DNA from: Halorussus sp. MSC15.2
Lineage (GTDB): Archaea > Halobacteriota > Halobacteria > Halobacteriales > Haladaptataceae
Direction of reading: 5' to 3'
Assembly: GCF_010747475.1 (NCBI RefSeq)
Contig: NZ_VSLZ01000001.1
Coordinates: 310,001 to 374,000 of the forward strand
DNA length: 64,000 bases
Each line of letters opens with the position of its first letter. Position 1 is the stretch's first letter. The notes under the pieces were generated by a model. The model worked only from the letters and a program-made list of their open reading frames with translations, searched no databases and was not told the DNA's origin. Position numbers and translations under genes: made by a program. Of this stretch, positions 1-64,000 are shown one piece after another.

Positions 1-667
1 CCTCGCGCGCCGCGTTCACCGCGAAGGGTGCCGAGACGAACGTCATGGCGAGCACCATCCCGAGCATCGTCTGGAGGACGGTGAACTCGAAGGTGAACTC
101 GACGACCGGAATCGTGAATTTCACGCCGCCGAACGCGCCGCCCTTTCCGAACCCGAAGAGGATGGCGAGACCGGCGACGCTGTGGGGGACGACCAGCGGG
201 AGGTCCACCAGACTCTCGACCAACTGCTGTCCGGGGAACCCCCGCGCGAGGACCAGCGCGAGCGGTACCCCGAGCGCGACGCTGGCTATCGCGGCGAGCA
301 GCGGTGCGTACACCGAGAGGTAGAGCGCCCGCTGGACCGCGGGGTCGGCGGCCATCTCGGCGACCAGCGCGGGGTCCTGCCGGGCGACCAGCATCAGCAG
401 GGGCAGGCCGAGCGCGACCAGCAGGGTGGTCCCGAGCGTGGCCGCGAGGACGCCGAACGCGCCCCGGTTCCGGTAGGCCGCGATGGCTCCGGCCGAGAGG
501 ACCGCGAACCCGGCGTACGCCCCGGGGTAGCCGACCGCCAGCGCGGCCGCGAACGCGACGAGTTGGACCGACACGACCGCGAGGACTGCGGTCCCGGTGC
601 CGACTCGCGGCGCTGGCGTCCCCGCGGCGGTCCTCGCGGAACTCCGATTCTCGGCGTCTGTGCTCAC
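1..667 (-). CDS. wtpB: Tungstate/molybdate ABC transporter permease (5' part; runs off the window)
   Basis: About 222 residues are visible from a GTG start at 667; the gene continues beyond base 1. It is a polytopic membrane protein with at least five hydrophobic segments. A ModB/WtpB-type stretch reading ESLVDLPLVVPHSVAGL marks the loop that contacts the ATPase. It starts 4 bases after the stop of the binding-protein gene at 672, so the two are cotranscribed. It would form the membrane channel for oxyanion uptake that feeds the molybdenum or tungsten cofactor. The ATPase should lie just outside the window. Family assignment is firm; tungstate versus molybdate specificity is inferred from the partner. 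Confidence 0.85.
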   Translation of the reverse strand, partial: MSTDAENRSSARTAAGTPAPRVGTGTAVLAVVSVQLVAFAAALAVGYPGAYAGFAVLSAGAIAAYRNRGAFGVLAATLGTTLLVALGLPLLMLVARQDPALVAEMAADPAVQRALYLSVYAPLLAAIASVALGVPLALVLARGFPGQQLVESLVDLPLVVPHSVAGLAILFGFGKGGAFGGVKFTIPVVEFTFEFTVLQTMLGMVLAMTFVSAPFAVNAARE

Positions 668-671
668 GGTT

Positions 672-1775
672 TCACAGTTGGAGCGGTCCCACTGAAGCTT
701 TTGCTTCCGCGTGCCGGGCCACGCGGTCGGGCACGTCGCCGTCCTTCGTGACGACCGCGGGTTGCTTCGGGATGAGACCGTTGTCCTTCAGAATCTTCCG
801 GCCCGGTTCGGTTATCATGTACTCGACCCACTGCGCGCCCCGGGCGGGCGCCTCGGCCACGCTCGGCACGGTGATGCCGTACGCGATTGGCGCGCCGACG
901 TACTCGGTGCCGCCCGCGTTCACCGTCGCCTTCGCGTAGTGCTTCGCGTACTTCTGGCTCAGTTTCGAGAGGTCCACGTGGGGCTGGAGGTCCACGTACG
1001 GCATCCCCGACTGAGTGGCGATGGACCGGTAGTAGAGGGCGTAGTCGAGTTTGCCGGACTTCAACTGGCCCTCCAGTTTGGTCTCGGTCCCGGTCGGGAC
1101 GGTCATGTTGTCCCGTATCTTCTGGAAGGTCTGGTCGTCGTAGAGGCGATTTCCGTCCAACTGCTCCTTTCCCAACTGCATCGCCATGACCGCGCGGTAG
1201 CCGCCGGGGTCGATGGCCGGGTCGCTGTGGCCCACCGTCACGTCGTCGCGCGAGAGGATTTCCCACCAGTTGTCCGGGCCGATTTCGTCGGCACCGGGCG
1301 AGTCCTCGCGGTACTGGAGCGACATCGCGTTGGTGGCGAAGACGGCGTACCAACTGCCGTAGTCGGGCACCACGCGGTCCCGGATGAGCCGGAAGTCCGA
1401 GACGCCCAGTACGTCGGCTTTCCGGCCCTGTGCGGTGATTTTCTTCGTGGACGCGACCGACCCCTTCGCCTCTCGATTCACCGTCACGCCGTACTCATCC
1501 TCGAACTTCGGTTCGGCCGCACTGAACGGCGGCGCGAGACTTCCGGCGTGGAAGACGGTCATCGAGTCGGCGAGCGGCGTCGCGGTGTCGTCGGCCTCCT
1601 CGGTGGTCACCGCTTCGTCGGTCTCGGTCCCGGCGTCGGTGGTCGTCTCGTCCGTCGCTGTCCCGTCGGACGACTGGCCGCCGATACACCCGGCGAGTCC
1701 CCCGAGTCCGACCGCGCCGAGCGCGCCGGTCGCCTTCAGCAGGGCGCGCCGAGAGCGTTGTTCCCTCATAGACAC
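672..1775 (-). CDS. wtpA: Tungstate/molybdate-binding lipoprotein of an ABC transporter (WtpA-like)
   Basis: 367 residues. The N-terminus has a twin-arginine stretch (RRALLKATGA) and a lipobox LGGLAGC near residue 31, then a Thr/Asp-rich linker to about residue 68. The mature part begins TVFHAGSLAPPF, the oxyanion-binding start typical of WtpA proteins. Further family blocks are KADVLGVSDF and the YRS segment near residue 240. It captures the oxyanion outside the membrane and passes it to the permease encoded directly downstream. It is divergent from a ModE/TOBE gene at 1835, which suggests molybdate- or tungstate-responsive control from the 59-bp gap between them. Confidence 0.85.
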   Translation of the reverse strand: MSMREQRSRRALLKATGALGAVGLGGLAGCIGGQSSDGTATDETTTDAGTETDEAVTTEEADDTATPLADSMTVFHAGSLAPPFSAAEPKFEDEYGVTVNREAKGSVASTKKITAQGRKADVLGVSDFRLIRDRVVPDYGSWYAVFATNAMSLQYREDSPGADEIGPDNWWEILSRDDVTVGHSDPAIDPGGYRAVMAMQLGKEQLDGNRLYDDQTFQKIRDNMTVPTGTETKLEGQLKSGKLDYALYYRSIATQSGMPYVDLQPHVDLSKLSQKYAKHYAKATVNAGGTEYVGAPIAYGITVPSVAEAPARGAQWVEYMITEPGRKILKDNGLIPKQPAVVTKDGDVPDRVARHAEAKASVGPLQL

Positions 1776-1834
1776 AACCCCGTTCTATCGCCCGAGACAT
1801 AACGGTTTTGCTCCCCCGCACCGTCGGTCGCGGT

Positions 1835-2518
1835 ATGGACGCCGGATTCGAGGCCCACCTCCGGGCCGACGGGGTGGAGTTCGACGCCGCGGACGCCGAA
1901 CTCCTCAGGGCGGTGGACGACGAGGGGTCACTCAACCGGGCGGCCGACGCCCTCGGGCGGTCGTACTCCCGCGCCCACCAGCGACTCACCGCGCTGGAAG
2001 ACGCGCTGGGTCCGCTCGTCGCGCGCCAGCGCGGCGGGTCGGGCGGCGGCGGGAGCGAACTCACCGACGAGGCCCGGGACCTGCTGGCCCGGTTCGAGCG
2101 CCTCCGCGCGGAGTTCACCGGCACGGCGGAGGTAGAGGAGACGGTGCTGTCGGGACGGGTGGTCTCGCGGGAGGGCGAACTCGCCACGGTCGAGACCGAC
2201 GCCGGGCGGGTCCGGGCGCTGGCCCCGTCGGCCGACGAGGTGCAGGTCGCCGTCCGGGCCGACGCGGTGACGCTCAACGCGCCCGACGACGCGCCGCCCG
2301 AGGAGGCCACGAGCGCCCGGAACCGCTTCGCCGGGACCGTCGCGGCTATCGACGCCGGGGAGCAGGTCGCGCGCGTCCTCGTGGACGTGGGCGCGGACGC
2401 TCCGCTCGCGGCGCTGGTCACGATGTCGAGCGTCGAAAAACTCGACCTGCGCGAGGGGTCGGCGGTCGTGGCGTCGTTCAAGGCGACCGCGACCAGAGCG
2501 AGTCCGCGCGAGGTGTAG
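1835..2518 (+). CDS. ModE-type HTH regulator with TOBE/Mop domain
   Basis: 227 residues from ATG 1835; an upstream in-frame start at 1808 is less likely. The N-terminal 80 residues form a ModE/LysR-type winged helix (LLRAVDDEGSLNRAADALG). A Gly-rich hinge follows (GGSGGGGS). From about residue 107 two Mop/TOBE-like modules follow, starting LSGRVVSREG and RFAGTVAAIDAG, which bind molybdate or tungstate. It faces the transporter genes across a short intergenic region and is the obvious repressor of that operon. Molybdenum supply matters here because the nar-type enzyme and MobA are encoded nearby. Confidence 0.85.
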   Translation: MDAGFEAHLRADGVEFDAADAELLRAVDDEGSLNRAADALGRSYSRAHQRLTALEDALGPLVARQRGGSGGGGSELTDEARDLLARFERLRAEFTGTAEVEETVLSGRVVSREGELATVETDAGRVRALAPSADEVQVAVRADAVTLNAPDDAPPEEATSARNRFAGTVAAIDAGEQVARVLVDVGADAPLAALVTMSSVEKLDLREGSAVVASFKATATRASPREV

Positions 2519-2644
2519 TCGCTTGCCGAGTCGAGTTTCCCTCGCCCGTACACTGCCCCTACGCCGCGGAAGGGACGTCCTACGACCGCGGCCGGGCATA
2601 TTTGTCGGCCAATACTAAAGCTAACCGCGACGGAACTCGACGAC

Positions 2645-3844
2645 ATGTCTCCGGCTAACGACGACGGCCCGTCGGTCCTCGTTCCGACGGGCGTCGCGCC
2701 GTACAGTTACCCGTGTCTGCGGTCGCTCGGTCGGCGCGGCGTCCACACCGTCGCGGCGTCGGAACACGACCACGTCCCCGTGTTCGCCTCGCGGTTCTGC
2801 GACGAGACGGCCGCGCTCCCGTCGCCCGACGACGACCTGCTAGCGTACAAGGACGCGCTGGTGGGTCTCGCGGCGCGCGAGGACGTGGAGACCGTGATTC
2901 CCGTCAGGGAGTACGACGCCTACCTGCTCTCGAAGTACCGCGACGAGTTCACCGACTACGTCTCGCTCGAAGTGCCCGACATCGACACGCTAGCGCGGGT
3001 TCACGACCGGGTAGAACTCGCCGCCGCCGCGGAGGCCGCGGACGTGCCGGTGCCCGAGACCCGGGCGTTCGACGACGTCGAGGACTGGAGCGGCGAGCGC
3101 ATCCTCAAGTCCCGGTACAACCTGCTGGCCGACCAGTACGTCGAGACGCACGCGCCGAGCGAGGCCGAGGAGGTGAACGACGTCACGCACGTCCGGCCCG
3201 GCGAGAGCCCCGACCGCGAGCAACTGCTGGCCGAGATGAACCACGCGCCAATCGTGCAGGAGTTCGTCCCGTCGAGCGACGAGTACATGTTCGCGGCGCT
3301 GTACGACCGCGGCGAACCGGTCGCCACGTTCCAGCACCGCCAGATTCGGGGGAACTCCTACACCGGCGGCGGCGGGGTCTACCGGGAATCGACGTACGAC
3401 CCGGAACTCGAACGGGTGGCCCGCGACCTCCTCGGCGAACTCGACTGGCACGGACTGGCCTGCATCGAGTACATGGAACACGCCGAGACCGGCGAGTACT
3501 ACCTGACCGAAATCAACCCCCGGATGTGGCAGTCGCTCCCCTCGACGGTGCAGGCGGGCGCGGACTTCCCCTACTACTACTGGCTCCAGTCGCAGGGGCG
3601 GGAGGACGAAATCGACCCCGACTTCGAACTCGGCGTGGGGAGCCACCTGCTGTACGGCGAACTGGGTTACGTCGCCAGCGTCCTCCGCGACGACTCGCCA
3701 TTGGTGGAGCGCCCGACGCTCCGCGAGACGGCGTGGGAGATAGGCGAGTCGGTGGTCCGCCAGCCAAAGTTCGACTTCCTCCGTTTCGACGACCCGCGGC
3801 CGTTCGTCAGCGGCGTCGTCCAGACGCTCTCGAAGGGCGACTGA
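2645..3844 (+). CDS. ATP-grasp family carboxylate-amine ligase-like protein
   Basis: 399 residues. The N-terminal third is a pre-ATP-grasp Rossmann-like domain (VLVPTGVAPYSYPCLRSLG). The ATP-grasp core covers roughly residues 110-310. It shows ERILKSRYN as the ATP-binding lysine strand, VQEFVPSSDEY, and YYLTEINPRMWQSL carrying the magnesium ligands E and N. Such enzymes join a carboxylate to an amine through an acyl phosphate. The substrates cannot be read from the sequence. No operon partner is evident; the next gene is convergent. Related haloarchaeal proteins often sit near cell-surface or cofactor genes, but nothing here decides this. Confidence 0.8.
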   Translation: MSPANDDGPSVLVPTGVAPYSYPCLRSLGRRGVHTVAASEHDHVPVFASRFCDETAALPSPDDDLLAYKDALVGLAAREDVETVIPVREYDAYLLSKYRDEFTDYVSLEVPDIDTLARVHDRVELAAAAEAADVPVPETRAFDDVEDWSGERILKSRYNLLADQYVETHAPSEAEEVNDVTHVRPGESPDREQLLAEMNHAPIVQEFVPSSDEYMFAALYDRGEPVATFQHRQIRGNSYTGGGGVYRESTYDPELERVARDLLGELDWHGLACIEYMEHAETGEYYLTEINPRMWQSLPSTVQAGADFPYYYWLQSQGREDEIDPDFELGVGSHLLYGELGYVASVLRDDSPLVERPTLRETAWEIGESVVRQPKFDFLRFDDPRPFVSGVVQTLSKGD

Positions 3845-3897
3845 ACCGGAGGACGTTCTGCGGCGAGTACGCTTCCGAGAAGAAATCTACCGCCGGA

Positions 3898-4764
3898 TTA
3901 CGGCGTGACGTCGTCTATCAGGTCCGCGATTTCGGTTCGCACGTCCTCGTCGACCGGCCGATGGGGTTTGCGGGGATACCCCGCGGACACGCCGCGCTCG
4001 GCCATCGCGGCCTTCGCGCCGGGCACGCCGTACTTCGACGTGACCGCCCGGTTGAGTTCGACCAGTTCGGCGTTGAGTTGGCGGGCCGCCTCGTCCTCGC
4101 CCGCGATGTGGAGTTGGTAGATTTCGCTGGCGCGCTCGGGCGCGACGTTCGCCAGTCCCAGAATTCCGCCGTCAGCACCCGCGTCGAGGGCGTGAGCGTA
4201 GACGCTCCCGCTCCCGACCAGCAGGTCGAACGACGCGTCCTCGGTCAGTCGGCGCTCGCGCTGGAGGGTCTCGACGTCGCCGCTGGAATCCTTCATCCCG
4301 GCCACGTTGTCGTGGTCGGCGAGTCGGCCCACCACCTCCGGCGAGAGTTTCACGTCGGTGTAGGCCGGGACGCTGTAGAGGTAGACCGGAATTTGACTCT
4401 CGTCGGCCACCTCGCGGTAGTACGCCTCCATCGCCTCGTCGTCGTGACTGTAGTAGAACGGTGTCACCACGAGCGCGGCGTCCGCGCCCACCTCGGCCGC
4501 GAGGTCGGTCTGGCGGAGCGTCTCGGCCAGTCCGGGGTGGCCCGTCCCTGCCATCACCGGAACGTCGGCCTCGTCGGCCACTATCTCGACCACGCGGGCG
4601 CGCTCCTCGACGCCCATCAGTTCGGCCTCGCTGTTCGACCCGCAGGGCACGATGAAGTCCACGCCGCCGTCCTGCACCCACCTGACGAGTTCGCGGAGTC
4701 GCTCGGCGTCGAGTTCCCCGTCCTCGTCGAAGGGCGTAATCAGCGGCACGCCGGTTCCGTCCAT
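3898..4764 (-). CDS. DapA/N-acetylneuraminate lyase superfamily aldolase or dehydratase
   Basis: 288 residues from ATG 4764 (MDGTGVPLITPF), which matches the family N-terminus; the frame stays open upstream only because of base composition. It is a class I aldolase TIM barrel. Visible are the GSNSEAELM substrate loop (GTTGE in DapA), the catalytic Tyr in YLYSVPAYT and the Schiff-base Lys in NVAGMKDSSGD. The loop differs from canonical DapA, so a role as 2-keto-3-deoxy-sugar-acid aldolase is possible. That would fit the galactonate dehydratase at 44968, but the distance gives no support. Substrate unknown. Confidence 0.8.
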   Translation of the reverse strand: MDGTGVPLITPFDEDGELDAERLRELVRWVQDGGVDFIVPCGSNSEAELMGVEERARVVEIVADEADVPVMAGTGHPGLAETLRQTDLAAEVGADAALVVTPFYYSHDDEAMEAYYREVADESQIPVYLYSVPAYTDVKLSPEVVGRLADHDNVAGMKDSSGDVETLQRERRLTEDASFDLLVGSGSVYAHALDAGADGGILGLANVAPERASEIYQLHIAGEDEAARQLNAELVELNRAVTSKYGVPGAKAAMAERGVSAGYPRKPHRPVDEDVRTEIADLIDDVTP

Positions 4765-5522
4765 ACGTCCCGTCTCGGTCCGGCCGACCTTGAAGGTAGG
4801 CGACCCGGCAAGTGAACCGACGCGGTCATCGGCCGACCGGCGCGATGCGGTTTCCGCCCGGGGTCGCGACTCCCCGAGCGGGCGTCGCAGTTCTGGCGGG
4901 ATTCGGCCGACGTCCGTCTGACGCACTTTTAAGTTAGTCCCGTTCACACCGCCGACTGGGCGCGCGTCGAAGGCCTCTCTCCCCCATCCTCCCACACCGC
5001 GCGCCCGGCACACCACCACACCCTCTCCCACTCCCCCTTCGGCGTTCCCCCGACGAGCCTCGGGTTCTCCTCCGCCCTCGCTCGTCGCGTTCGGACCTGC
5101 GAACGACCACCCCATTCGCTAGTAACCACTACTTACGTCATCCTTAGGCGGTGGCTGTCGGCCGCCGGTCACGCGAAGACCGCACGTACAGTCGGCCCAG
5201 ACTGCACATAACAAAGTCCCAGTCCGCCAAAGAAGGAACTGCGCCCGACGGCTCGGGCGCGAAGCGTGCAGCAGTCTCCCGGTCGGCATCCCGACGACGC
5301 CGGAGGCTCTGGCGGCGAGTTGGCTTCTCGCCACAGTGTCACCAATCCTCCCACGAAAGTTCTCGTTTCGGGGTGCCAACCACTGACCCCGCGCTACCCA
5401 CTGCCCTCCCGGTCCGCTTTTTACCGGACCTTCCTCTCGTTCCGCGCGTTCCTCGTTCGCTTCGAGTCCCGACTCTCGCTCCCTCGGTTACCGATTCTAC
5501 GAACCAAACTCCGGACCCCCGA
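4765..5522. other. 758-bp intergenic region without a recognisable gene
   Basis: No reading frame here has family features or a convincing start. The plus strand is strongly C-rich between about 4960 and 5110. A more structured stretch from about 5130 to 5350 has short inverted repeats such as the GC stem around 5247-5262. I compared it with what I remember of archaeal SRP and RNase P RNA signatures and saw no match. An undescribed noncoding RNA is possible but unsupported. Confidence 0.4.
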
Positions 5523-6197
5523 TTACTCGGCGGGTTCGGCTGCTTCGCCTTGGAGGAGTCGGCGCACCTCCGAGAGCGCGGTCTGGTCGGCGATGACGGC
5601 GAGTTGGTCGCCGACTTCGATGGTCGCGTTCGGCAGCGGAATCGTCATCTGCTCGTGTTCCCTGCCGTGAGCGTAGATGCGTGCGTTCTCGGGGAGTTCC
5701 ACCGTACTGACCTGCTGGCTGACGACCGGCGACTCGTCGGGGACGACGACGGTAGTCAACTGGAGTTGCTCGGTCAGGTCCGCGATGACGTTGAAGTTAC
5801 CGCCGAGCAGCGCCGTCTTCGCACCCGCCGCGCCGAGTCGCTCGGGGTAGACCACCTCGTCCACATCGTCGGCGAACTTGTGGTAGATGTCCTCGCGGTA
5901 GTCCTCGTCGATGCGCAGGACGGTCCGACACCCGTGGTGCTTGCCTATCATGCACGCCGCGAAGTTGACGTTGAGGTCGCCGGTCAACCCGCCGATGGCG
6001 TCGGCGGTCTCGGGGTCGGTCTGCTCGATTATCTCCTCGCTGGTCCCGTCTCCTTCGACGACCATGAACCCCTCGTCCCGGGCGCGGTCGGCCTTCTCCG
6101 TGTCGTTCTCGACGACCGTCACCTCGTGGCCCTCCTCCTGTAGGATGCGGGCGGTTCGCAGGCCGACTCTTCCTGCACCCACGATAACAAGCCTCAT
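5523..6197 (-). CDS. TrkA-N/TrkA-C potassium-channel regulatory protein
   Basis: 224 residues from ATG 6197 (MRLVIVGAGRVGLRTA). An in-frame codon 27 bases upstream gives an extension unlike the family. Residues 1-120 form an RCK/TrkA-N Rossmann domain with GAGRVG for NAD binding and an acidic residue ending strand 2 (VVEND). Residues 140-224 form a TrkA-C domain ending in VGDQLAVIADQTAL. Such proteins gate Trk/Ktr potassium channels in response to nucleotides. No channel gene is adjacent. Potassium is the main compatible solute of haloarchaea, so stand-alone copies are common. Confidence 0.85.
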   Translation of the reverse strand: MRLVIVGAGRVGLRTARILQEEGHEVTVVENDTEKADRARDEGFMVVEGDGTSEEIIEQTDPETADAIGGLTGDLNVNFAACMIGKHHGCRTVLRIDEDYREDIYHKFADDVDEVVYPERLGAAGAKTALLGGNFNVIADLTEQLQLTTVVVPDESPVVSQQVSTVELPENARIYAHGREHEQMTIPLPNATIEVGDQLAVIADQTALSEVRRLLQGEAAEPAE

Positions 6198-6328
6198 GGA
6201 TAGACGTACTCCGAGCGGAAACAAAAGGTTTCGCGTCGAGATGGTCGGGCGAAGCGGTCGCTCGGGAGGCGGTCGTTCGTCAGTTCCGCGAACCGCGGCG
6301 GCCGGTTCGACTCCCCGGAAATCGGCGG

Positions 6329-6739
6329 TCAGTACGAGACGTTACCGTCGAGCAGGTCCGAAACCGTCTGGCGCACGACCTCCGTCCCGGCGAGCGGTTT
6401 GGTGAGGTACGTGTCGCAGTCGAGGTCCCCGGACCGTTCGTCCGCGGAGACGATTGCGACCCGGCAGTCGTAGCCGTCCTCCCGAATCTCTTCGAGGAGT
6501 TCGTCACCGGAGACGTCGGGGAGGCGGCGGTCGAGTAGCACCACGTCGATTCCCTCGTGGAGCGACTCCCGGGCCTCCGCTCCGGTGTACGCGGTCAGAA
6601 CCTCGTACCGTTCGGGGAGCGCGCGAGCGAACCCGTCCGCGAGCGGTCGATTGTCGTCTACGATCAGTACGGTCGGCGATTCGGTTCGAGGGATATCTAT
6701 AGACACCAACGTCTCCCTACTGTCCCCGTGGTGGTCCAA
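6329..6739 (-). CDS. Single-domain response regulator (REC domain)
   Basis: 136 residues. A short variable N-terminus is followed by one receiver domain. It shows VLIVDDNRPL (acidic pocket), the phosphorylatable Asp in VVLLDRRLPD, a conserved Ser in VAIVSADER and the Lys in TYLTKPLAG. No output domain follows, so it signals by protein contact. No histidine kinase gene is nearby. It is divergent from the wHTH gene at 6854, and the 114-bp gap holds a direct repeat. Confidence 0.85.
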   Translation of the reverse strand: MDHHGDSRETLVSIDIPRTESPTVLIVDDNRPLADGFARALPERYEVLTAYTGAEARESLHEGIDVVLLDRRLPDVSGDELLEEIREDGYDCRVAIVSADERSGDLDCDTYLTKPLAGTEVVRQTVSDLLDGNVSY

Positions 6740-6751
6740 CTATAACGATGG

Positions 6752-6782
6752 TGCAGTTCGTTGCAGACAGTTGCAGTTCGTT
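6752..6782. repeat. Direct repeat TGCAGTTCGTT, two copies spaced 20 bp
   Basis: Copies at 6752-6762 and 6772-6782 lie on the same strand, two helical turns apart, between the divergent response-regulator and wHTH genes. The spacing suggests a binding site for a dimer on one DNA face. The TATA-like CTTATGTT for the plus-strand gene follows at about 6822. Function is inferred. Confidence 0.45.
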
Positions 6783-6853
6783 TCACGCCGCTGAACCGTC
6801 CCGCGCCGTGGAAGTCGAACGGCTTATGTTCGTATCCGGACGAATCCCACTCG

Positions 6854-7231
6854 ATGGTCCGCGACCCGCTCGCGACCGAGGACTCCCCGGAACTTCAACC
6901 CGTCCTCGACGCCTTGGACGACCCCGAATGCCGACGCATCGTCCGCCAACTCGACGAACCCATGACAGCAAGCGAAATTTCCACTCAGTGTGACATCCCG
7001 ACCTCGACCACGTACCGGAAGCTAGAGCGACTCACCGACGCGTCGATTCTCTCGGAGAAGACCGCTATCAGGACCGACGGTCACCACACCTCCGAGTACT
7101 CGCTGGCGTTCGAGGAGGTCTCGGTGTACCTCGACGAGGGCCGCCAGTTCGAGGTGTCCATCTCCCGCCCGACGCAGTCGGCCGAAGAGCAACTCGCGGG
7201 CCTCTGGGCCGAGGTCCGCAAGGAGACCTGA
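6854..7231 (+). CDS. ArsR-like winged-helix transcriptional regulator
   Basis: 125 residues from ATG 6854 (MVRDPLATED); a longer frame from 6761 would include the TATA-like element near 6822. Residues 15-85 are a winged helix of the type common in haloarchaea. It starts VLDALDDPECRRIVRQL, and the recognition helix lies near CDIPTSTTYRKLERL. A C-terminal effector or dimer part of 40 residues follows. One base separates it from the small membrane protein at 7233, so they form a two-gene operon. This pairing of a wHTH with a DUF7521-like membrane protein recurs in haloarchaea, and it may control its partner. Confidence 0.85.
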   Translation: MVRDPLATEDSPELQPVLDALDDPECRRIVRQLDEPMTASEISTQCDIPTSTTYRKLERLTDASILSEKTAIRTDGHHTSEYSLAFEEVSVYLDEGRQFEVSISRPTQSAEEQLAGLWAEVRKET

Positions 7232-7232
7232 G

Positions 7233-7508
7233 ATGGTTCACGTCACCTCCACCGTCGTCGCGCTCAAGACGATAACGCTCGTGCTGGGCGGTCTCATCAC
7301 CTACTTCGCGTTCAAGGCGTACCGCCGGACCGGGGCCGCCGCGCTCAGGGCGCTGGCGCTCGGATTCGGTACCGTCACGCTCGGGTCGCTGCTCGCGGGC
7401 GTCGTGGACCGCCTGCTCGTCACCACCGGGTCGGTGGCGCTCGTGGTCGAGAGCGCGCTGACCGCGGTCGGGTTCGCGATAATCCTCTACTCGCTGTACG
7501 CCGAATGA
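7233..7508 (+). CDS. Small three-helix membrane protein (DUF7521-like)
   Basis: 91 residues with three hydrophobic helices at about 7-25, 38-57 and 66-88, separated by short charged loops (KAYRRTG, DRLL). There is no enzymatic motif. It starts one base after the stop of the wHTH gene and must be translationally linked to it. The pair may act as a membrane-linked sensor and regulator, which is inference from gene order only. Confidence 0.75.
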   Translation: MVHVTSTVVALKTITLVLGGLITYFAFKAYRRTGAAALRALALGFGTVTLGSLLAGVVDRLLVTTGSVALVVESALTAVGFAIILYSLYAE

Positions 7509-7532
7509 GGGTCGTCGGGCCGCTTCGGCGCT

Positions 7533-8312
7533 CTATCTGACTGCCTCGCGCTCGGCCTCGACTTTCTCGGCGTAGGCGCTCGCTATCCGGTCGAGAATCG
7601 CCTCTCCGGCCTCCGAAGTCGCCTCCCGCGGGTCGCCGAGGACCCCGTTCTCGGTGATGGCCTCGAACCCCTCGCTCAGTAGCCGAGACGTCGAGACGTC
7701 TCCCTCGTGGCCCACCTCCAGTTCGTCGGTTCGGACCAGACCCTCCTCGACCGCCAGCACGACGGCGGTCTCGACGGCCCCCGCGTGAACGACTGGTTCC
7801 TCGTACTCGACGCCCGCCGCTCGAAGCCCCTCGTTCTGTAACGCCATGAGTTCGTCCAAGTCGGCGAGCGCGACCACGTTCGCGTCGATTTCCCGCGCGA
7901 TTTCGGGTGCGACCGTCTCGACCGGCGCGAAGTTCCCGCCGTGAGTCGGGACGAGGACGACATGTTCGAAGCCGTGTTCGTCGAGCGACCGGCAGTACGA
8001 CCGAATCAGGTCCATCAGGGTCTCGGGCGGAATCGTGATGGTGCCGGGGAACTCCATGTGGTGGCCCGAACACCCCGGCCGAATCGTCGGCGCGGCCAGC
8101 GCGTCGCCGAGTTCCTCGGCGATTCGCCGGGCGAGTTCGTCGCCTGCGAGCGCGTCCATAACCAGCGGGAGGTGCGGCCCGTGTTGCTCGACCGCCCCGA
8201 CCGCCACCACCGCAGTTCTGGTCCCGTCTTCGAGCGCCGCCTCGATTTCGGGCCACGTGCAGTCGGCCAACGCTACCGGACGGTGCTCGGTATCGGACTC
8301 TCTTCCTGTCAT
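7533..8312 (-). CDS. Creatininase (creatinine amidohydrolase) family protein
   Basis: 259 residues of the creatininase fold. Metal-binding motifs are visible: GAVEQHGPHLPLVMDAL near residue 40 (Glu, His, Asp), GCSGHHMEFPGT near 83 and PTHGGNF near 125 (His). A late Glu lies in VHAGAVET. Members hydrolyse amide bonds, for example in creatinine or in formamide intermediates of riboflavin and F420 synthesis (ArfB). The archaeal gene could be an ArfB-type N-formylase, but nothing beside it supports this. It is convergent with the 7233 gene. Confidence 0.85.
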   Translation of the reverse strand: MTGRESDTEHRPVALADCTWPEIEAALEDGTRTAVVAVGAVEQHGPHLPLVMDALAGDELARRIAEELGDALAAPTIRPGCSGHHMEFPGTITIPPETLMDLIRSYCRSLDEHGFEHVVLVPTHGGNFAPVETVAPEIAREIDANVVALADLDELMALQNEGLRAAGVEYEEPVVHAGAVETAVVLAVEEGLVRTDELEVGHEGDVSTSRLLSEGFEAITENGVLGDPREATSEAGEAILDRIASAYAEKVEAEREAVR

Positions 8313-8456
8313 ACTATCGTCGTGTGTCCCGGGGGAGAAAAATCCTCGCTCCGCCTCGACGACGTTCAGAAAGTCTCGACCGGGACCGCGGACCGACTCC
8401 GACCGCGAACCGAACGAGACCGCAGAGAGGAGAGAATCGTCGGTCGAACGAGCGGT

Positions 8457-9029
8457 TCACCCGAGGACGTATCGCAGTCGAGGGTAGCGCTCGACCAGCG
8501 TCTCGCCGCCCGTCTCGTAGGTCTCTATCAACGCGTCGAGACCGAGGATGCGGCCCGCGCCGAACGCCGCGACGGCGAGGAACACCAGCATGTACGCGAA
8601 GTCCCCGTTGACGAGACCGTGCTGGACCTCCCAGTTGCCGAAGTAGAACAGCAACATCATGAACGCGCCGAAGAACGCCGCGAGGCGGGTCAGCGCGCCC
8701 ACGAGCAGGCCCAGTCCGACGAGGAACTCGCCCCACGGGACCGCGAGGTTGACGAACTCCACGAACCACGGGGTCTGGCCCATCCAGTGGAACAGTCCGG
8801 CCAGCGGACTGGCGGCGGTGACGTTGGTCAGGTACCCCGCGGCGTCGAAGGGTTCGGGGGCGGTGAGTTTGCTCCACCCCGAGTGGAGGAACGCGTAGCC
8901 CATCATGAGTCGGAGCGCCAGCACGAACCACGCGCTCAGACTGTGGGCCTTCGCCCGGACGGTGATGCCCGCGAGGTCGGTCTCGAAGACGTTCGCCTCG
9001 GTTCGGAAGTTGGACGCGTCGGTGGCCAT
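8457..9029 (-). CDS. DoxX/DoxD family membrane protein
   Basis: 190 residues with a 30-residue polar N-terminus and four transmembrane helices. It carries the family pattern ALRLMMGYAFLHSGWSKL in the first helix and VPWGEFLVGLGLLVGALTRLAA in the central pair. DoxX relatives include the small subunit of thiosulfate:quinone oxidoreductase and partners of redox stress proteins. No catalytic partner is adjacent. Its location beside two universal-stress genes fits a general redox-stress role, but this is inference. Confidence 0.85.
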   Translation of the reverse strand: MATDASNFRTEANVFETDLAGITVRAKAHSLSAWFVLALRLMMGYAFLHSGWSKLTAPEPFDAAGYLTNVTAASPLAGLFHWMGQTPWFVEFVNLAVPWGEFLVGLGLLVGALTRLAAFFGAFMMLLFYFGNWEVQHGLVNGDFAYMLVFLAVAAFGAGRILGLDALIETYETGGETLVERYPRLRYVLG

Positions 9030-9138
9030 AGCGAATCACTCCTACACGTGACGGTAGGGCGGCCGACCGGGTATAACGGGTCACCGATTCTCAAACCCTG
9101 AAAATCGGCGACCGGAGTCACCGCCTCTCCGAGCCGTC

Positions 9139-9612
9139 TCACCAACCCGAAGTCTCCTCCGGGGCCGCGTCGGTCGGAATCGAACGACGTACGATGAGAA
9201 CGTCGAACGCCTCGTCGGACGCGACCGTACTGCCGACGCTGTGTATCGACGAGACCATGTGTCCGGCGTTGTCGCTCCCGATGACGACCAGCGAGGCCTC
9301 CGCGTCCTTCGCCGCACGGCGAAGTTTCGTGGCGATAGTACCTGTCGAAGCGTACCGTCCGACTGTCTCGTCTCGGAACTCGGCGCGAGGAGCGAGTTCG
9401 ACGACGTGTTCGCGGAGTCGCCCTACGACCGTCTGTCGGTCGAACTTCTCGCCCTGTCCGAGCCAATCCCGTTCGCGGGCGTACTCCGCGTCGTTATCCG
9501 GAACGATAGTGAGTGCCAAGACGCGCTCGTCGAACGCCTCACCGAGCATGGTGGCGCGCACGAGGGCGGTTTGGGAGAGTTCGCAACCGTCGAACGGGAC
9601 CACGATGGTCAT
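9139..9612 (-). CDS. Universal stress protein (UspA domain)
   Basis: 157 residues from ATG 9612 (MTIVVPFDG); longer in-frame starts add a basic extension unlike the family. One Usp fold is seen with the first-strand Asp in VPFDGCELS and VIGSDNAGHMVSSIHSVGS near the end. The nucleotide loop G-x2-G-x9-G(S/T) is only partly kept here (SDNAGHMVSSIHSVGS), so ATP binding is uncertain. It is divergent from a second Usp gene at 9788, sharing a 175-bp promoter region. Confidence 0.85.
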   Translation of the reverse strand: MTIVVPFDGCELSQTALVRATMLGEAFDERVLALTIVPDNDAEYARERDWLGQGEKFDRQTVVGRLREHVVELAPRAEFRDETVGRYASTGTIATKLRRAAKDAEASLVVIGSDNAGHMVSSIHSVGSTVASDEAFDVLIVRRSIPTDAAPEETSGW

Positions 9613-9787
9613 ATCCGAATAGTGAGAGACCGCACGTATATCCGTGTATCCGTTTCTTGGAGACTGAGAACGAGAACGGTCGGCCCCTCGGCGAAACGGT
9701 CGTAGTGGTGCTCGGTTCGCGCCGGTTTTCATCGCGTGGGAACGACTCTCCATTTATATGTCCCTCCGGCACCGAGTACGAGATGTA

Positions 9788-10255
9788 ATGTACGACACGG
9801 TGTTGCTCCCGACCGACGGGAGCGAAGCGATGGAGACGGTGGTCGAACACGCCCGCGACGTGGCCGAACGACGCGGGGCCGACGTCCACGTCCTCTACGT
9901 CGTGGACGACCGAGCGTTCCTGACGCTCGACGACGACCGGATTCCCGAAGTGACCGACCGACTCCGCGAGGAGGGCGAGCGCGCGACCGACGAGACCGCG
10001 GCGGCCTTCGACGGCGTGACGGTGACGACCGAGATTCGGCGGGGCAACCCCGCCGACGAGATTCTCGCCGCCGCCGACGAGCGCGACGCCGACCTCGTGG
10101 TCATGGGCACCCACGGGTCCGACCCGACCCGGAACATGCTCGGCAGCGTCTCCCAGAAGGTCGTCACCCTCTCGTCGGTGCCCGTGCTGACCGTCGACAT
10201 CGCCGAGACGGCCGACGACTCGCGCGGTATCGACGCCGCGCTCTCCGACGACTGA
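9788..10255 (+). CDS. Universal stress protein (UspA domain, ATP-binding type)
   Basis: 155 residues from ATG 9788; TATA box ATTTATATG at 9752-9760 places transcription a few bases before this ATG, so the transcript is nearly leaderless. A complete Usp domain has VLLPTDGSEAM at the first strand and VVMGTHGSDPTRNMLGSVSQKV, an intact ATP-binding loop, near the end. It likely modulates stress or energy responses. Its location next to the anaerobic island is suggestive, but its promoter lacks the 12-bp palindrome described at 10901. Confidence 0.9.
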   Translation: MYDTVLLPTDGSEAMETVVEHARDVAERRGADVHVLYVVDDRAFLTLDDDRIPEVTDRLREEGERATDETAAAFDGVTVTTEIRRGNPADEILAAADERDADLVVMGTHGSDPTRNMLGSVSQKVVTLSSVPVLTVDIAETADDSRGIDAALSDD

Positions 10256-10312
10256 CACCGGAACTGATTCGACCGACCGTCCGACGACCGACCCCGACGC
10301 TACGATTCGACC

Positions 10313-10531
10313 ATGACCAACACCACTCCGACCAACGCGGCCGACGCGACACCGCCCACCGACGACGAGACGCCCGCCCACCGAGACGACCTGACCGCGG
10401 TCGTCGTGGAAGGCGACTCCCGGTCCGACGAGTGTACGCTCTACCCGAGAGGGGCGTCCGACGAGGCGCTCGTGACCGAGTGGATAACCGCCGAGGAAGG
10501 GTCATACGTTCGCCTCGACGAGATGCGGTGA
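10313..10531 (+). CDS. Small DUF7511-type haloarchaeal protein
   Basis: 72 residues. The first 25 are Thr/Asp/Pro-rich and probably disordered. The rest reads ADLTAVVVEG-like into CTLYPRGASDEALVTEWITA, the pattern of a small protein family seen only in haloarchaea. No function is known. It lies 57 bases after the Usp gene on the same strand and could be cotranscribed. Confidence 0.65.
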   Translation: MTNTTPTNAADATPPTDDETPAHRDDLTAVVVEGDSRSDECTLYPRGASDEALVTEWITAEEGSYVRLDEMR

Positions 10532-10598
10532 GGTCCCGTGGCGGCGGAACCGTCCGCTGACCGACCTTCCATCCGACGTTTTGACCCCCTTCGGGTCG

Positions 10599-10862
10599 CT
10601 ACCAGATAGTCGTCAGCGTGACGCCGCCGTCGGTGACGGTCTCGAACTCGTAGCCCCTGTCCTCGAGTTTGGGGTAGAGGTGCTGTGGTGCCCGGTCGTT
10701 GACCTGCACGAGGACGGTCCCGTCGGGGAGGTCCGCCAGCGTTTCGAGGGTCTCGGTCAGCGGTTCGGGCGGTCCGAGTTCCCGAACGTCGAGGACCTCG
10801 CGCGGTCGGTCCGCCGGTGCGTCGGTGCGCTCGCTCGCTCGTTCGGCGAAGTCGGTCTGCAT
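10599..10862 (-). CDS. DUF2249 domain protein (first of three stand-alone copies)
   Basis: 87 residues from ATG 10862; an upstream start at 10907 would run into the palindrome at 10901. A 25-residue variable N-terminus leads into the DUF2249 core (SirA/TusA-like fold). It starts VLDVRELGPPEPLTETLETL and continues VLVQVNDRAPQHLYPKLEDRG. There is no catalytic cysteine of the TusA kind. The palindrome CGAACACGTTCG ends exactly 38 bases before the ATG. DUF2249 genes occur beside nitrite and NO reductase genes in many prokaryotes, but their biochemical role is not settled. Confidence 0.85.
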   Translation of the reverse strand: MQTDFAERASERTDAPADRPREVLDVRELGPPEPLTETLETLADLPDGTVLVQVNDRAPQHLYPKLEDRGYEFETVTDGGVTLTTIW

Positions 10863-10900
10863 GGGCGAACGTACGCGGCGTGTTCCCACGGCGTTTGCCC

Positions 10901-10912
10901 CGAACACGTTCG
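10901..10912. promoter_or_regulatory. Palindrome CGAACACGTTCG, site 1 (38 bp before DUF2249 gene)
   Basis: Perfect 12-bp palindrome. Its left end lies 38 bases upstream of the minus-strand ATG at 10862. In leaderless archaeal genes this puts it directly upstream of the BRE/TATA region, the usual place for an activator. Confidence 0.8.
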
Positions 10913-10943
10913 TCGGTAGACCGGTCTGTGCCGACCGAATAAC

Positions 10944-10955
10944 CGAACATGTTCG
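10944..10955. promoter_or_regulatory. Palindrome CGAACATGTTCG, site 2 (HTH regulator promoter)
   Basis: With one more matching base on each side (CCGAACATGTTCGG). A TATA-like ACTTATGG begins 6 bases downstream, and the HTH gene starts 42 bases after the site. The order site, TATA, start is the clearest of all copies in the window and argues for activation, possibly autoregulation. Confidence 0.8.
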
Positions 10956-10997
10956 GGAAGACTTATGGGTTCGTAGCCTTCGACGTTCTACATAGAG

Positions 10998-11621
10998 ATG
11001 CCAACAGCGAAGTTACACATCACGCTTCCCGAGGACGTGTGGGTCTCCGAAGTTTCGACGGCCCATCCGGACGCCGAGTTCCGAGTGCTGGCGGCGTTTC
11101 CGGCCGAGGAGACCGGCGTCGGACTGCTGGAGATAACGTCGTCGGACCTGCGCGCGGTCGTCGGCGACATGGACGACCGCGAGGACGTCGTCCGCCTCGA
11201 CATCCAGCAGGCGTCCGAGGAGTCCGCGCTCGTCGAGTTCGAGACCACCGCGCCGCTCCTGCTGTTCTCAGTGCAGGAGTCCGGACTCCCGCTCGAACTC
11301 CCGTTCGTCATCGAGGACGGCGAGGCCGAGGTCGAAATTACGGCCTCGCGCGACCGCCTCTCGGCGTTCACGGCGCAACTGGACGCGTTCGGGATGTCGT
11401 TCGACGTGGAGTACGTCCGCGAACTGGTCAACTCCGAGAGCCTGTTGACCGACCGCCAGCGCGAGTTGCTGAACGCCGCGGTCGAGGAGGGGTACTACGA
11501 CACCCCGCGGGAGTGTTCGCTGACCGAACTCGCCGAGGAGGCCGGCGTGGCGAAATCGACCGCGAGCGAGACGCTCCACCGCGTCGAGGAGAAAATCGTC
11601 AAGGAGTACGTGGAGGGGTAG
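10998..11621 (+). CDS. Bat-type HTH_10 transcriptional regulator, candidate regulator of the denitrification island
   Basis: 207 residues. Residues 1-150 form the N-terminal domain typical of haloarchaeal Bat/DmsR/NarO-type regulators. The C-terminus carries the HTH_10 motif with LLTDRQRELLNAAVEEGYYD, then LTELAEEAGVAKSTASETLHR. The known oxygen-responsive NarO of Haloferax volcanii depends on four N-terminal cysteines. This protein has a single Cys, in the HTH region, so it cannot sense oxygen the same way. Its own promoter carries the palindrome shared by nar, nirK and NO reductase genes. It is either a secondary regulator of that regulon or a target of NarO. Confidence 0.85.
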   Translation: MPTAKLHITLPEDVWVSEVSTAHPDAEFRVLAAFPAEETGVGLLEITSSDLRAVVGDMDDREDVVRLDIQQASEESALVEFETTAPLLLFSVQESGLPLELPFVIEDGEAEVEITASRDRLSAFTAQLDAFGMSFDVEYVRELVNSESLLTDRQRELLNAAVEEGYYDTPRECSLTELAEEAGVAKSTASETLHRVEEKIVKEYVEG

Positions 11622-11634
11622 ACCGCACCGACGT

Positions 11635-12159
11635 TCACGTCTGCAGAAAGTTTCGGAAGGCGAGAGCAGTCAGTCCGAACCAGATGGGGAGCCAAATCGG
11701 ATAGAGGTCGCTCGTCCCCGGTGACCCGCCGAGAAACAGGAGGACGACTGCCGCCGGTATCGAAGACGCGAGTCCGATGACCGGAACCGCTATCGCGACG
11801 GCACCGCCGAGAAGCGTCGCGACGGTCATCTTCTCGTACCACGCGCCACCGTTCCAAGACTCCTTCAGGTCAGTCCACGTCACCTCCGGGGTTCCCTCTC
11901 GGCCGTTCCCCGCGCCGTCTCCGGTGGGAGCCGTCTTGTCGCTCCCGTGGATGGCCTCGTGACAGCGTTTGCAGTACGTCGTCAGATTGCTCATCCGGTT
12001 CGACCCGCCCTTGCTCAACGGGACGCCGTGATGCGCGTGTAGCTCTGCGCTTCCGTGGGGGCCGCCTCTCGCACCGCAGTTCTGACACGTGTAATTGTCG
12101 CGTTCGTACACTCGCTTTCGCCGCCTCCCCCAGTCAGACGGATAGTCCGAAGCGGGCAT
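11635..12159 (-). CDS. HNH endonuclease-domain protein with C-terminal membrane helices
   Basis: 174 residues from ATG 12159. Residues 10-70 form an HNH nuclease with four zinc cysteines (CQNCGARG and CKRCHEAIH) and the catalytic HAHHGVPLSKGG motif. Two or three hydrophobic helices follow (residues about 112-170), so the nuclease domain would be tethered to the membrane. HNH plus membrane helices is unusual for a homing or restriction nuclease. Role unknown. It is convergent with the HTH gene and follows the hemG-like gene on the same strand by 35 bases. Confidence 0.8.
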   Translation of the reverse strand: MPASDYPSDWGRRRKRVYERDNYTCQNCGARGGPHGSAELHAHHGVPLSKGGSNRMSNLTTYCKRCHEAIHGSDKTAPTGDGAGNGREGTPEVTWTDLKESWNGGAWYEKMTVATLLGGAVAIAVPVIGLASSIPAAVVLLFLGGSPGTSDLYPIWLPIWFGLTALAFRNFLQT

Positions 12160-12194
12160 CGTCTCGACGATGAGACAGTATCCGCAAAAACGTT

Positions 12195-13466
12195 TCAGTT
12201 CGCCCGGGTCTCCGCCAACTCCTCGGCGGTCGCCTTCGCCTCCCGAATCCGGCCGGGAATCCCGGCCCGCGCGGTGTAGTTCGTGCAGAGATGCACGCCC
12301 TCCGGCGTCGAAATCCGGTCCAGTGCTTCCCAACTCCGGTCGTAGGCTGGCATCCCGCGACGGAGTCGGTGGACCGACAGCGCCCGCGCCGACGCGCCGG
12401 TAATCTCCTCGAACTCCTCGGTCGCGACCGACGCCAGTTCGTCGTCGCTCCACTCGACAATCTCGGGGTCGCGCGACCCGCCGAGGTAGCAGGTGTAGAC
12501 GCCGTCGCGGTCGAGCATGCTCGCGTTCCACGTCGCGCCCAGCGTCCGGAACGCCTCGTCGTACTGGACCTGATACCCCGCGCCGGTCAGGTCGGTCTCG
12601 GAGTGGAGGTGGACGACGGCCTGCGGATTGTAGTTCAACTCCCGGAGCGCGTCCGCGGAGTCGGGCGCGAGGTCCCCGAGCAGGTCGGCGGTCACGTCCG
12701 CGGGCGTGGTGACGACGAGTTCGTCCACCGTAGTTTCCCCCGCCGACGTTTCGAGGACGAAGTCCGAACCCTCTCGTCGAATCTCCCGCACGGGCGTCCC
12801 GAGTCCGACGTTCTCGTCGTGCGCCTCGGCGAGCGCCTCCGGGAGTCGCTGGAGTCCGGCGTCGAACGAGACGATGGGCGGGGCCTCTCGACCGGCCAGC
12901 ACCTTCCGAGCGACCGACGTCAGGACGCTCCCCTCGATTCCCGCCCCGTCGAGGGCCTTCGCCAGCGAGTACTCCATCGGCATCTCGCCGGGATGGGAGC
13001 CGTAGATGCCGCCGTAGAGCGGGCCGAAGTAGTAGCGCGCGACCTCCGAACCGAACGTCCGGGTCAGGAACTCTTCGACGGTCTCGCCGTCTCGCGCCGG
13101 GCCGGTGAGCGGTTCAAGAAGCACCCGGAACTTCCCCGGCCACGAGAGCAGGTCGGTCGTCACGGCCTCCCGCGGCGTCTGGGGAACCCGCCGGAGTTTG
13201 CCGTGGTGGTAGACGTACAGCGGCGGGTCCGCGGCCTCCCTGAGTTCGTCGTCCAACTCCAGCGACTCGACCAGTCCTCGGATGCTCGGGGTCAGTCGGG
13301 TGCGCTGGGGTCCGAAGTCGAGAATCCGACCTTCGACCTCTCGGCTCCGGACGACGCCGCCGGGTTCGTCGTCGGCCTCGAAGACGACGCTCTCGACGCC
13401 CGACTCCCGGAGGTAGTGGTGTGTCGCCAGTCCAGTGATGCCGCCACCGACGATGCCGACGCTCAT
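12195..13466 (-). CDS. hemG: FAD-dependent protoporphyrinogen/coproporphyrinogen oxidase-like protein
   Basis: 423 residues of the HemG/HemY (CgoX) amine-oxidase fold. The N-terminus [19 protein letters not shown] is the FAD dinucleotide motif, followed by E-x-D-x-x-GG ([12 protein letters not shown]). The family C-terminal FAD segment is seen near [16 protein letters not shown]. It oxidises a porphyrinogen late in haem synthesis. The palindrome at 13505 ends 38 bases before the ATG. This places the gene in the same regulon as the haem-rich NO reductase and the haem-b subunit of the nar-type enzyme, consistent with extra haem demand during denitrification. Confidence 0.85.
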
Positions 13467-13504
13467 ACTCGTAACTGGACGTTCCGTCGCGTTACTCCCA
13501 CCGC

Positions 13505-13516
13505 CGAACGTGTTCG
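13505..13516. promoter_or_regulatory. Palindrome CGAACGTGTTCG, site 3 (38 bp before hemG-like gene)
   Basis: Perfect palindrome; 38 bases separate it from the minus-strand ATG at 13466. A weak TATA-like GAGTAACG lies about 8 bases downstream on that strand. The stop of the upstream gene at 13518 is only 2 bases away, so this promoter makes hemG independent of it. Confidence 0.8.
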
Positions 13517-13517
13517 G

Positions 13518-13832
13518 TCACTCTCGCTCGGCGAACAGGGCGAGCGCGGCGTCGGCGTCCGCCTCGTCGAGGTTCGACGCCCATCGTTCGACCAGCGCGT
13601 CGGTGATGCTCGCAGAGAGGGACGCGACCGCCCGACGCTCGGCGGGCGTCACCTCGCCGCAGGTCTCCAGACGCCCGAGCGCGGTTTCGAGTTCCCGGCG
13701 GCGGACGCGCTCGGCCCGGTCACGGATTCGCTCGGCGACCTCTCGCTCCTCCGCCTCCCCGCTGGGCGTCCGGCCGCCGCCCGCGTCGGTAGTCTCGCCG
13801 CGGTCCGCGTTCGGTTCTGCGAGTCGAGTCAC
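13518..13832 (-). CDS. Stand-alone HemA (glutamyl-tRNA reductase) dimerisation-domain-like protein
   Basis: 104 residues. The core [20 protein letters not shown]... and [21 protein letters not shown] resembles the C-terminal helical dimerisation domain of glutamyl-tRNA reductase, without the catalytic Cys domain or the NADPH domain. A GTG start at 13832 is chosen over the ATG at 13892 because the palindrome 13871-13882 then ends exactly 38 bases upstream, as for neighbouring genes. It could bind HemA as a regulator of haem synthesis, or be an unrelated helical protein. It lies directly upstream of the hemG-like gene, which favours the haem link. Confidence 0.7.
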
Positions 13833-13870
13833 GGTGCGGAGTTGTGTCGCCCGTCCCGAGTCGCCTGCGC

Positions 13871-13882
13871 CGAACGTGTTCG
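13871..13882. promoter_or_regulatory. Palindrome CGAACGTGTTCG, site 4 (shared divergent operator)
   Basis: This single site serves two divergent leaderless genes. There are exactly 38 bases to the minus-strand GTG at 13832 and exactly 38 to the plus-strand GTG at 13921. The symmetry supports both start codons and argues that the bound factor can activate in both directions. Confidence 0.8.
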
Positions 13883-13920
13883 GGCCAACCACTACCGGCC
13901 GCGGGTCCGAATCGCCGGAC

Positions 13921-14646
13921 GTGAGCGAGACGAGTCACGACACCGGCGGTCCGACGGGCGTCGTCCTCGCTGGCGGGTACTCCCGGCGATTCGGCGACCG
14001 CGACAAGGCGTTGGCCCGCCTCGACGGTCGGCCGCTGCTCGCGCGGGTCGTCGCCCGACTCGGACGGGTCGCGGACCGAGTGACGGTCAACTGCCGGGCC
14101 GACCAGCGCCAAGCCTTCGCCGACGCGCTCGACTCGTCGGCCGGGTTCGACTCGGCCGCGACGCCGGTGCGGTTCGTCGCGGACCCCGTGGCCGACCGCG
14201 GCCCCCTGTTCGGGTTCCGGACCGCGCTCCGGGAGGTCGAGACCGAGACCTGCGCGCTGGCGGCCTGCGACTGCCCCTTCCTCGACCCGCGACTGCTCTC
14301 GGACCTCGCCGAGCGACTGGACGACGACCCGGACGCCGAAGTCGCCGCTGTCCGGACCGGAGACCGACTCCGACCGACGCAGGCGGTCTATCGAACCGCC
14401 GCCGCGCGGCGGGCCTGCGACGCCCTGCTCGACGCCGGGGAGGGTCGGCTCTCGGCGCTGTTCGACCGCCTCGACGCTCGCGTCGTCCCGGCCGAGGCGG
14501 TCTGCGCGGACGCCGCCCGGAGCCTGTTCGACGTGGACACTCCGGCGGACCGCGAGCGGGCGGTCGAGATGCTCGACCCGGAGTCCTCGGCGGAGCGCGA
14601 CGAGACCCCGACAGAGCGCGAACCCGGGGTGACCGCGCGGCGATGA
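13921..14646 (+). CDS. mobA: Molybdenum cofactor guanylyltransferase (MobA)
   Basis: 241 residues from GTG 13921, a start fixed by the palindrome 38 bases upstream. Nucleotidyltransferase signature [24 protein letters not shown] binds GTP, with the Lys and Arg of the family. The second conserved block reads [18 protein letters not shown], and the metal-binding Asp is in [11 protein letters not shown]. It adds GMP to molybdopterin to give the bis-MGD cofactor needed by the NarG-type enzyme at 25264-28460. Its control by the shared palindrome ties cofactor maturation to enzyme synthesis. It overlaps the next gene by four bases (ATGA). Confidence 0.9.
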
Positions 14647-15082
14647 CCCGCGTCGTCGCGCTGGGAACCTTCGACCTGCTCCATCCCGGTCACGTCCACT
14701 ACCTCCGAGAGGCCGCCGCGATGGGCGACGAACTCCACGTCGTCGTCGCCAACGGCGAGCGCGTGAGTCACAAGGACCCGGTACTGCCCGGCGACCAGCG
14801 CGTTCGGACGGTCGAAGCGCTCGACCCGGTCACTGCGGCCCACCTCGGTCACCCGGAGGACCGCTCCGCGCCGATTCGCCGCATCGACCCGGACGTGTTG
14901 GTCCTCGGCGGCGACCAGCACCACGACGAGGCCGCGGTCCGGTCGATGCTCGACGAGTGGGGCGTCGAGTGCGAGGTCAGGCGGGCGTCGATGGCCGAAG
15001 CGGACGGGGCGCGACTCTACTCCACGAGCGCCATCGTCGAGCGGATTCTGGCCGAGCGCTCGCGCCGTCCGCGAACGTCTGA
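14643..15082 (+). CDS. ribL: Archaeal FAD synthase (RibL-type cytidylyl/adenylyltransferase), frameshift near the 3' end
   Basis: Starts at ATG 14643 inside the mobA stop. Shows the nucleotidyltransferase motif [17 protein letters not shown], then [10 protein letters not shown], and [11 protein letters not shown] close to the expected C-terminus. The frame as given does not stop until 15587 and would run antisense through the gene at 15150. One missing base between about 15055 and 15078 would instead stop at TGA 15080-15082 and give 146 residues, the normal RibL size. I take that as the true end. The product makes FAD from FMN, useful for the flavoprotein at 12195. Confidence 0.8.
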
Positions 15083-15149
15083 CTCGGTCGCTGACGGGAG
15101 TATCGAGAACAGGGGGTGGATGACAGATTTCGGCCGATTCGGAGCTATC

Positions 15150-15629
15150 TCAGCCGATTCGCGGTTCCTCGTCGGGGTCGAGCGAGACGGCCGACAGACG
15201 CTCGACGCGCTTGACCAGTCGCTCGCCCTCGACGCCGTCGGCGACGAACCGGGGCAGGCCGAGTTCCCCGTCGTCGCGACTGTTCCGCCGGTCGAACGCC
15301 AGAATCCCGCCGAGCGCCGGTCGAATCGGGATATCGGCCGTGAAGTCGTCCGCCTCCGCGCGGAGGTGGGTCGTCTCGCCGGGGAAGTCGGCGGCGTCCG
15401 CGAGCGCCACGACGGAGACGCCGGTCCACTCGTCGGTCGCGCGCTCGCCAGACGCGCACTCGACCGTGCAGACGAGGGACGCGCGAGGGAACGAGTCTCC
15501 TTCTCCGGCCGAGACGACGACTCGCTCCCGGCCCTCGACCGCGACCGCGGGGGTCTCGGTCGGCGATTCCGCACCCTGCGCCCGTAGCTCGCTCCCTTCC
15601 TCGGCCGGTTCGGGGTTCGCGGCGGTCAC
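15150..15629 (-). CDS. Small molybdopterin-oxidoreductase-fold-like protein
   Basis: 159 residues. The middle part ([20 protein letters not shown] and [14 protein letters not shown]) resembles the oxidoreductase molybdopterin-binding fold of sulfite-oxidase-like proteins. It is much shorter than the full domain, and the cofactor-binding Cys is not certain; one Cys pair lies near residues 53-57. It is the last gene of a three-gene operon, 7 bases after the radical SAM gene. It may be a degenerate or scaffold protein of this fold. The function is not clear. Confidence 0.6.
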
Positions 15630-15636
15630 GGTCGAA

Positions 15637-16767
15637 TCACCGGGAGTTTGCGGGGTCGGGAGTCGGTTCGACGTGCGGACTCGCGTCGTCCCACGGGAGC
15701 GGGCCGTCGTAGCCCTCGGGCACGAACGAGCAGAGCGGGTCGCTTTCGAGGGGGTCGCCGGTGGTGGCGTAGGCCCGCGAGCGACTGCCGCCGCAGACGT
15801 TCCGGTAGGGGCAGGCCCCGCACTTCCCGCGGAGCGCGTCCTCGTCGCGCAGGTCCTCGAACAGGGCCGAGTCCCGGTAGATGTCCACGACGCTCCGGTC
15901 GCGGACGTTGCCCGCCGACTCGGGCAGGAACCCCGAGGGGTACACCTCGCCGACGTGGCTCACGAAGGCGAACCCGTCGCCCGCGGTGATACCCATCTGG
16001 CGCTTCGGGGGCGCGTCGGTCTGCTGAACCGAGACCCGTCGGTAGTGGGGCGCTTCGGTCGTCTTGAGACCGAAGGGCCAGTCGTCGCTGCGCTCGACCA
16101 GCCACTCCATCACGCGCTCGGCGCGGTCGGGCGAGACGGGGTCGAGCGCCGCGCCGCGGCCCACCGGCACGAGGAAGAAGACGCTCCAGAGGACCGCGCC
16201 GAGGTCGGCCACGAGGTCGGCGATGTCGGGCAGGTCCGAGACGGTCTGGCGACAGACCGTCGTGTTGACCTGTAGGGGTAGCCCCTCGTTGGTGGCCGAC
16301 TGGGCGGCCGACACCGTCTCCTCGAAACTCCCCGACTCGCCCCGGAACGCGTCGTGGCGCTCGGCGTTCGCGCCGTCGATGCTGACCGCCATCCGGCGCA
16401 GGCCCGCGTCCGCGAGGTCGGCCACGGCGTCGGGCGACAGCGAGGCGGTCCCGCTCGGGGTCATCGTCACGCTCAGCCCGATGTCCGTGCCGTACTCCAC
16501 GAGGTCCACGGCGTCGTCGCGCTTCAGGGGGTCGCCGCCCGAGAACACGACCAGTTGGTCCTCGCCGAACTCCCGGGTCTGGTCGAGCAGGGTCTTCGCC
16601 TCCTCGGTGGTGAGTTCGTCGGGGTGGCGGTCGGGTTGAGCGTCGGCCCGGCAGTGTTCGCAGGTCAGGTCGCAGGCCTGCGTCAACTCCCAGATGAGGA
16701 CGAAGGGTCGCTCGTCGGTGTCCACCCGACGGGGCGGCCCGCCCGAACGATGCTCGGGTCTCGACAT
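15637..16767 (-). CDS. Radical SAM/SPASM protein (TIGR04053-like, haem-synthase relative)
   Basis: 376 residues. The radical SAM cluster motif CDLTCEHC (CX3CX2C) lies at about residue 32 after the family start FVLIWELTQA. FSGGDPLKR is the SAM glycine motif. A C-terminal SPASM region has CGACPYRNVCGG and a distal Cys (DPLC) for an auxiliary [4Fe-4S] cluster. This subfamily is close to the haem-synthesis enzymes NirJ and AhbD. Archaea lacking the classical pathway make haem from siroheme with such enzymes, so a haem or haem-d1-like step is likely. The gene sits 4 bases after halocyanin. Confidence 0.8.
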   Translation of the reverse strand: MSRPEHRSGGPPRRVDTDERPFVLIWELTQACDLTCEHCRADAQPDRHPDELTTEEAKTLLDQTREFGEDQLVVFSGGDPLKRDDAVDLVEYGTDIGLSVTMTPSGTASLSPDAVADLADAGLRRMAVSIDGANAERHDAFRGESGSFEETVSAAQSATNEGLPLQVNTTVCRQTVSDLPDIADLVADLGAVLWSVFFLVPVGRGAALDPVSPDRAERVMEWLVERSDDWPFGLKTTEAPHYRRVSVQQTDAPPKRQMGITAGDGFAFVSHVGEVYPSGFLPESAGNVRDRSVVDIYRDSALFEDLRDEDALRGKCGACPYRNVCGGSRSRAYATTGDPLESDPLCSFVPEGYDGPLPWDDASPHVEPTPDPANSR

Positions 16768-16771
16768 GGAA

Positions 16772-17287
16772 TCACTCCACGACGATTGCGCCTTTCATCC
16801 CCATCGCCTTGTGGGGCGTGCAGTAGTACTTGTGGGTGCCCGAACTGGAGAACGTGTGCGAGAACGTGTGGCCCTCCTCTTGGGTCTGCTCGCTCTCGAA
16901 GTCGCCGCTGTCGGCGACGACGTTGTGGAGGCTCCCCTTACCGGTCCACTCCCAGACGACCTTGGTGTCCTTCGACACCTTGACCGCGGCGGGACCGAAC
17001 GCGAAGTTACCGCCGTTGCCCTTCGCACCGACCTTCACGGTCACCTCGGACTTGCCGGTCTCGTCCACGACCCCGTCGAAGTTCGAGGTGTTGTCGAACC
17101 AGCCGCCGAAGTCGGTCGAACCGGAACCGCTCCCGCCGGAGCTATCGCCGGAACCGCCGTCGCCGCTCGTTTCGCCGCCGTCGCCGGAGCCACCACCGCC
17201 GCTCGAACAGCCAGCGATAGTTGCGCTCGCCGCGCCGACAGCCATCGTCTTCAACATCGTCCGTCGGTCGAGGGTATCTCGGTTCAT
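16772..17287 (-). CDS. Halocyanin (blue copper lipoprotein)
   Basis: 171 residues from ATG 17287 (MNRDTLDRRTMLK); an in-frame ATG 12 bases upstream is possible. The Tat-like RRTMLK is followed by lipobox TIAGC, then a long Gly/Ser linker. The cupredoxin domain from about residue 68 has His in GSLHNVV and the Cys-His-Met copper ligands in YYCTPHKAMGMKG. It carries electrons on the outer membrane face, probably to copper nitrite reductase (38250) and other respiratory enzymes. TATA-like ATTTATG lies about 17313 on its strand. The palindrome at 17357 is 69 bases from this start. Confidence 0.9.
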   Translation of the reverse strand: MNRDTLDRRTMLKTMAVGAASATIAGCSSGGGGSGDGGETSGDGGSGDSSGGSGSGSTDFGGWFDNTSNFDGVVDETGKSEVTVKVGAKGNGGNFAFGPAAVKVSKDTKVVWEWTGKGSLHNVVADSGDFESEQTQEEGHTFSHTFSSSGTHKYYCTPHKAMGMKGAIVVE

Positions 17288-17356
17288 CTTCACTCGCACC
17301 TTCGAGGGCTACATAAATGGGGGTAGCCCTGATTCCCACTCGGTGAAAACGGTCCG

Positions 17357-17368
17357 CGAACGTGTTCG
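17357..17368. promoter_or_regulatory. Palindrome CGAACGTGTTCG, site 5 (38 bp before the 17407 gene)
   Basis: Perfect palindrome 38 bases before the plus-strand ATG at 17407. The divergent halocyanin gene has its TATA-like element about 40 bases away on the other side, so an effect there is possible but less canonical. Confidence 0.8.
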
Positions 17369-17406
17369 GGGTCACGGCTACCCGGCGCTCGCCGGTAGTT
17401 ACAGCC

Positions 17407-18069
17407 ATGCCCGGCTTCCCTCGACCCTTCGCCACCGAGGACGCGGACGACGAGACGTTCGACGAGTACGACGAGTTCCGTCCGGACCACCTGCCCGAAC
17501 CGGGACCGTTCCTCGACGGGGCCGACGTGCTGACCGGCGACGAACACTGCTCGTTCCACCGACTCACCCGCGAGATATTCGAGGAACGGGGCGTCTACGA
17601 CGCCACCTTCGGCTACAACCTCGCCCGACTCAACCTCGACTCCCGGCATCCCGACGCGGGGTGGCGGTACGCCCGCCTCCCCGACGAGTCGGGAGACGGC
17701 GCGTCGGGCGACGCCGTCGAGAGCGACGTTTCCGACGAAACCGACGCCGGCGACAGCGACGACGCCGAGGTTCTGCTCGCGGAGTTCACCCCCACGACCG
17801 AGTTCTGCCCGCAGAGCGACAGCCTCACGGTCGGGGCGTTTCGGGCGTGGAACGGTCTGAGCGACCGCCACGGCTACGACCGGGTGTCGGTGTCGGTCGC
17901 GCCGATGCACCACCAGAGCACCGAAATCAACGACAAGTTGCGGCGCTTGGAGGCGCGGCTTCGGGACGACGAGGAAGACCGAGAGGAGTACGACCGGATG
18001 GAAGAAGCGGACCAGCGGAGCGCGGACATCCACCGCAGCGGCGACGACGGTCCCGCCGCCCCGTTCTGA
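17407..18069 (+). CDS. Uncharacterised acidic protein of the denitrification regulon
   Basis: 220 residues, very acidic. I do not recognise a named family. The conserved-looking parts are GDEHCSFHRLTREIFEERGVYDATFGYNLARL (quoted here only as positions 44-75, key residues HC and FH) and LAEFTPTTEFCPQSD followed by APMHHQSTEIN. Two Cys and several His residues in these blocks could bind metal. A Ser/Asp-rich stretch near residues 97-120 is likely a flexible insert. It is preceded by the palindrome at exactly 38 bases and followed after one base by a membrane protein gene, forming an operon. Confidence 0.75.
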   Translation: MPGFPRPFATEDADDETFDEYDEFRPDHLPEPGPFLDGADVLTGDEHCSFHRLTREIFEERGVYDATFGYNLARLNLDSRHPDAGWRYARLPDESGDGASGDAVESDVSDETDAGDSDDAEVLLAEFTPTTEFCPQSDSLTVGAFRAWNGLSDRHGYDRVSVSVAPMHHQSTEINDKLRRLEARLRDDEEDREEYDRMEEADQRSADIHRSGDDGPAAPF

Positions 18070-18070
18070 G

Positions 18071-19273
18071 ATGGCGAACCCGGCCGTGGGTCGGTGGTCG
18101 AGGCGGTTCGCGGCGGCCAGCGCGTGGTTCCTCGTGGCGGTGGCTGGTGCGCGTCTCGCGGGCGCGGGGCAGCGCGCAGTCGTGACCCTCGCGCTGTTCG
18201 GCGTCGCGTTCCACATGGTGTTCGGCAAGGCGTACCTGCTGGTCCCCTCCTACTTCGAGCGCGTGCTCGCCGCCGAGCGGACCCCCGCCGCACACTTCGC
18301 GCTCTCGGTGACCGGCACTCTCGCGCTCGCCGTCGCCGCCGCAGAACCGAGCGACCGGGCGACGCTGGCCGCGCTCGGCGGCGTCGCGTGGGTCTCCGGG
18401 GTCGCACTGTTTCTCGGGTCGCTGGCGTGGACGCTTCGGGACAACCCGACCGGAAGCGCGACCGGCACGGGGTCGGCCCGCGCCACCGACCGCCTCGACC
18501 GCTTCGCCAACGCTTTCGTCCCGGTCTCGCTGGCCTACCTCGCGGTCGGGTCCTACGCGGTCCTCGCTCGGGTGACGACCCTGCCGACCCTGCTCGACGG
18601 CTACCCGCCGCGGGCCACCCACCTGCTGGCCGCGGGGTCGGCGGGTCTCCTGCTGTTCGCGCTCGGGTCGAGGCTCGTCCCGCGCTTCCTCGGCGGCGAC
18701 GCCCCGCTCGCCTTCGCCGCGGCGCTCCCGGCCGGGGCGGTCGGCCCGGCGCTAATCGCGCTCTCGCTCGGGTCGGGGTGGCCGTTCCGCCTCGGTGCCG
18801 CGCTCGAAGCCGCAGCGCTGGTCGCGTTCGCAGTGGGGTACCTCCGCCTCTTTCGGGACTCGCCGACCGCCCGCATCGAGGGCGAGTCGCCGTCCCGGCG
18901 GGTCGGCGAGTACGGCATCCTCGCGGGCGTCGTCAGCGGCGCACTCGCGGCGCTCGTCGGGGTTCGGTTCGCCGTCGTCGGCCTCTCACCCGCCCTGCTG
19001 GCGGTCCACCGCCGCCTCGCGCTCGTCGGGTTCCTCGGCCTGAGCATCGTCGGCTTCGCCTACCAGTTCTACCCGCCGCGGATGGGCGACTTCCGGGGCG
19101 GGAGCGACCGGGGTGCCTTCGTCACCATCGGCCTGCTCGCGGGCGGTTTGGCCGCGGAGTGCGCGGGCCTGTTAGTGGGGGACGAGATGGTCCGGTCCGC
19201 GGGCGTCTCGCTGTTCCTCGCGGGCGCGCTCGGCTACGCCTACGTCCTGACGCGCGTGCTGGTCGAGAAGTAG
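18071..19273 (+). CDS. Polytopic membrane protein (about 11-12 helices), haem-copper/NnrS-like in outline
   Basis: 400 residues, almost entirely hydrophobic helices with short Arg-rich loops. Candidate haem or metal ligands sit at helix ends: GVAFHMVFGKAYLLVPSYFE, RATHLLAAG and LLAVHRRLALVGFLGLSIVGFAYQFYPP. The pattern of His at helix starts and FxPPRM-type ends resembles NnrS-like and haem-copper oxidase-like proteins. The protein is not a standard oxidase subunit. It is translationally coupled to the regulon gene at 17407. A second protein of similar style is at 29758. A role in NO tolerance or quinol oxidation is inference. Confidence 0.7.
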   Translation: MANPAVGRWSRRFAAASAWFLVAVAGARLAGAGQRAVVTLALFGVAFHMVFGKAYLLVPSYFERVLAAERTPAAHFALSVTGTLALAVAAAEPSDRATLAALGGVAWVSGVALFLGSLAWTLRDNPTGSATGTGSARATDRLDRFANAFVPVSLAYLAVGSYAVLARVTTLPTLLDGYPPRATHLLAAGSAGLLLFALGSRLVPRFLGGDAPLAFAAALPAGAVGPALIALSLGSGWPFRLGAALEAAALVAFAVGYLRLFRDSPTARIEGESPSRRVGEYGILAGVVSGALAALVGVRFAVVGLSPALLAVHRRLALVGFLGLSIVGFAYQFYPPRMGDFRGGSDRGAFVTIGLLAGGLAAECAGLLVGDEMVRSAGVSLFLAGALGYAYVLTRVLVEK

Positions 19274-19409
19274 GCGGGTCGGTCCGGCGCTCGGGATTTA
19301 AGTGATTCTGGCGACAACGGATAGATACGAAGGACTTCTCCCAGCTAGATACCGACCGCAGAGCGGTGCATCTCGGCTGAAAGCCGTACGAAAACGTCGC
19401 GACTGCCGG

Positions 19410-20720
19410 TCAGGCCGCCCGCCGAACTTCCAGCACCCACTCGTCGGGCGCGCGGCGATGCACCTCGCAGGCGTCGAACGCCTCGTCGGGCGACTCCTCG
19501 GCGACCTCGCCCGCGAGCATCTGGGCCAGCGGCGAGGGGTCGTGGTCGTTCACGACGTAGAACTCCTCGCCGGGGTCCAGCGCCCGGAACTCCTCGCCGA
19601 CCTGCTCGTGGCGGATGCGCGGGGGCAGACCGCGGATGTCCAGCGCCGAGTCGGGGACCGACACCGGCCCGGCGTCGTCGCGTTCGAGGAACTCGCCCAC
19701 CGCGCTGGCGAGGTCGGCCACGGGCGCGGGCAGGTCCGTTTCGTCGGCGTCGGGACGCTGTAACCCGCGGTCGAACGGGAGTTCGGCCAGCACCTCGACG
19801 CCCAACTCCTCCTCGGGGTCGGTGTCGCCGTAGAGGTCGTGGTCGTGGCCGCAGTTCTCGCAGGTGAACCCGCGCATGTTCACGGCCGCGCCCACGACCG
19901 GGACGCCGTTCTCCTCCAGCAACGCGGCGCTCCGCCCGGTGTCCGAGAGGCTGGTCGGGAACGGCGTGGTCACGAGGACCGACCCGGAGACCGGCACCTC
20001 CTGAAGCATCGTCAGTACGATATCGCCGGTCCCCGGCGGCAGGTCCACGACCAGCACGTCGCGGTCCGACCACGCGGTGTCCTCCAGCAGTTCGGTCAGC
20101 GCGTCGTGGGCCATCGCGCCCCGCCACGCCAGCGGCGCGTCGTTGGCGATTAGACCGACGCTCATCACCTCCATCCCGCCGACGTTTGCGGGTTCGGCCT
20201 GCCCGTCGTCGGTGGCCTCGACAGGTCCCTCGACGCCGACCATCTCGGGCACGTTCGGGCCGTGGATGTCGGCGTCGAACAAGCCCACGTCGAAGTCGTC
20301 GGCCAGCGCGCGGGCGAGGTGGGTCGCCACGGTGGTCTTGCCGACCCCGCCCTTGGCGCTCCCGACCGCGATTACGTGTTCGACCTCGGGCAGCGAGAGA
20401 CCGGTCCTGTGGTCGTGGCTCCCCGACGGGCCGCCGTGGCCGCCGCCTCCCGCGTCGGGCGTCTCGCCCTCCACGCGGACCTGCTCGACGCCCGCCACCT
20501 CGAAGGCGCCGCGCCGAATCGCCTCCGAGACCTCCTCGGCCTCCTCGGGGTCCGCGCCCGCGAGGTCCACCCTAATCGTGGCGGTCCCGTCGGCGACCGA
20601 CACGTCGGTCACGAGTCCGGCCTCGACGACGCTCGCGCCGAAGTCGGGGTCCTCGACGCTCGCGACGGCCTCCTCGACGCGCGTTTCGACGCTGTCACCC
20701 CCGTTTTCGCGTTCCGTCAT
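19410..20720 (-). CDS. mrp: Mrp/NBP35-type P-loop ATPase with N-terminal MIP18 domain and C-terminal DUF2249 domain
   Basis: 436 residues from ATG 20720. Residues 10-85 form a MIP18 (DUF59) domain, then a Gly/His linker, then an Mrp ATPase with deviant Walker A GSAKGGVGKTT, Walker B-like VLVVDLPPGTGDI and the CENCGHD metal site. From about residue 355 a DUF2249 domain follows (LDIRGLPPRIRHEQV, VVNDHDPSPLAQML). Mrp proteins carry and insert Fe-S clusters. Fusion to DUF2249 is unusual and links that domain to metal-cluster assembly of the nar-type enzyme. It is the last gene of the nar operon, one base after its neighbour. Confidence 0.85.
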   Translation of the reverse strand: MTERENGGDSVETRVEEAVASVEDPDFGASVVEAGLVTDVSVADGTATIRVDLAGADPEEAEEVSEAIRRGAFEVAGVEQVRVEGETPDAGGGGHGGPSGSHDHRTGLSLPEVEHVIAVGSAKGGVGKTTVATHLARALADDFDVGLFDADIHGPNVPEMVGVEGPVEATDDGQAEPANVGGMEVMSVGLIANDAPLAWRGAMAHDALTELLEDTAWSDRDVLVVDLPPGTGDIVLTMLQEVPVSGSVLVTTPFPTSLSDTGRSAALLEENGVPVVGAAVNMRGFTCENCGHDHDLYGDTDPEEELGVEVLAELPFDRGLQRPDADETDLPAPVADLASAVGEFLERDDAGPVSVPDSALDIRGLPPRIRHEQVGEEFRALDPGEEFYVVNDHDPSPLAQMLAGEVAEESPDEAFDACEVHRRAPDEWVLEVRRAA

Positions 20721-20721
20721 G

Positions 20722-21302
20722 TTACCACGCCTCAAAGTCGTCCATGGGGTCGTCTTCGTCGTCCTCGCCGTCCTCGTCGTGCATCAGGGTCCCGCCGTAG
20801 GGCCGGAACTCGAAGTCGTAGGCGTTGGCCACGCGTTCGAGTTCGTCCTCGCGCTCGGCGATGAGGTCGGTGTCGAAGTCGCCGTCCTCCACCGCTGCGA
20901 CCAGTTCGTCGTCGCCGACGATACCCTCCGCGTACGCGCGGCCACGCCGTCTCGGAACGTGTCGGCGTTACCGCGACACCGCATCGCCTCGTCGAACTCC
21001 TCGCGTATCTCGGGTGTCGGCTTGCCGCGGTCGGTGGGGATTCCGGCGAGTCGGTCGGTCGCGCGCTCGTCGTAGTCGGTCGCGGTGGAGAGGACCGCCG
21101 CGACCTGTTCGCTCGGCGTGAGCGCCTCCCACTCGTCGCGGGCGTCCTCGGCCACGAGCGACGAGACTATCTGGTTCCACGTCGTCTTGCGCTCGACGTC
21201 CTCGAACACCTCCGCGACGAACGCGCCGACGTGTTCGTCGGGGATGGACACTCCGAGCGATTCGTTCGATGCCTGTCCGCTTTCGGGGTCGGTCTTTGCC
21301 AT
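20722..21302 (-). CDS. Uncharacterised nar-operon protein, frameshifted near 20935
   Basis: About 193 residues once one missing base near 20935 (in the run TACGCGCGG) is allowed for. As written the frame derails after residue 120 into a Ser/Arg-rich tail. The restored C-terminus is acidic, as expected for a haloarchaeal protein, and ends at TAA 20722. N-terminal part: VSIPDEHVGAFVAEVFEDVE, then TWNQIVSSLVAEDA. No family recognised. Its place between the HEAT protein and the Mrp ATPase, with near-zero spacing, suggests an assembly or stability factor for the nar-type enzyme. Confidence 0.7.
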
Positions 21303-21329
21303 AAGTCGTCCCTCCTGTCGAGTCGTCGG

Positions 21330-22265
21330 TCAGTTCGGCGGCTCTCCGGGGGCGGGCGGTCCGTCGCCCTTCGGACCCCGGCCGCCGCTCGGTCGCCGTC
21401 CGTCGGGTGCGGGTCCCGGTCGGTCGGCCGACGGGCCGGGGCCGTTCGGGGTCTCGGCCCGCGACTGGGGACCGCCGCCGGGCGGCCCGTCGTCTATCTC
21501 CACGTCCAACTGGTCGGGGTCCACGCCGCGGGCGGACGCCAGCGCGCGCTTGGCGGTCCGCTTCACGTCGTCGCTTCGGTCGGTGATGCCGTGGGTCTCC
21601 AGCGCCTGCTCGGCCCGGTCGGTGGCGAACTCCCCGAGCGATTCGGCGGCCTTCGCCCGGACGAACGCCTCGGGGTCGCGGGCCAACACCGCCGCCAGTA
21701 GGCGGACTGCCTCTTCGACGTCCTCGGCGCGTTCGCCGAGGTAGAGCGCGGCGTACTCCCGGACCGCGGGATGGGGGTCGTTCTTGATGCGGTCGGTCAG
21801 GTCCTCGGGCGTCGCTCGGCCGGTCTTGCCCAGCGCGATGACGGCGTTGCGCCGGACCCACCCGCTGTCGTCGCCGAGCGCGTCCGCCAGCGCGTCGGCG
21901 TCGGGCGCGATGCGCGAGAGCGCGACCACGGACTCGGCCCGGACCCACTCGTCGTCGTCCGCGTCGAGCGCGGCCCGGACGGCGGTCTCCACGTCTTCGG
22001 TTCCACCGCCTCCGGCCACGCCCAGCGCTTCGACCGCGAACTGCCGCACGTCCTCGCTGTCGTCCTCGGCGAGGCGGTCAGCCAGCGCGCTCGCGGTCGC
22101 GGCGTCGAGTCCGTCCGACTCCGCCTCGTCCACCAGCGCGAGCGCGGCGTCCCGGCGCTCGTACTCCCGTGGCGAGTCCAGCAGACTTCGGAGGTCAGAC
22201 TCGTCGCCGCCGTCGCGGGTCGGCGAGCGAGCGCGGGCGCTCCGGTTGGCGTACTTGTCGCTCAT
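21330..22265 (-). CDS. HEAT-repeat protein of the nar operon
   Basis: 311 residues from ATG 22265, which overlaps the stop of the preceding gene by four bases. Residues 30-225 contain six or so HEAT/PBS-lyase-like repeats; examples are VRQFAVEALGVAG, VRAESVVALSRIA, VRRNAVIALGKTG and VRAKAAESLGEFA. The last 70 residues are Pro/Gly-rich and disordered. Such repeats form a curved scaffold for protein contacts. Its position among nar genes suggests help in assembling or anchoring the complex. No enzymatic motif is present. Confidence 0.85.
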   Translation of the reverse strand: MSDKYANRSARARSPTRDGGDESDLRSLLDSPREYERRDAALALVDEAESDGLDAATASALADRLAEDDSEDVRQFAVEALGVAGGGGTEDVETAVRAALDADDDEWVRAESVVALSRIAPDADALADALGDDSGWVRRNAVIALGKTGRATPEDLTDRIKNDPHPAVREYAALYLGERAEDVEEAVRLLAAVLARDPEAFVRAKAAESLGEFATDRAEQALETHGITDRSDDVKRTAKRALASARGVDPDQLDVEIDDGPPGGGPQSRAETPNGPGPSADRPGPAPDGRRPSGGRGPKGDGPPAPGEPPN

Positions 22266-23266
22266 TCTCTGGCCCTCCAGTAGACGACCGTCCACGTGAG
22301 CAGCGTGGTCACCACGAGTCCGATTACCCAGTTACTGACCGAGTGTGTCATCCACACGCCCTCGGACTGGCCGCCGGACCCGCCCGACTCGGCCGACTGT
22401 CCGGACCCGCTCGAACTGCTCGACCCGCTGCTCGCGTCGCTCATCGCCCACTTTCCGGTGTCGAGTTTGGTGAACTGGAGCGTGAGCGACTTCTGGCCGT
22501 TCACCTCGTCGGCGCTCCCGTTCCACACCGCGAACGCGAGGTAGACGTTCTTGCCTTTCGTGAGGTCGGCGTCGAACTTCCCCTCGGTGCCGTGTTCGCG
22601 GACGAACACCACCGACCATCCGTCGTCGGTGCGCTCGGCGCTCGCCCGGACGTTCTGTCGGGGCGCGTGGGTCAGCGACCCGTACCCCTTGGCGTAGTAG
22701 TTCTGGGCGAGTCGCTCGGTCGGCGGCGTCGAGAGCGGGTTCCCCGCGGCCTGCCCCGGTTGGGTCTCCTCCTCGGGGTGCGGGTACGCGTACATGTCGC
22801 CGCTCTTCGACGCGTCGGGCGACTGCCAACTCGCGCGCCAGTACCAGATGTCCACGGGCTTTCCGGCCGCGCCCATCGTGATGGGCGGCTTGTCGCCGGT
22901 CCGGAGCATCACCGCGGCGGCGTCGCTGTAGTTGTTCGGCGCGCCGATGTCGGCGTCGTTCGTCGGGTCGGCCCACGTCAACCGGAACGCGGTGTGGGTG
23001 TCGTTGTGGACGGTCTGGACCGTCAGTTCGTCGGTGCTGCCGCCGCCGAACGGCGGTGCCATCTGCTGTTTCGACAGCGAGACCGTGCGCTCGGGCGCGT
23101 CGCTCCACTGGGACGACGCAGGGTCGCTGGGCACCGACTCGACCGCCATCGCCGGTTGCGTGCCGCTCGTGACCGCGGCCGTGACCGCGGTCTGGGCGGC
23201 CACCAGTACCGCGACGACGACCACCGTGACGACGGTCGCGCGCCGGGCAGCGTCGCGGTCAGGCAC
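22262..23266 (-). CDS. narC: Haem-b gamma subunit of the molybdoenzyme (ethylbenzene-dehydrogenase-like, NarC/DdhC type)
   Basis: 334 residues. The N-terminal hydrophobic helix (residues 10-32) is a signal or anchor, and a C-terminal helix precedes VYWRARE, so the domain is outside and membrane-tethered. The central domain resembles the haem-b gamma subunits EbdC, DdhC and SerC, which hold haem with Met and Lys. Segments FRLTWADPTNDADIG and AFAVWNGS are family-like. Its order after NarJ matches chlorate, selenate and dimethylsulfide dehydrogenase operons. It overlaps narJ by eight bases. It would pass electrons between halocyanin or a quinol and NarH. Confidence 0.8.
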   Translation of the reverse strand: MPDRDAARRATVVTVVVVAVLVAAQTAVTAAVTSGTQPAMAVESVPSDPASSQWSDAPERTVSLSKQQMAPPFGGGSTDELTVQTVHNDTHTAFRLTWADPTNDADIGAPNNYSDAAAVMLRTGDKPPITMGAAGKPVDIWYWRASWQSPDASKSGDMYAYPHPEEETQPGQAAGNPLSTPPTERLAQNYYAKGYGSLTHAPRQNVRASAERTDDGWSVVFVREHGTEGKFDADLTKGKNVYLAFAVWNGSADEVNGQKSLTLQFTKLDTGKWAMSDASSGSSSSSGSGQSAESGGSGGQSEGVWMTHSVSNWVIGLVVTTLLTWTVVYWRARE

Positions 23267-24074
23267 GGGACCGCACCTCCGTTGACGCCTCGAAGTCGAC
23301 CTCCGGTTCGGGGTGGTCGGCGAGGTCCCGGGTGACGACGGCCTCCGCGAGGTTCGCGGCCGCGCGGTAGACCGACGACGCGCCGGTGGCGTCTTCGTCC
23401 GTGGTCTCGCGGACGTCGTGGGCGAACGCGGGCACGAAGCCCTCGATATGTTCGTCCAGCACCATCGCCTCGGCGCGTTCGAGGTTGTCGGCGGTGTCGT
23501 CGTCGCCCTCCTCGCGGGCGACCGCGCGGCGGGCCGCCAGCACCTGTAGCAGTTCGAGTTCCACGACGACGTGGTCCTGTCGCTCGTCGAAGTCGTCCGA
23601 GGGTTCGACGCCGAACGCTTCGAGCAGGCCGACCACGGTGGCGATGCGGCGCTGTTGGCGGCCCACCTCGTCGCCGACGGTGTACTCGGCCTCGTAGGGC
23701 ACCACGGGGTAGGTGCCGTCGTCTACGGGCAGGCCGAACAGGTCGTTGTACGCCGATTCGAGCGACTCGCGGTCGGTCGCGTCGAGCGCCGCGGCCAGCG
23801 CGTCTGCCTCGGTCTCGAAGCCGAGTTTCCGCCCCGCCTCCCGGAGACCCTCGGCGGTCGCCTCGTGGGTCAGTTCGGCCACGGTCTCCTCGTCGGGGTA
23901 GCAGAACGCGCCCGCCGCGGCGCTGTAGAGGGCGGCGCGGGCCGAGTGGCGCTCCGCCGGGCGGAGGTCGTCGGTGGCGGTCGTCTCGTCGTTTCGCGCC
24001 GTCGTCTCGTCGTCCGTCGAGACCGTCCCGTCGTCGCTTCGGGTCGCGGGGTCGCGTTGGGGTGTTTCGTCCAT
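23259..24074 (-). CDS. narJ: TorD/NarJ-family chaperone of the molybdoenzyme
   Basis: 271 residues. The first 45 are Thr/Asp-rich and probably disordered. The helical TorD/DmsD/NarJ domain follows with LYSAAAGAFCYPDEE at its start and YNDLFGLPVDDGTYPVVPYEAEY, the family Y-x-x-L-F and P-Y-E signatures. Its C-terminal part HIEGFVPAFAHDV fits the conserved H-x-x-x-F-x-P motif. It keeps NarG unfolded until cofactor is inserted and controls Tat export. It lies 9 bases after narH. Confidence 0.9.
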   Translation of the reverse strand: MDETPQRDPATRSDDGTVSTDDETTARNDETTATDDLRPAERHSARAALYSAAAGAFCYPDEETVAELTHEATAEGLREAGRKLGFETEADALAAALDATDRESLESAYNDLFGLPVDDGTYPVVPYEAEYTVGDEVGRQQRRIATVVGLLEAFGVEPSDDFDERQDHVVVELELLQVLAARRAVAREEGDDDTADNLERAEAMVLDEHIEGFVPAFAHDVRETTDEDATGASSVYRAAANLAEAVVTRDLADHPEPEVDFEASTEVRSRA

Positions 24075-24083
24075 ACTCTCACC

Positions 24084-25264
24084 TCACGGTTGGTTGGTCC
24101 ACTTCTCGCCCTCGCGGACTTCGAGGTCCTCCTCGATGGGCATGTCCACGACTTTCTTTCCTTTCCGGTCCCAGCCTTCACGCGGTTCTCCTTGACGTTG
24201 TACGTCTCGATGAGTCGGGTCGTCGCGCCGAACAACTGGAGGACGCCGAGCAGGTGGTGGCTCGGGTCCCGGACGCGCTGCTGGATGATTTTCACCGACT
24301 CCTCGTAGGTGCTCCCGGGCCAGTCGTTGCGCTTCTGGTCGGTGTTCGGCGTGAACATCTGGGTCAGGAACTCCGGCGGCACGTGGTACGGCGGCATGTA
24401 GAACACCTGCGGCCGGGTGCCGAACTGCGGGTAGAGCGGCAGCGCGACCTTCTCGTCGGACTTGGCGAGGTAGTTGATGGGACTGCGGCCCTTCGCCGCC
24501 GACTTCTTCCCGTTGGGGTGGCCCGCCTTCGGCCCGCGGTTGATGTTGCCGTGGAGTCGCGTCTTGCCGATGCAACTGCTCACGCACCGGGGGACGTTGC
24601 CCTCCTCGATGCGGGGGAAACAGCCGACCGGCTTCTCGGAGACGCCGGTCTCGGGGTTGTACATCGGCTTGTGGTACGGACAGGCCTTCACGCACTTGCG
24701 GTAGCCCCGGCATCGCTCTTGGTCGAGCAGGACGATGCCGTCCTCCGAGCGCTTGTAGATGGCCTTCCGGGGGCACGCGGCGAGGCAGGCCGGGTTCTTG
24801 CAGTGGTTGCAGAGCCGCGGCAGGTAGAACTGCCAGATGTCGTGGTACTTCTCGTTCTGGGGGTCGGACTCGACAACCTCGTCTTCGGGGTACTCGCCGT
24901 GGACTTGGTCGTCGCCGAGCGCGGGGTACTCCCACTCCTCCTTCTGGGCGACGTACCCCTTCACTCGCTCGCCCTGCTCGGCGGCCTCGAAGATGGTCTC
25001 CTCGGCACCGAGGTCGTCGAGCAGGCGCATGTCCCACCCCATCGGGTAGCCGCCGTACGGCTCCGTTTCCACGTTCATCCACCACATGTACTCCTCGCCC
25101 TTCCCGCTGGTCCACGTGGACTTACAGGCGAACGAGCAGGTGTTGCAGTTGATGCACCGGTTCGTGTTGATGACCATCCCCCAGTGCCAGTCGCGCTCCT
25201 CTTGGCGGTGTTCGTAGGGGTAACTCTGCTTGCGGCCGAGTTGCGGATTGTACACTTCTGGCAT
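24084..25264 (-). CDS. narH: Iron-sulfur beta subunit of the molybdoenzyme (NarH), frameshifted near 24174
   Basis: About 393 residues when one missing base in the GG run near 24174 is restored; otherwise the frame runs on into narJ. Four cluster motifs are visible: CINCNTCSFAC, CNHCKNPACLAAC, CRGYRKCVKAC and CFPRIEEGNVPRCVSSC. In the third, Tyr replaces one Cys (CRGY-x2-C). NarH and related subunits have Trp there and bind a [3Fe-4S] cluster, so the same is expected. The restored C-terminus ends in EGEKWTNQP at 24084. Its ATG overlaps the narG stop by one base. It passes electrons from NarC to NarG. Confidence 0.88.
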
Positions 25265-28200
25265 CAGTCGTCACCTCTCGTTGTCGTCGTTCCGCTGGTC
25301 GTCCCGCTCGCGCCGCCCTTCGACTGGAGCGACCCGCCGATGTAGTCCTCGACGAGGTCGTCCTTCCGGGCGTCGCCGGGCCACCAGTCGGCCTCCTCGT
25401 ACTTCTCGACGGTCACGAGGTCGTCGCGGTTCACCCCGGTGGGTGCCCAGACGGTCTCCTCGTAGCCGTGTTCCAGTTCCGCGCCGTGCCACGAGATGTC
25501 CTCGCCGACCTTCTCGGAGACGTTCGGGTCGCCGAACACGGACTTGTGGACGAGGTCGTCGGTCTCTTGGCCGGGGTCGAGCCAGATGTTGGTCGTCGTG
25601 TTGAACCCCTTGACCTCGTCGTCGCCCTTCTCTTCGTCGTCGGGGAAGTGCTGGGGCCACCAGCCGTGCCAGAGGGTCAACTGGCCCATGTCGCCCGCCT
25701 TGCCGGGGCGCTGGCGCTCGCTGAGCATGGCCCTGACCACCGTCCCGCCGCGCTTGCCGGAGATGCGCACGTAGTCGCCGTTCTCCACGCCGATGTCCGC
25801 GGCGTCGCTCGGGTGCATCTCCACGAACGCCTCGCCGAGCGGCGGGGCCTCGCTGGTCTCGCCCTCGGCCTCGGGGAACGAGAAGTCGTCTATCAGTCGC
25901 TCGGTGCCCTCCGGGTCGGCGCTGGTCGAACCGAAGTCTCGCGCCGACCAGATGAGGTTCCAGTCGGTCATCCCCCACGAGGAGTGGGTCCGGTACTTGC
26001 TGTGGGGCGTGTTGTAGTAGAACTGGTAGCCCTCGTCGTGGTAGAGGGGGTTCTCCTGCTCGCCCGCCTCGGGCCACTTCTGGTTGACGCCGTAGGGCGT
26101 CCCCTCGACGCTCTCGATGTGGTCGAGGTCCTCGCGCCCGAGGTCCACGAACCGGTCTTCCTCCTTGTGGAACTCCATCCGGCCGGTCTTGGTGTAGAAC
26201 GGCCGGTCGTCGTGGACCTGCGAGTAGAACGGGACGCGCGGGTAGGTCTTGAGGTTCAGGCGCTCGGGACCGTCTTCGAGGTCCTCCACGTCGATGTCCT
26301 CGGTCGTGATGCCGTGGTCGAGCGTCTCCTGAATGTACTTGCGGACGTCGCCGTCCTCGTCGAGGAACTCCGAGAAGTACGACCGATACGAATCGACGTT
26401 GCGCTCCTCGCGCGGAATCTTCTCGTCCAACTTCTCGGCGACCATCGCCAGCACCTCGCCGTCCTGCTTGGTGTCGTAGATGGGGTCCATAATCCCGTGG
26501 TCCATCGTGATGAACGGGTTCTCCGGACCCACCGTGATGTCGGGGTACTCGCACTCCAGCCACGAGGGGGCCGGAAGCACGATGTCCGCGTGCCGTGCGG
26601 AGTAGGTCATGTGGATGTCCGAGACGATGAACAACTCGTTGGACGTGTCCGGGTGCTTCGTGAAGTTGTTGACCACGTGCTCCTGATGTTTGGTCTGGTT
26701 CAGGAGGTTGCAGTTCATCGTCCACAGGATGGTCGGCTTGGACATCGTGTACGTCTCCGCGTTCTTCGGCATCACCGGCTCCTCGGCGTCGCCCTGCGGC
26801 ACGAGGTCCATGTCCCGGTCGAAGTCGCCCCGAATCTCGTGGGGGTCCAACTGCTCGCCGCCGAAGAACGCGAAGGCGTACCCCGGATACATCCCGTGGG
26901 CCGAGTGACCGTCGGGGTTGACGTAGTGGGGGTAGCCGTCCAGTAGCTCTATCTTGTACTGGCCCGAGTAGTTGTAGTAGCCCGACCCCGGCTTGCCGAC
27001 GTTGCCCAACATCGACTGGACGAAGAAGATGGACCGCTGGAGTTCGGAGTTGCCGTGGAACCAGTGGTTGATACCCTCGCCGGTGAACCACTGGCCGTTC
27101 TCGGCGGCGGCGAACTCCGCGCGGTCTTCTCGATGGCCTCGGCCGGGACGGTCGTTATCTTCTCGACCTGTTCGGGCGAGTAGTTCTCCAGCACGTTGCG
27201 CTTCTGGCGCGAGAAGTCGGTCTCGACCGTGACGCTCGAACCGTCGGCCAGTTGCAAGTCGGTTTTGGCGTCGAGTTGCGGGGTGGTCGGCATCTCGTCG
27301 CCGACCTGCTCGCGCGTGACCGCCTTCGGGTTGCCGTTCTGGTCCAGCACTACGAAGTCGCCCCAGTCGTTCTCCTCGTGCCGTTTGTCGCCCTCCGGCG
27401 GTGCCTCGTGGTCGTCGAACACCTCGTGGGCGCGGAGGTACTTGTCGTCGTCCTCGCGCACCAGCAGGGGGAGGCTGGTGAACTTCCGCACGAAGTCGGG
27501 GTCGTACAGTTCCTCGCTGATGATGACGTTGGCGAACGCGAGCGGAATCGCCGGGTCCGACCCCGGACGGATGGGGAGCCAGCGGTCGCACTTCTGGACG
27601 GTCGGCGAGTAGTCGGGGTAGATGCCGACCATCTCGCCGCCGCGCTCGCGCATCTCTTGGAACCAGTGGTTGTCAGCCAGCTTGTTGTGAATCAGATTCT
27701 TCCCCTGAATGATGGTGTAGTCGGACTTGCGCCAGTCGGCCGCGTCGGCGTCGGAGGTCTGGTACCCCGTCGTGATGACGTGGCCCGGCGGCAGGTCGGC
27801 GTACCAGTCGTACTCGGTCCACTCGCACCCGCCGAAGATGGAGGCGAGTCGCCGCCCCGCGCCGTGGCGCGTGATGAGTCCGTCGGCCTTGATGGCGTTG
27901 AAGATGTGGAACCGCTTGTTGTCCTCCAGACTCGCCATCTTCTCGGCGATGAGGTCGGCCGCCTCCTCCCACGAGACGCGCTCGAACTCGTCCTCGCCGC
28001 GTCCCTCGGGATTGGGGTCGTCTGGGTCCCAGCCCTTCCGGACCATCGGGTACTTGATGCGACTCGGCTCGAAGGTCCGGCGGTGGAGCGTCAACCCCTT
28101 CATGCACCCGCGGGGGTTCCAGTTCTGACTGACGTTCGCGTCCTCGTACCCCGACGGGCCGACGCTCTGGTCCTCGTTGTGGTAGACCTGCTCGGCTCGA

Positions 28201-28460
28201 ATCGGCACCCCGTTCTTCATGTAGAAGTTGAGGGCGCACGACTGGGTGCAGTTGGGGTGACAGACCGTCCAGTCCACCTCGTCGTAGGCGTAGATGTCGT
28301 GGTAGACCTGTTCCCAGTCCCGGTTCGGATAGGACTTCAGGGGGTTGTCCACCTCGGTCACGGGTTCGACGCTCTGGGTCGCCCCCCAACTGCTGGAGAG
28401 GAGCGTCCCCACCGCGCCGGCCCCAGCACCCCGGACGAAGTCGCGCCGAGAGAGACTCAC
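25264..28460 (-). CDS. narG: Outward-facing type II DMSO-reductase-family catalytic subunit, nitrate-reductase type (NarG); frameshifted near 27117
   Basis: About 1065 residues with one missing base near 27117 restored (GCGCGG[G]AG). The GTG start at 28460 has a Shine-Dalgarno GGAGGTG 6 bases upstream. Tat signal SRRDFVRGAGAG means export. The Fe-S motif reads CHPNCTQSC with a distal Cys in PRGCMKG, so Cys stands where E. coli NarG has His. ADLPPGHVITTGYQTSDADAADW-like residues (about 230-250) fit the Asp-Mo pocket of type II enzymes. Denitrification neighbours favour nitrate; chlorate, selenate or dimethylsulfide cannot be excluded because the operon has an EbdC-type gamma subunit and no adjacent Rieske/cytochrome b genes. 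Confidence 0.85.
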
Positions 28461-28577
28461 GTCACGACACCTCCCGCGGTCGGTCGTCGCGCCGTCGTTA
28501 CTTGCATCATACGTTCGACTCTGGTCACGTATCGTCCTTCAACTCGCGAGACGATTCCCGGGCGATAGGAAGGCCTG

Positions 28578-28589
28578 CGAACACGTTCG
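28578..28589. promoter_or_regulatory. Palindrome CGAACACGTTCG, site 6 (nar operon promoter region)
   Basis: The site is 117 bases from the narG GTG and 80 from the ATG of the divergent binding protein at 28670. On the nar strand a TATA-like TTCCTAT follows 6-8 bases after it, which would give a leader of about 80 bases ending in the GGAGGTG ribosome site. So nar mRNA is leadered, unlike the 38-base genes. Confidence 0.7.
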
Positions 28590-28669
28590 ACCGACCACCT
28601 ATCCGGAACGTTCCCGCCGACTGGGAACGCGCGTCCCGCTTTTTGGAACTCCGGGAACTACCGCCGAAC

Positions 28670-29493
28670 ATGCGACGACGAACGCTGCTGCTCTCCGGCG
28701 GCGCGCTCGCGGGCGGCGCGCTCGGGGTCCGCGTCACGGGGACGACCGACTCGGCTCCGGCCCGCGCGCTCGTCGCCGGAAGCCTCCAGACGGTCGCCGA
28801 AGAGGTGGCGGGCGCGACGGTCGAGGCCCACGGGAGTCTCGCCGCGGTCGAACTCGTTCGCTCGGGGGCGCGCGACCCGACGCCGTGGCGCTGGCCGACC
28901 CGAGTCTGGTCTCGGACCTCGCGGGGTGGCACGCGACGTTCGCCACCAACGCGCTGACGGTGGTCTACGACCCCGACTCCCGATACGCCGACGCGATTCG
29001 GGGCGACTGGCGGTCGGCGCTCGCGCGCGAAGACGTCTCGGTCGGCCGGACAGACCCCGCCAGAGACCCGCTGGGCTACCGGACCCTGCTCGCGCTGGAA
29101 CTCGCGGGTCGGGAAGGCGCGTCCGCCGACGCGATTCGAGAGAACGCCGACGTCTTCCCCGAGACCCAACTGCTCCGGACGCTCGAAGCGGGCGGACTTG
29201 ACGCCGCGTTCGCCTACCGGAACATGGCGGTGGCCCACGACCTGCCGCGGGTGGACCTCCCCGCCGAGTTCGACCTCTCGGACCCCGAACTGGCGGACCA
29301 CTACCGGAGCGCCGCGGTGTCCGTGGACGGCGAGACGATTCGCGGCGAACCGATTCGGTACGGGGCGGCCCACCTGACCGACCGCGGGAAGCCGTTCTAC
29401 CGGAATCTCGTGGGGAACGCAGAGCGCCTCCGGGAGTTCGGGTTCACCGTGCCGGACCGATACCCCGTCGAACATGGTCGGGACAACCGATAG
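28670..29493 (+). CDS. WtpA/ModA-like oxyanion-binding protein, frameshifted near 28870
   Basis: About 274 residues after restoring one missing base near 28870 in GGGGGCGCGCGA. N-terminal RRRTLLLSGGALAGGALG is a Tat-like signal without a clear lipobox. The mature start RALVAGSLQTVAEEV and the later SDLAGWHATFATNALTVVY and ALEAGGLDAAFAYRN resemble the protein at 672-1775. It is divergent from nar and has no permease or ATPase beside it. It may hand molybdate or tungstate to the transporter at window start, or scavenge it for the molybdoenzyme. Its last codons contain the degenerate operator at 29469. Confidence 0.75.
29469..29480. promoter_or_regulatory. Degenerate palindrome CGAACATGGTCG, site 7 (38 bp before DUF2249 gene)
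   Basis: One mismatch from the consensus, but it ends exactly 38 bases before the ATG at 29519, the same spacing as six other gene starts. It lies inside the end of the upstream coding region, so coding constraint may explain the mismatch. It supports independent expression of the downstream genes. Confidence 0.65.
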
Positions 29494-29518
29494 GCGACGA
29501 ACGACCGCACCTACAGCT

Positions 29519-29761
29519 ATGACGAACGACGAGACCGCTCACGACGGAACCACGCGCGAACTCGACGCACGAGAGATAGACGGCGAACCGTTCGGGGCCA
29601 TCACGTCGGCGCTGTCGGACCTCGGCGACGACGAGACGCTGGTCCTCGTCAACAGCTTCGAACCCGAACCGCTCTACGGGGTCCTCGACCAGCGCGGTTT
29701 CGACCACGAGACCGAGCAGGTCGCCCCCGACGAGTGGCGGGTGGAGATAGAACCGCGATGA
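29519..29761 (+). CDS. DUF2249 domain protein (second stand-alone copy)
   Basis: 80 residues from ATG 29519. Core blocks are ELDAREIDGEPFGAITSAL, then LVLVNSFEPEPLYGVLDQRG and EWRVEIEPR at the end, the same layout as the copies at 10599 and 33439. No Cys is present, so a persulfide role as in TusA is unlikely. It overlaps the next membrane protein gene by four bases (ATGA), implying joint production. The operator at 29469 places it in the denitrification regulon. Confidence 0.85.
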   Translation: MTNDETAHDGTTRELDAREIDGEPFGAITSALSDLGDDETLVLVNSFEPEPLYGVLDQRGFDHETEQVAPDEWRVEIEPR

Positions 29762-31110
29762 GCGTCCCCGCGGGCATCGACGCTGACCGCGGCCCGCCGA
29801 TGGCGATTCCGCTCGCGCACTTCGTCGCGGGGTTCGGCTTCCTACTGGCGGGCGCGACGCTCGGGGTCCTCGGCGTCGTCGGCGTCGCGCCGGGTCTCGC
29901 CGGGGCGGCCCACGTCCACCTCCTGCTGGTCGGGTGGGTCTGTCTCACGATTCTGGGCGCGATGACTCAGTTCGTCCCGGTCTGGTCGGGCCTGCGACTC
30001 CACTCGCGGCGACTCGCGGTGGCCCAACTCGCGCTGGTCGGCGGCGGCGTCGCGGGCTTCTCGGGCCTGCTACTGGCAGGGAACCTCGACCTGCTCCCGG
30101 TCGCCGGCGGCGCGATGCTCGTCGGGTTCTGGACGTTCGTCTACAACGTCGGCCGGACGCTCTCGGGGGCGAGCGAGTTCGACGCGACAGAACGACACTT
30201 CGCGCTCGCGCTGGGCTACGTCCTGCTCGTGACGGCGCTCGGCCTGCTCCTCGCGGTGGATTTCACCCGGCCGGTTCTGGCCGCGGCGGGCCTCGCGCGC
30301 TCGCAGGTCGTCGCGGCCCACGCCACGCTCGCGGTGTTCGGGGTCGTCCTCACGACCGTGGTGGGCGCGCTCTACCAACTCGCCACGATGTTCACCCAGA
30401 CTGAAATTCGCGGTACGGACGCGACCCTCCGGCGGGTCGAGGAGTGGACGTATCCGCCGGGCGTCGTCGCACTCGCCGCCGGGCGACTGGTCGGTCACGC
30501 GTGGCTGGCCCGCGTCGGCGCGGCCCTCGCAGTCGTCGGCCTGCTCGCGTTCGCGGCGGTCCTCGCGCGAAAGCTCTACGAGACGACGGTCGAGCGGACG
30601 CCGATGCTTTCGCGGTACGCGGTGGTCGCGCTCGCGCTCCCGTCGTGGGCGCTGTCGGCCGCTCCGTCGTGGCTCGGAAGACCGGCCGACCCCGCGACGA
30701 CGTTCGGCCACCCCGCGGCGGGCCACCTCCTCGCGGCCGGTGTGGTCGGGTTCGTCCTGCTCGGGACCCTCTATCACGTCGTGCCGTTCATCGTCTGGAT
30801 TCGCCAGTACAGCGACCGGGTGGGGTTGGAACAGGTCCCGATGATAGACGACCTCTACGACGACCGCCTCGCCGCGGTCGATTTCTGGCTCACGCTCGGC
30901 GGTCTCTCGCTGGTCGTCCTCGGCGAGAGTACGGCGTTCGAGTCCGCGCGTCTCGTCGGCGGCGCGCTGGCGACCCTCGGGTTCGCCGTCTTCGCCGCCA
31001 ACCTGACCGGCGTCGTGGTCCGCCACGGCCCGGAGTCGCTCCGAATCGGTGCGTTCGGCGGCACGTCGCCGAAGTCGAGCGACAGCGACCCCGACGAGCA
31101 GTTCCCGTGA
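29758..31110 (+). CDS. Polytopic membrane protein with conserved His-containing helices (haem-copper-oxidase-like)
   Basis: 450 residues and about 12 helices. His-containing segments at helix starts include AAHVHLLLVGWVCLTILGAM, VVAAHATLAVFGVVLTTVVG and GHLLAAGVVGFVLLGTLYHVV. These resemble haem-binding helices of cytochrome c oxidase subunit I or NnrS-like proteins, although it is not a catalytic oxidase in sequence. It is translationally coupled to DUF2249 gene 29519. A role in NO handling or as a b-type cytochrome for denitrification is inferred from position and regulon. Confidence 0.75.
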   Translation: MSVPAGIDADRGPPMAIPLAHFVAGFGFLLAGATLGVLGVVGVAPGLAGAAHVHLLLVGWVCLTILGAMTQFVPVWSGLRLHSRRLAVAQLALVGGGVAGFSGLLLAGNLDLLPVAGGAMLVGFWTFVYNVGRTLSGASEFDATERHFALALGYVLLVTALGLLLAVDFTRPVLAAAGLARSQVVAAHATLAVFGVVLTTVVGALYQLATMFTQTEIRGTDATLRRVEEWTYPPGVVALAAGRLVGHAWLARVGAALAVVGLLAFAAVLARKLYETTVERTPMLSRYAVVALALPSWALSAAPSWLGRPADPATTFGHPAAGHLLAAGVVGFVLLGTLYHVVPFIVWIRQYSDRVGLEQVPMIDDLYDDRLAAVDFWLTLGGLSLVVLGESTAFESARLVGGALATLGFAVFAANLTGVVVRHGPESLRIGAFGGTSPKSSDSDPDEQFP

Positions 31111-31225
31111 TTCCGGGACTGGCGCTATCGACTCTCCCGGCGCGGCGGCGTAGCGGAACCGCGTATTGCCACGCCCTCCCGAACCCGGCAAAGGCATTTC
31201 ACGGTGCCCTCTGTAGCGCCGAGCG

Positions 31226-32005
31226 ATGCCGTTTCCCAACCACCCGGAGAAGTACGGCGCGGACCCTATCGTCACGCCCGACGAACACGCCGATTACAGA
31301 GCGGCGCAGGCCGAGGGCGACGTAGCGGAACCGCCGGAAGCGGTCGTCCTCTGCTACAGTCGCGGGCTGATGGAGTACTTCACCGAGACGTACGACGGGG
31401 AGACGGTGGACCACTACTACGGCCGACTCTACTGCTTCGAGGACACCGACTACGAGGTCGGCGTCCTCGGCGACTTCGGAATTGGAGCTCCAACGACCGC
31501 GATGCTGATGGACGAACTCGTCGCCGACGGCGTCGAGGCGTTCCTCTCCATCGGGTTCGCGGGGTGTCTCGACGACTCGGTCGAGATGGGCGACTTCATC
31601 GTCTGCGAGAAGGCCATCCGCGACGAGGGGACCTCCCACCACTACGTCGAGTCCGCGAAGTGGGCCGAGGCCAGCGACTCGCTCGTCGTCGACACGACGG
31701 AGTTGCTGGACGAGCGAGACGAACCGTTCCACGTCGGTCCCTCGTGGACGACCGACGCCATCTACCAGGAGACCGACGCCGAGGTCGAGCGCTACGCCGA
31801 GGCGGGCGTCCTCACGGTCGAGATGGAGGCGTCGGCGGTGTTCGCGGTGGCCGACTACCGCGGCGTCGAGGCGGGCGCGATGTTCGTCGTCAGCGACTAC
31901 CTCGGCCAGTCGGACTGGGACCCCAAGTTCCACCTGACCGCCGAGGACATGCGCCGCCTCGGCGACACCGCCAAGGAGCTTCTCGCGTCGCGCTCCCGGC
32001 CCTGA
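31226..32005 (+). CDS. Nucleoside phosphorylase (uridine/purine phosphorylase family)
   Basis: 259 residues of the PNP/UDP fold. The phosphate and base sites are seen in DFGIGAPTTAMLMDEL, FLSIGFAGCLDD and the nucleoside-binding VEMEASAVFAVADYRG. It splits a nucleoside with phosphate to base and ribose-1-phosphate, part of pyrimidine or purine salvage. It has no functional link to its neighbours and no palindrome upstream. The ATG fits the family start; the upstream 115 bases have no other gene. Confidence 0.9.
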   Translation: MPFPNHPEKYGADPIVTPDEHADYRAAQAEGDVAEPPEAVVLCYSRGLMEYFTETYDGETVDHYYGRLYCFEDTDYEVGVLGDFGIGAPTTAMLMDELVADGVEAFLSIGFAGCLDDSVEMGDFIVCEKAIRDEGTSHHYVESAKWAEASDSLVVDTTELLDERDEPFHVGPSWTTDAIYQETDAEVERYAEAGVLTVEMEASAVFAVADYRGVEAGAMFVVSDYLGQSDWDPKFHLTAEDMRRLGDTAKELLASRSRP

Positions 32006-32020
32006 CTGTCCGAGAGCGAC

Positions 32021-32032
32021 CGAACACGTTCG
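32021..32032. promoter_or_regulatory. Palindrome CGAACACGTTCG, site 8 (37 bp before cupin gene)
   Basis: Perfect palindrome 37 bases before the ATG at 32070, one base short of the usual spacing. No good TATA box lies between them, which suggests dependence on an activator. Confidence 0.8.
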
Positions 32033-32069
32033 GCGAAGCCCCCACGACCGCGACGCTCCCACCTCCGAC

Positions 32070-32453
32070 ATGGTCGCGACCGACTTCGACGCCGAACGCG
32101 AGTACGACGACGAACAGTTCTCGGCGCAGTCCGTCTTCCGGAGCGACCGGATGAAGGTCGTCCTCGGCTACTTCGAACCGGGCCAGTTCATCCCGGTCCA
32201 CGCCCCCGACAGCGACGTGGCGATTACGGTCCGAGAGGGCCGGGGCGTCGTCCGCGACGGCGACGACGAACACGCGGTCGGGCCGGGCGACGTGGTGGTC
32301 GTGCCCGCGGGTGAGGACCGCGGCGTGAAGGCCGACGCCGACCGGCGTCTCGAGGCCACGCTCGTCACCGCGCCCCCGCCGACCGACGCCGAACACGACC
32401 CCGTTCGCGAGGGGTTGAAGCGCGGCGAGTTCGACCCGCGCGGAGGCGACTGA
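32070..32453 (+). CDS. Cupin-domain protein of the denitrification regulon
   Basis: 127 residues. One cupin barrel shows VLGYFEPGQFIPVHAPDSDVAI (motif 1, with His and Asp) and GPGDVVVVPAGEDRGVKA (motif 2). The normal three-His-one-Glu metal site is not complete. The ligand is unknown; metal or small-molecule sensing is common in such single cupins. A monocistronic unit, controlled by the palindrome at 32021. A second small cupin lies at 33685, downstream of a DUF2249 gene in the same regulon. Confidence 0.85.
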   Translation: MVATDFDAEREYDDEQFSAQSVFRSDRMKVVLGYFEPGQFIPVHAPDSDVAITVREGRGVVRDGDDEHAVGPGDVVVVPAGEDRGVKADADRRLEATLVTAPPPTDAEHDPVREGLKRGEFDPRGGD

Positions 32454-32695
32454 CAGAGTCAGTCGTCACCGCGCCCGCGGAGCGCGTCAGTGACACGAAC
32501 CACCGTCGAGGAGACGGCGCGAACTGAGTGAGCGCGGAGCCACGCCCGCGGTGGGCGGTGCGGTCGGAGGTGGAGACTAGAAACGGCGCGCGAAGGAGTG
32601 AACACGCCACCGCGCCCGCAAAACGCGCTAAACTCTCGCCGACTCCATTCAGATTCGACACAAGACACTTGTAAAGAGGCGCGGAGAGACGGCGT

Positions 32696-33343
32696 ATGCC
32701 CCTCCGCGTCAGTTCGGTCTGTCTCGCCGTCCTGCTAGTTCTCGCCGGGTGCTCGGGGTCGCCTCCGCCGGACGCCGCATCGACGACGACTGCGGACCCG
32801 ACGGCCGGGACCGCGGCGACCGCCGAATCGCCGACGACCCGCGACGCATCGACCGCCTCGACCACGACGCTGCCGACTCGCGCGACCCTCTCGGCCGCGG
32901 ACCTCTCGGCGTCCGAGCGCGACCTGCTCCGGCGGGCCGTCGAGAACGAGTCGGTGCGGGTGACGCGCTCAAACCTCACCGGGGAACTGACGCCCGACAC
33001 GGACGGTTGGTACGCCCGCTATCGCGGGACGCTCTACGAACTGTCGTGGGAGCGCGGCGGCTTCTACGGCGAGTACCATCTGGGGAACGCGACGGTCGTG
33101 AACGCCTCGTCGGTCGAATCCTCGGACGGCGTCGTCGCCTACGAGAACCTCACCGCGGACGCCCGCGAGTTGTTCGAGGCGGCCCGAGCGAAGGAGGACG
33201 TCGAGGGCTACGGTGCGGAGGCGTTTCCGGACCAACTCCGGAGCAACCGCTACGTGACGTACGAGGGCGAGTACTACGAACTGAGACTCGCCGTCGCCGA
33301 TTACGTCGCCTATCGCCTCTCCGTCGAGGACGTCGAGTCCTGA
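32696..33343 (+). CDS. Haloarchaeal lipoprotein of unknown function
   Basis: 215 residues. Signal peptide with lipobox VLAGCSG (Cys at residue 19), then a Thr/Ala/Pro-rich linker to about residue 65. The folded part has YARYRGTLYELSWERGG and VTYEGEYYELRLAVADY, two similar beta-type segments that may be an internal repeat. It is anchored on the outer face. TATA-like TTGTAAAG at about 32670. No palindrome is present before it, so it is probably not part of the regulon despite its place between two regulon genes. Confidence 0.75.
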   Translation: MPLRVSSVCLAVLLVLAGCSGSPPPDAASTTTADPTAGTAATAESPTTRDASTASTTTLPTRATLSAADLSASERDLLRRAVENESVRVTRSNLTGELTPDTDGWYARYRGTLYELSWERGGFYGEYHLGNATVVNASSVESSDGVVAYENLTADARELFEAARAKEDVEGYGAEAFPDQLRSNRYVTYEGEYYELRLAVADYVAYRLSVEDVES

Positions 33344-33385
33344 GTATTCCTTCTGCGGGTCCGACGCGACTCGGCCGCCCGACCG

Positions 33386-33397
33386 CGAACACGTTCG
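33386..33397. promoter_or_regulatory. Palindrome CGAACACGTTCG, site 9 (41 bp before DUF2249-cupin operon)
   Basis: Perfect palindrome 41 bases before the ATG at 33439. The bases after it (GGACAACCG) also match those after site 7 at 29469, which suggests a conserved BRE/TATA-like part beyond the palindrome itself. Confidence 0.8.
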
Positions 33398-33438
33398 GGA
33401 CAACCGCGAAGGGACGACCGCGAGTATCTCCACTCGTC

Positions 33439-33666
33439 ATGCCGAGACTAGACGTCCGCGAGATTCCGCCGCCGGAACGTCATCCGAAGATACACGACGC
33501 GTTCGCCGAACTCGACAGCGGCGAGGTCCTCGAAATCGTCAACGACCACGAACCCAAGCCGCTGTTCTACGAGATGCAGGCCGAGGTCGAGTCGTTCGAC
33601 GCCGACAGCTACGAGGTCGAACGCGAGGACGCCCAGAAGTTCGTCGCGAAGTTCCCCAAGCAGTAG
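33439..33666 (+). CDS. DUF2249 domain protein (third stand-alone copy)
   Basis: 75 residues, a minimal DUF2249 domain starting LDVREIPPPERHPKIHDAF, then VLEIVNDHEPKPLFYEMQ. The VNDHEPKPL block matches VNDHDPSPL in the Mrp fusion at 19410 more closely than the other copies do. No Cys. A cupin gene follows after 18 bases, and NO reductase is encoded after that on the same strand. Expression by the palindrome at 33386. Confidence 0.9.
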   Translation: MPRLDVREIPPPERHPKIHDAFAELDSGEVLEIVNDHEPKPLFYEMQAEVESFDADSYEVEREDAQKFVAKFPKQ

Positions 33667-33684
33667 GCCGAGACTGATACCGCC

Positions 33685-33993
33685 ATGACCGAGACAGTCG
33701 CACTCGACGACCTGACCGAGCGACCACGAGAAGTGGCGTTTCCGGGGGCCGAACCGAAGACCGTCCGTCTCTCGCTCGACGCGGGCGAAGAAGTCCCGGC
33801 CCACCGCCACCCCGAGCGCGAAATCGTGGTCCACCTCGTGTCGGGGCGTCTCGACGTGCGAGTGGACGGCGAATCGAACGTCCTCGAACCGGGCGACCTC
33901 CTGCGGTTCGACGGCGAACGGGAGGTGTCGCCGAAGGCCGGGGCGGACAGCACCGCGCTGCTGGTGCTGGCTCCGCGGTCAGAGGACGAGTAA
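33685..33993 (+). CDS. Small cupin-domain protein, in operon with DUF2249
   Basis: 102 residues. The cupin barrel has VPAHRHPEREIVVHLVSG (HxH and Glu of motif 1) and LEPGDLLRFDG with a weak motif 2 lacking the final His. At least two His and one Glu could still hold a metal. It is 18 bases downstream of the DUF2249 gene at 33439, so the two are probably made together. The pairing of a cupin with DUF2249 beside NO reductase points to a shared accessory function that is not yet known. Confidence 0.85.
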   Translation: MTETVALDDLTERPREVAFPGAEPKTVRLSLDAGEEVPAHRHPEREIVVHLVSGRLDVRVDGESNVLEPGDLLRFDGEREVSPKAGADSTALLVLAPRSEDE

Positions 33994-34347
33994 CTGCATC
34001 GGGCGTCGGTGCGGCGCTCGAACGCCGGCGTGGCTCTCGACTCGCGCAGACGCGAACGGGTTGGACCGTTCGTCTTCCCCTCTTTTTATCGCGTACCGAC
34101 GTTCGCGGTACAGACGGCGTCAGTACTGTGTGAACGAAATGGGTGGGTTAGATACTGTGCGTCCGACGTAGGCGCGCTCCGTCTGCGTTAACTGTGACGG
34201 GGCGGTGAAGCTAGCTATCGTTGAACTGAGGAGTACAGCACCGCACTGCACAGCACTCCACTGCACCGTACGCACCGCGACCGCGCTCCCCGCTTGCCCG
34301 TGCGCTCGGCCGCGTCTGCACCGCGTGCGGCCGAGCGAGAGCGCGGC

Positions 34348-34475
34348 GCATCCCGTGGTTTGTGGAGCGGAGCGAATCACGCGGGTTCCGAAACAGAACG
34401 CGTCTCGCGGTTTGCGGAGCAGAGTGCATCCCGTAGTCCGTAGAGCGTTGCGTCTGTGGTCTGTCGCGTCGAGCG
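34348..34475. repeat. Degenerate 26-bp tandem repeat (about five units)
   Basis: Unit starts at 34348, 34374, 34400, 34426 and 34450, consensus close to GCATCCCGYGGTTTGYGGAG. The second unit is the most diverged and the last is two bases shorter. It lies about 90 bases upstream of the palindrome of the NO reductase promoter. It is too degenerate and unspaced to be CRISPR. Confidence 0.55.
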
Positions 34476-34560
34476 CACTCTGTTCTTTGCAATGGTTGTA
34501 TTGAGTGAAACTGTGGGCGGGCGACGAGTCGCCGCCCCGAGACGGGTGTCCCGGTCTGCC

Positions 34561-34572
34561 CGAACACGTTCG
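34561..34572. promoter_or_regulatory. Palindrome CGAACACGTTCG, site 10 (NO reductase promoter region)
   Basis: Perfect palindrome 67 bases before the ATG at 34640. The only A/T-rich core element (near 34603) lies some 32 bases after it, more than for other copies. Either the TATA is further upstream than it looks or the site works at a different distance here. Confidence 0.75.
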
Positions 34573-34639
34573 CCCGGGTTCCCGGAGTGCAGGAATCGCG
34601 CTCCAATTAAAAGCCCCACGAAGGCCAATCTCGACGTGT

Positions 34640-36936
34640 ATGAGAGTCAAACGTAGCACACTCGGCAAGATACTCGCGGTCGTCTTCGTCCTCAACCTGG
34701 CCGTGATGGGTGCCGGCGCGTGGTACTCCTACCAGCAGGCCCCGCCCATCCCGAAAGAGGTCGAAGGGCCGAACGGTCAGACTATCGTGAACGCCGAGCA
34801 GGTCCGAGAGGGAAAGACCATCTTCCAGTCGGACGGGATGATGAACCACGGGTCGATACTGGGTAACGGCGCGTACTACGGTGAGGACTACACCGCGGAC
34901 ACGCTCGACTTGAAGGTGAAGTTCATGCGCCAGTACTACGCCCGCGAACAGTACGACACGTCGTCCTACGGAAGCCTCACGGATAGCGAACGGGCCACCG
35001 TGGACGTGGCGGTGAAGTCGGACCTCACCGACGGCGACCCGGGACAGCGCATCCAGTACTCCGCCGCCGAGGCCTACGCCCACGAGCAGGTCCGGCAGGT
35101 GTACGTCGAGCGCTACCACGAGGGGAGCCACGAGCGCGGCGTCCCCGCAGGGATGATAGAGAGCGAGGAGGAGGCCCGGCGCTTCGCCGACTTCGCGCTC
35201 TGGACGGCGTGGATTTCCCACACCGACCGGCCCGGCGCGGACCACAGTTACACCAACGAGTGGCCCTACCAACCGGCGGCCGGTAACGACGCCACCGGCG
35301 CGGCCATGACGTGGAGCGTCATCGCCATGATACTGCTCGTCGCCGGGGCCGGGTTCGGCGTCTGGCTCTACAAGTCCATCGAACTCCCCGAACCCGAGAC
35401 CGAGGGCGTCTCGATTCCGCGGCCCGACGAGGTGAACCTGTTCCCCGGGCAGGCCGCGGCGCTACGGTTCGCGGTCGTCGGCGCGGGACTGTTCCTCGGA
35501 CAGGTGTTGCTCGGCGGGCTACTCGCCCACTACTACATCGAGCGGGCGGACTTCTTCGGACTCGGTGAGTTACTCGGCGTCAACTTTCTCCAGCTAATCC
35601 CGTTCTCCATCGCCAAGACGTGGCACCTCGACCTCGGTATCCTCTGGATAGCCACCCTCTGGCTCGGCGCGGGGCTGTTCCTCCCGCCGCTGTTGACCGG
35701 ACGTGAACCCCGTAAGCAGGGGGCGTGGATAAACCGCCTGCTCGGCGTCCTCGTCGTGGTCGTGGTCGGTGCCCTCGTCGGCATCTGGCTCGGCGCGAAG
35801 GGCTACATCGACGGCGCACTCTGGTGGATAGTCGGCAACGAGGGGCTGGAGTACCTCGAAATCGGGCGGCTCTGGCAGGTCGGCATCCTCGTCGGCTTCC
35901 TCGCGTGGGCCGCCCTCGTTGCTCGCGGTCTCAAGCCCCTGCTCGACCGCGAACCCAAGTGGGGTCTCGCCCACATGATTCTGTACGCGGGCGGGTCCAT
36001 CGCCCTGCTGTTCTGTGCGGGCTTCCTCTACACGCCCCAGACCAACATCGTCGTCACGGAGTTCTGGCGCTGGTGGGTCGTCCACATGTGGGTCGAGGGA
36101 GCCTTCGAGTTCTTCATCGTCGCGCTGGTCGGCGTCACGCTGGTCAGCATGAATCTGCTGACCAAGCGGTCGGCCGAGAAGGCCGTGATGGTGCAGGCCC
36201 TGCTCGTGATGGGTACGGGCGTCATCGGCGTCTCGCACCACTACTGGTGGGTCGGCCAACCCGACGTCTGGGTGCCCATCGGGAGCGCGTTCTCGACGCT
36301 CGAACTCATCCCGCTGGTGTTCATCCTCTACGAGGCCTTCGGCCAGTACCGCGCGATGTCGAGCGGCGGGCAGTCGTTCCCCTACACCCTGCCGTTCATG
36401 TTCATCATCGCCAGCGGTATCTGGAACTTCGTCGGCGCGGGCGTGCTGGGATTCTTCATCAACCTGCCGTTCATCAACTACTTCGAGCACGGCACCTACC
36501 TCACGGTGGCCCACGCCCACGCGCGATGTTCGGCGCGTTCGGCTTCCTCGCGCTCGGCATGGTGACGTACATGCTCCGCATCGCGGTGCCCGAAGCGAAG
36601 TGGTCCGGGACGAACCTCCGGCGGGCGTTCTGGGCGTGGAACGTCGGTCTCGCGCTGATGGTCGGCGTCAGTCTGCTCCCGGTCGGCTTCCTCCAGTTGG
36701 AGGTCGCGTTCACCCAGAGCTACGACGCCGCCCGGAGCCTGTCGTTCTATCAGGGCGACTTGGTCCAACTGCTGTTCTGGCTCCGGATGCCGGGCGACAC
36801 GCTGGTCATCCTCGGGACGGCCATCTTCGGCTACGACGTGGTGAAGAAGGTGCTGGCCCGCGGCGAGACCACGCCGTCCGACGCTCCCGGCGACGCGCCC
36901 GTCTCGGCCGAGTCGGTGGTCGAGAGCGACGACTGA
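34640..36936 (+). CDS. norB: Quinol-dependent nitric oxide reductase (qNOR), frameshifted near 36523
   Basis: About 765 residues with one missing G restored near 36523 (GCG[G]CGATG). The N-terminal extension with one helix and an outside domain to residue 215 is the qNOR hallmark; it replaces the separate NorC cytochrome. Then 12-13 helices. Haem and iron ligands visible are His in TWHLDLGILW, HMWVEGAFEFF (His and the catalytic Glu), SHHYWWVG and the restored VAHAHAAMFG. It reduces two NO to N2O with quinol electrons. The ATG at 34640 fits a short leader. It is needed alongside NirK, which makes NO. Confidence 0.92.
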
Positions 36937-37003
36937 ACTGCGGTTCGCATTCTTTCGGACGATTCCGGTCTCGTCGGGGGCGCTCTGCTCTGCTCGCTAC
37001 GTG

Positions 37004-37738
37004 TTAGCCCAACGCCGCGAAGACGATTGCCGCTGTCGAGAGAGTGTTCACTCCGATGTGGGCAACTGTACTACTGACTGTTCCGGACCGGTGGCGCAGC
37101 AGTCCCAGCACGAGACCCATCGCCAACAGCGTCGTTAGTCGTGCGACCGAACCATCGACGACGACGTGTTTGAAAGCAAAGAGTAGTGCCGTCGTTCCGA
37201 TTCCGGTTGCGACACCCCATCCCTCCACAGCGTCCGTCTGTACGATGCCTCGCCAGACCTGTTCCTCTGCTATCGGTCCGAAGACCCCGTTACCCAGCAG
37301 GAACACAAGAGCGAGCGACGGAGTCGTCCGGAGCGCGTCCGTGACGGCACTGGTGAACGTCGCGTTCATCTCGTTACCGGCGAACAACACGCCGTCCACG
37401 TAGCCGGTTACGGCCGATACAGCGACCAGCACACCGACGCCGAGGATGCCGACGCCGACGCTGCGCCGCGACCAGTGGTACCCCCACGCTTCGGGACGCT
37501 GGCCGCTCTGAATCGCCGCCCACGAGAGGGCGACTCCCATCGCCGGGAATCCGACGAGGAGTACCGTCCAATCCGCTGCGAACGGGCCACCTAACGGTGT
37601 CGCCAAATGGGGAACGACGCCCCGGCGTAAGCCGAACTCCACGACGACCCAACTCAAAGCGACTCCTAGCGGTACGATAGCGCCGACGCTGAGGCCGTTT
37701 GAGGCACGTCCCGTCGGTGAAGGCTCGTTCCGAGTCAT
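37004..37738 (-). CDS. CPBP-family intramembrane protease (CAAX/Abi-like)
   Basis: 244 residues from ATG 37738. Alternatives at 37759 and 37840 would place coding sequence over the GTAAAG palindromes. Eight or so helices. CPBP motifs: GPIAEEQVWRG (EExxxR), FAFKHVVVDG (FxxxH) and VAHIGVNTL (HxxxN/D). Such proteins cut or bind membrane peptides. It sits between NO reductase and nirK but is on the opposite strand and has no palindrome, so it is probably an unrelated gene. Two A/T inverted repeats in front of it look like an operator. Confidence 0.85.
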   Translation of the reverse strand: MTRNEPSPTGRASNGLSVGAIVPLGVALSWVVVEFGLRRGVVPHLATPLGGPFAADWTVLLVGFPAMGVALSWAAIQSGQRPEAWGYHWSRRSVGVGILGVGVLVAVSAVTGYVDGVLFAGNEMNATFTSAVTDALRTTPSLALVFLLGNGVFGPIAEEQVWRGIVQTDAVEGWGVATGIGTTALLFAFKHVVVDGSVARLTTLLAMGLVLGLLRHRSGTVSSTVAHIGVNTLSTAAIVFAALG

Positions 37739-37764
37739 AGCTCGCCCTGTAAAGTCCATTTTCC

Positions 37765-37797
37765 GTAAAGCATGCTTTACAGTAAAATGTGTTTTAC
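37765..37797. promoter_or_regulatory. Two adjacent inverted repeats (GTAAAGCATGCTTTAC and GTAAAATGTGTTTTAC)
   Basis: The first, 37765-37780, is a perfect 16-base palindrome. The second, 37782-37797, is imperfect and starts after one base. Further TGTAAAG half-sites lie at 37749. They cover the promoter and first bases upstream of the CPBP gene, where a bound protein would block transcription. The regulator is unknown. Confidence 0.6.
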
Positions 37798-38134
37798 ACT
37801 TCTCACTTAATAGTGTCGGTGGACGAACATAGGTGTCCACGACGTGCTGTCCGGACGGCGGAGTAGAAGCGGCGACCAGTCGTTACTTCCTGCGTGGAGG
37901 GCAGGTGACGACCCGGACTAGTCTGCCCTGTCCGAAGACGCTGCAGTCGTTTCACGAACACGAGAGACGCGGAGGCACGTTCAGCACTATCAGCGTAGTC
38001 ACGGCGGCGGAGCCGCCGAGTTCGGACAGTCGTTGACGAATAGTCGCCACGAGTCCTTCAGACGCCCGCGGTCAGTGCTACCTGTCGGTCAGGCGACCCG
38101 GTATCACGAGTTTCTGTCTCGGGAGACCCCGGTC

Positions 38135-38153
38135 GTTCTCAGAATCTGAGAAC
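38135..38153. repeat. Inverted repeat GTTCTCAGAATCTGAGAAC upstream of nirK
   Basis: Nine-base perfect arms around a central A. It ends five bases before the palindrome at 38158. A half-copy CTGAGAATCAG occurs again near 38187, on the far side of that palindrome. It could be a second operator of nirK, for example for a nitrite or NO sensor. Confidence 0.5.
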
Positions 38154-38157
38154 GCCA

Positions 38158-38169
38158 CGAACACGTTCG
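38158..38169. promoter_or_regulatory. Palindrome CGAACACGTTCG, site 11 (nirK promoter)
   Basis: Perfect palindrome 80 bases before the nirK ATG. This distance, and the ribosome site before the ATG, group nirK with nar and NO reductase as leadered genes, in contrast to the 38-base accessory genes. Confidence 0.78.
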
Positions 38170-38249
38170 ATAGCCTTCTCGCGGCCTGAGAATCAGTTTC
38201 CCGATTGAAGGGGTGTCGGCGACTATCTGTAACTGTAAGGTGACTCCCA

Positions 38250-39314
38250 ATGCCCGCAACCAATCGTCGCACGGTCCTGCAAGGTATCGGTCTCGGTGGC
38301 GCGGCCACCCTCGCCGGGTGTTCGACCCGCTCCGCCCCGAAAACGACCCAGACCCAGAAGGCCATGAACAAACAGAAACAGAAGACCGTCCAGCGCGTCG
38401 CCGCGGACCCGACAGACATCCCCGACCCGATTAGCCGCAACCGACCGAAGGAGGTGGACGTGACCCTCCGGCCCGAGGAGGTCACGGCCGAAATCGAGGA
38501 CGGGGTCACGTTCAACTACATGACCTACAACGGGCAGGTTCCGGGTCCGATGATTCGGGTCCGGAAGGGTGACACCGTGAACCTCACCTTCGAAAACCCG
38601 GCCGAGAACGACATGCCCCACAACGTGGACTTCCACGCCGCGGCCGGACCGGGCGGCGGTGCCGAGGCCACGATGACCGCGCCGGGCGAGACCGCCCACC
38701 TGAAGTTCAAGGCGACCTACCCCGGGGCGTACATCTACCACTGCGCGGTCCCGAACATGGACATGCACATCTCGGCGGGCATGTTCGGTCTCATCCTCGT
38801 CGAACCCGAGGAGGGACTCCCCGAAGTGGACCACGAGTTCTACTTCGGCCAGCACGAGATATACACCGACAAGCGCGCGGGCGAGACGGGCAAGCACAAC
38901 TTCGACCACGAGGCGATGAAGCGCGAGGAACCGAGCTACGTCGTGATGAACGGCGAGAAGTACGCCTGCACGCCCGACAAGTACGGCGCGCCGACGGTGA
39001 AAACCGGGGACACCGCGCGGGTGTTCTTCGTCACCGGCGGCCCGAACCTCACCAGTAGCTTCCACCCCATCGGCAACGTCTGGGAGAAGCTCTGGCCCGA
39101 GGGGTCGCTGACCACCCGTCCGCAGACCCACATCCAGACCAAGCAGGTCGCGCCGGGTAGCACCACGATAGCGACGATGAACTTCCCCGTTCCCGGGAAC
39201 TTCAAACTCGTGGACCACTCGCTGAGCCGAGTCGCTCGGAAGGGCTGCATGGCCATCGTGCAGGCCGACGGGAAGGAGCGACCGGACCTCTTCGACCCCG
39301 AACCCGGGAACTAA
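38250..39314 (+). CDS. nirK: Copper-containing nitrite reductase (NirK)
   Basis: 354 residues. The Tat-like NRRTVLQGIG and lipobox LAGC suggest an exported lipoprotein. Two cupredoxin domains follow. Type 1 copper ligands are seen in HNVDFHAA and HCAVPNMDMHISAGM (Cys, His, Met). Type 2 copper His residues lie in the same blocks and in the second domain at SFHPIGNVW. The catalytic Asp is in the DMPHNVDFH segment. It reduces nitrite to NO outside the cell, with electrons from a halocyanin such as that at 16772. A Met/Lys/Gln-rich linker precedes the fold. Confidence 0.95.
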   Translation: MPATNRRTVLQGIGLGGAATLAGCSTRSAPKTTQTQKAMNKQKQKTVQRVAADPTDIPDPISRNRPKEVDVTLRPEEVTAEIEDGVTFNYMTYNGQVPGPMIRVRKGDTVNLTFENPAENDMPHNVDFHAAAGPGGGAEATMTAPGETAHLKFKATYPGAYIYHCAVPNMDMHISAGMFGLILVEPEEGLPEVDHEFYFGQHEIYTDKRAGETGKHNFDHEAMKREEPSYVVMNGEKYACTPDKYGAPTVKTGDTARVFFVTGGPNLTSSFHPIGNVWEKLWPEGSLTTRPQTHIQTKQVAPGSTTIATMNFPVPGNFKLVDHSLSRVARKGCMAIVQADGKERPDLFDPEPGN

Positions 39315-39552
39315 GTGGTGGGTCCGCTGACGAGGGGTTCGGCGGCCGAACCGCCGCTCGACTCCGCTCGTTTCGACCGCTCGTCACTTCGGATTTTCAA
39401 TTGACGGCGACCCAGCGCGCGACACCGGGCATTCACCATCGTTGAACGCATCGGCGCGGCGCTGCGCTGCTGTTCTCGCTTGCCCGGCCAAAATGGCCAT
39501 CGAGTCGCCTCTCAGGCCCTCACTCGGCATTCATCATGGTTAAACGGGTAGT
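39315..39552. other. Gene-free region between nirK and iclR with terminator-like hairpin and a near-repeat
   Basis: GGTTCGGCGGCCGAACC at 39340-39356 forms a perfect stem-loop after nirK and may end both convergent transcripts. Two similar 20-base stretches, CATTCACCATCGTTGAACG near 39431 and CATTCATCATGGTTAAACG near 39525, flank about 75 bases. Nothing else is visible. Confidence 0.5.
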
Positions 39553-40299
39553 TTAGTCCGTTATTCGGTCCACGGCGACCTTGTTGGCGGTGCTGAGAAC
39601 GAGTCCGGGCATGTCCTCTTCGAGGCGCTTCCCGCTCATCCGGTCGGCCGGGCCGGAGACGGCGACGGCCCCGACCGCGCGGCCGTCGTCGGTCACTATC
39701 GGGGCCGCGACCGCCCGACGGTCGGCGAACAGTTCCCCGCGGTCGAACGCCAACCCTTGGTCGCGGACGGTCTGGAGTTCGCGGGCGAACGCGTTCCGTT
39801 CGGTTATCGTCTCGTCGGTGGGTGCCTCGGCGTCGTCGCCGAGTCGCTCGCCGTCCGCCTCCGGCGGTCCGTTCGCGAGGATGGCTTTCCCCGCCGCGGA
39901 GGCGTGTAGCGGAACCCGACTCCCCTCCCGGAGGTGCGTCGTCCCGTCGTCGCCCGCGCGGTAGACGAAGACGGCTTCGCCGGCCTCCTCGACGACGAGA
40001 CTCGCCGTCTCTCCGCTGGAGTGGGCCAACTGGTCTACCGCGGACCGGGCGACGCGATACGCCCCGTCTGCGTCCCGGATGCGCGCGCCGAGGTCGAGGA
40101 ACCGCAGGCTGAGGCGGTACCGTCCGTCCCGGTTGACGGCGTAGCCGAGTTCCTCGAGCGTCGCGAGGTGGTTGTACGCGCTCCCCTTCGAGAGGTCGAG
40201 TCGCTCGGCGACCTCCGTCACGCCCGCCCCGTCGAGGGTCGCGAGCGCCTCGACGACCTCGAAGGTCGTGCCCGTCGCGCCGACCGGATAGTTCGCCAT
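39553..40299 (-). CDS. IclR-family transcriptional regulator of the galactoside cluster
   Basis: 248 residues. N-terminal winged helix (residues 8-70: FEVVEALATLDGAGVTEVAE, then LSKGSAYNHLATLEELGY) and a C-terminal IclR effector domain with SAAGKAILA, the usual substrate-binding landmark. It is divergent from the sugar transporter operon. Two copies of an inverted repeat GTTCACT-N3-AGYGAAC lie between them, one 33 bases from its own start. It probably represses the operon in the absence of galactoside or a catabolite and controls itself. Confidence 0.9.
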   Translation of the reverse strand: MANYPVGATGTTFEVVEALATLDGAGVTEVAERLDLSKGSAYNHLATLEELGYAVNRDGRYRLSLRFLDLGARIRDADGAYRVARSAVDQLAHSSGETASLVVEEAGEAVFVYRAGDDGTTHLREGSRVPLHASAAGKAILANGPPEADGERLGDDAEAPTDETITERNAFARELQTVRDQGLAFDRGELFADRRAVAAPIVTDDGRAVGAVAVSGPADRMSGKRLEEDMPGLVLSTANKVAVDRITD

Positions 40300-40332
40300 A
40301 GCGAGGGGGTCTCGTTCCAGATACTAATCTCT

Positions 40333-40349
40333 GTTCACTGATAGCGAAC
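40333..40349. promoter_or_regulatory. Putative IclR operator 1 (GTTCACT-N3-AGCGAAC)
   Basis: Inverted repeat with 7-base arms (one mismatch) and a 3-base spacer, 33 bases before the iclR ATG. It is placed to affect iclR itself. Confidence 0.65.
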
Positions 40350-40461
40350 GGAAGAAAGACATTATCTTTGATTAAATAATGGTGCGCTCGCGAGTAGCGT
40401 CGCGAGGGACAGTGAGGGCGTCGAATTTTCCGGTTTCGCACTTCTCCGAGTATTCAGTCTC

Positions 40462-40478
40462 GTTCACTAAGAGTGAAC
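40462..40478. promoter_or_regulatory. Putative IclR operator 2 (GTTCACT-N3-AGTGAAC)
   Basis: Perfect 7-base arms with the same spacer length as operator 1, 113 bases away from it. The transporter promoter has a TATA box TTTATAACTT at 40588-40597 before the ATG at 40627, with no other regulator site seen between. Confidence 0.7.
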
Positions 40479-40626
40479 TACCCTGTTTCTATTGATGGTA
40501 GGCTTAGGCAATATTTCGGCAATAATCTAAAGCGTAATATGCGAATTCGTGAGCTATCTTTCTATTCTGGGCGAGAATACCAAAATTTATAACTTACGAA
40601 GGTGTCGGATTGTGGTAGCGTCTCTC

Positions 40627-41925
40627 ATGACCGACCGCAACATCGATACGAACCGACGACGCGTGCTGAGAGGAGCGGGACTGGCTGGCGCGGCGACCCT
40701 CGCAGGCTGCATGGGTGGCGGCGGTGGCGGGAACCAGAAGGCCGACTCCATCACCGCGTGGGGTTGGGACGTCGCGGCGGAGTCCCTGAAAATCACGGCC
40801 GGGAGCTACCAGGAGGACACCGACGCGACCGTGAACGTCAAGCAAATCGGCCGCTCGGACCTGAAAGACAAGTACAAGTCCAAGCTCCTCGCCGGGAGCG
40901 GGGCGCCCGCCGTCTCGATGATGGAGAGCGTGGACGCCGCCGCGTGGGTCGATACCGGCGGACTCAAGGACGTGTCGGGCTACCTGAGCGACGAGGTCAA
41001 AGGGAAGTTCGTCTCCGGCAAGTGGGGTCCGCTGGAGAAGGACGGGAAGACGTACGCGCTCCCGTGGGACATCGGCCCGGTCGGGACGTTCTACCGCAAG
41101 GACGTCCTCGACGAACACGACGTGAACGTCGGCGACGTCGAGACGTGGGAGCAGTTCATCGAGGAGGGCAAGAAGCTCCCCGACGACGTGGCGATGCTCA
41201 ACATTCCGTCGAACGACTACGACGGTCTCTGGCGGATGCAGTACCGCCAGCTGGGCGGCCAACCGTTCACCGAGGACGGGAAGATTGCGTTCGACAACGA
41301 GAAGAGCGTCCGCGTGGCGCGCAACCTCAAGCGCCTCCGCGACGCCGGTATCACCGCGAGCGAGGCCTCGTGGTCGAGCGCGTGGTTCTCCGGCTTCCAG
41401 AACGGCTCCATCGCCTCGCTCTCCGCCGGGGCGTGGATGGAGGGAACGCTGAAGTCCGAGCTTCCGGACACGTCCGGCAAGTGGCGGGTCATGCGACCCC
41501 CGGCGTTCGAGTCGGGCGGCGCGCGAGCGACCAACTGGGGCGGCTCGAACCTCGTCATTGCCGACCAAATCAGCGACGCGAAGGCCAACCGAGCGTGGGA
41601 CTACATGGAGTACTCGCTGGCCAGCAAGGAGAATCAGGTCAAGATGTACGAGGAGTACGGCATCTTCCCGGCGTACGAACCGGCCTACCAGAGCGACGCG
41701 TTCGACCAAGGGAGCGAGTTCCTCGGCGGCCAGTCGGCCGGTCGGATGTTCGCCGAAATCGCGCCCGACATCCCGCCGTACCGCTACACCATCGACACGC
41801 CGGAGGTCACGAAGGCCATCAACACCCACTTCCGGAAGATGATGAACGGCGACGTCTCGCCGAAGAAGGCGGTCGCGAACGCCGCCAAGCAGGTCGCCGA
41901 CCGCACCGACAGAGAACTGGCCTGA
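40627..41925 (+). CDS. Sugar ABC transporter substrate-binding lipoprotein
   Basis: 432 residues from ATG 40627, chosen because NRRRVLRGAGLAGAATLAGC is a clear Tat signal with lipobox at residue 28. The mature part is a family 1 extracellular solute-binding fold (MalE/UgpB type): ITAWGWDVAAESLKI, WGPLEKDGKTYALPWDIG and a later FSGFQNGSIASLSAGAWMEG. It binds an oligosaccharide or galactoside and starts a seven- or eight-gene catabolic unit. Neighbouring alpha- and beta-galactosidases suggest galactosides as cargo. Confidence 0.92.
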   Translation: MTDRNIDTNRRRVLRGAGLAGAATLAGCMGGGGGGNQKADSITAWGWDVAAESLKITAGSYQEDTDATVNVKQIGRSDLKDKYKSKLLAGSGAPAVSMMESVDAAAWVDTGGLKDVSGYLSDEVKGKFVSGKWGPLEKDGKTYALPWDIGPVGTFYRKDVLDEHDVNVGDVETWEQFIEEGKKLPDDVAMLNIPSNDYDGLWRMQYRQLGGQPFTEDGKIAFDNEKSVRVARNLKRLRDAGITASEASWSSAWFSGFQNGSIASLSAGAWMEGTLKSELPDTSGKWRVMRPPAFESGGARATNWGGSNLVIADQISDAKANRAWDYMEYSLASKENQVKMYEEYGIFPAYEPAYQSDAFDQGSEFLGGQSAGRMFAEIAPDIPPYRYTIDTPEVTKAINTHFRKMMNGDVSPKKAVANAAKQVADRTDRELA

Positions 41926-41943
41926 CGGCCCGACTCTCCCCTC

Positions 41944-42963
41944 ATGGCTAACACAGACACGACAGCGGGTCAGCGGCGCGCAACGTATCGCGACGAACTC
42001 CGGGACGCCTACCGGTGGCGTCGCCAGCGGCTCACCGACAGCCTGCCGAGCGTCGAGGGCGTCCCCTACCTGTTCCTCATGCCCTTCTTCGTCCTGTTCG
42101 GGGTGTTTCTCGCGTTCCCCATCCTCTACACGGTCTACCTCTCCTTTTTCGAGTTCGAGGGCGTCGGCGGCGCGGCGCTGTTCACCGTGCCCGGTATCAA
42201 CGTAACGATTACCACGATAGCGAAACTACAGTTCGTGGGGCTGGCGAACTACCAGCGACTCCTCACCGACGGGCAGTTCCATCAGGCCATGTACAACACG
42301 GTCTTCATCCTGCTCGTGCAGGTGCCGTTGATGATTGCCGTCGCGCTCACGCTGGCGGTCGCGCTCGACGCCTCGTTCGTCAGGCTCAAGGGTCTCTTTC
42401 GGACGACGCTGGCGGTGCCCATCTCGGCGAACCTCGTGGCGTACGCGACCGTCTTCGTCCTGCTCATGCAGGACCACGGGCTGGTCAACTACCTCCTCGG
42501 ACTGGTCGGTCTCGGCCCGATTCCGTGGTTCGCCAGCGACTTCTGGTCGCGGATGACCATCGTGGGCGCGGTCACGTGGCGGTGGACCGGCTACAACATG
42601 ATAATCCTGCTCGCCGGTCTCCAGAACGTGCCCGAACAGCTCTACGAGGCCGCCGAGATGGACGGGGCCAACCGCCTCCAGAAGTTCCGGTACGTCACCC
42701 TGCCACAACTCAAACCCGTGTTGCTGTTCGTGGGCGTGACCTCGACCATCGGCACGTTCAAGCTGTTCTCCGAGCCGCTCATCGTGAGCGAGGCCGGGGC
42801 GTCCGCGTCGGCGACCCGGACCATCGTCCAGTACGTCTACGAGATGGCGTTCGTGCAGTTCCAGCTCGGCTACGCGAGCGCGCTGACGTGGGTCCTCATC
42901 GCCGTGGTGAGCGCGCTCTCGATATTCCAAATCAAGGCCGTCGGAGGTGGTGGCAGTGCGTGA
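41944..42963 (+). CDS. Sugar ABC transporter permease 1 (MalF/UgpA type)
   Basis: 339 residues. A polar N-terminus of 40 residues is followed by six helices. The EAA loop reads YEAAEMDGANRLQKFRYVTLPQLKP, the ATPase contact. It starts 18 bases after the binding protein and overlaps the second permease by 17 bases. Together they form the membrane channel. Confidence 0.93.
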   Translation: MANTDTTAGQRRATYRDELRDAYRWRRQRLTDSLPSVEGVPYLFLMPFFVLFGVFLAFPILYTVYLSFFEFEGVGGAALFTVPGINVTITTIAKLQFVGLANYQRLLTDGQFHQAMYNTVFILLVQVPLMIAVALTLAVALDASFVRLKGLFRTTLAVPISANLVAYATVFVLLMQDHGLVNYLLGLVGLGPIPWFASDFWSRMTIVGAVTWRWTGYNMIILLAGLQNVPEQLYEAAEMDGANRLQKFRYVTLPQLKPVLLFVGVTSTIGTFKLFSEPLIVSEAGASASATRTIVQYVYEMAFVQFQLGYASALTWVLIAVVSALSIFQIKAVGGGGSA

Positions 42964-43825
42964 CCACCACCGGGAGTTCGGCTGGAAGCTCGTCACGTAC
43001 GCCTTCCTGCTGGTCGCGGTCCTCGTCACCCTCGTTCCGCTCTACTGGATTGTGGTGGCCGCGACCCTCAACGAGCAGGCGTTCCTCGCGGCCGCCAGCG
43101 ACCCCCAGCTCCTGCCGGGGTCGCTGGCGCAGTTCTTCGAGAACTTCAACGCCCTGCAGCAGCGCTCGCCCACGGAGTTCCTCGGCCACGAACTCGGCTT
43201 CCTCGCGGCCATCGGCAACAGCGTCCTCGTCGGCGCCGTCTACACGGTGCTGTCGCTGGTGCTGTGTTCGATGGGCGGGTTCGCCTTCGCGAAGTACGAG
43301 TTCAAGTACAAGGAACCCATCTTCTACGCCATTCTGGCCACGCTCGTGTTGCCCATCCAGTTGCTTGTCATCCCGCTGTTCCTGCTGATGTCGCGCATCG
43401 GGCTGACCAACACCTACTGGGCCATCATCCTGCCGTGGGCGGCCAACCCGCTGGGCATCTTCCTGATGCGCCAGAACATGCAGTCGATTCCGGACGCGCT
43501 GCTCGAATCCGCACGCATGGACGGGGCGACGGAGTTTCAGGTGTTCTACCGCGTGGCGCTGCCGACGATGAAGTCGTCGCTGGCGGCGCTGGCCATCGTC
43601 CTGTTCCTCTTCCAGTGGAACCTCTTCCTGTTCCCGCTGGTCATCCTCGGGCAGGACAAGTACACGATTCCGGTCGCCATCAGCGACCTCGTCGGCGCAC
43701 AGCGCGTCTACTACGACCAAATCATGGTCGCCGCGGGACTCTCCATCGTCCCCATCTTTCTACTCTTCCTCTTCCTGCAGAAGTACTTCGTCAGCGGCAT
43801 CCTCGCCGGTTCAGTCAAGGAGTGA
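42947..43825 (+). CDS. Sugar ABC transporter permease 2 (MalG/UgpE type)
   Basis: 292 residues from a GTG at 42947 (42950 and 42956 are also possible GTG starts). Six helices and the EAA loop LLESARMDGATEFQVFYRVALP. It pairs with the permease at 41944 and is followed after 6 bases by the ATPase gene. Overlap of coding ends shows translational coupling. Confidence 0.93.
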   Translation: MVAVRDHHREFGWKLVTYAFLLVAVLVTLVPLYWIVVAATLNEQAFLAAASDPQLLPGSLAQFFENFNALQQRSPTEFLGHELGFLAAIGNSVLVGAVYTVLSLVLCSMGGFAFAKYEFKYKEPIFYAILATLVLPIQLLVIPLFLLMSRIGLTNTYWAIILPWAANPLGIFLMRQNMQSIPDALLESARMDGATEFQVFYRVALPTMKSSLAALAIVLFLFQWNLFLFPLVILGQDKYTIPVAISDLVGAQRVYYDQIMVAAGLSIVPIFLLFLFLQKYFVSGILAGSVKE

Positions 43826-43831
43826 TTCATC

Positions 43832-44971
43832 ATGGCTACGATAGACATCGACGACTTGCGCAAGGAATTCGAGATAGACGGCGGCAGCTTACTCACTGCC
43901 GTCGACGACGTCGACCTCACCGTCGAAGACGGGGAGTTCCTCGTCCTCGTCGGCCCCTCGGGCTGCGGAAAGACGACGACGTTGCGGTGCGTCGCCGGAC
44001 TCGAGGAGGTCACGGACGGGGCGATTCGCTTCGACGGCGAGGACGTGACCGACCAGCGGGCGCGCGACCGGGACGTCGCGATGGTGTTCCAGAACTACGC
44101 GCTCTACCCGCACATGAACGTCCGCAAGAACCTCGGCTTCGGTCTCAAGCTCTCCTCGAAGCGGAGTTCGGCCGAGATTCGCGAGCGCGTCGAGGAGGTC
44201 GCCGAGATGCTCGGCATCACCGACCTGCTCGGAAAGCGCCCCCGGGACCTCTCGGGCGGCCAGCAACAGCGCGTCGCGCTCGGCCGGGCCATCATCCGGG
44301 AGCCGGAGGTGTTCCTGATGGACGAGCCGCTGTCGAACCTCGACGCGAAGCTCCGGTCGGAGATGCGGACAGAACTACAAGAACTCCAGCAAGACCTCGA
44401 CGTGACGACGATGTACGTCACCCACGACCAGACCGAGGCGATGGCGATGGGCGACCGCATCGCCATCATGAACGAGGGGCGACTCCAGCAGGTCGGCACC
44501 GCCGAGGAGGTGTACGGCGACCCCACCAACGAGTTCGTCGCGAAGTTCATCGGCTCGCCCAGCATCAACCTGTTCACCGCGGACGTCTCCGACGGCACGC
44601 TCCACGGTCCCGGCGACTTCACCTACGTCCTCGACGACCCCTCGTGGGTCGCCGGACGCGACCGGGTCCGGGTCGGCGTCCGGCCCGAGGACATCTACCT
44701 CGTCGAGTCCGGCGGCAACGCCGCCGAGGCGTCGGTGGTCGAGCCGATGGGCAACGAGAACTTCCTCTACGCCGACTTCGCTGATTCGGAACTGACCGCC
44801 AGAATCGCGAGCGAACTCCGGCCGACGCCCGGCGAGACCGTCCGGTTCGACTTCGAAGAGACGGCGCTGTACCTCTTCGACCCCGAGACCGGGGACGCGC
44901 TGAAGACCAAGACGGCCGCGACCGACGTGAGCGTGAGCGAACACGTCCCGACCGAGGGGGAGTCGGCATGA
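43832..44971 (+). CDS. Sugar ABC transporter ATP-binding protein (MalK/UgpC type)
   Basis: 379 residues. Walker A GPSGCGKTTT, Q-loop VFQNYALYPHM, signature LSGGQQQRVALGRA, Walker B VFLMDEPLSNLD and switch THDQTEAMAM are all present. From about residue 240 there is a C-terminal OB/TOBE regulatory domain. It drives uptake by the two permeases upstream. It overlaps the dehydratase gene by four bases, so transport and catabolism are made together. Confidence 0.95.
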   Translation: MATIDIDDLRKEFEIDGGSLLTAVDDVDLTVEDGEFLVLVGPSGCGKTTTLRCVAGLEEVTDGAIRFDGEDVTDQRARDRDVAMVFQNYALYPHMNVRKNLGFGLKLSSKRSSAEIRERVEEVAEMLGITDLLGKRPRDLSGGQQQRVALGRAIIREPEVFLMDEPLSNLDAKLRSEMRTELQELQQDLDVTTMYVTHDQTEAMAMGDRIAIMNEGRLQQVGTAEEVYGDPTNEFVAKFIGSPSINLFTADVSDGTLHGPGDFTYVLDDPSWVAGRDRVRVGVRPEDIYLVESGGNAAEASVVEPMGNENFLYADFADSELTARIASELRPTPGETVRFDFEETALYLFDPETGDALKTKTAATDVSVSEHVPTEGESA

Positions 44972-46122
44972 GCGGCCGCATCGTCGATTACGAACTGTAC
45001 GAGGTCCCGCCGCGGTGGCTCTTCCTCCGACTGGAGACCAGCGACGGTCTCGTCGGCTGGGGCGAACCGGTTGTCGAGGGCCGCGCCCACACCGTGCGGG
45101 CTGCCGTCGAAGAACTGCTCGACAGCTACCTGCTGGGGAAGTCGCCCGACCGAATCGAGGACCACTGGCAGACGATGTACCGTGGCGGCTTCTACCGCGG
45201 CGGCCCGGTCCTGATGTCGGCCATCGCGGGCATCGACCAGGCGCTCTGGGACATCAAGGGCAAGCAATTCGGCGCGCCGGTGTACGAACTGCTCGGCGGG
45301 CGAGCGCGCGACCGCATCCGGGTCTACCAGTGGGTCGGCGGCGACCGCCCCGAGAACGTCGCCGACGCGGCCCGCGAGAAGGTCGAGGAGGGGTTCACCG
45401 CGCTGAAGATGAACGCCACCGCGGAGATGGAGCGAGTGGACTCGCCCGCCGCGGTCGCCGAGGCCGAGGCGCGCCTCGAAGCCGTCCGCGAGGCGGTCGG
45501 CGACGAGGCCGATATCGGCGTGGACTTCCACGGCCGGGTCGCCAAGTCGATGGCCAAACGGCTCGCGGCCGCGCTCGAACCCCACCAGCCAATGTTCATC
45601 GAGGAGCCGGTTCTCCCGGAGCACAACGACGCGCTCCCGGGAATCGCGGCTCACACGACCGCGCCCATCGCCACCGGCGAGCGGATGTACTCGCGGTGGG
45701 ACTTCAAGGAGGTGTTCGAGTCGGGCGCGGTGGACGTAATCCAACCCGACCTGAGCCACGCCGGGGGCATCACGGAGGTCAAGAAGATAGCCGACATGGC
45801 GGAGGCCTACGACGTGGCGATGGCCCCCCACTGCCCGCTCGGTCCCATCGCGCTGGCGGCCTGCATCCAGGTGGACGCCGTCTCGCCGAACGCGCTCATT
45901 CAGGAGCAGAGCCTCGACATCCACTACAACGAGGGCAGCGACGTGCTGGACTACCTCGCAGACACCTCGGTCTTCGACTACCACGACGGGTACGTGGACC
46001 TCCCGGACGGTCCGGGACTCGGCATCGAGATAGACGAACAGCACGTCCGCGCGAAGGCGGGCGACATCGACTGGCACAACCCCGTCTGGCGCCACGAGGA
46101 CGGGAGCGTCGCGGAGTGGTGA
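44968..46122 (+). CDS. dgoD: D-galactonate dehydratase (enolase superfamily)
   Basis: 384 residues, close to bacterial DgoD along its whole length. Shared landmarks are PPRWLFLRLET, FYRGGPVLMSAIAGIDQALWDIKGKQ, IGVDFHGRV, the metal ligands in FIEEPV and TGERMYSRWDF, PDLSHAGGITE and the catalytic His in APHCPLGP. The end WRHEDGSVAEW is nearly the same as in the enterobacterial enzyme. It removes water from galactonate to give 2-keto-3-deoxygalactonate, step two or three of the De Ley-Doudoroff path. The kinase and aldolase of that path are not in this cluster. Confidence 0.92.
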   Translation: MSGRIVDYELYEVPPRWLFLRLETSDGLVGWGEPVVEGRAHTVRAAVEELLDSYLLGKSPDRIEDHWQTMYRGGFYRGGPVLMSAIAGIDQALWDIKGKQFGAPVYELLGGRARDRIRVYQWVGGDRPENVADAAREKVEEGFTALKMNATAEMERVDSPAAVAEAEARLEAVREAVGDEADIGVDFHGRVAKSMAKRLAAALEPHQPMFIEEPVLPEHNDALPGIAAHTTAPIATGERMYSRWDFKEVFESGAVDVIQPDLSHAGGITEVKKIADMAEAYDVAMAPHCPLGPIALAACIQVDAVSPNALIQEQSLDIHYNEGSDVLDYLADTSVFDYHDGYVDLPDGPGLGIEIDEQHVRAKAGDIDWHNPVWRHEDGSVAEW

Positions 46123-46955
46123 CCGTGTCCGGCAACGACGCCTCGACCGCGCCAGACGGCGTTCCGGGGCGATTCGAGGGCGACGCGGTCCTCGTCACCG
46201 GTTCGACCCGCGGCATCGGCGAGGGAATCGCGCGGCGGTTCGCCCGCGAGGGCGCGAGCGTCGTCGTCACGGGCCGGACCGAGGCAGACGGCGAGACGAC
46301 CGTCGCCGACATCGAGGACGCGGGCGGCGACGCGACGTTCGTCCGCGCGGACATGCGCGACCCCGAGGATATCGCGGCGCTGGTCGAGGCCACCGCCGAG
46401 GAGTACGGCGGCATCGACGTGCTGGTCAACAACGCCGGCGTCGAGACGAACACCGGCGCGGCGGAGGCGTCGATGGACGACTGGAACTTCGTCCTCGAAA
46501 CCGACTTCCGGGCCTACTGGCTCTGCGCCAAGCACGCCCGGGACCACATGGACGAGGGCGCTATCGTCAACGTCTCCTCGAACCACGCCCGCCTCACGAT
46601 GCCCGAGATGTTCCCGTACAACGCGGTGAAGGCCGGTATCGACGGCATGACCCGCGCGATGGCGCTGGACTTCGGCCCGTCGGTCCGCGTCAACACGGTC
46701 AACCCCGGGTGGGTCGCCATCGACCGGACGACCGACGAGATGGACCCGGAGTACCGCGAATACCTCGAATCCATCCACCCGGTCGGCCGACTCGGCAGTC
46801 CCGAGGACGTGGCTGGCACCGTCGCCTTCCTCGCGAGCGACGACGCCGCCTTCGTCACGGGCGCGTCGCTGCTGGTCGACGGCGGCCGGACTGCGGTGAT
46901 GCAGGACGACCAACTGCCCGACTACCGGGCGCGCCGCGAGGAGGACGCGAACTGA
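46119..46955 (+). CDS. Short-chain dehydrogenase/reductase, probable sugar dehydrogenase
   Basis: 278 residues from GTG 46119, overlapping the dgoD stop. Classical SDR: VLVTGSTRGIGEGIARRF (NAD(P) site), VNNAGVE, catalytic Ser in NVSSNHA and YNAVKAG (Tyr and Lys). The end of the fold is GASLLVDGGRTAV. Position between galactonate dehydratase and alpha-galactosidase suggests oxidation of galactose to galactonolactone. The motif does not prove substrate. Confidence 0.88.
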   Translation: MTVSGNDASTAPDGVPGRFEGDAVLVTGSTRGIGEGIARRFAREGASVVVTGRTEADGETTVADIEDAGGDATFVRADMRDPEDIAALVEATAEEYGGIDVLVNNAGVETNTGAAEASMDDWNFVLETDFRAYWLCAKHARDHMDEGAIVNVSSNHARLTMPEMFPYNAVKAGIDGMTRAMALDFGPSVRVNTVNPGWVAIDRTTDEMDPEYREYLESIHPVGRLGSPEDVAGTVAFLASDDAAFVTGASLLVDGGRTAVMQDDQLPDYRARREEDAN

Positions 46956-49102
46956 TGGAAATCAGCGCGAGCGACGGCGACACCGCCGTCAGCTACCGCC
47001 CCGAGGAACGCCGTCTCGCGGTCGAACGCGACGGCGAAACCCTGCTCGACGGGCGAGTCCGCCTCGACGTCGGCGACGAAGAACTCCCGGCGACCGAGAG
47101 CGCGACGATTGGCGAGTCGGGCGAGGTCGTCCGCGCCGTCCACGACGGCGTCTGGGGAACGACGGTGGAACTCGAAGCGGGCGACGGCACCATCGACGTC
47201 CGCGTCGCGGTTCGTAACCCCCGCGACCGTCCCGTCGCGCTCGGGGACCTGCGACCGCTGACAGACGCGCGAGCGCCGTCGCTCGGAGCCGAGACCCGGC
47301 GCTACCGGCACGGCTACCAGTCGTGGACGCCCACGGCCACGCTCCCGGTCGGCGAGCGCTTCCCGGCAGAAGAGAACCCGCCCCAGATGCTCGACCCGGC
47401 CGCGCCCCCGGACGCCTCCCACGGCGTGACGGCGCTGCTGGCCGACGATAGCGCGCTCACGATGGGCTTTCTCGACCACTCGCGGTTCGTCTCGCGGTTC
47501 GAAATCGACCACGACGCCGACGGCGTTCACGGCGTGTCGGCGGTCTGTCCCGGCGACGGGACGCGACTGGACGGCGGCGAGCGTCTCGTGCTCCCGACGC
47601 TTCGTATCGACGCGACGCACGACCTGCCCGACGCGCTGGCCGCGCTCGCGGACGCGACGGCCGACCGCATGGACGCTCGCGTCCCGGCCGACGCGCCGAC
47701 GGGGTGGTGTTCGTGGTACCACTACTTCACGGACGTCACCGCCGCCGACGTCCGCGAGAACCTCGGTTCGCTCGGCGAGTGGGGCGCTCCGCTCGACCTC
47801 GTGCAGGTGGACGACGGCTACCAGACCGCGTTCGGCGACTGGCGCACGCTCGCCGAGGGGTTCGAGGACGTGGAGCGACTCGTCGATGAGGTGCGCGAGG
47901 CGGGCCGCACGCCCGGTCTCTGGCTCGCGCCGTTCTACGTCCAGTCGGACTCGGCGCTGGCCGCCGACCACCCCGAGTGGCTCGTCACCGACGACGGCGA
48001 CCCGGTGGACGCGGGACCCCGCCACGGGCCGATGTACGCGCTCGACACCACCCATCCAGACGCCCGGCGGTGGCTCCGGGAGACGTTCGAGACCATCGCC
48101 GACGACTGGGGGTTCGACTACCTCAAACTCGACTTCCTCTACGCCGCCGCGCTCCCGGGCGAGCGCCACGCCGACGTCACGCGAGCGGCGGCCTACCGGA
48201 GCGGTCTCAGCCTCGTCCGGGAGGCGGTCGGCGACGACACGTTCCTGCTGGGCTGTGGCGCGCCGCAGGGCCAGAGCGTCGGGTTGGTGGACGCGATGCG
48301 GGTCGGCCCGGACACCGCGCCTCACTGGCGCGCCGACCCCGCGAGCCAGCCCGCACACGAGAACGCGATTCGCAACGTCCTCAACCGCCAGTGGACCCAC
48401 CGTCGGCTCTGGCTGAACGACCCCGACTGCCAGCTCGTGCGCGAGACGACCGACCTCTCGCTCGCCGAGCGCCGGTCGTTCGCCGCCGTCGTCGCGCTCC
48501 TCGGCGGCTCGAACGTAATCAGCGACCGCGTGGCCGACATCGGCGAGGCGGGCCGACGACTGGTCGAGCGGACGCTCCCGCCCGTCGAAACCGGGCAGGT
48601 CCGCGGCGTCGGCGAGCGCGAACTGCCGACCCGCGTCGTCGCCGAGCGACCGGCCGACGGCGGACTGGCAGTCGCCGCGTTCAACTGGCGCGACGAACCG
48701 CTGACCCTGCGCGTGGACCCGGCCGAATACGGTCTCGGTGCCGTGCGCGTCTGGGACGCGTTCGAGCGCGCCGACCGCGGGACCGGCCCGGTCGAACGCG
48801 AGGTCCCGGCTCACGGCTGTCTGCTGGCGCACCTCGCCCCGACCCGCGACCGGCCGCACTTGGTCGGGAGCGACCACCTCGCCAACCTCGCATCGCGGGT
48901 GACCGCGGTCGATTGGGACGCCGACGGGACGCTCTCGGTGACGCTCGACGCGTCCCGCCCGCAGACCGCCGTCGTGGCGACTCCCGACGACTGGACGCAC
49001 GCTGGCGATGCCGGTGACGCCGGTATCGACGGCGAACGCAGCGAGACGACCGAAATCGAACTCGCGCCGGGCGAGAACGACCTCTCGTTCGAGAGACGAT
49101 GA
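46955..49102 (+). CDS. Alpha-galactosidase (GH36-like)
   Basis: 715 residues from ATG 46955, overlapping the previous stop (TGATG). An N-terminal beta-sandwich is followed by a TIM barrel from about residue 245: WCSWYHYFTDVT, VQVDDGYQTAFGDW, and the nucleophile Asp in FDYLKLDFLYAA. The likely acid/base Asp is in VDAMRVGPDTAPHW. It removes terminal alpha-linked galactose. There is no signal peptide, so substrate must first be taken up by the transporter encoded upstream. The C-terminal beta-domain runs to the end. Confidence 0.9.
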   Translation: MEISASDGDTAVSYRPEERRLAVERDGETLLDGRVRLDVGDEELPATESATIGESGEVVRAVHDGVWGTTVELEAGDGTIDVRVAVRNPRDRPVALGDLRPLTDARAPSLGAETRRYRHGYQSWTPTATLPVGERFPAEENPPQMLDPAAPPDASHGVTALLADDSALTMGFLDHSRFVSRFEIDHDADGVHGVSAVCPGDGTRLDGGERLVLPTLRIDATHDLPDALAALADATADRMDARVPADAPTGWCSWYHYFTDVTAADVRENLGSLGEWGAPLDLVQVDDGYQTAFGDWRTLAEGFEDVERLVDEVREAGRTPGLWLAPFYVQSDSALAADHPEWLVTDDGDPVDAGPRHGPMYALDTTHPDARRWLRETFETIADDWGFDYLKLDFLYAAALPGERHADVTRAAAYRSGLSLVREAVGDDTFLLGCGAPQGQSVGLVDAMRVGPDTAPHWRADPASQPAHENAIRNVLNRQWTHRRLWLNDPDCQLVRETTDLSLAERRSFAAVVALLGGSNVISDRVADIGEAGRRLVERTLPPVETGQVRGVGERELPTRVVAERPADGGLAVAAFNWRDEPLTLRVDPAEYGLGAVRVWDAFERADRGTGPVEREVPAHGCLLAHLAPTRDRPHLVGSDHLANLASRVTAVDWDADGTLSVTLDASRPQTAVVATPDDWTHAGDAGDAGIDGERSETTEIELAPGENDLSFERR

Positions 49103-49159
49103 CTGAAATTCCCTTGGAGAACCCATGACCGCAACCCACACACCACTCCCTCGAAACCA

Positions 49160-51148
49160 ATGAGCATCGGAGTCTGCTACTTCCCCGAACACTGGCCCAG
49201 CGAGCGCTGGGAGCGAGACGTCGAACAGATGGCCGAGGCGGGCATCGACTACGTCCGGATGGCCGAGTTCTCGTGGGGCCGGGTCGAACCCGCCCGCGGC
49301 GAGTTCGACTTCGACTGGCTGGACGAGGCCGTCGAACTCGTCGGCGACCACGGGATGGAGGCGGTCCTCTGCACGCCGACCGCGACCCCGCCCAAGTGGC
49401 TCGTGGACGAGCGCCCCGGGATACTGCAGGCCGACCGCGACGGCACCGCCCGCGAGTGGGGGAGCCGTCGGTTCACCTGCTTCAACTCCCCGGCCTACCG
49501 CGAGGAGACCGAGCGCGTCGTCCGCGCGTTCGCCGACCGGTACGCCGCCGACCCACGCGTCGCCGGGTGGCAGACCGACAACGAGTTCGGCTGTCACGAG
49601 ACGGTGCGGTGTTACTGCGAGGACTGCGCCGACGCCTTCCGCGGCTGGCTCCGCGAGAAGTACCGCACCGTCGCGGCGCTCAACGACGCGTGGGGCACCA
49701 CCTTCTGGAGCCAGCAGTACGACTCGTTCGAGGCGGTCGAGCCGCCCCGGCCCACGCCCGCCGAACAGCACCCCTCGCGGCTGCTGGACTACTACCGGTT
49801 CGCCAGTGACAGCGTCGCCGAGTACAACCGGCTCCACGCCGACCTGCTCCGCGAGGCGAACGACGACTGGTTCGTCACCCACAACTTCATGGGCGACTTC
49901 CGGAGCCTCGACGCCCACTCGCTTTCCGACGACCTCGACTTCCTCTCGTGGGACTCCTACCCCACGGGGTTCGTGCAGGACCGCAGGCAGGGCGACCCGA
50001 CCGCCGACGAACTCCGGGCGGGCGACCCCGACGAGGTCGGGATGAACCACGACCTCTACCGGGGCGCGAAGCGGAAACCGTTCTGGGTGATGGAGCAGCA
50101 GCCGGGCGACGTGAACTGGCCGCCTCACGCGCCCCAACCCGCCGAGGGCGTGATGCGCCTCTGGGCGCACCACGCCGTCGCCCACGGTGCCGACGCGGTG
50201 CTGTACTTCCGGTGGCGTCGGTGTCTGGAGGGCCAAGAACAGTACCACGCGGGGCTTCGGAAGGCCGACGGCTCGCCCGACCGGGGGTACCGCGACGCGA
50301 CGCGGGCCGCCGACGAACTGTTCGACCTCGACCCGGTGGACGCGCCGGTCGCGGTCCTCCACGACTACGAGAACCTCTGGGCGACCGAGATTCAGCCTCA
50401 CTCGCCCGACTGGGACTACTGGTCGCACCTCCGAGCGTATTACGGGGCGGTCCGCCGCCACGGGGTGCAGGCCGACCTCGTCCACCCCGGCGCCGACCTC
50501 GGCGACTACGCGGTCGTCTTCGCGCCAGCCTTCCACCTCGCGGACGACTCGCGGGCGGCCGCCCTCCGGGCGTACGTCGAGGGCGGCGGTCGCGTCGTCT
50601 TCGGGGCCAGAACCGGGCTGAAGGACCCGGCGAACAAGCTCCACGACGCGCCGGCGCCCGGCCCGCTCGCCGACCTCGCTGGCGCGACGGTGGACCAGCA
50701 CGAGAGCCTCCCCGCCTCGCTCGACGCGACCGTCGAGTACGGGGGCGAGCGCTACGACTACCGGACGTGGGCCGAGTGGCTCTCTCCGGACGAGGCGACC
50801 GCTATCGGGACGCACGCCTCGGGCGTTGCGGAGGGACGCCCGGCCGTCACGGAGCGCGCCGTCGGCGATGGCACGGTCACCTACTGTGGCGTCTGGCCGG
50901 AACCCCCACTGGCGGACGCGCTCGTATCCGACGCGCTCGACGCGGCGGGCGTCCCGCGAACCGACCGACTCCCCGAGAGCGTCAGGGTCGCCGAGCGCGA
51001 CGGCTACGCGTGGGTGACCAACTTCGGCAGCGACCCAGTCGAGGTCAGTGCGCCAGCGGCGGCCGAGTTCGTCGTCGGTGACGAATCCGTGGACGGCTTC
51101 GACGTGGCTATCGTCGAGGCTCCCGCGGCCGACCTCGACGTCTCCTGA
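49160..51148 (+). CDS. bgaH: Beta-galactosidase BgaH (GH42)
   Basis: 662 residues, normal for haloarchaeal GH42. Start SIGVCYFPEHWPSERWERD is the family N-terminus. The acid/base Glu is in WQTDNEFGCHET and the nucleophile Glu in FWVMEQQPGDVNW. A zinc site is formed by CHETVRCYCEDC. Residues about 390-600 form the trimerisation (glutamine-amidotransferase-like) domain. It splits beta-galactosides inside the cell. It starts 57 bases after alpha-galactosidase, in the same direction, with its own weak promoter possible. A T-run at 51170 probably ends the unit. Confidence 0.95.
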   Translation: MSIGVCYFPEHWPSERWERDVEQMAEAGIDYVRMAEFSWGRVEPARGEFDFDWLDEAVELVGDHGMEAVLCTPTATPPKWLVDERPGILQADRDGTAREWGSRRFTCFNSPAYREETERVVRAFADRYAADPRVAGWQTDNEFGCHETVRCYCEDCADAFRGWLREKYRTVAALNDAWGTTFWSQQYDSFEAVEPPRPTPAEQHPSRLLDYYRFASDSVAEYNRLHADLLREANDDWFVTHNFMGDFRSLDAHSLSDDLDFLSWDSYPTGFVQDRRQGDPTADELRAGDPDEVGMNHDLYRGAKRKPFWVMEQQPGDVNWPPHAPQPAEGVMRLWAHHAVAHGADAVLYFRWRRCLEGQEQYHAGLRKADGSPDRGYRDATRAADELFDLDPVDAPVAVLHDYENLWATEIQPHSPDWDYWSHLRAYYGAVRRHGVQADLVHPGADLGDYAVVFAPAFHLADDSRAAALRAYVEGGGRVVFGARTGLKDPANKLHDAPAPGPLADLAGATVDQHESLPASLDATVEYGGERYDYRTWAEWLSPDEATAIGTHASGVAEGRPAVTERAVGDGTVTYCGVWPEPPLADALVSDALDAAGVPRTDRLPESVRVAERDGYAWVTNFGSDPVEVSAPAAAEFVVGDESVDGFDVAIVEAPAADLDVS

Positions 51149-51224
51149 CTCGGCCGTCGGGGACTCTCGTTTTTCGCCGGAAAATTACGGCAGTAGAACT
51201 CTGTAGTGTAACGTTCGCGAGAAG

Positions 51225-51258
51225 AGCCTAGGCCGGGATTTGAACCCGGGCTCTCGTC
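51225..51258. repeat. Left attachment site (34-bp copy of the tRNA-Thr 3' part)
   Basis: Identical over 34 bases to 55602-55635. It covers the 3' acceptor, T-arm and variable loop of tRNA-Thr, cut at the anticodon stem. No 5' half that could pair follows, so this is not a working tRNA. It marks the far end of an element inserted at the tRNA 3' end. Confidence 0.88.
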
Positions 51259-51295
51259 GGCGGGCGATTTGGGGCACACGGCCCCGCGCCCGCCG
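51258..51295. other. Strong nested hairpin beside the left attachment site
   Basis: Nine-base arms CGGCGGGCG/CGCCCGCCG enclose a second stem GGGGC/GCCCC with loop ACACG. It begins at the last base of the attachment repeat. It may be a recombination-directing structure or a terminator. Confidence 0.55.
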
Positions 51296-51324
51296 TGGTG
51301 GGCTATACCATTGCCTGTTAAACT

Positions 51325-51342
51325 GGCTGTACCCGAACAGCC
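51325..51342. promoter_or_regulatory. Inverted repeat GGCTGT-N6-ACAGCC touching the integrase start
   Basis: Six-base perfect arms; the right arm ends at the base before the integrase ATG at 51343. A TATA-like TTAAACT lies just upstream. A protein bound here, or an RNA hairpin, could shut off integrase. Confidence 0.5.
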
Positions 51343-52350
51343 ATGAGCCTGAAACCAACTCCACCGCACGATGCGAAGAACCGCTACCTCAACGACAAGA
51401 AGCCCGGCGTCACCAAGAAGACAATCAAGAACTACCGCACCACGACCCGACAGTTCTGTGATTGGCTAGACGAGCAGGGCATCACGGACCTCAACGACCT
51501 TGACAGCGAAGTCATCCAGCGGTACAAGGAACACCGCCTGTCGAACGTGAAGGTCATCACGGCCCGACAGGACATGATGACGCTCAAGCAATTCATCGAG
51601 TTCTGCGAACACATCCAAGCCGTCCCTCGGGGCATGGCCGACATGGTGCGGATACCCTCGGTCAACGAGGACGACGAGGTTTGTGACGACCTCCTGACCC
51701 GGGATGAAGCCGTCGCAATGCTGGACTTCCTCAAGAAGTACGAGTACGCGAGTAACCGCCATGTCACGCTCCTCATTCTCTGGAAAACGGGAATGCGAAT
51801 GAGCGGGTTACGGGCACTCGACCTCGGTGACTTTGACGAGGCTCGGCCCGCGCTCGAACTCCGCCACCGGCCAACATCGGGAACACCACTCAAGAACAAA
51901 GAGAAGAGTGAACGGGATGTTCTACTGACTCCCGAGACGGCTGAGGTAGTCCGTGACTACGTGGAGCAGAACCGGAACGAGGTAAGGGACGAACACAACA
52001 GAAAGCCGCTCCTCACGTCCAAGAGTGGCCGCGTCGTGGAAACGACGATTCAACGGTACGTCTACACGGCCACCCGTCCCTGCTACTACAACGGCGGGGA
52101 GTGTCCATTTGACCGTGACCCGGACACCTGCGAGGCCATGTCTTGGAATGCCTCTTGCAAGTGCCCGGGGTCAGTTAGTCCCCATGCCCTACGACGGGGG
52201 TACGTGACCGCCGCTCGGAACGCGGGACAGCCGAAGGACGTAACTGGAGAGCGCGTGAATATGAGTGGGAAGGTGCTTGACAAGCACTATGATAAGGGAA
52301 CAAGTGCGGAGAAGGCTGAGAGACGACGAGAACACATTAGGGATATCTAA
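51343..52350 (+). CDS. Tyrosine recombinase/integrase of the tRNA-Thr element
   Basis: 335 residues. The N-terminal SAM-like core-binding domain (TIKNYRTTTRQFCDWLDEQG) precedes the catalytic domain from about residue 110. Catalytic residues visible are Arg in TGMRMSGLRALDL, HALRRG (His-x-x-Arg) and the nucleophile Tyr in LDKHYDKGTS. An insert with CYYNGGECPFDRDPDTC and CKCPG has several Cys and may bind zinc, a feature of haloarchaeal XerC/D-like integrases. It recombines the 34-base sites at 51225 and 55602. A perfect hairpin terminator follows its stop. Confidence 0.95.
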   Translation: MSLKPTPPHDAKNRYLNDKKPGVTKKTIKNYRTTTRQFCDWLDEQGITDLNDLDSEVIQRYKEHRLSNVKVITARQDMMTLKQFIEFCEHIQAVPRGMADMVRIPSVNEDDEVCDDLLTRDEAVAMLDFLKKYEYASNRHVTLLILWKTGMRMSGLRALDLGDFDEARPALELRHRPTSGTPLKNKEKSERDVLLTPETAEVVRDYVEQNRNEVRDEHNRKPLLTSKSGRVVETTIQRYVYTATRPCYYNGGECPFDRDPDTCEAMSWNASCKCPGSVSPHALRRGYVTAARNAGQPKDVTGERVNMSGKVLDKHYDKGTSAEKAERRREHIRDI

Positions 52351-52370
52351 AAACGGTAAAATACCGTTTT
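52350..52370 (+). terminator. Hairpin after the integrase gene
   Basis: AAAACGGTA-AAA-TACCGTTTT, nine-base perfect arms, overlapping the last base of the stop codon and ending in a T run. It lies between convergent genes and may serve both. Confidence 0.65.
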
Positions 52371-52395
52371 AGTAACGCTAAAATTTGTAACGCTC

Positions 52396-52563
52396 CTAAA
52401 ATCTTCGTTGCCCCAACTCGTCTAAGGGGATAACTTCAAGGCAGTCTTCGCATTGCACTTTGTTTTTTGACATCACCTGAAGGCCGTCCTCATATTGTGT
52501 TCCGATTCTTCCACCGTGTTTGTAGTCCCATTCGTGGCCACACGCTGGGCACAACTCTGGCAC
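52396..52563 (-). CDS. 55-residue zinc-ribbon protein of the element
   Basis: Read from the sequence: GTG start at 52563, TAG stop at 52396-52398. The product begins MPELCPACGHEWDYKHGG and ends in VIPLDELGQRRF. CPACGHEW and CEDC give the four cysteines of a zinc ribbon. An in-frame stop lies shortly upstream, so it cannot be much longer. A TATA-like TTATATGG is near 52610 on its strand. Such tiny zinc fingers are common in haloarchaeal plasmids and viruses and probably bind nucleic acid or protein. Confidence 0.7.
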   Translation of the reverse strand: MPELCPACGHEWDYKHGGRIGTQYEDGLQVMSKNKVQCEDCLEVIPLDELGQRRF

Positions 52564-52838
52564 ATCGGCATTTTTTTGGTCGTGCCATATTCTCCATCAC
52601 TGCGGCAACCACCATATAATTAATCATTATGTTATTTCTAAAACCATACTGAGGCGTCATACTTGTGAGATATTCAATAGGATAATCCTATAGCCGAAGT
52701 AGCGCACTCCTTTGCCCGAGAAGGAGTGCGGGGCATAGTAAGAAGACCGGTTCCTCAACAGCAAACGCAAATGCAACAACCTTTCAGATTTACAACTGGG
52801 ATTTCAACCTATGGACTGTTACGAATGTTCTGTTTTGC
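52564..52838. other. AT-rich gene-free stretch with a 10-bp stem-loop
   Basis: CGCACTCCTT (52703-52712) and AAGGAGTGCG (52721-52730) form a perfect stem with an 8-base loop. No gene is seen. The adjacent GCCGAAGTAGCG at 52693 recurs inverted at about 55681, beside the tRNA. Confidence 0.45.
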
Positions 52839-53408
52839 CTATTTTGCCTCCCACGAGGAAAGCAGTCCTGCACGCCACAACCCCACGCTTATCACAACCG
52901 CAAGTATACCACCGAACCCGAGAATGATATAAACTATATCCGGGTCAGCATCTGTTCCGACTAGCCCGGTGACTCCTGCTCGTATGAAATTAATCAGAAC
53001 TAATGCTATAGTCAAGAGCGCAATTGCGCGGTTTACATCATGTTGGCGTCGGTCTCGGTCATCCTCACGCTCTGTTTGGTATTCTTGCATCTCTCGCTCA
53101 TGCGCTATCTTGAACCCCTCTGCTGTCAGACCGAATCTTTTCCCACCCCCAGCAGACTCTAACTCACGAGCACAATTTACCGACTGTAGATATCTAAGTG
53201 ATTCACGGATTTCATTCTCCTCTCGTCCTGTCTTATCAGCAAGGAATTCTATAGTATCTCCTCCACCGGGTACACCCGGTGCACTTCTTACCGTCATGTT
53301 AAAAGACTCTGGAGTATCTTCGACGGTATCTTCGTGAATATACTGTTCGTGATTATGCAGTAACCGAAGAATCTCCGCCCAGAGCGGTTCTCTATCATTT
53401 TTGGTCAT
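52839..53408 (-). CDS. Winged-helix protein with two C-terminal membrane helices
   Basis: 189 residues. Residues 5-110 look like a winged helix: LWAEILRLLHNHEQYIHED, then LADKTGREENEIRESLRYLQSV and FGLTAEGFKIAHE. An acidic/basic helical linker follows and then two helices (about 128-146 and 156-177). The codons are AT-richer than host genes, in line with the element. Such HTH-plus-membrane proteins may be membrane-linked regulators or effectors. No family name is claimed. Confidence 0.75.
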   Translation of the reverse strand: MTKNDREPLWAEILRLLHNHEQYIHEDTVEDTPESFNMTVRSAPGVPGGGDTIEFLADKTGREENEIRESLRYLQSVNCARELESAGGGKRFGLTAEGFKIAHEREMQEYQTEREDDRDRRQHDVNRAIALLTIALVLINFIRAGVTGLVGTDADPDIVYIILGFGGILAVVISVGLWRAGLLSSWEAK

Positions 53409-53552
53409 GCTCGTGTATTCTATCCCCTTTATCGCTTACCGCTAGATATAGAGTTCTAACAGGATTCTACTAGTAGATGTTGTCCATTGAACGCGCCGAT
53501 GGCGTTCTTCCGTATGGAAAGGACTGCTGTTTGGACAAACTGTGGTAAGACC

Positions 53553-54308
53553 TTAGACCTCTCGAACGATGTCCTCTGCTTGCTTTATTAACCGCTCAAC
53601 GTCCCGCCTATCAGGCTCTTTCTCGTTTGCATGGGCACAGTCATTACGAATATCAGCGAGATATCCTAGTTGGCTCTTCGTTGTGTCCGTTATTTCGCCT
53701 GCATCATACAGAGTTTCAGCAAGAGAGCGTATTCCATCAGAATGCCGGTACTCTAAGTCACGCTCGCTCACTTCACAGAGAGTCAGAAGATGACGCTCAA
53801 GGGCTACACCAGTAACCACACCGGCGGCTCTGATATTCCCAGCGTCCCAAAGGTCCTTAGCCTGATACAGTTCCTCGGTGAGAATTTCGTCCGAGATTCC
53901 TTTTCGGACTTTCAAGCGTTCTGTTTCCAATTTCGAGGGAATAGATAGAAGAATATTCTTTTGTCGGGAAATGATGCGACGGAGAATACCGCAGTATCGG
54001 TCTGCTTTCTTATACTCCATTCCATCAAAATGAAGCAGTTCGTCCATGTCAGAGTATGCTCCTCTAAAGTCAGCCTCCCTTTCTGGTAGATACTCGGAGA
54101 CCAACGTCAAGCCCCGGTTATACCAGACCTCGTACTGTTCATCAACTTGGTCTACTAGCGCCCAATCCACGCGGTCAGTTTTGATTTTCCCCCCAGAAGT
54201 GGAGTTTTGAGCAAGGTCATACAGGGTGCTGTTTATATCCTCTATTTCGGACACTAAACCATCAATCTCATCTCGTAGTTGGTCTGATTTTCCATCAATT
54301 TCATTCAT
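53553..54308 (-). CDS. HEPN-like protein, possible RNase effector
   Basis: 251 residues. The N-terminal 45 residues are coiled-coil-like (DQLRDEIDGLVSEIEDINSTL). The C-terminal half has a HEPN-like helical pattern: AGNIRAAGVVTGVALERHLLTLCE and IRNDCAHANEKEPDRRDVERLI, with R-N-D-C-A-H fitting the Rx4-6H active-site motif of HEPN nucleases. Many such proteins cut RNA in toxin-antitoxin or anti-phage systems. No nucleotidyltransferase antitoxin is adjacent, but the wHTH-membrane gene is encoded 144 bases downstream. A defence role is inference; the motif is directly visible. Confidence 0.7.
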   Translation of the reverse strand: MNEIDGKSDQLRDEIDGLVSEIEDINSTLYDLAQNSTSGGKIKTDRVDWALVDQVDEQYEVWYNRGLTLVSEYLPEREADFRGAYSDMDELLHFDGMEYKKADRYCGILRRIISRQKNILLSIPSKLETERLKVRKGISDEILTEELYQAKDLWDAGNIRAAGVVTGVALERHLLTLCEVSERDLEYRHSDGIRSLAETLYDAGEITDTTKSQLGYLADIRNDCAHANEKEPDRRDVERLIKQAEDIVREV

Positions 54309-55601
54309 TATCGTGACCGAAGAAGTGGACGTCTAAAATGATTTACTCTCTCTTCGGTGCCCCCGAAGGGTGACCGAGCGGGAAAGCATGAGAAAAACGT
54401 GGAAAAGAGAGATTTTGTTACAATTGCGGGCAACATCGGGAACCGGACGCCAGCCGAGTTCACTCTACAGCGAAAATCTACTCTACTACGGGCTTACTCG
54501 GTGGCCGGTCACCAGTTCCCGGTCACCCGTTACCGTGGAGGTGACCAGTCAGCCTTCAGTCCCCAACTTCACAACTGCCCATGCTGTCAGTTCCTTATAG
54601 TATCCGGGACTTCAGCAAATTGCAGTTTGATAAACTAAGGGTGAGTTTAATAGGGGTGAGGGTAGGACAGGTAACGTCGCCGCCAGATACAGAGAACATC
54701 CACAATCACAGAACTCGCTCAGAGCGCCATATGGGCGTCTTGACGGGTTTGATTTCTCCGCGAGAGGGATACATCGTTTCAACTCAAGAAACCGTCAGAA
54801 CCGCTTCTGATTCGTTCTGGCTTCTCGCTAGATTTTACTATACCAGCGACGTGAAGAAGTGCCTGCTATATCCGGATGAACCCCGTTATCTCGCCCTGTA
54901 TAGCCTCCTTGTACCCGCTATGGTTATCTGTACTGTTACCCGTACTCTGTTACTTCCGGCTGTCCTTCCCGATGTTACCAGTACGGTGTTCACCTACTCT
55001 GGTACCAGTAGTTGTTATACAGTATTGTAGGGGGTGGGCACCTTGGACACTTTTGATAATTGAGAACTATTGGTGAGTTTTCTTCTGGTGACCATGGGGT
55101 GGGAACTACAAATTTCTGGCCAATTTGATTTGAACTATTCTTCAGATTAGGTAGACACCTCGACAATCAGACAGAAATAGTTGTGGTGACCATGCAATCC
55201 GTGATGACCGGTCACCGGGCAACAGCCGATAATGGAGGTCGCGCTTCTTGATTGATACCGAGTCTTCCGGTCGGACTGAATCCGCCAACCACGGTGACCC
55301 TGACGCACGTTGTAAAACTACCAAAATTATCGGGCAAAGTAACGTTTGAGGTGGCATTTCCCTATTGGTTGATGTTCTAACCTTACCTCTCCTTCCTGCT
55401 GATTTCCGATTGATTGATTGATTGACTGAATTTTCGCTAAACGCGGTACGCTGGAGGGTCATTGCGCGGGCGGGTGTCCTTGGCAAAGGCAGAACACCGG
55501 CAAAACCCTCCGCAAGACGGGTGGCATTCCTGATGGTATCCGGGGTAAAAACTATGTGAGAAGGGCGCTGTACTGGAATTACAGCCAGCGCCGCAGGCGC
55601 A
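54309..55601. other. 1.3-kb gene-poor part of the element with clustered GGTNACC sites
   Basis: No reading frame here looks like a protein gene. Heptamers GGTGACC or GGTCACC begin at 54369, 54507, 54521, 54540, 55087, 55185, 55210 and 55293, eight in 930 bases. A tandem GATT run (four to five units) is at about 55413. The TGGTGACCATG context is shared by the copies at 55087 and 55185. Replication origin, regulator array or decayed DNA are all possible. Confidence 0.5.
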
Positions 55602-55635
55602 AGCCTAGGCCGGGATTTGAACCCGGGCTCTCGTC
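55602..55635. repeat. Right attachment site inside tRNA-Thr
   Basis: 34-base copy identical to 51225-51258, here as part of the intact tRNA gene. Integration left the tRNA whole. Confidence 0.88.
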
Positions 55636-55673
55636 CTTACCAAGGACGCGCTTTACCTCTAAGCTACCCAGGC
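55603..55673 (-). tRNA. tRNA-Thr (anticodon GGT)
   Basis: 71 bases on the minus strand. Acceptor arms GCCTGGG and CCTAGGC pair (one G-T), D-arm GCTTAGAGGTAAAGC, anticodon arm CGTCC-TTGGTAA-GGACG, T-arm CCGGG-TTCAAAT-CCCGG. The loop gives anticodon GGT, reading ACC. No intron. The CCA end is not encoded. It is the integration target of the element to its left. Confidence 0.95.
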
Positions 55674-55751
55674 GCACTCCGCTACTTCGGCGCGTTTCAT
55701 GGTATGCCCGGAAACCTCTTTAGGCGTTTCGATTCCCGTCGGGGGAGACGG

Positions 55752-56489
55752 TCAGGGGTCGGTGGCCGAGGGCCGGGGGTCCTCCGCGGGACCGAACTGC
55801 CGGGGGTCCGGCGCGTCGGCCACGGCTTCCTCGACCGCGTCGGCGACCGAGTCGGGCGACTCCGGATGGTCGCCGTCGAGCGACTCGGCCAGTTCCGCGG
55901 CGTAGGAGAGCAGCGCGTCGGAAGGTTCGGACCCGAACGCGGTCGTGCCCGCCACCACCGCGAGTTCGAACACGTCGGTCTCCAGCGCGTGCGGTGCGGT
56001 CGGGCGACCCTGCTGGTCCTCGGTCTCGTCGCGGCCGAACGACTGGACGGTCTCGACCGCCTTGTCGGCGGCCTCGGTCCGCGCGAGCAGCGAGAATCCG
56101 CGGGCGACCATCACGTCCGCCGCGAGGATGTCGATGTTGCTGTCGGTGTGTGGCGGGTCGCGGTCCCACGGCGACTCGTCGGCGAGCGCGCGGGTGAGGC
56201 GCAGTCCCTCGTAGATGAGTTGGACGCCGGCGGCGCGCTCCTCGACGCCCACGGGACCGCTCCCAGTTGCACGTCCGTCGGTACTGCCCGGTAGCTCCCC
56301 CGTTCCGCTCGGTTTCCGGCCTCCGGTCGCACTCGCACCCTCGACGGCCCCCGCGGAGGTGAGGGCCAGTACGCCCGGCACCATCGCGGACTCGTCGAGG
56401 AGCGAGTGGATGCGTTCGCGGAGTCGGTCCGGCGCAACGTCTCGAACCGCCTGTCGTCCTGCCTCTCGTGCCCGGACGGCCGCTTCCAT
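55752..56489 (-). CDS. Uncharacterised haloarchaeal helical protein (DUF7114-like)
   Basis: 245 residues, rich in Ala, Glu and Asp, predicted mostly helical. SNIDILAADVMVARGFSLLARTEAADKAVETVQSFGRDE recalls polyprenyl-synthase-like helical folds in outline, but the DDxxD motifs are missing; only positions 118-155 are meant, key residues D-I-L-A-A-D. The middle (residues 50-85) is a low-complexity insert. It is divergent from the enoyl-CoA hydratase gene with 50 bases between. Function unknown. Confidence 0.7.
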   Translation of the reverse strand: MEAAVRAREAGRQAVRDVAPDRLRERIHSLLDESAMVPGVLALTSAGAVEGASATGGRKPSGTGELPGSTDGRATGSGPVGVEERAAGVQLIYEGLRLTRALADESPWDRDPPHTDSNIDILAADVMVARGFSLLARTEAADKAVETVQSFGRDETEDQQGRPTAPHALETDVFELAVVAGTTAFGSEPSDALLSYAAELAESLDGDHPESPDSVADAVEEAVADAPDPRQFGPAEDPRPSATDP

Positions 56490-56539
56490 TGCGCGACCCT
56501 TACGACGGAATCGCCAAAGACCTTTGGAAACCGACTCCG

Positions 56540-57259
56540 ATGTGCGAACGTGACGGGACCGTGATTCGGACGCAGGAGTACGACCGCGTGCGGGTCGTGA
56601 CGCTCGACAGGCCCGACCGACGCAACGCGCTCACGCCCGACGGACTCGACGCGCTCGAAGCGGCGGTGACCGACGCCGACCAGCCGGTCGTCTACCTCCG
56701 CGGCGAGGGACCGGCGTTCTGCGCGGGCGCGGACCTCGACGTGGTGGCCGGACTCGACCGCGAGGCGGCCGAGGCGTTCGCCGAGCGCGGCCAGCGCGTC
56801 GCCGACGCCATCGAGGACGCCGACAGCGCGGTCGTCGCTGGCATCGACGGCCCGGCCCGCGGCGGCGGGGTCGAACTCGCGCTGGCCTGCGACCTCCGGG
56901 TCGCCACGCCGGAGGCGACCTTCGCGGAACCGGGCGTGAAACTGGGACTGTTCGGCGCGTGGGGCGGAACCGCGCGCCTCCCCCGAATCGTCGGCGAGGG
57001 CGAGGCGCTGGACCTCGCGCTCTCGGGTCGGACCGTGGACGCCGAGGCGGCCCGCAGGATGGGACTCGTCTCCCGGGTGGCCGACGACCCCCGGGCGGTC
57101 GCCGACGAACTCGCCGCCAACGACCCCGAGACCCTCCGCCTCGTGAAGGAACGCATGCGCGACGACTCACCGCCGGAGGTCCAGCAACGCCGGGAGACGG
57201 AGGTCTTCGGTCGCCTCGTGGACCGCCACGCCGACGCCATCGCCGACCGGCGCGAGTAG
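56540..57259 (+). CDS. Enoyl-CoA hydratase/isomerase family protein
   Basis: 239 residues from ATG 56540; the longer frame from 56468 is antisense to the divergent gene. Crotonase fold with the CoA/oxyanion motifs VVTLDRPDRRNAL, GPAFCAGADLDVVAG and AGIDGPARGGGVELALACDLRV. The catalytic Glu positions are replaced in part: FAEPGVKLGLFGAWGG keeps a Glu. It hydrates or isomerises an acyl-CoA. No beta-oxidation partner is nearby. Confidence 0.9.
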   Translation: MCERDGTVIRTQEYDRVRVVTLDRPDRRNALTPDGLDALEAAVTDADQPVVYLRGEGPAFCAGADLDVVAGLDREAAEAFAERGQRVADAIEDADSAVVAGIDGPARGGGVELALACDLRVATPEATFAEPGVKLGLFGAWGGTARLPRIVGEGEALDLALSGRTVDAEAARRMGLVSRVADDPRAVADELAANDPETLRLVKERMRDDSPPEVQQRRETEVFGRLVDRHADAIADRRE

Positions 57260-57496
57260 TGAGCTACCGCCGTCCGTTCTCCCGGCGCGCGCTGGCACGA
57301 CGCCGCCGTGCGTCGTGCCCATCTGCGCGAGGGAGTCGCCGCCGTCCGGCGGCCGACGAGGCTGGGGAGGCGGGAGGCCTACGGTTGCGGTGCGGTCAGT
57401 TGCGGTACTCCGTGGCTCAAGCAGTAGCTAGCTCCCTTCCACTTTCAGCTCTCCTCGACGGTACGGTCAACGGTCTCCCCTCACCCCAAAACCGAT

Positions 57497-58452
57497 TCAA
57501 ATCAACAGCCCCGACTGCAACACCGCGATGAGTCCGGTCAGCGTCACCACGCTCGCAACCGTACTGGCGAAAATCGCGGTGCTCACGTACTCCGGTCCCG
57601 ACAACCCCTCGCCGTCGCCCGAATCGTACTCGATGGAGAGAATCAGCGGCGTGACCGCGGCGGGCATCCCGCACTCCAGCACGAATACCCGCGCCACCGC
57701 CGGATTCGCCCCGAGACCGAGAACCAGCGCCACTCCCACGCCGACCAGCGGTGCCACGACCAGTTTCAGGCCGTTCGAGACGCCGACCCGCGAGATGGCC
57801 GCGCCGTGCTGAGTGTTGGCGAGTTGGATGCCGAGCATCAGCAGCATCACCGGGATGGAGGCGTCGCCGACGAGTTGCAGCGTCTCCATCGCGGCGGTGT
57901 CGGCGGCCGGGACGACTCCGGCCCACCGCGCGACCCACGCCGCGACCACGGCGTAGACCAGCGGGAGGCGAAACACCTCGGCGGCGGCCGACCGGAGGTC
58001 GGTCGTCTCACCGCGGGACGCCAGATAGACGCCGACGGTGTACATCAGCACCGACTGCCCGCGATGTAGAGGACCGCCGTCGAGCGGCCGACCGCGCCGA
58101 ACGCGAACGCCGACAGGGGGATGCCGTAGTTGCCCGCGTTCGGGAACGACGACGAGAGGACCAGCGCGCCCAGTACGGGTTCGGACTCGCCGAGAAGTCG
58201 GCCGACCCCCTCCGCCAGCGCGACCATCACCAGCGTGAACAGACCGACACCGGCGAGCAACTTCGCGGCCAGTCCGCTCGAAATCTCGGAGGTGGCGAGA
58301 CTGTGGAAGATGAGCGCGGGCGTCAGGACGTAGATGGTGACGGTCCCCAGCGCGTCTACGTCCACTTCGCGGACTTTCCCGAGCAGGAAGCCGACCGCCG
58401 CGACGGAGAGGACCGGAAGGATGGCCGTCCCGAGCGCAGAGACGAGTGACAC
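57497..58452 (-). CDS. AEC (auxin efflux carrier) family permease, frameshifted near 58057
   Basis: About 318 residues when one missing base near 58057 is restored (GCGGGC[C]AGTCG), joining YIAG to QSVLMYTVGVYLASRG. Ten helices, with the family Asn-Pro region SSSFPNAGNYGIPLSAFAFG and the second-half counterpart VFVLECGMPAAVTPLILS. It exports or imports a small organic acid; the cargo is not readable. It stands alone. Confidence 0.85.
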
Positions 58453-58665
58453 GTCTCGGACGGTGACGGTTCGTCGTTACAAAGGTGTCGGAGGCGGCTA
58501 AGTGCGGTGGTTTTCTCCGGGTGTCGGTTCGCGCTCTCCCGGTATCTGTGTCCGATTCTCCCGCTCGGTAACCGTCCCTCGTCGCCGAGACGGGCCGCAG
58601 GAGACGCCGCTATCGAGTGTCGAAACACCGACAGAACGGAGGCAACTCGGCGGCGACGGGAGCGC

Positions 58666-59571
58666 TCACTCCTCGCCCGGCGGATTCAAATCCCGCTGGA
58701 ACTCGTCGAAGACCTCCATGTCCTCGGGCAGGTCGTACTCGATGCGCCGGGATTCCTTGTCGGTCTCGACGTCGGCGTCGAGGGGTTCGGCGACCTCCTC
58801 CCATCCGGGCTTGACCTTGATACTCTTGGCCGGTTGTCCGGCCGCGATGTGGTGGGCGGGCACGTCGCTCTGGACGACCGACTTCGCGGCGACGATGGCG
58901 TTCTCGCCGACTCGCACGCCCGCGCGGACCATCGAGTCGTAGGTGACCCGAACGTCGTCCTCGATGACGGTGTGGTAGTTTCGCACCTCGGTCTGGTCCA
59001 CCACGTCGTGGTCGTGGGTGTAGACGTGCGCGGAGTCGGAGACGGAGACCCGGTCGCCGAGGGTCAACTCCCCGCGGTCGTCCAGATGCACGTCGTCGTG
59101 GACGACCACGTTGTCGCCGACGGTGATGTTGTGACCGTAGGTGAACGTGATGCCCTTGAAAAAGCGGCAGTCGTCGCCGCACTCCGCGAAGAGGTGGTCG
59201 GCGAGCATCCGGCGGAACCGGAGCGCGAACTCCACGTTGTCGGCCATCGGCGTGGCGTCGAACTGCCGCCAGAGCCACTGGAGGTGCTTGGACTGCTGGA
59301 ACTTCTCCTCGTCCTTCTCGGCGTAGTACTCGCTCTCGAGGGTCGCGTTACACGGGTCGTAGCTCTGGAGGCGAATCTCCTCGGCGGGCGAGACGCGCTC
59401 GCCGTTCTGCCACCGCTCGTAGGCCTCCCTGTCTCCGTGGAGGTCCACCAGCACCTGCTCGACCACCTCGCAGGTGTCCTCGTCGCTCGCTAGCCGCGTG
59501 TCTACCTCGGCGATGAACTCTTCGAGTGAGGCCTCCATCTCGTCGGAGAGGGATACGTGTCGTTTGGTCAT
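58666..59571 (-). CDS. Left-handed beta-helix acyltransferase-like protein
   Basis: 301 residues. The N-terminal 120 residues are helical and include MADNVEFALRFRRMLADHLFAECGDDC, like the maltose O-acetyltransferase N-terminus (around residues 110-135). From about residue 135 hexapeptide repeats follow (ITVGDNVVVHDDVHLDDRG, GVRVGENAIVAAKSVV) with VSVSDSAHVYTHDHDVVD as the likely His active site and AGQPAKSIKVKPGW at the end. It probably moves an acetyl or other acyl group to a sugar or similar acceptor. Confidence 0.88.
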   Translation of the reverse strand: MTKRHVSLSDEMEASLEEFIAEVDTRLASDEDTCEVVEQVLVDLHGDREAYERWQNGERVSPAEEIRLQSYDPCNATLESEYYAEKDEEKFQQSKHLQWLWRQFDATPMADNVEFALRFRRMLADHLFAECGDDCRFFKGITFTYGHNITVGDNVVVHDDVHLDDRGELTLGDRVSVSDSAHVYTHDHDVVDQTEVRNYHTVIEDDVRVTYDSMVRAGVRVGENAIVAAKSVVQSDVPAHHIAAGQPAKSIKVKPGWEEVAEPLDADVETDKESRRIEYDLPEDMEVFDEFQRDLNPPGEE

Positions 59572-59713
59572 ACAGGGTCCTCCGTCGCTTATATTTCGAA
59601 TGCTACTCGTCCTGACTTGATGGGGGTTTTGGTTGTGGTGGGAACCGCCGGGACCGACCGGCGCGCTCGCGGCGGAAACTGGCCGACGACCCCGCGGGGC
59701 AGTCTCGAGCGGT

Positions 59714-61261
59714 TCAGGCCAGGAAGACGTGTCGCGGCCGGTCGGCCAGCACGTCGCGGCCCCAATCGACGGTGTCGGCGAAGTCGTCGCTCCGGAAGAA
59801 CGCCATGGCGTCGTCCTTGGACTCCCACTGACTGGCGATGAACATGTCGTTCTCGTCCTCGCGGTTGGCCAGCAGGTCGGTCTCGAGGTGGCCGTCCATC
59901 TCTCCGAGCAGGCCGCCGACCGTCTCGAACTTCTCCACGAAGTCCTCGCGGTGTTCGGGCTTGACGGTGTAGAACATCCCCATCGTGCCGAACCCGCTTT
60001 CTTCTCCCGCGCGGGCGACGATGCCCGGCAGGTCCGAGAGGAACCCGCCCGCGGTGTCGGCCGCGCTCTGGGTCTCCCAGATGCTCACGACTGCCGAGCG
60101 GCCGCCGTGCGGGTTCTCGTACACGGCGGTCTTGACGTGCGTATCGTAGTGGTCGAAGTTCTTCCGGAGACCGTCCACCTCCTCGAAGAGTTCGTCGGGG
60201 TCGGCCTCGGAGTAGAGGACCATCGCGTACACGTCCTCGCCGTGGGGTTGGCCCGCGTAGATGTCGAGGTCTTCGAGTTCGCCGCGGATACTACCGGCGT
60301 CGTCCTCGGCGGTCGAGTCGTCTCCGTGGTGGTGGTCGCTGTCACCGCCGTGGTGACCGCCCGACTCGCCCGAACCGTGGTGCCCTTCGCCGTCCCCGTG
60401 GCCGTGATGGTTCTCGGACTCGCCGTGGCCGTGTCCGCCCTCGCCGTGGGGATGGCCGGATTCGCCCGCCCCTTCCTCGGCGGGGACTGCCTCACCGGCC
60501 ATGAACTGGGGGAGGTCCTCCGGCGGGAACTGGCGGCCGAAGTAGAACGGCCCGAACTCGGCGTACTTGGAACTGCTCTCGTCGAACCGGAGTTCGTACA
60601 GCAGGTCCTTGATGTCGGTCGGGTCGTTGCTGAACAGGTCCACGCCCCACTCGAAGTCGTCGAAGCCGATGGACCCGGAGATGACCTGCGACACCTGTCC
60701 GGCGTAGGTCTTGCCGATTTCGCCGTGGGTGTCCATCATGTCGGCGCGCTCGTCGAACGGCAGGTCGTACCAGTTCTCCCCCGGTTCGCGGCGCTTGTCC
60801 ATCGGATAGAAGCAGACGAACTCGCTGTCGGGAATCTGGGGGTAGAGTTTGCTCTCGGCGTAGCGTGCAAGTCCCGTGTCCTCGATTTCCTCGGGCGGTT
60901 TCGTCATCTCCTCGGAGGTGTACCCGCCGACCTCCGTCACCGAGACGTAGGAGTTACTCTGCTCGGTGTACTCGGCGAACGCGGTGTCCTCGAACGCGCG
61001 CTCGGCGGTGTCGAGGTCGGCCATCGTCGGCCGGAAGTGGAGGACCAGCAGGTCGGCCTTGTGGCCGAGCATCGAGAAGATGGCCGAGGAACCGTCCTCG
61101 GCGTCGGTCACGTCCACGCGCTCGCGCAGGAACGAGACGCCATCTTCGAGCGCGGCCTCGCGCTCTCGCTCGGGGGCGGCGCGCCACGCGTCCCAGTCGA
61201 TGGTCTGAAAGTCGTGTAGCGCGTACCAACCCTCGTTCGTCGCAGGGGGTTCTCTCGTCAT
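59714..61261 (-). CDS. pitA: PitA: chlorite-dismutase-like (HemQ) domain fused to an ABM-like domain
   Basis: 515 residues from ATG 61261 (MTREPPATNEGWYALHDF). Residues 10-240 are a chlorite-dismutase/HemQ-like domain: WYALHDFQTIDWDAW, LHFRPTMADLD and YVSVTEVGGY, with the PFYFGRQF region near residue 255 and a candidate haem His near DTHGEIGKTY. A His/Gly/Glu-rich linker (about 275-330) may bind metal. Residues 340-515 form an antibiotic-monooxygenase-like ferredoxin fold. The same fusion is known as PitA in Haloferax. It may take part in haem decarboxylation or detoxification, alongside the hemG-like gene in this window. Confidence 0.9.
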   Translation of the reverse strand: MTREPPATNEGWYALHDFQTIDWDAWRAAPEREREAALEDGVSFLRERVDVTDAEDGSSAIFSMLGHKADLLVLHFRPTMADLDTAERAFEDTAFAEYTEQSNSYVSVTEVGGYTSEEMTKPPEEIEDTGLARYAESKLYPQIPDSEFVCFYPMDKRREPGENWYDLPFDERADMMDTHGEIGKTYAGQVSQVISGSIGFDDFEWGVDLFSNDPTDIKDLLYELRFDESSSKYAEFGPFYFGRQFPPEDLPQFMAGEAVPAEEGAGESGHPHGEGGHGHGESENHHGHGDGEGHHGSGESGGHHGGDSDHHHGDDSTAEDDAGSIRGELEDLDIYAGQPHGEDVYAMVLYSEADPDELFEEVDGLRKNFDHYDTHVKTAVYENPHGGRSAVVSIWETQSAADTAGGFLSDLPGIVARAGEESGFGTMGMFYTVKPEHREDFVEKFETVGGLLGEMDGHLETDLLANREDENDMFIASQWESKDDAMAFFRSDDFADTVDWGRDVLADRPRHVFLA

Positions 61262-61348
61262 GCGTGGACGTTGTGAGCGCCCGACCAAGGATGTTTTGAG
61301 TTTGTCTGCCGGTGGCGGTCCAACTCGGGCACCGTTCGCGTCTTCTCG

Positions 61349-62230
61349 TCAAATAACGATACGGACGAGCGTTCCGAGAAGCGAACCCATGAACAGCAGC
61401 CAGATACCCATCGCGACTCCGGTTGCCGTCTTTCCCCCAAAACGTCGCGGCATTCGGACTGCGAGTGCCTCTGTGCCCGTGCGGATTAAGTGCCCGCCGT
61501 CCAGCGGAATCGAGGGGAGACAGTTGAACAGTCCGAGCGCGAGATTGACGCTACCAACCCAGAAGAGCGCCGTCACGACTGTTTCTCCACTGGAAGCAGA
61601 GAGAAGAGCACCGCGAATCAGCCACAGCGCGACGAGCGAAGAAACTCCGACGACAAGATTGATAGCCACGCCGACTGCGAGAATACGGAGGCGAGCGGGG
61701 TAGCCTGAGTTCTGCCGGTTCTCGGCGTCAATCTCGACGAATCCACCGACCGGTATCGGTCCGAGCAGCCACACGCCGGACGAGGCGATATCGATTCCTT
61801 CGACCCGGCAGAGGACTGCATGGCCGAGTTCGTGGACGACGAGCGCGACGAGAAAGCCGAACGCGACCAAGTGGGGTGTCTGGCGCACGTCTCGGATAAC
61901 CGCAGTGGCAAGTACAGATACGAACGTGTCGCCGTTTCTTGGTTTCGGAGTCGGGTGGACCCCCGTCGCCAGCAGAACCAGCGAGAGGAGGACTCCAGTC
62001 ATCGCGAGGAACGCGAGGACCACGCCGATGTTTGCGAAGAATCGCCAGTGTAGTCGTCTGGTCGCCAGTCGGTCGAAGATATCGCCGAATCGGTTACTCG
62101 ATACGGCGACGAACGGTCCCATCACCGACGTCGATTCTGGAAGCGTCCAGTACCGTCGTATTAGTTCGAGCAGTGCCCAATAGGCGACGACACCGACGGC
62201 CACAAACCACCAGTTCATTAGCGACGGCAA
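61349..62230 (-). CDS. M50-family site-2-type metalloprotease
   Basis: 293 residues with about seven helices. The zinc motif HELGHAVLCR at about residue 134 and the third ligand region FNCLPSIPLDGGH (Asp) are the site-2 protease pair. It cuts membrane-embedded substrates such as anti-regulators. ATG 62230 or 62218 (MNWWFVAV) could be the start. GC content is lower than that of genes to its left, as for the ABC genes to its right. Its target is unknown. Confidence 0.9.
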   Translation of the reverse strand: MPSLMNWWFVAVGVVAYWALLELIRRYWTLPESTSVMGPFVAVSSNRFGDIFDRLATRRLHWRFFANIGVVLAFLAMTGVLLSLVLLATGVHPTPKPRNGDTFVSVLATAVIRDVRQTPHLVAFGFLVALVVHELGHAVLCRVEGIDIASSGVWLLGPIPVGGFVEIDAENRQNSGYPARLRILAVGVAINLVVGVSSLVALWLIRGALLSASSGETVVTALFWVGSVNLALGLFNCLPSIPLDGGHLIRTGTEALAVRMPRRFGGKTATGVAMGIWLLFMGSLLGTLVRIVI

Positions 62231-62655
62231 TACGCTCGACCAGTAAATTAGTTTTGTTTAAGTGACTAATAGAGCACTACAACCAACTATTTTAGAATAT
62301 CACATAAAATACGCTAGAGCGGATGTAAACCGCTCCGAAATTACGTCGTGTTTATGAGTTTATGCACGACACTTGCCGCTGTAGGAGTCCGAAACGTCGT
62401 CGCAGTTCGGCGGGTCCGGACTCGGAAGCGGCGGGACGCTGAAGAGAGTCCCGAATTCGAATGCGATAGTCTCCGTCGTTTCGGATTCGTCGGATTCTGT
62501 CACCTTCATATATTACTCCAGTTTCCTATATTTACTATTCCCATATAAGAGTAACTATTCATAAACTCACGATATGTATTGGGGAAATAAATAACAGATT
62601 CGTATGGTATTGAATAATAACAAATAAATGCAGGTGCTTTGTACGATAGGCTCAT
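62231..62655. other. AT-rich 425-bp intergenic region
   Basis: No gene with support. TATA-like TTTGTTTAAG near 62253 could serve the protease gene, and AATAATAACAAATAAATG near 62613-62631 could serve the ABC genes. The base composition is far more AT-rich than the rest of the host DNA. Confidence 0.5.
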
Positions 62656-63672
62656 ATGAGGAGTTCTCCCGCGATACGCGTCGAGAACCTACGAAAGGAG
62701 TACGAAACGGAACACGGTTCTATCACGGCGGTCGACGATGTCTCGTTCGACATCGAATCGGGGTCGGTGGTCGGGTTGCTCGGTCCGAACGGTGCGGGGA
62801 AAACGACGACCATAAAATGCCTCCTCGGACTCGTGAAACCTACCGCAGGCCAGATAGAAGTCGAAGGTGAGAACGTCCGAGACAACCAACGCGCGACGTA
62901 TCAGCACGTGACGTCGATGCTCGAAGGCGCACGGAACATCTACTGGCGGCTCACCGTCATGGAAAACATCGCGTACTTCCTCCGGCATCAAGGTATCAAA
63001 CCGGCCGATGTCAGCGACTACGTGACCGACCTCCTCGAAGCGTTCGACATAGAACAGAAAGCCGACGAACCGGTTCGGAAACTCTCCCGCGGAATGAAGC
63101 AGAAAGCCGCGCTCGTCTGTGCCCTCGCACAGCAGACGCCGGTAGTGGTACTCGACGAACCGACACTGGGACTCGACGTTACGACCGCTTCCACGCTCCG
63201 CACGGAACTCAGACGACTCGTTGACGAGGAAAACAGGACAGTTCTGCTCAGTAGCCACGACATGGACTCGATTCAGGAGCTGTGTGACCGCGTGATTATC
63301 ATGAGCGAGGGACAGATTCTCGCCGAGGAGCGCATCGAAGACTTGCTCGACATGTTCCGGACACAGGCCTACGTATTTCTCGTCGAGAACGGACCGTCCG
63401 AGGAGACGCGGCGGACTCTCGAATCCCGCTACCAAGTGAACGAGTGGAGAGAGCGTGGTAAGTACGTCGAGTTCGAGGCGGTTTGTCGGGACCCCGACGA
63501 CCTGTACGACTTGATGGAGATACTGCGAGCAGACTCGGTGACGGTCGTCTCGAGTCAGAACAAGTCGCCCGACTTGGAGGAAGCGTTCGTGGAAATCGTC
63601 GACAACGAACGGTCGGCTACAACACCGGGTAGCAAGCAACCTGCGACGGTGAACACGGGGAACGGACAGTGA
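62656..63672 (+). CDS. ABC-2-type exporter ATP-binding protein
   Basis: 338 residues. Walker A GPNGAGKTTT, signature LSRGMKQKAALVCALAQQ, Walker B VVVLDEPTLGLD and switch SSHDMDSIQ. The C-terminal extension after residue 235 is of the CcmA/NatA exporter type. It powers the permease that starts at its stop codon. The pair probably exports a drug, lipid or peptide; cargo unknown. The adjacent M50 protease is divergent, and together they recall haloarchaeal peptide or antibiotic export sets, but no peptide gene is seen. Confidence 0.92.
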   Translation: MRSSPAIRVENLRKEYETEHGSITAVDDVSFDIESGSVVGLLGPNGAGKTTTIKCLLGLVKPTAGQIEVEGENVRDNQRATYQHVTSMLEGARNIYWRLTVMENIAYFLRHQGIKPADVSDYVTDLLEAFDIEQKADEPVRKLSRGMKQKAALVCALAQQTPVVVLDEPTLGLDVTTASTLRTELRRLVDEENRTVLLSSHDMDSIQELCDRVIIMSEGQILAEERIEDLLDMFRTQAYVFLVENGPSEETRRTLESRYQVNEWRERGKYVEFEAVCRDPDDLYDLMEILRADSVTVVSSQNKSPDLEEAFVEIVDNERSATTPGSKQPATVNTGNGQ

Positions 63673-64000
63673 TGAGGCACGCCGCGCTGTACCTTCGAGC
63701 CTCGTTGACGAAGTCCGTCATCCTGCTTCGACGGTACTGGTTCAACACTGTGAGTCAACTCGTCGTGACTTACGTGATGTTCCTCCTTCTCGTGTTCGGC
63801 GGGCGTTCGATTGCGCCGAGTGTAATCCAAGAGTCGCTCGGCGGAATTATCGTCGGCTACTTCCTCTGGAGCACGGCGGTCAGTTCGTATCGAACGCCGT
63901 CTTCGAGCCTGATAGGGGAGGCCCGTCAGGGGACGCTCGAACAACTTTCGCTGTCTCCGCTGGGTATCGGTCGAGTCGTACTTCTCAAGACAGTTGCGAG
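63672..64000 (+). CDS. ABC-2-type exporter permease (5' part; runs off the window)
   Basis: About 109 residues visible from ATG 63672, which overlaps the ATPase stop by one base. Starts MRHAALYLRASLTKSVILL, then two membrane helices (VVTYVMFLLLVFGG and IIVGYFLWSTAVSSY). EARQGTLEQLSLSPLG is the typical ABC-2 coupling segment. It forms the channel for the ATPase at 62656. Confidence 0.85.
   Translation, partial: MRHAALYLRASLTKSVILLRRYWFNTVSQLVVTYVMFLLLVFGGRSIAPSVIQESLGGIIVGYFLWSTAVSSYRTPSSSLIGEARQGTLEQLSLSPLGIGRVVLLKTVA

Follow-up and report, generated by a model that had tools for sequence, protein, structure and literature searches.

The 207-residue protein encoded by the intact open reading frame at 10,998–11,621 (forward strand, ATG start; P0001, here termed REG) is likely to be the primary transcriptional activator of a regulon of nitrite/NO genes and to regulate its own gene, both in Halorussus and in most haloarchaea that carry norB or nirK. 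The reading was developed from a 64,000-nucleotide stretch of a Halorussus genome of 4.4 Mb, hereafter the window, and from comparison with orthologous loci and other haloarchaeal genomes. Taken together, the comparative evidence shows the gene itself, a palindrome with its conservation and placement, linkage to norB, nirK and DUF2249 genes, and independence from NarO; it sets the palindrome apart from both NarO and DmsR, ties it to the REG family, and points to this one orthologous family, rather than NarO, as the reader of the palindrome. Binding of the palindrome by REG is quite likely, and activation rather than repression is very probable; a signal of NO or nitrite, as opposed to O2, is a tentative proposal, held with slightly less than even confidence. 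If REG is the reader, denitrification in haloarchaea is under the control of two distinct arms, NarO/nar on the one hand and nitrite/NO on the other, which is relevant to the release of NO and N2O from hypersaline environments.

REG contains an HTH_10 domain (PF04967) at residues 150–202 (E 3e-20; 72.2 bits vs a gathering cut-off of 23.1), which upholds the Bat-type assignment made in an earlier, sequence-only reading of this DNA. That reading had also pointed to the lack of the NarO cysteines; indeed, there is no Cys in residues 1–172, the sole one, C173, being located within the HTH, and among 80 orthologs the N-terminal 148 residues contain none in 75 and a single one in five. According to an AlphaFold2 model (pLDDT 86.7, pTM 0.61), the predicted sensor part is built from two successive beta-alpha-beta-beta-alpha-beta (ferredoxin-like) modules, residues 2–72 and 76–142, followed by the helical HTH region. 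Because the N-terminal residues invariant in the family (A4, P11, W15, G40, T83, P102) include neither Cys nor His, an Fe-S or thiol sensor in REG appears unlikely. A fold search of the PDB gave weak matches only, the best sensible one being Ta1207 (5m86_A, TMq 0.47), and a profile search of PDB sequences returned nothing below E 0.2, such that no ligand can be inferred; no ligand site is given by the N-terminal fold, and Pfam detects no PAS, GAF, CRP/FNR or Rrf2 domain in the protein.

The REG promoter carries a perfect palindrome of 12 bp with CGAAC half-sites, CGAACATGTTCG (10,944–10,955), whose 5' end lies at −54 from the ATG at 10,998; exactly 6 bp past it, across the spacer ggaaga, follows the TATA-like CTTAT (10,962–10,966, forward strand). 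The order of palindrome then TATA described earlier is therefore real, and CTTAT or a one-base variant is found at exactly this distance in 15 of 16 Halorussus orthologs, in which the palindrome columns are 98% identical vs 52% for the 45-bp 5' flank. A second palindrome, CGAACACGTTCG (10,901–10,912), is placed exactly at −50 of the divergent gene for a DUF2249/TusA-like protein of 87 residues (10,599–10,862, reverse strand), so that the two sites probably serve two separate promoters, those of REG and of the DUF2249 gene. With up to two mismatches allowed, the window contains 19 palindrome sites vs 3.2 ± 1.7 in shuffles. Genome-wide, CGAACRYGTTCG occurs 25 times; nine GC-core sites, CGAACGCGTTCG, were set aside as GC-rich background, and ten of the 16 non-GC-core exact sites lie within a 27-kb island at 10.9–38.2 kb of the window. 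Three of the six outside the window are found at the starts of genes that could plausibly belong to the regulon: one is a paralog of the 18071 membrane gene, one encodes a CGCGG peptide, and the third start is that of a cupredoxin-type/halocyanin pair. The other three are intragenic and probably due to chance. The pattern TGTTCG-N4-CGAACA, considered as the same motif, was rejected: it has 20 window matches with up to two mismatches, a single one of them exact (22,593–22,608), which falls within one of the genes of the Nar-like operon.

Along the island, the 5' ends of the palindromes are located 49–54 bp from the start codons of the first DUF2249 gene, REG, HemG, an ORF with a glutamyl-tRNA-reductase dimerisation domain, the 17407 gene, a cupin gene and a second DUF2249-type gene. 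The distance is 50 bp for HemG, a protoporphyrinogen oxidase-like protein of the amino oxidase family (site 13,505–13,516; gene 12,195–13,466, reverse), for the dimerisation-domain ORF (13,871–13,882; 13,518–13,832, reverse, start assumed to be GTG), and for the 17407 gene (17,357–17,368; 17,407–18,069, forward), the last site lying between this gene and that of a halocyanin (16,772–17,287, reverse). It amounts to 49 bp for the cupin gene (32,021–32,032; 32,070–32,453, forward) and to 53 bp for the second DUF2249-type gene (33,386–33,397; 33,439–33,666, forward). The palindrome stands farther upstream at the NO reductase gene norB (79 bp; site 34,561–34,572; 34,640–36,930, forward, ATG 34,640, with a NorB cytochrome-c-like domain and COX1) and at the copper nitrite reductase gene nirK (92 bp; site 38,158–38,169; 38,250–39,314, forward, TIGR02376), and one more (28,578–28,589) precedes a Nar-like molybdoenzyme operon running from 28,460 to 22,262 on the reverse strand. 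This uniform placement immediately ahead of the BRE/TATA region, where the TATA is often poor, is the pattern that would be expected of an activator recruiting TBP/TFB.

The norB frame changes near 36,520 in this assembly, where tblastn with Halorussus halophilus NorB yields one segment in frame 2 and another in frame 1; the gene is a single open frame in the sister species, and the break is either a sequencing error or a real lesion. The NarG-like catalytic subunit (25,264–28,460, reverse) likewise comprises two overlapping frames with a junction near 27,114–27,129, which are 37% and 24% identical to NarG of Hfx. denitrificans, and its operon also contains Fer4, EB_dh and NarJ-type genes. An ORF for an HNH endonuclease (11,635–12,531, reverse) sits between REG and HemG; it is absent in Halorussus halophilus, where the REG and HemG genes overlap.

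The palindrome is conserved at REG orthologs from several families. Within 200 bp upstream, CGAACNNGTTCG is present in 52 of 80 named orthologs from many genera, mostly as CGAACATGTTCG at −49 to −59, and an exact upstream palindrome is missing in the other 28, including some Haloferacaceae (Halobellus). Across 102 ortholog loci a palindrome precedes REG in 67; autoregulation is likely. In these loci the palindrome also lies upstream of DUF2249 genes (53/77), norB (17/30), halocyanin genes (28/54), homologs of the 17407 gene (19/30) and CGCGG-peptide genes (20/42), and of nirK in merely eight of 28 linked cases. A denitrification regulon of the CGAAYATDKTYG type, with the motif in the promoters of nirK, norB, DUF2249 and halocyanin genes, is accordingly found in other genera as well. 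As internal negative controls, in the same 102 loci, a winged-HTH neighbour has the palindrome in two of 38 cases and a small membrane gene in none of 27, and a control pattern with swapped arms was absent upstream of all genes tested. One or more of norB, nirK and DUF2249 occur within about 10 kb of REG in 56 of 86 full neighbourhoods.

These controls also bear on the suggestion that the palindrome is bound by a different protein, such as a member of the family of 125-residue winged-HTH proteins (6,854–7,231) or an HTH_10 paralog, with REG as one of its targets. The winged-HTH family is found in 34 of 86 neighbourhoods and the host genome encodes 36 HTH_10 paralogs; however, the winged-HTH genes mostly do without a palindrome (the 2/38 above), several Halorussus neighbourhoods have no such gene at all, the palindrome regularly precedes REG, and members of the REG family share a near-invariant HTH motif, AKSTxSETLHRAE, from which NarO and DmsR differ. 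Another binder is therefore improbable, and REG is retained as the preferred reader. The winged-HTH gene and the small membrane gene (together 6,854–7,508, forward) occur near REG in 34 and 25 of the 86 neighbourhoods, respectively, and similar small HTH genes adjoin NarO-like genes.

The references for NarO and DmsR were taken from Hfx. denitrificans. The motif CXnCXCX7C, which marks the N-terminal half of NarO, was found in an HTH_10 protein encoded divergently from narGH (L210), identified as NarO of this species; a DmsR-type protein is encoded upstream of dms (L211). REG resembles NarO in size (about 211 residues in NarO), in its HTH_10 domain (42% identity over 52 residues) and in its denitrification context, and DmsR in size and HTH_10 domain (49% over 53 residues). 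Of the NarO/DmsR type proposed earlier, the shared HTH of about 50 residues stands, but kinship beyond it is not supported: BLASTP aligns the HTH alone, REG has no CXnCXCX7C, and the DmsR homolog has this motif, another N-terminal region and no promoter palindrome. NarO adjoins the nar operon, whereas REG has DUF2249 and HemG as neighbours and, farther away, halocyanin, norB and nirK. In Hfx. denitrificans, neither the nar/narO intergenic region nor the dms promoter has a site matching at 10 of 12 positions, in contrast to six perfect palindromes in its 20-kb REG/norB locus.

It had been suggested that REG acts as a second tier under a Cys-containing NarO, which would bind the palindrome and induce REG, both then acting on nirK and norB in a feed-forward loop. 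In its favour, Hfx. volcanii needs NarO to denitrify, and a similar motif was reported for haloarchaeal denitrification promoters (Hattori 2016, cited in PMC10062603). The search of the Halorussus genome for a true NarO with the Cys motif came back empty, with C.C.{7}C in 0 of 36 HTH_10 proteins and no match to the NarO N-domain at E ≤ 1e-6, a domain present in 139 of 195 haloarchaeal genomes. As the palindromes are present here with no detectable NarO, a second tier below it does not fit this genome, and NarO was dismissed as palindrome binder in it. Neither the palindrome-free nar/narO region of Hfx. denitrificans, set against the six sites at its norB cluster, nor the nar promoter of Hfx. 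mediterranei, whose activity is not lowered by motif mutation (PMC10062603), agrees with the arrangement, and a single autoregulated regulator fits better than a feed-forward loop. The second-tier arrangement is accordingly regarded as very unlikely.

The phyletic distribution points the same way. In 167 near-complete haloarchaeal genomes, with REG called at E ≤ 1e-45 and the analysis stratified by family, REG is present in 77 of 79 genomes with norB and in 82 of 85 with nirK, the stratified odds ratios being 56 (p 1.4e-8) and 14 (p 8e-7), respectively. Along with the island sites, these figures support the link to nirK, norB and NO/nitrite metabolism seen from the letters alone. NarO-type domains track neither gene in the same genomes (odds ratios of 0.7 and 0.8, neither of them significant), and REG is present in every one of the 24 norB/nirK genomes that have no NarO-type domain. 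Within families, palindrome density rises with REG (p 2e-4) and not with NarO (p 0.26); in a joint regression motif counts are explained by the presence of norB, the term for REG itself being not significant, since REG, norB and the motif co-occur. Among the near-complete genomes, 54 that lack nirK and 59 that lack norB nevertheless retain REG, which may therefore have a function reaching beyond denitrification.

A counterpart has been described in Hfx. mediterranei. The bacterioopsin-activator-like E6P09_00735 emerged from RNA-Seq as a candidate regulator; it is differentially expressed in denitrification, has no PAS or GAF domain, adjoins nirK/nor, halocyanin and DUF2249 genes, and carries the motif in its own promoter (PMC11218638). 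REG shares with it the HTH_10 type, the nirK/nor, halocyanin and DUF2249 setting, the promoter palindrome and the lack of PAS/GAF. Other Haloferax species, including Hfx. larsenii, have a REG ortholog (54–57% identical) in a norB/halocyanin/DUF2249 setting, and from this neighbourhood REG is probably orthologous to E6P09_00735. In the literature searched the latter is proposed as a candidate only, and no binding or deletion data for it were found; the binder of the motif is stated to be undisclosed (PMC11218638), and the regulator is also stated to be unknown (PMC10062603). To that account the present comparison would add the order-wide phyletic association, the conservation of the footprint with internal controls and the dissociation from NarO, together with the lack of a detectable NarO in the Halorussus genome and a predicted sensor fold.

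The opposite sign of regulation, REG as a repressor with NsrR-like logic that is relieved by NO or nitrite and represses its own gene, has to be weighed here. NO-responsive repressors are common in bacteria, and the additional palindrome found at −13 in some Halorussus promoters is placed where it could act in repression. The main site, however, precedes TATA and does not cover the start, and in Hfx. mediterranei mutation of the motif lowers promoter activity, significantly for nos and nor, not significantly for nir and not at all for nar, which fits activation (PMC10062603). Repression is improbable, slightly more so than a different palindrome binder. Under the preferred reading, a REG homodimer would occupy the 12-bp palindrome through its CGAAC half-sites, just upstream of BRE/TATA, and would recruit TBP/TFB at the nirK, norB, halocyanin, DUF2249, HemG and REG promoters. 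The two ferredoxin-like modules at the N-terminus would read the input without recourse to cysteines, sensing NO, nitrite or a nitrosyl/heme product either directly or via a partner, for which the product of the divergent, palindrome-bearing DUF2249 gene is a candidate. In Thermus, the DUF2249 protein DrpA is a proposed nitrate sensor (PMC11218638). The nirK, nor and nos promoters of Hfx. mediterranei rise from about 0.03–0.1 to 2–4 units with nitrate or nitrite (PMC10062603), which renders an NO or nitrite signal plausible.

With respect to other known systems, REG shares the HTH_10 domain with Bat, an activator acting upstream of TATA, but Bat has PAS and GAF domains, in place of which two ferredoxin-like modules are modelled in REG. 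In its logic of one regulator, one palindrome and one nir/nor regulon, REG would work like bacterial Dnr, Nnr or NsrR, to which it is not homologous, having neither a CRP/FNR nor an Rrf2 domain. A far broader proposition, that Cys-free HTH_10 proteins with two ferredoxin-like modules are the general NarO-independent master regulators of nitrite/NO reduction across Halobacteria, sensing NO or nitrite free of metal-thiol chemistry, possibly with DUF2249 partners, and with a radical-SAM-modified CGCGG peptide in the regulon, is speculative and rather unlikely to hold in full. A radical SAM/SPASM gene (TIGR04053; 15,637–16,767, reverse) lies downstream of the halocyanin gene, and the gene of a CGCGG-family peptide modified by such enzymes (TIGR03995) is found elsewhere in the host genome (C4:208658; L225). 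Both seem to be members of the palindrome regulon, and CGCGG genes occur in 38 of 86 REG-ortholog neighbourhoods. In Hfx. denitrificans, a paralog 46% identical to REG is encoded between nirK and nosZ (L212:9946–10608) beside degenerate palindromes such as CGAACATATTCG, which suggests that the regulator has been duplicated and that its site has shifted in the nos arm. Finally, GC content falls to 0.49–0.54 at 52,000–56,000 and 62,000–64,000 of the window, vs about 0.67 in the surroundings, which suggests that these stretches are mobile elements.
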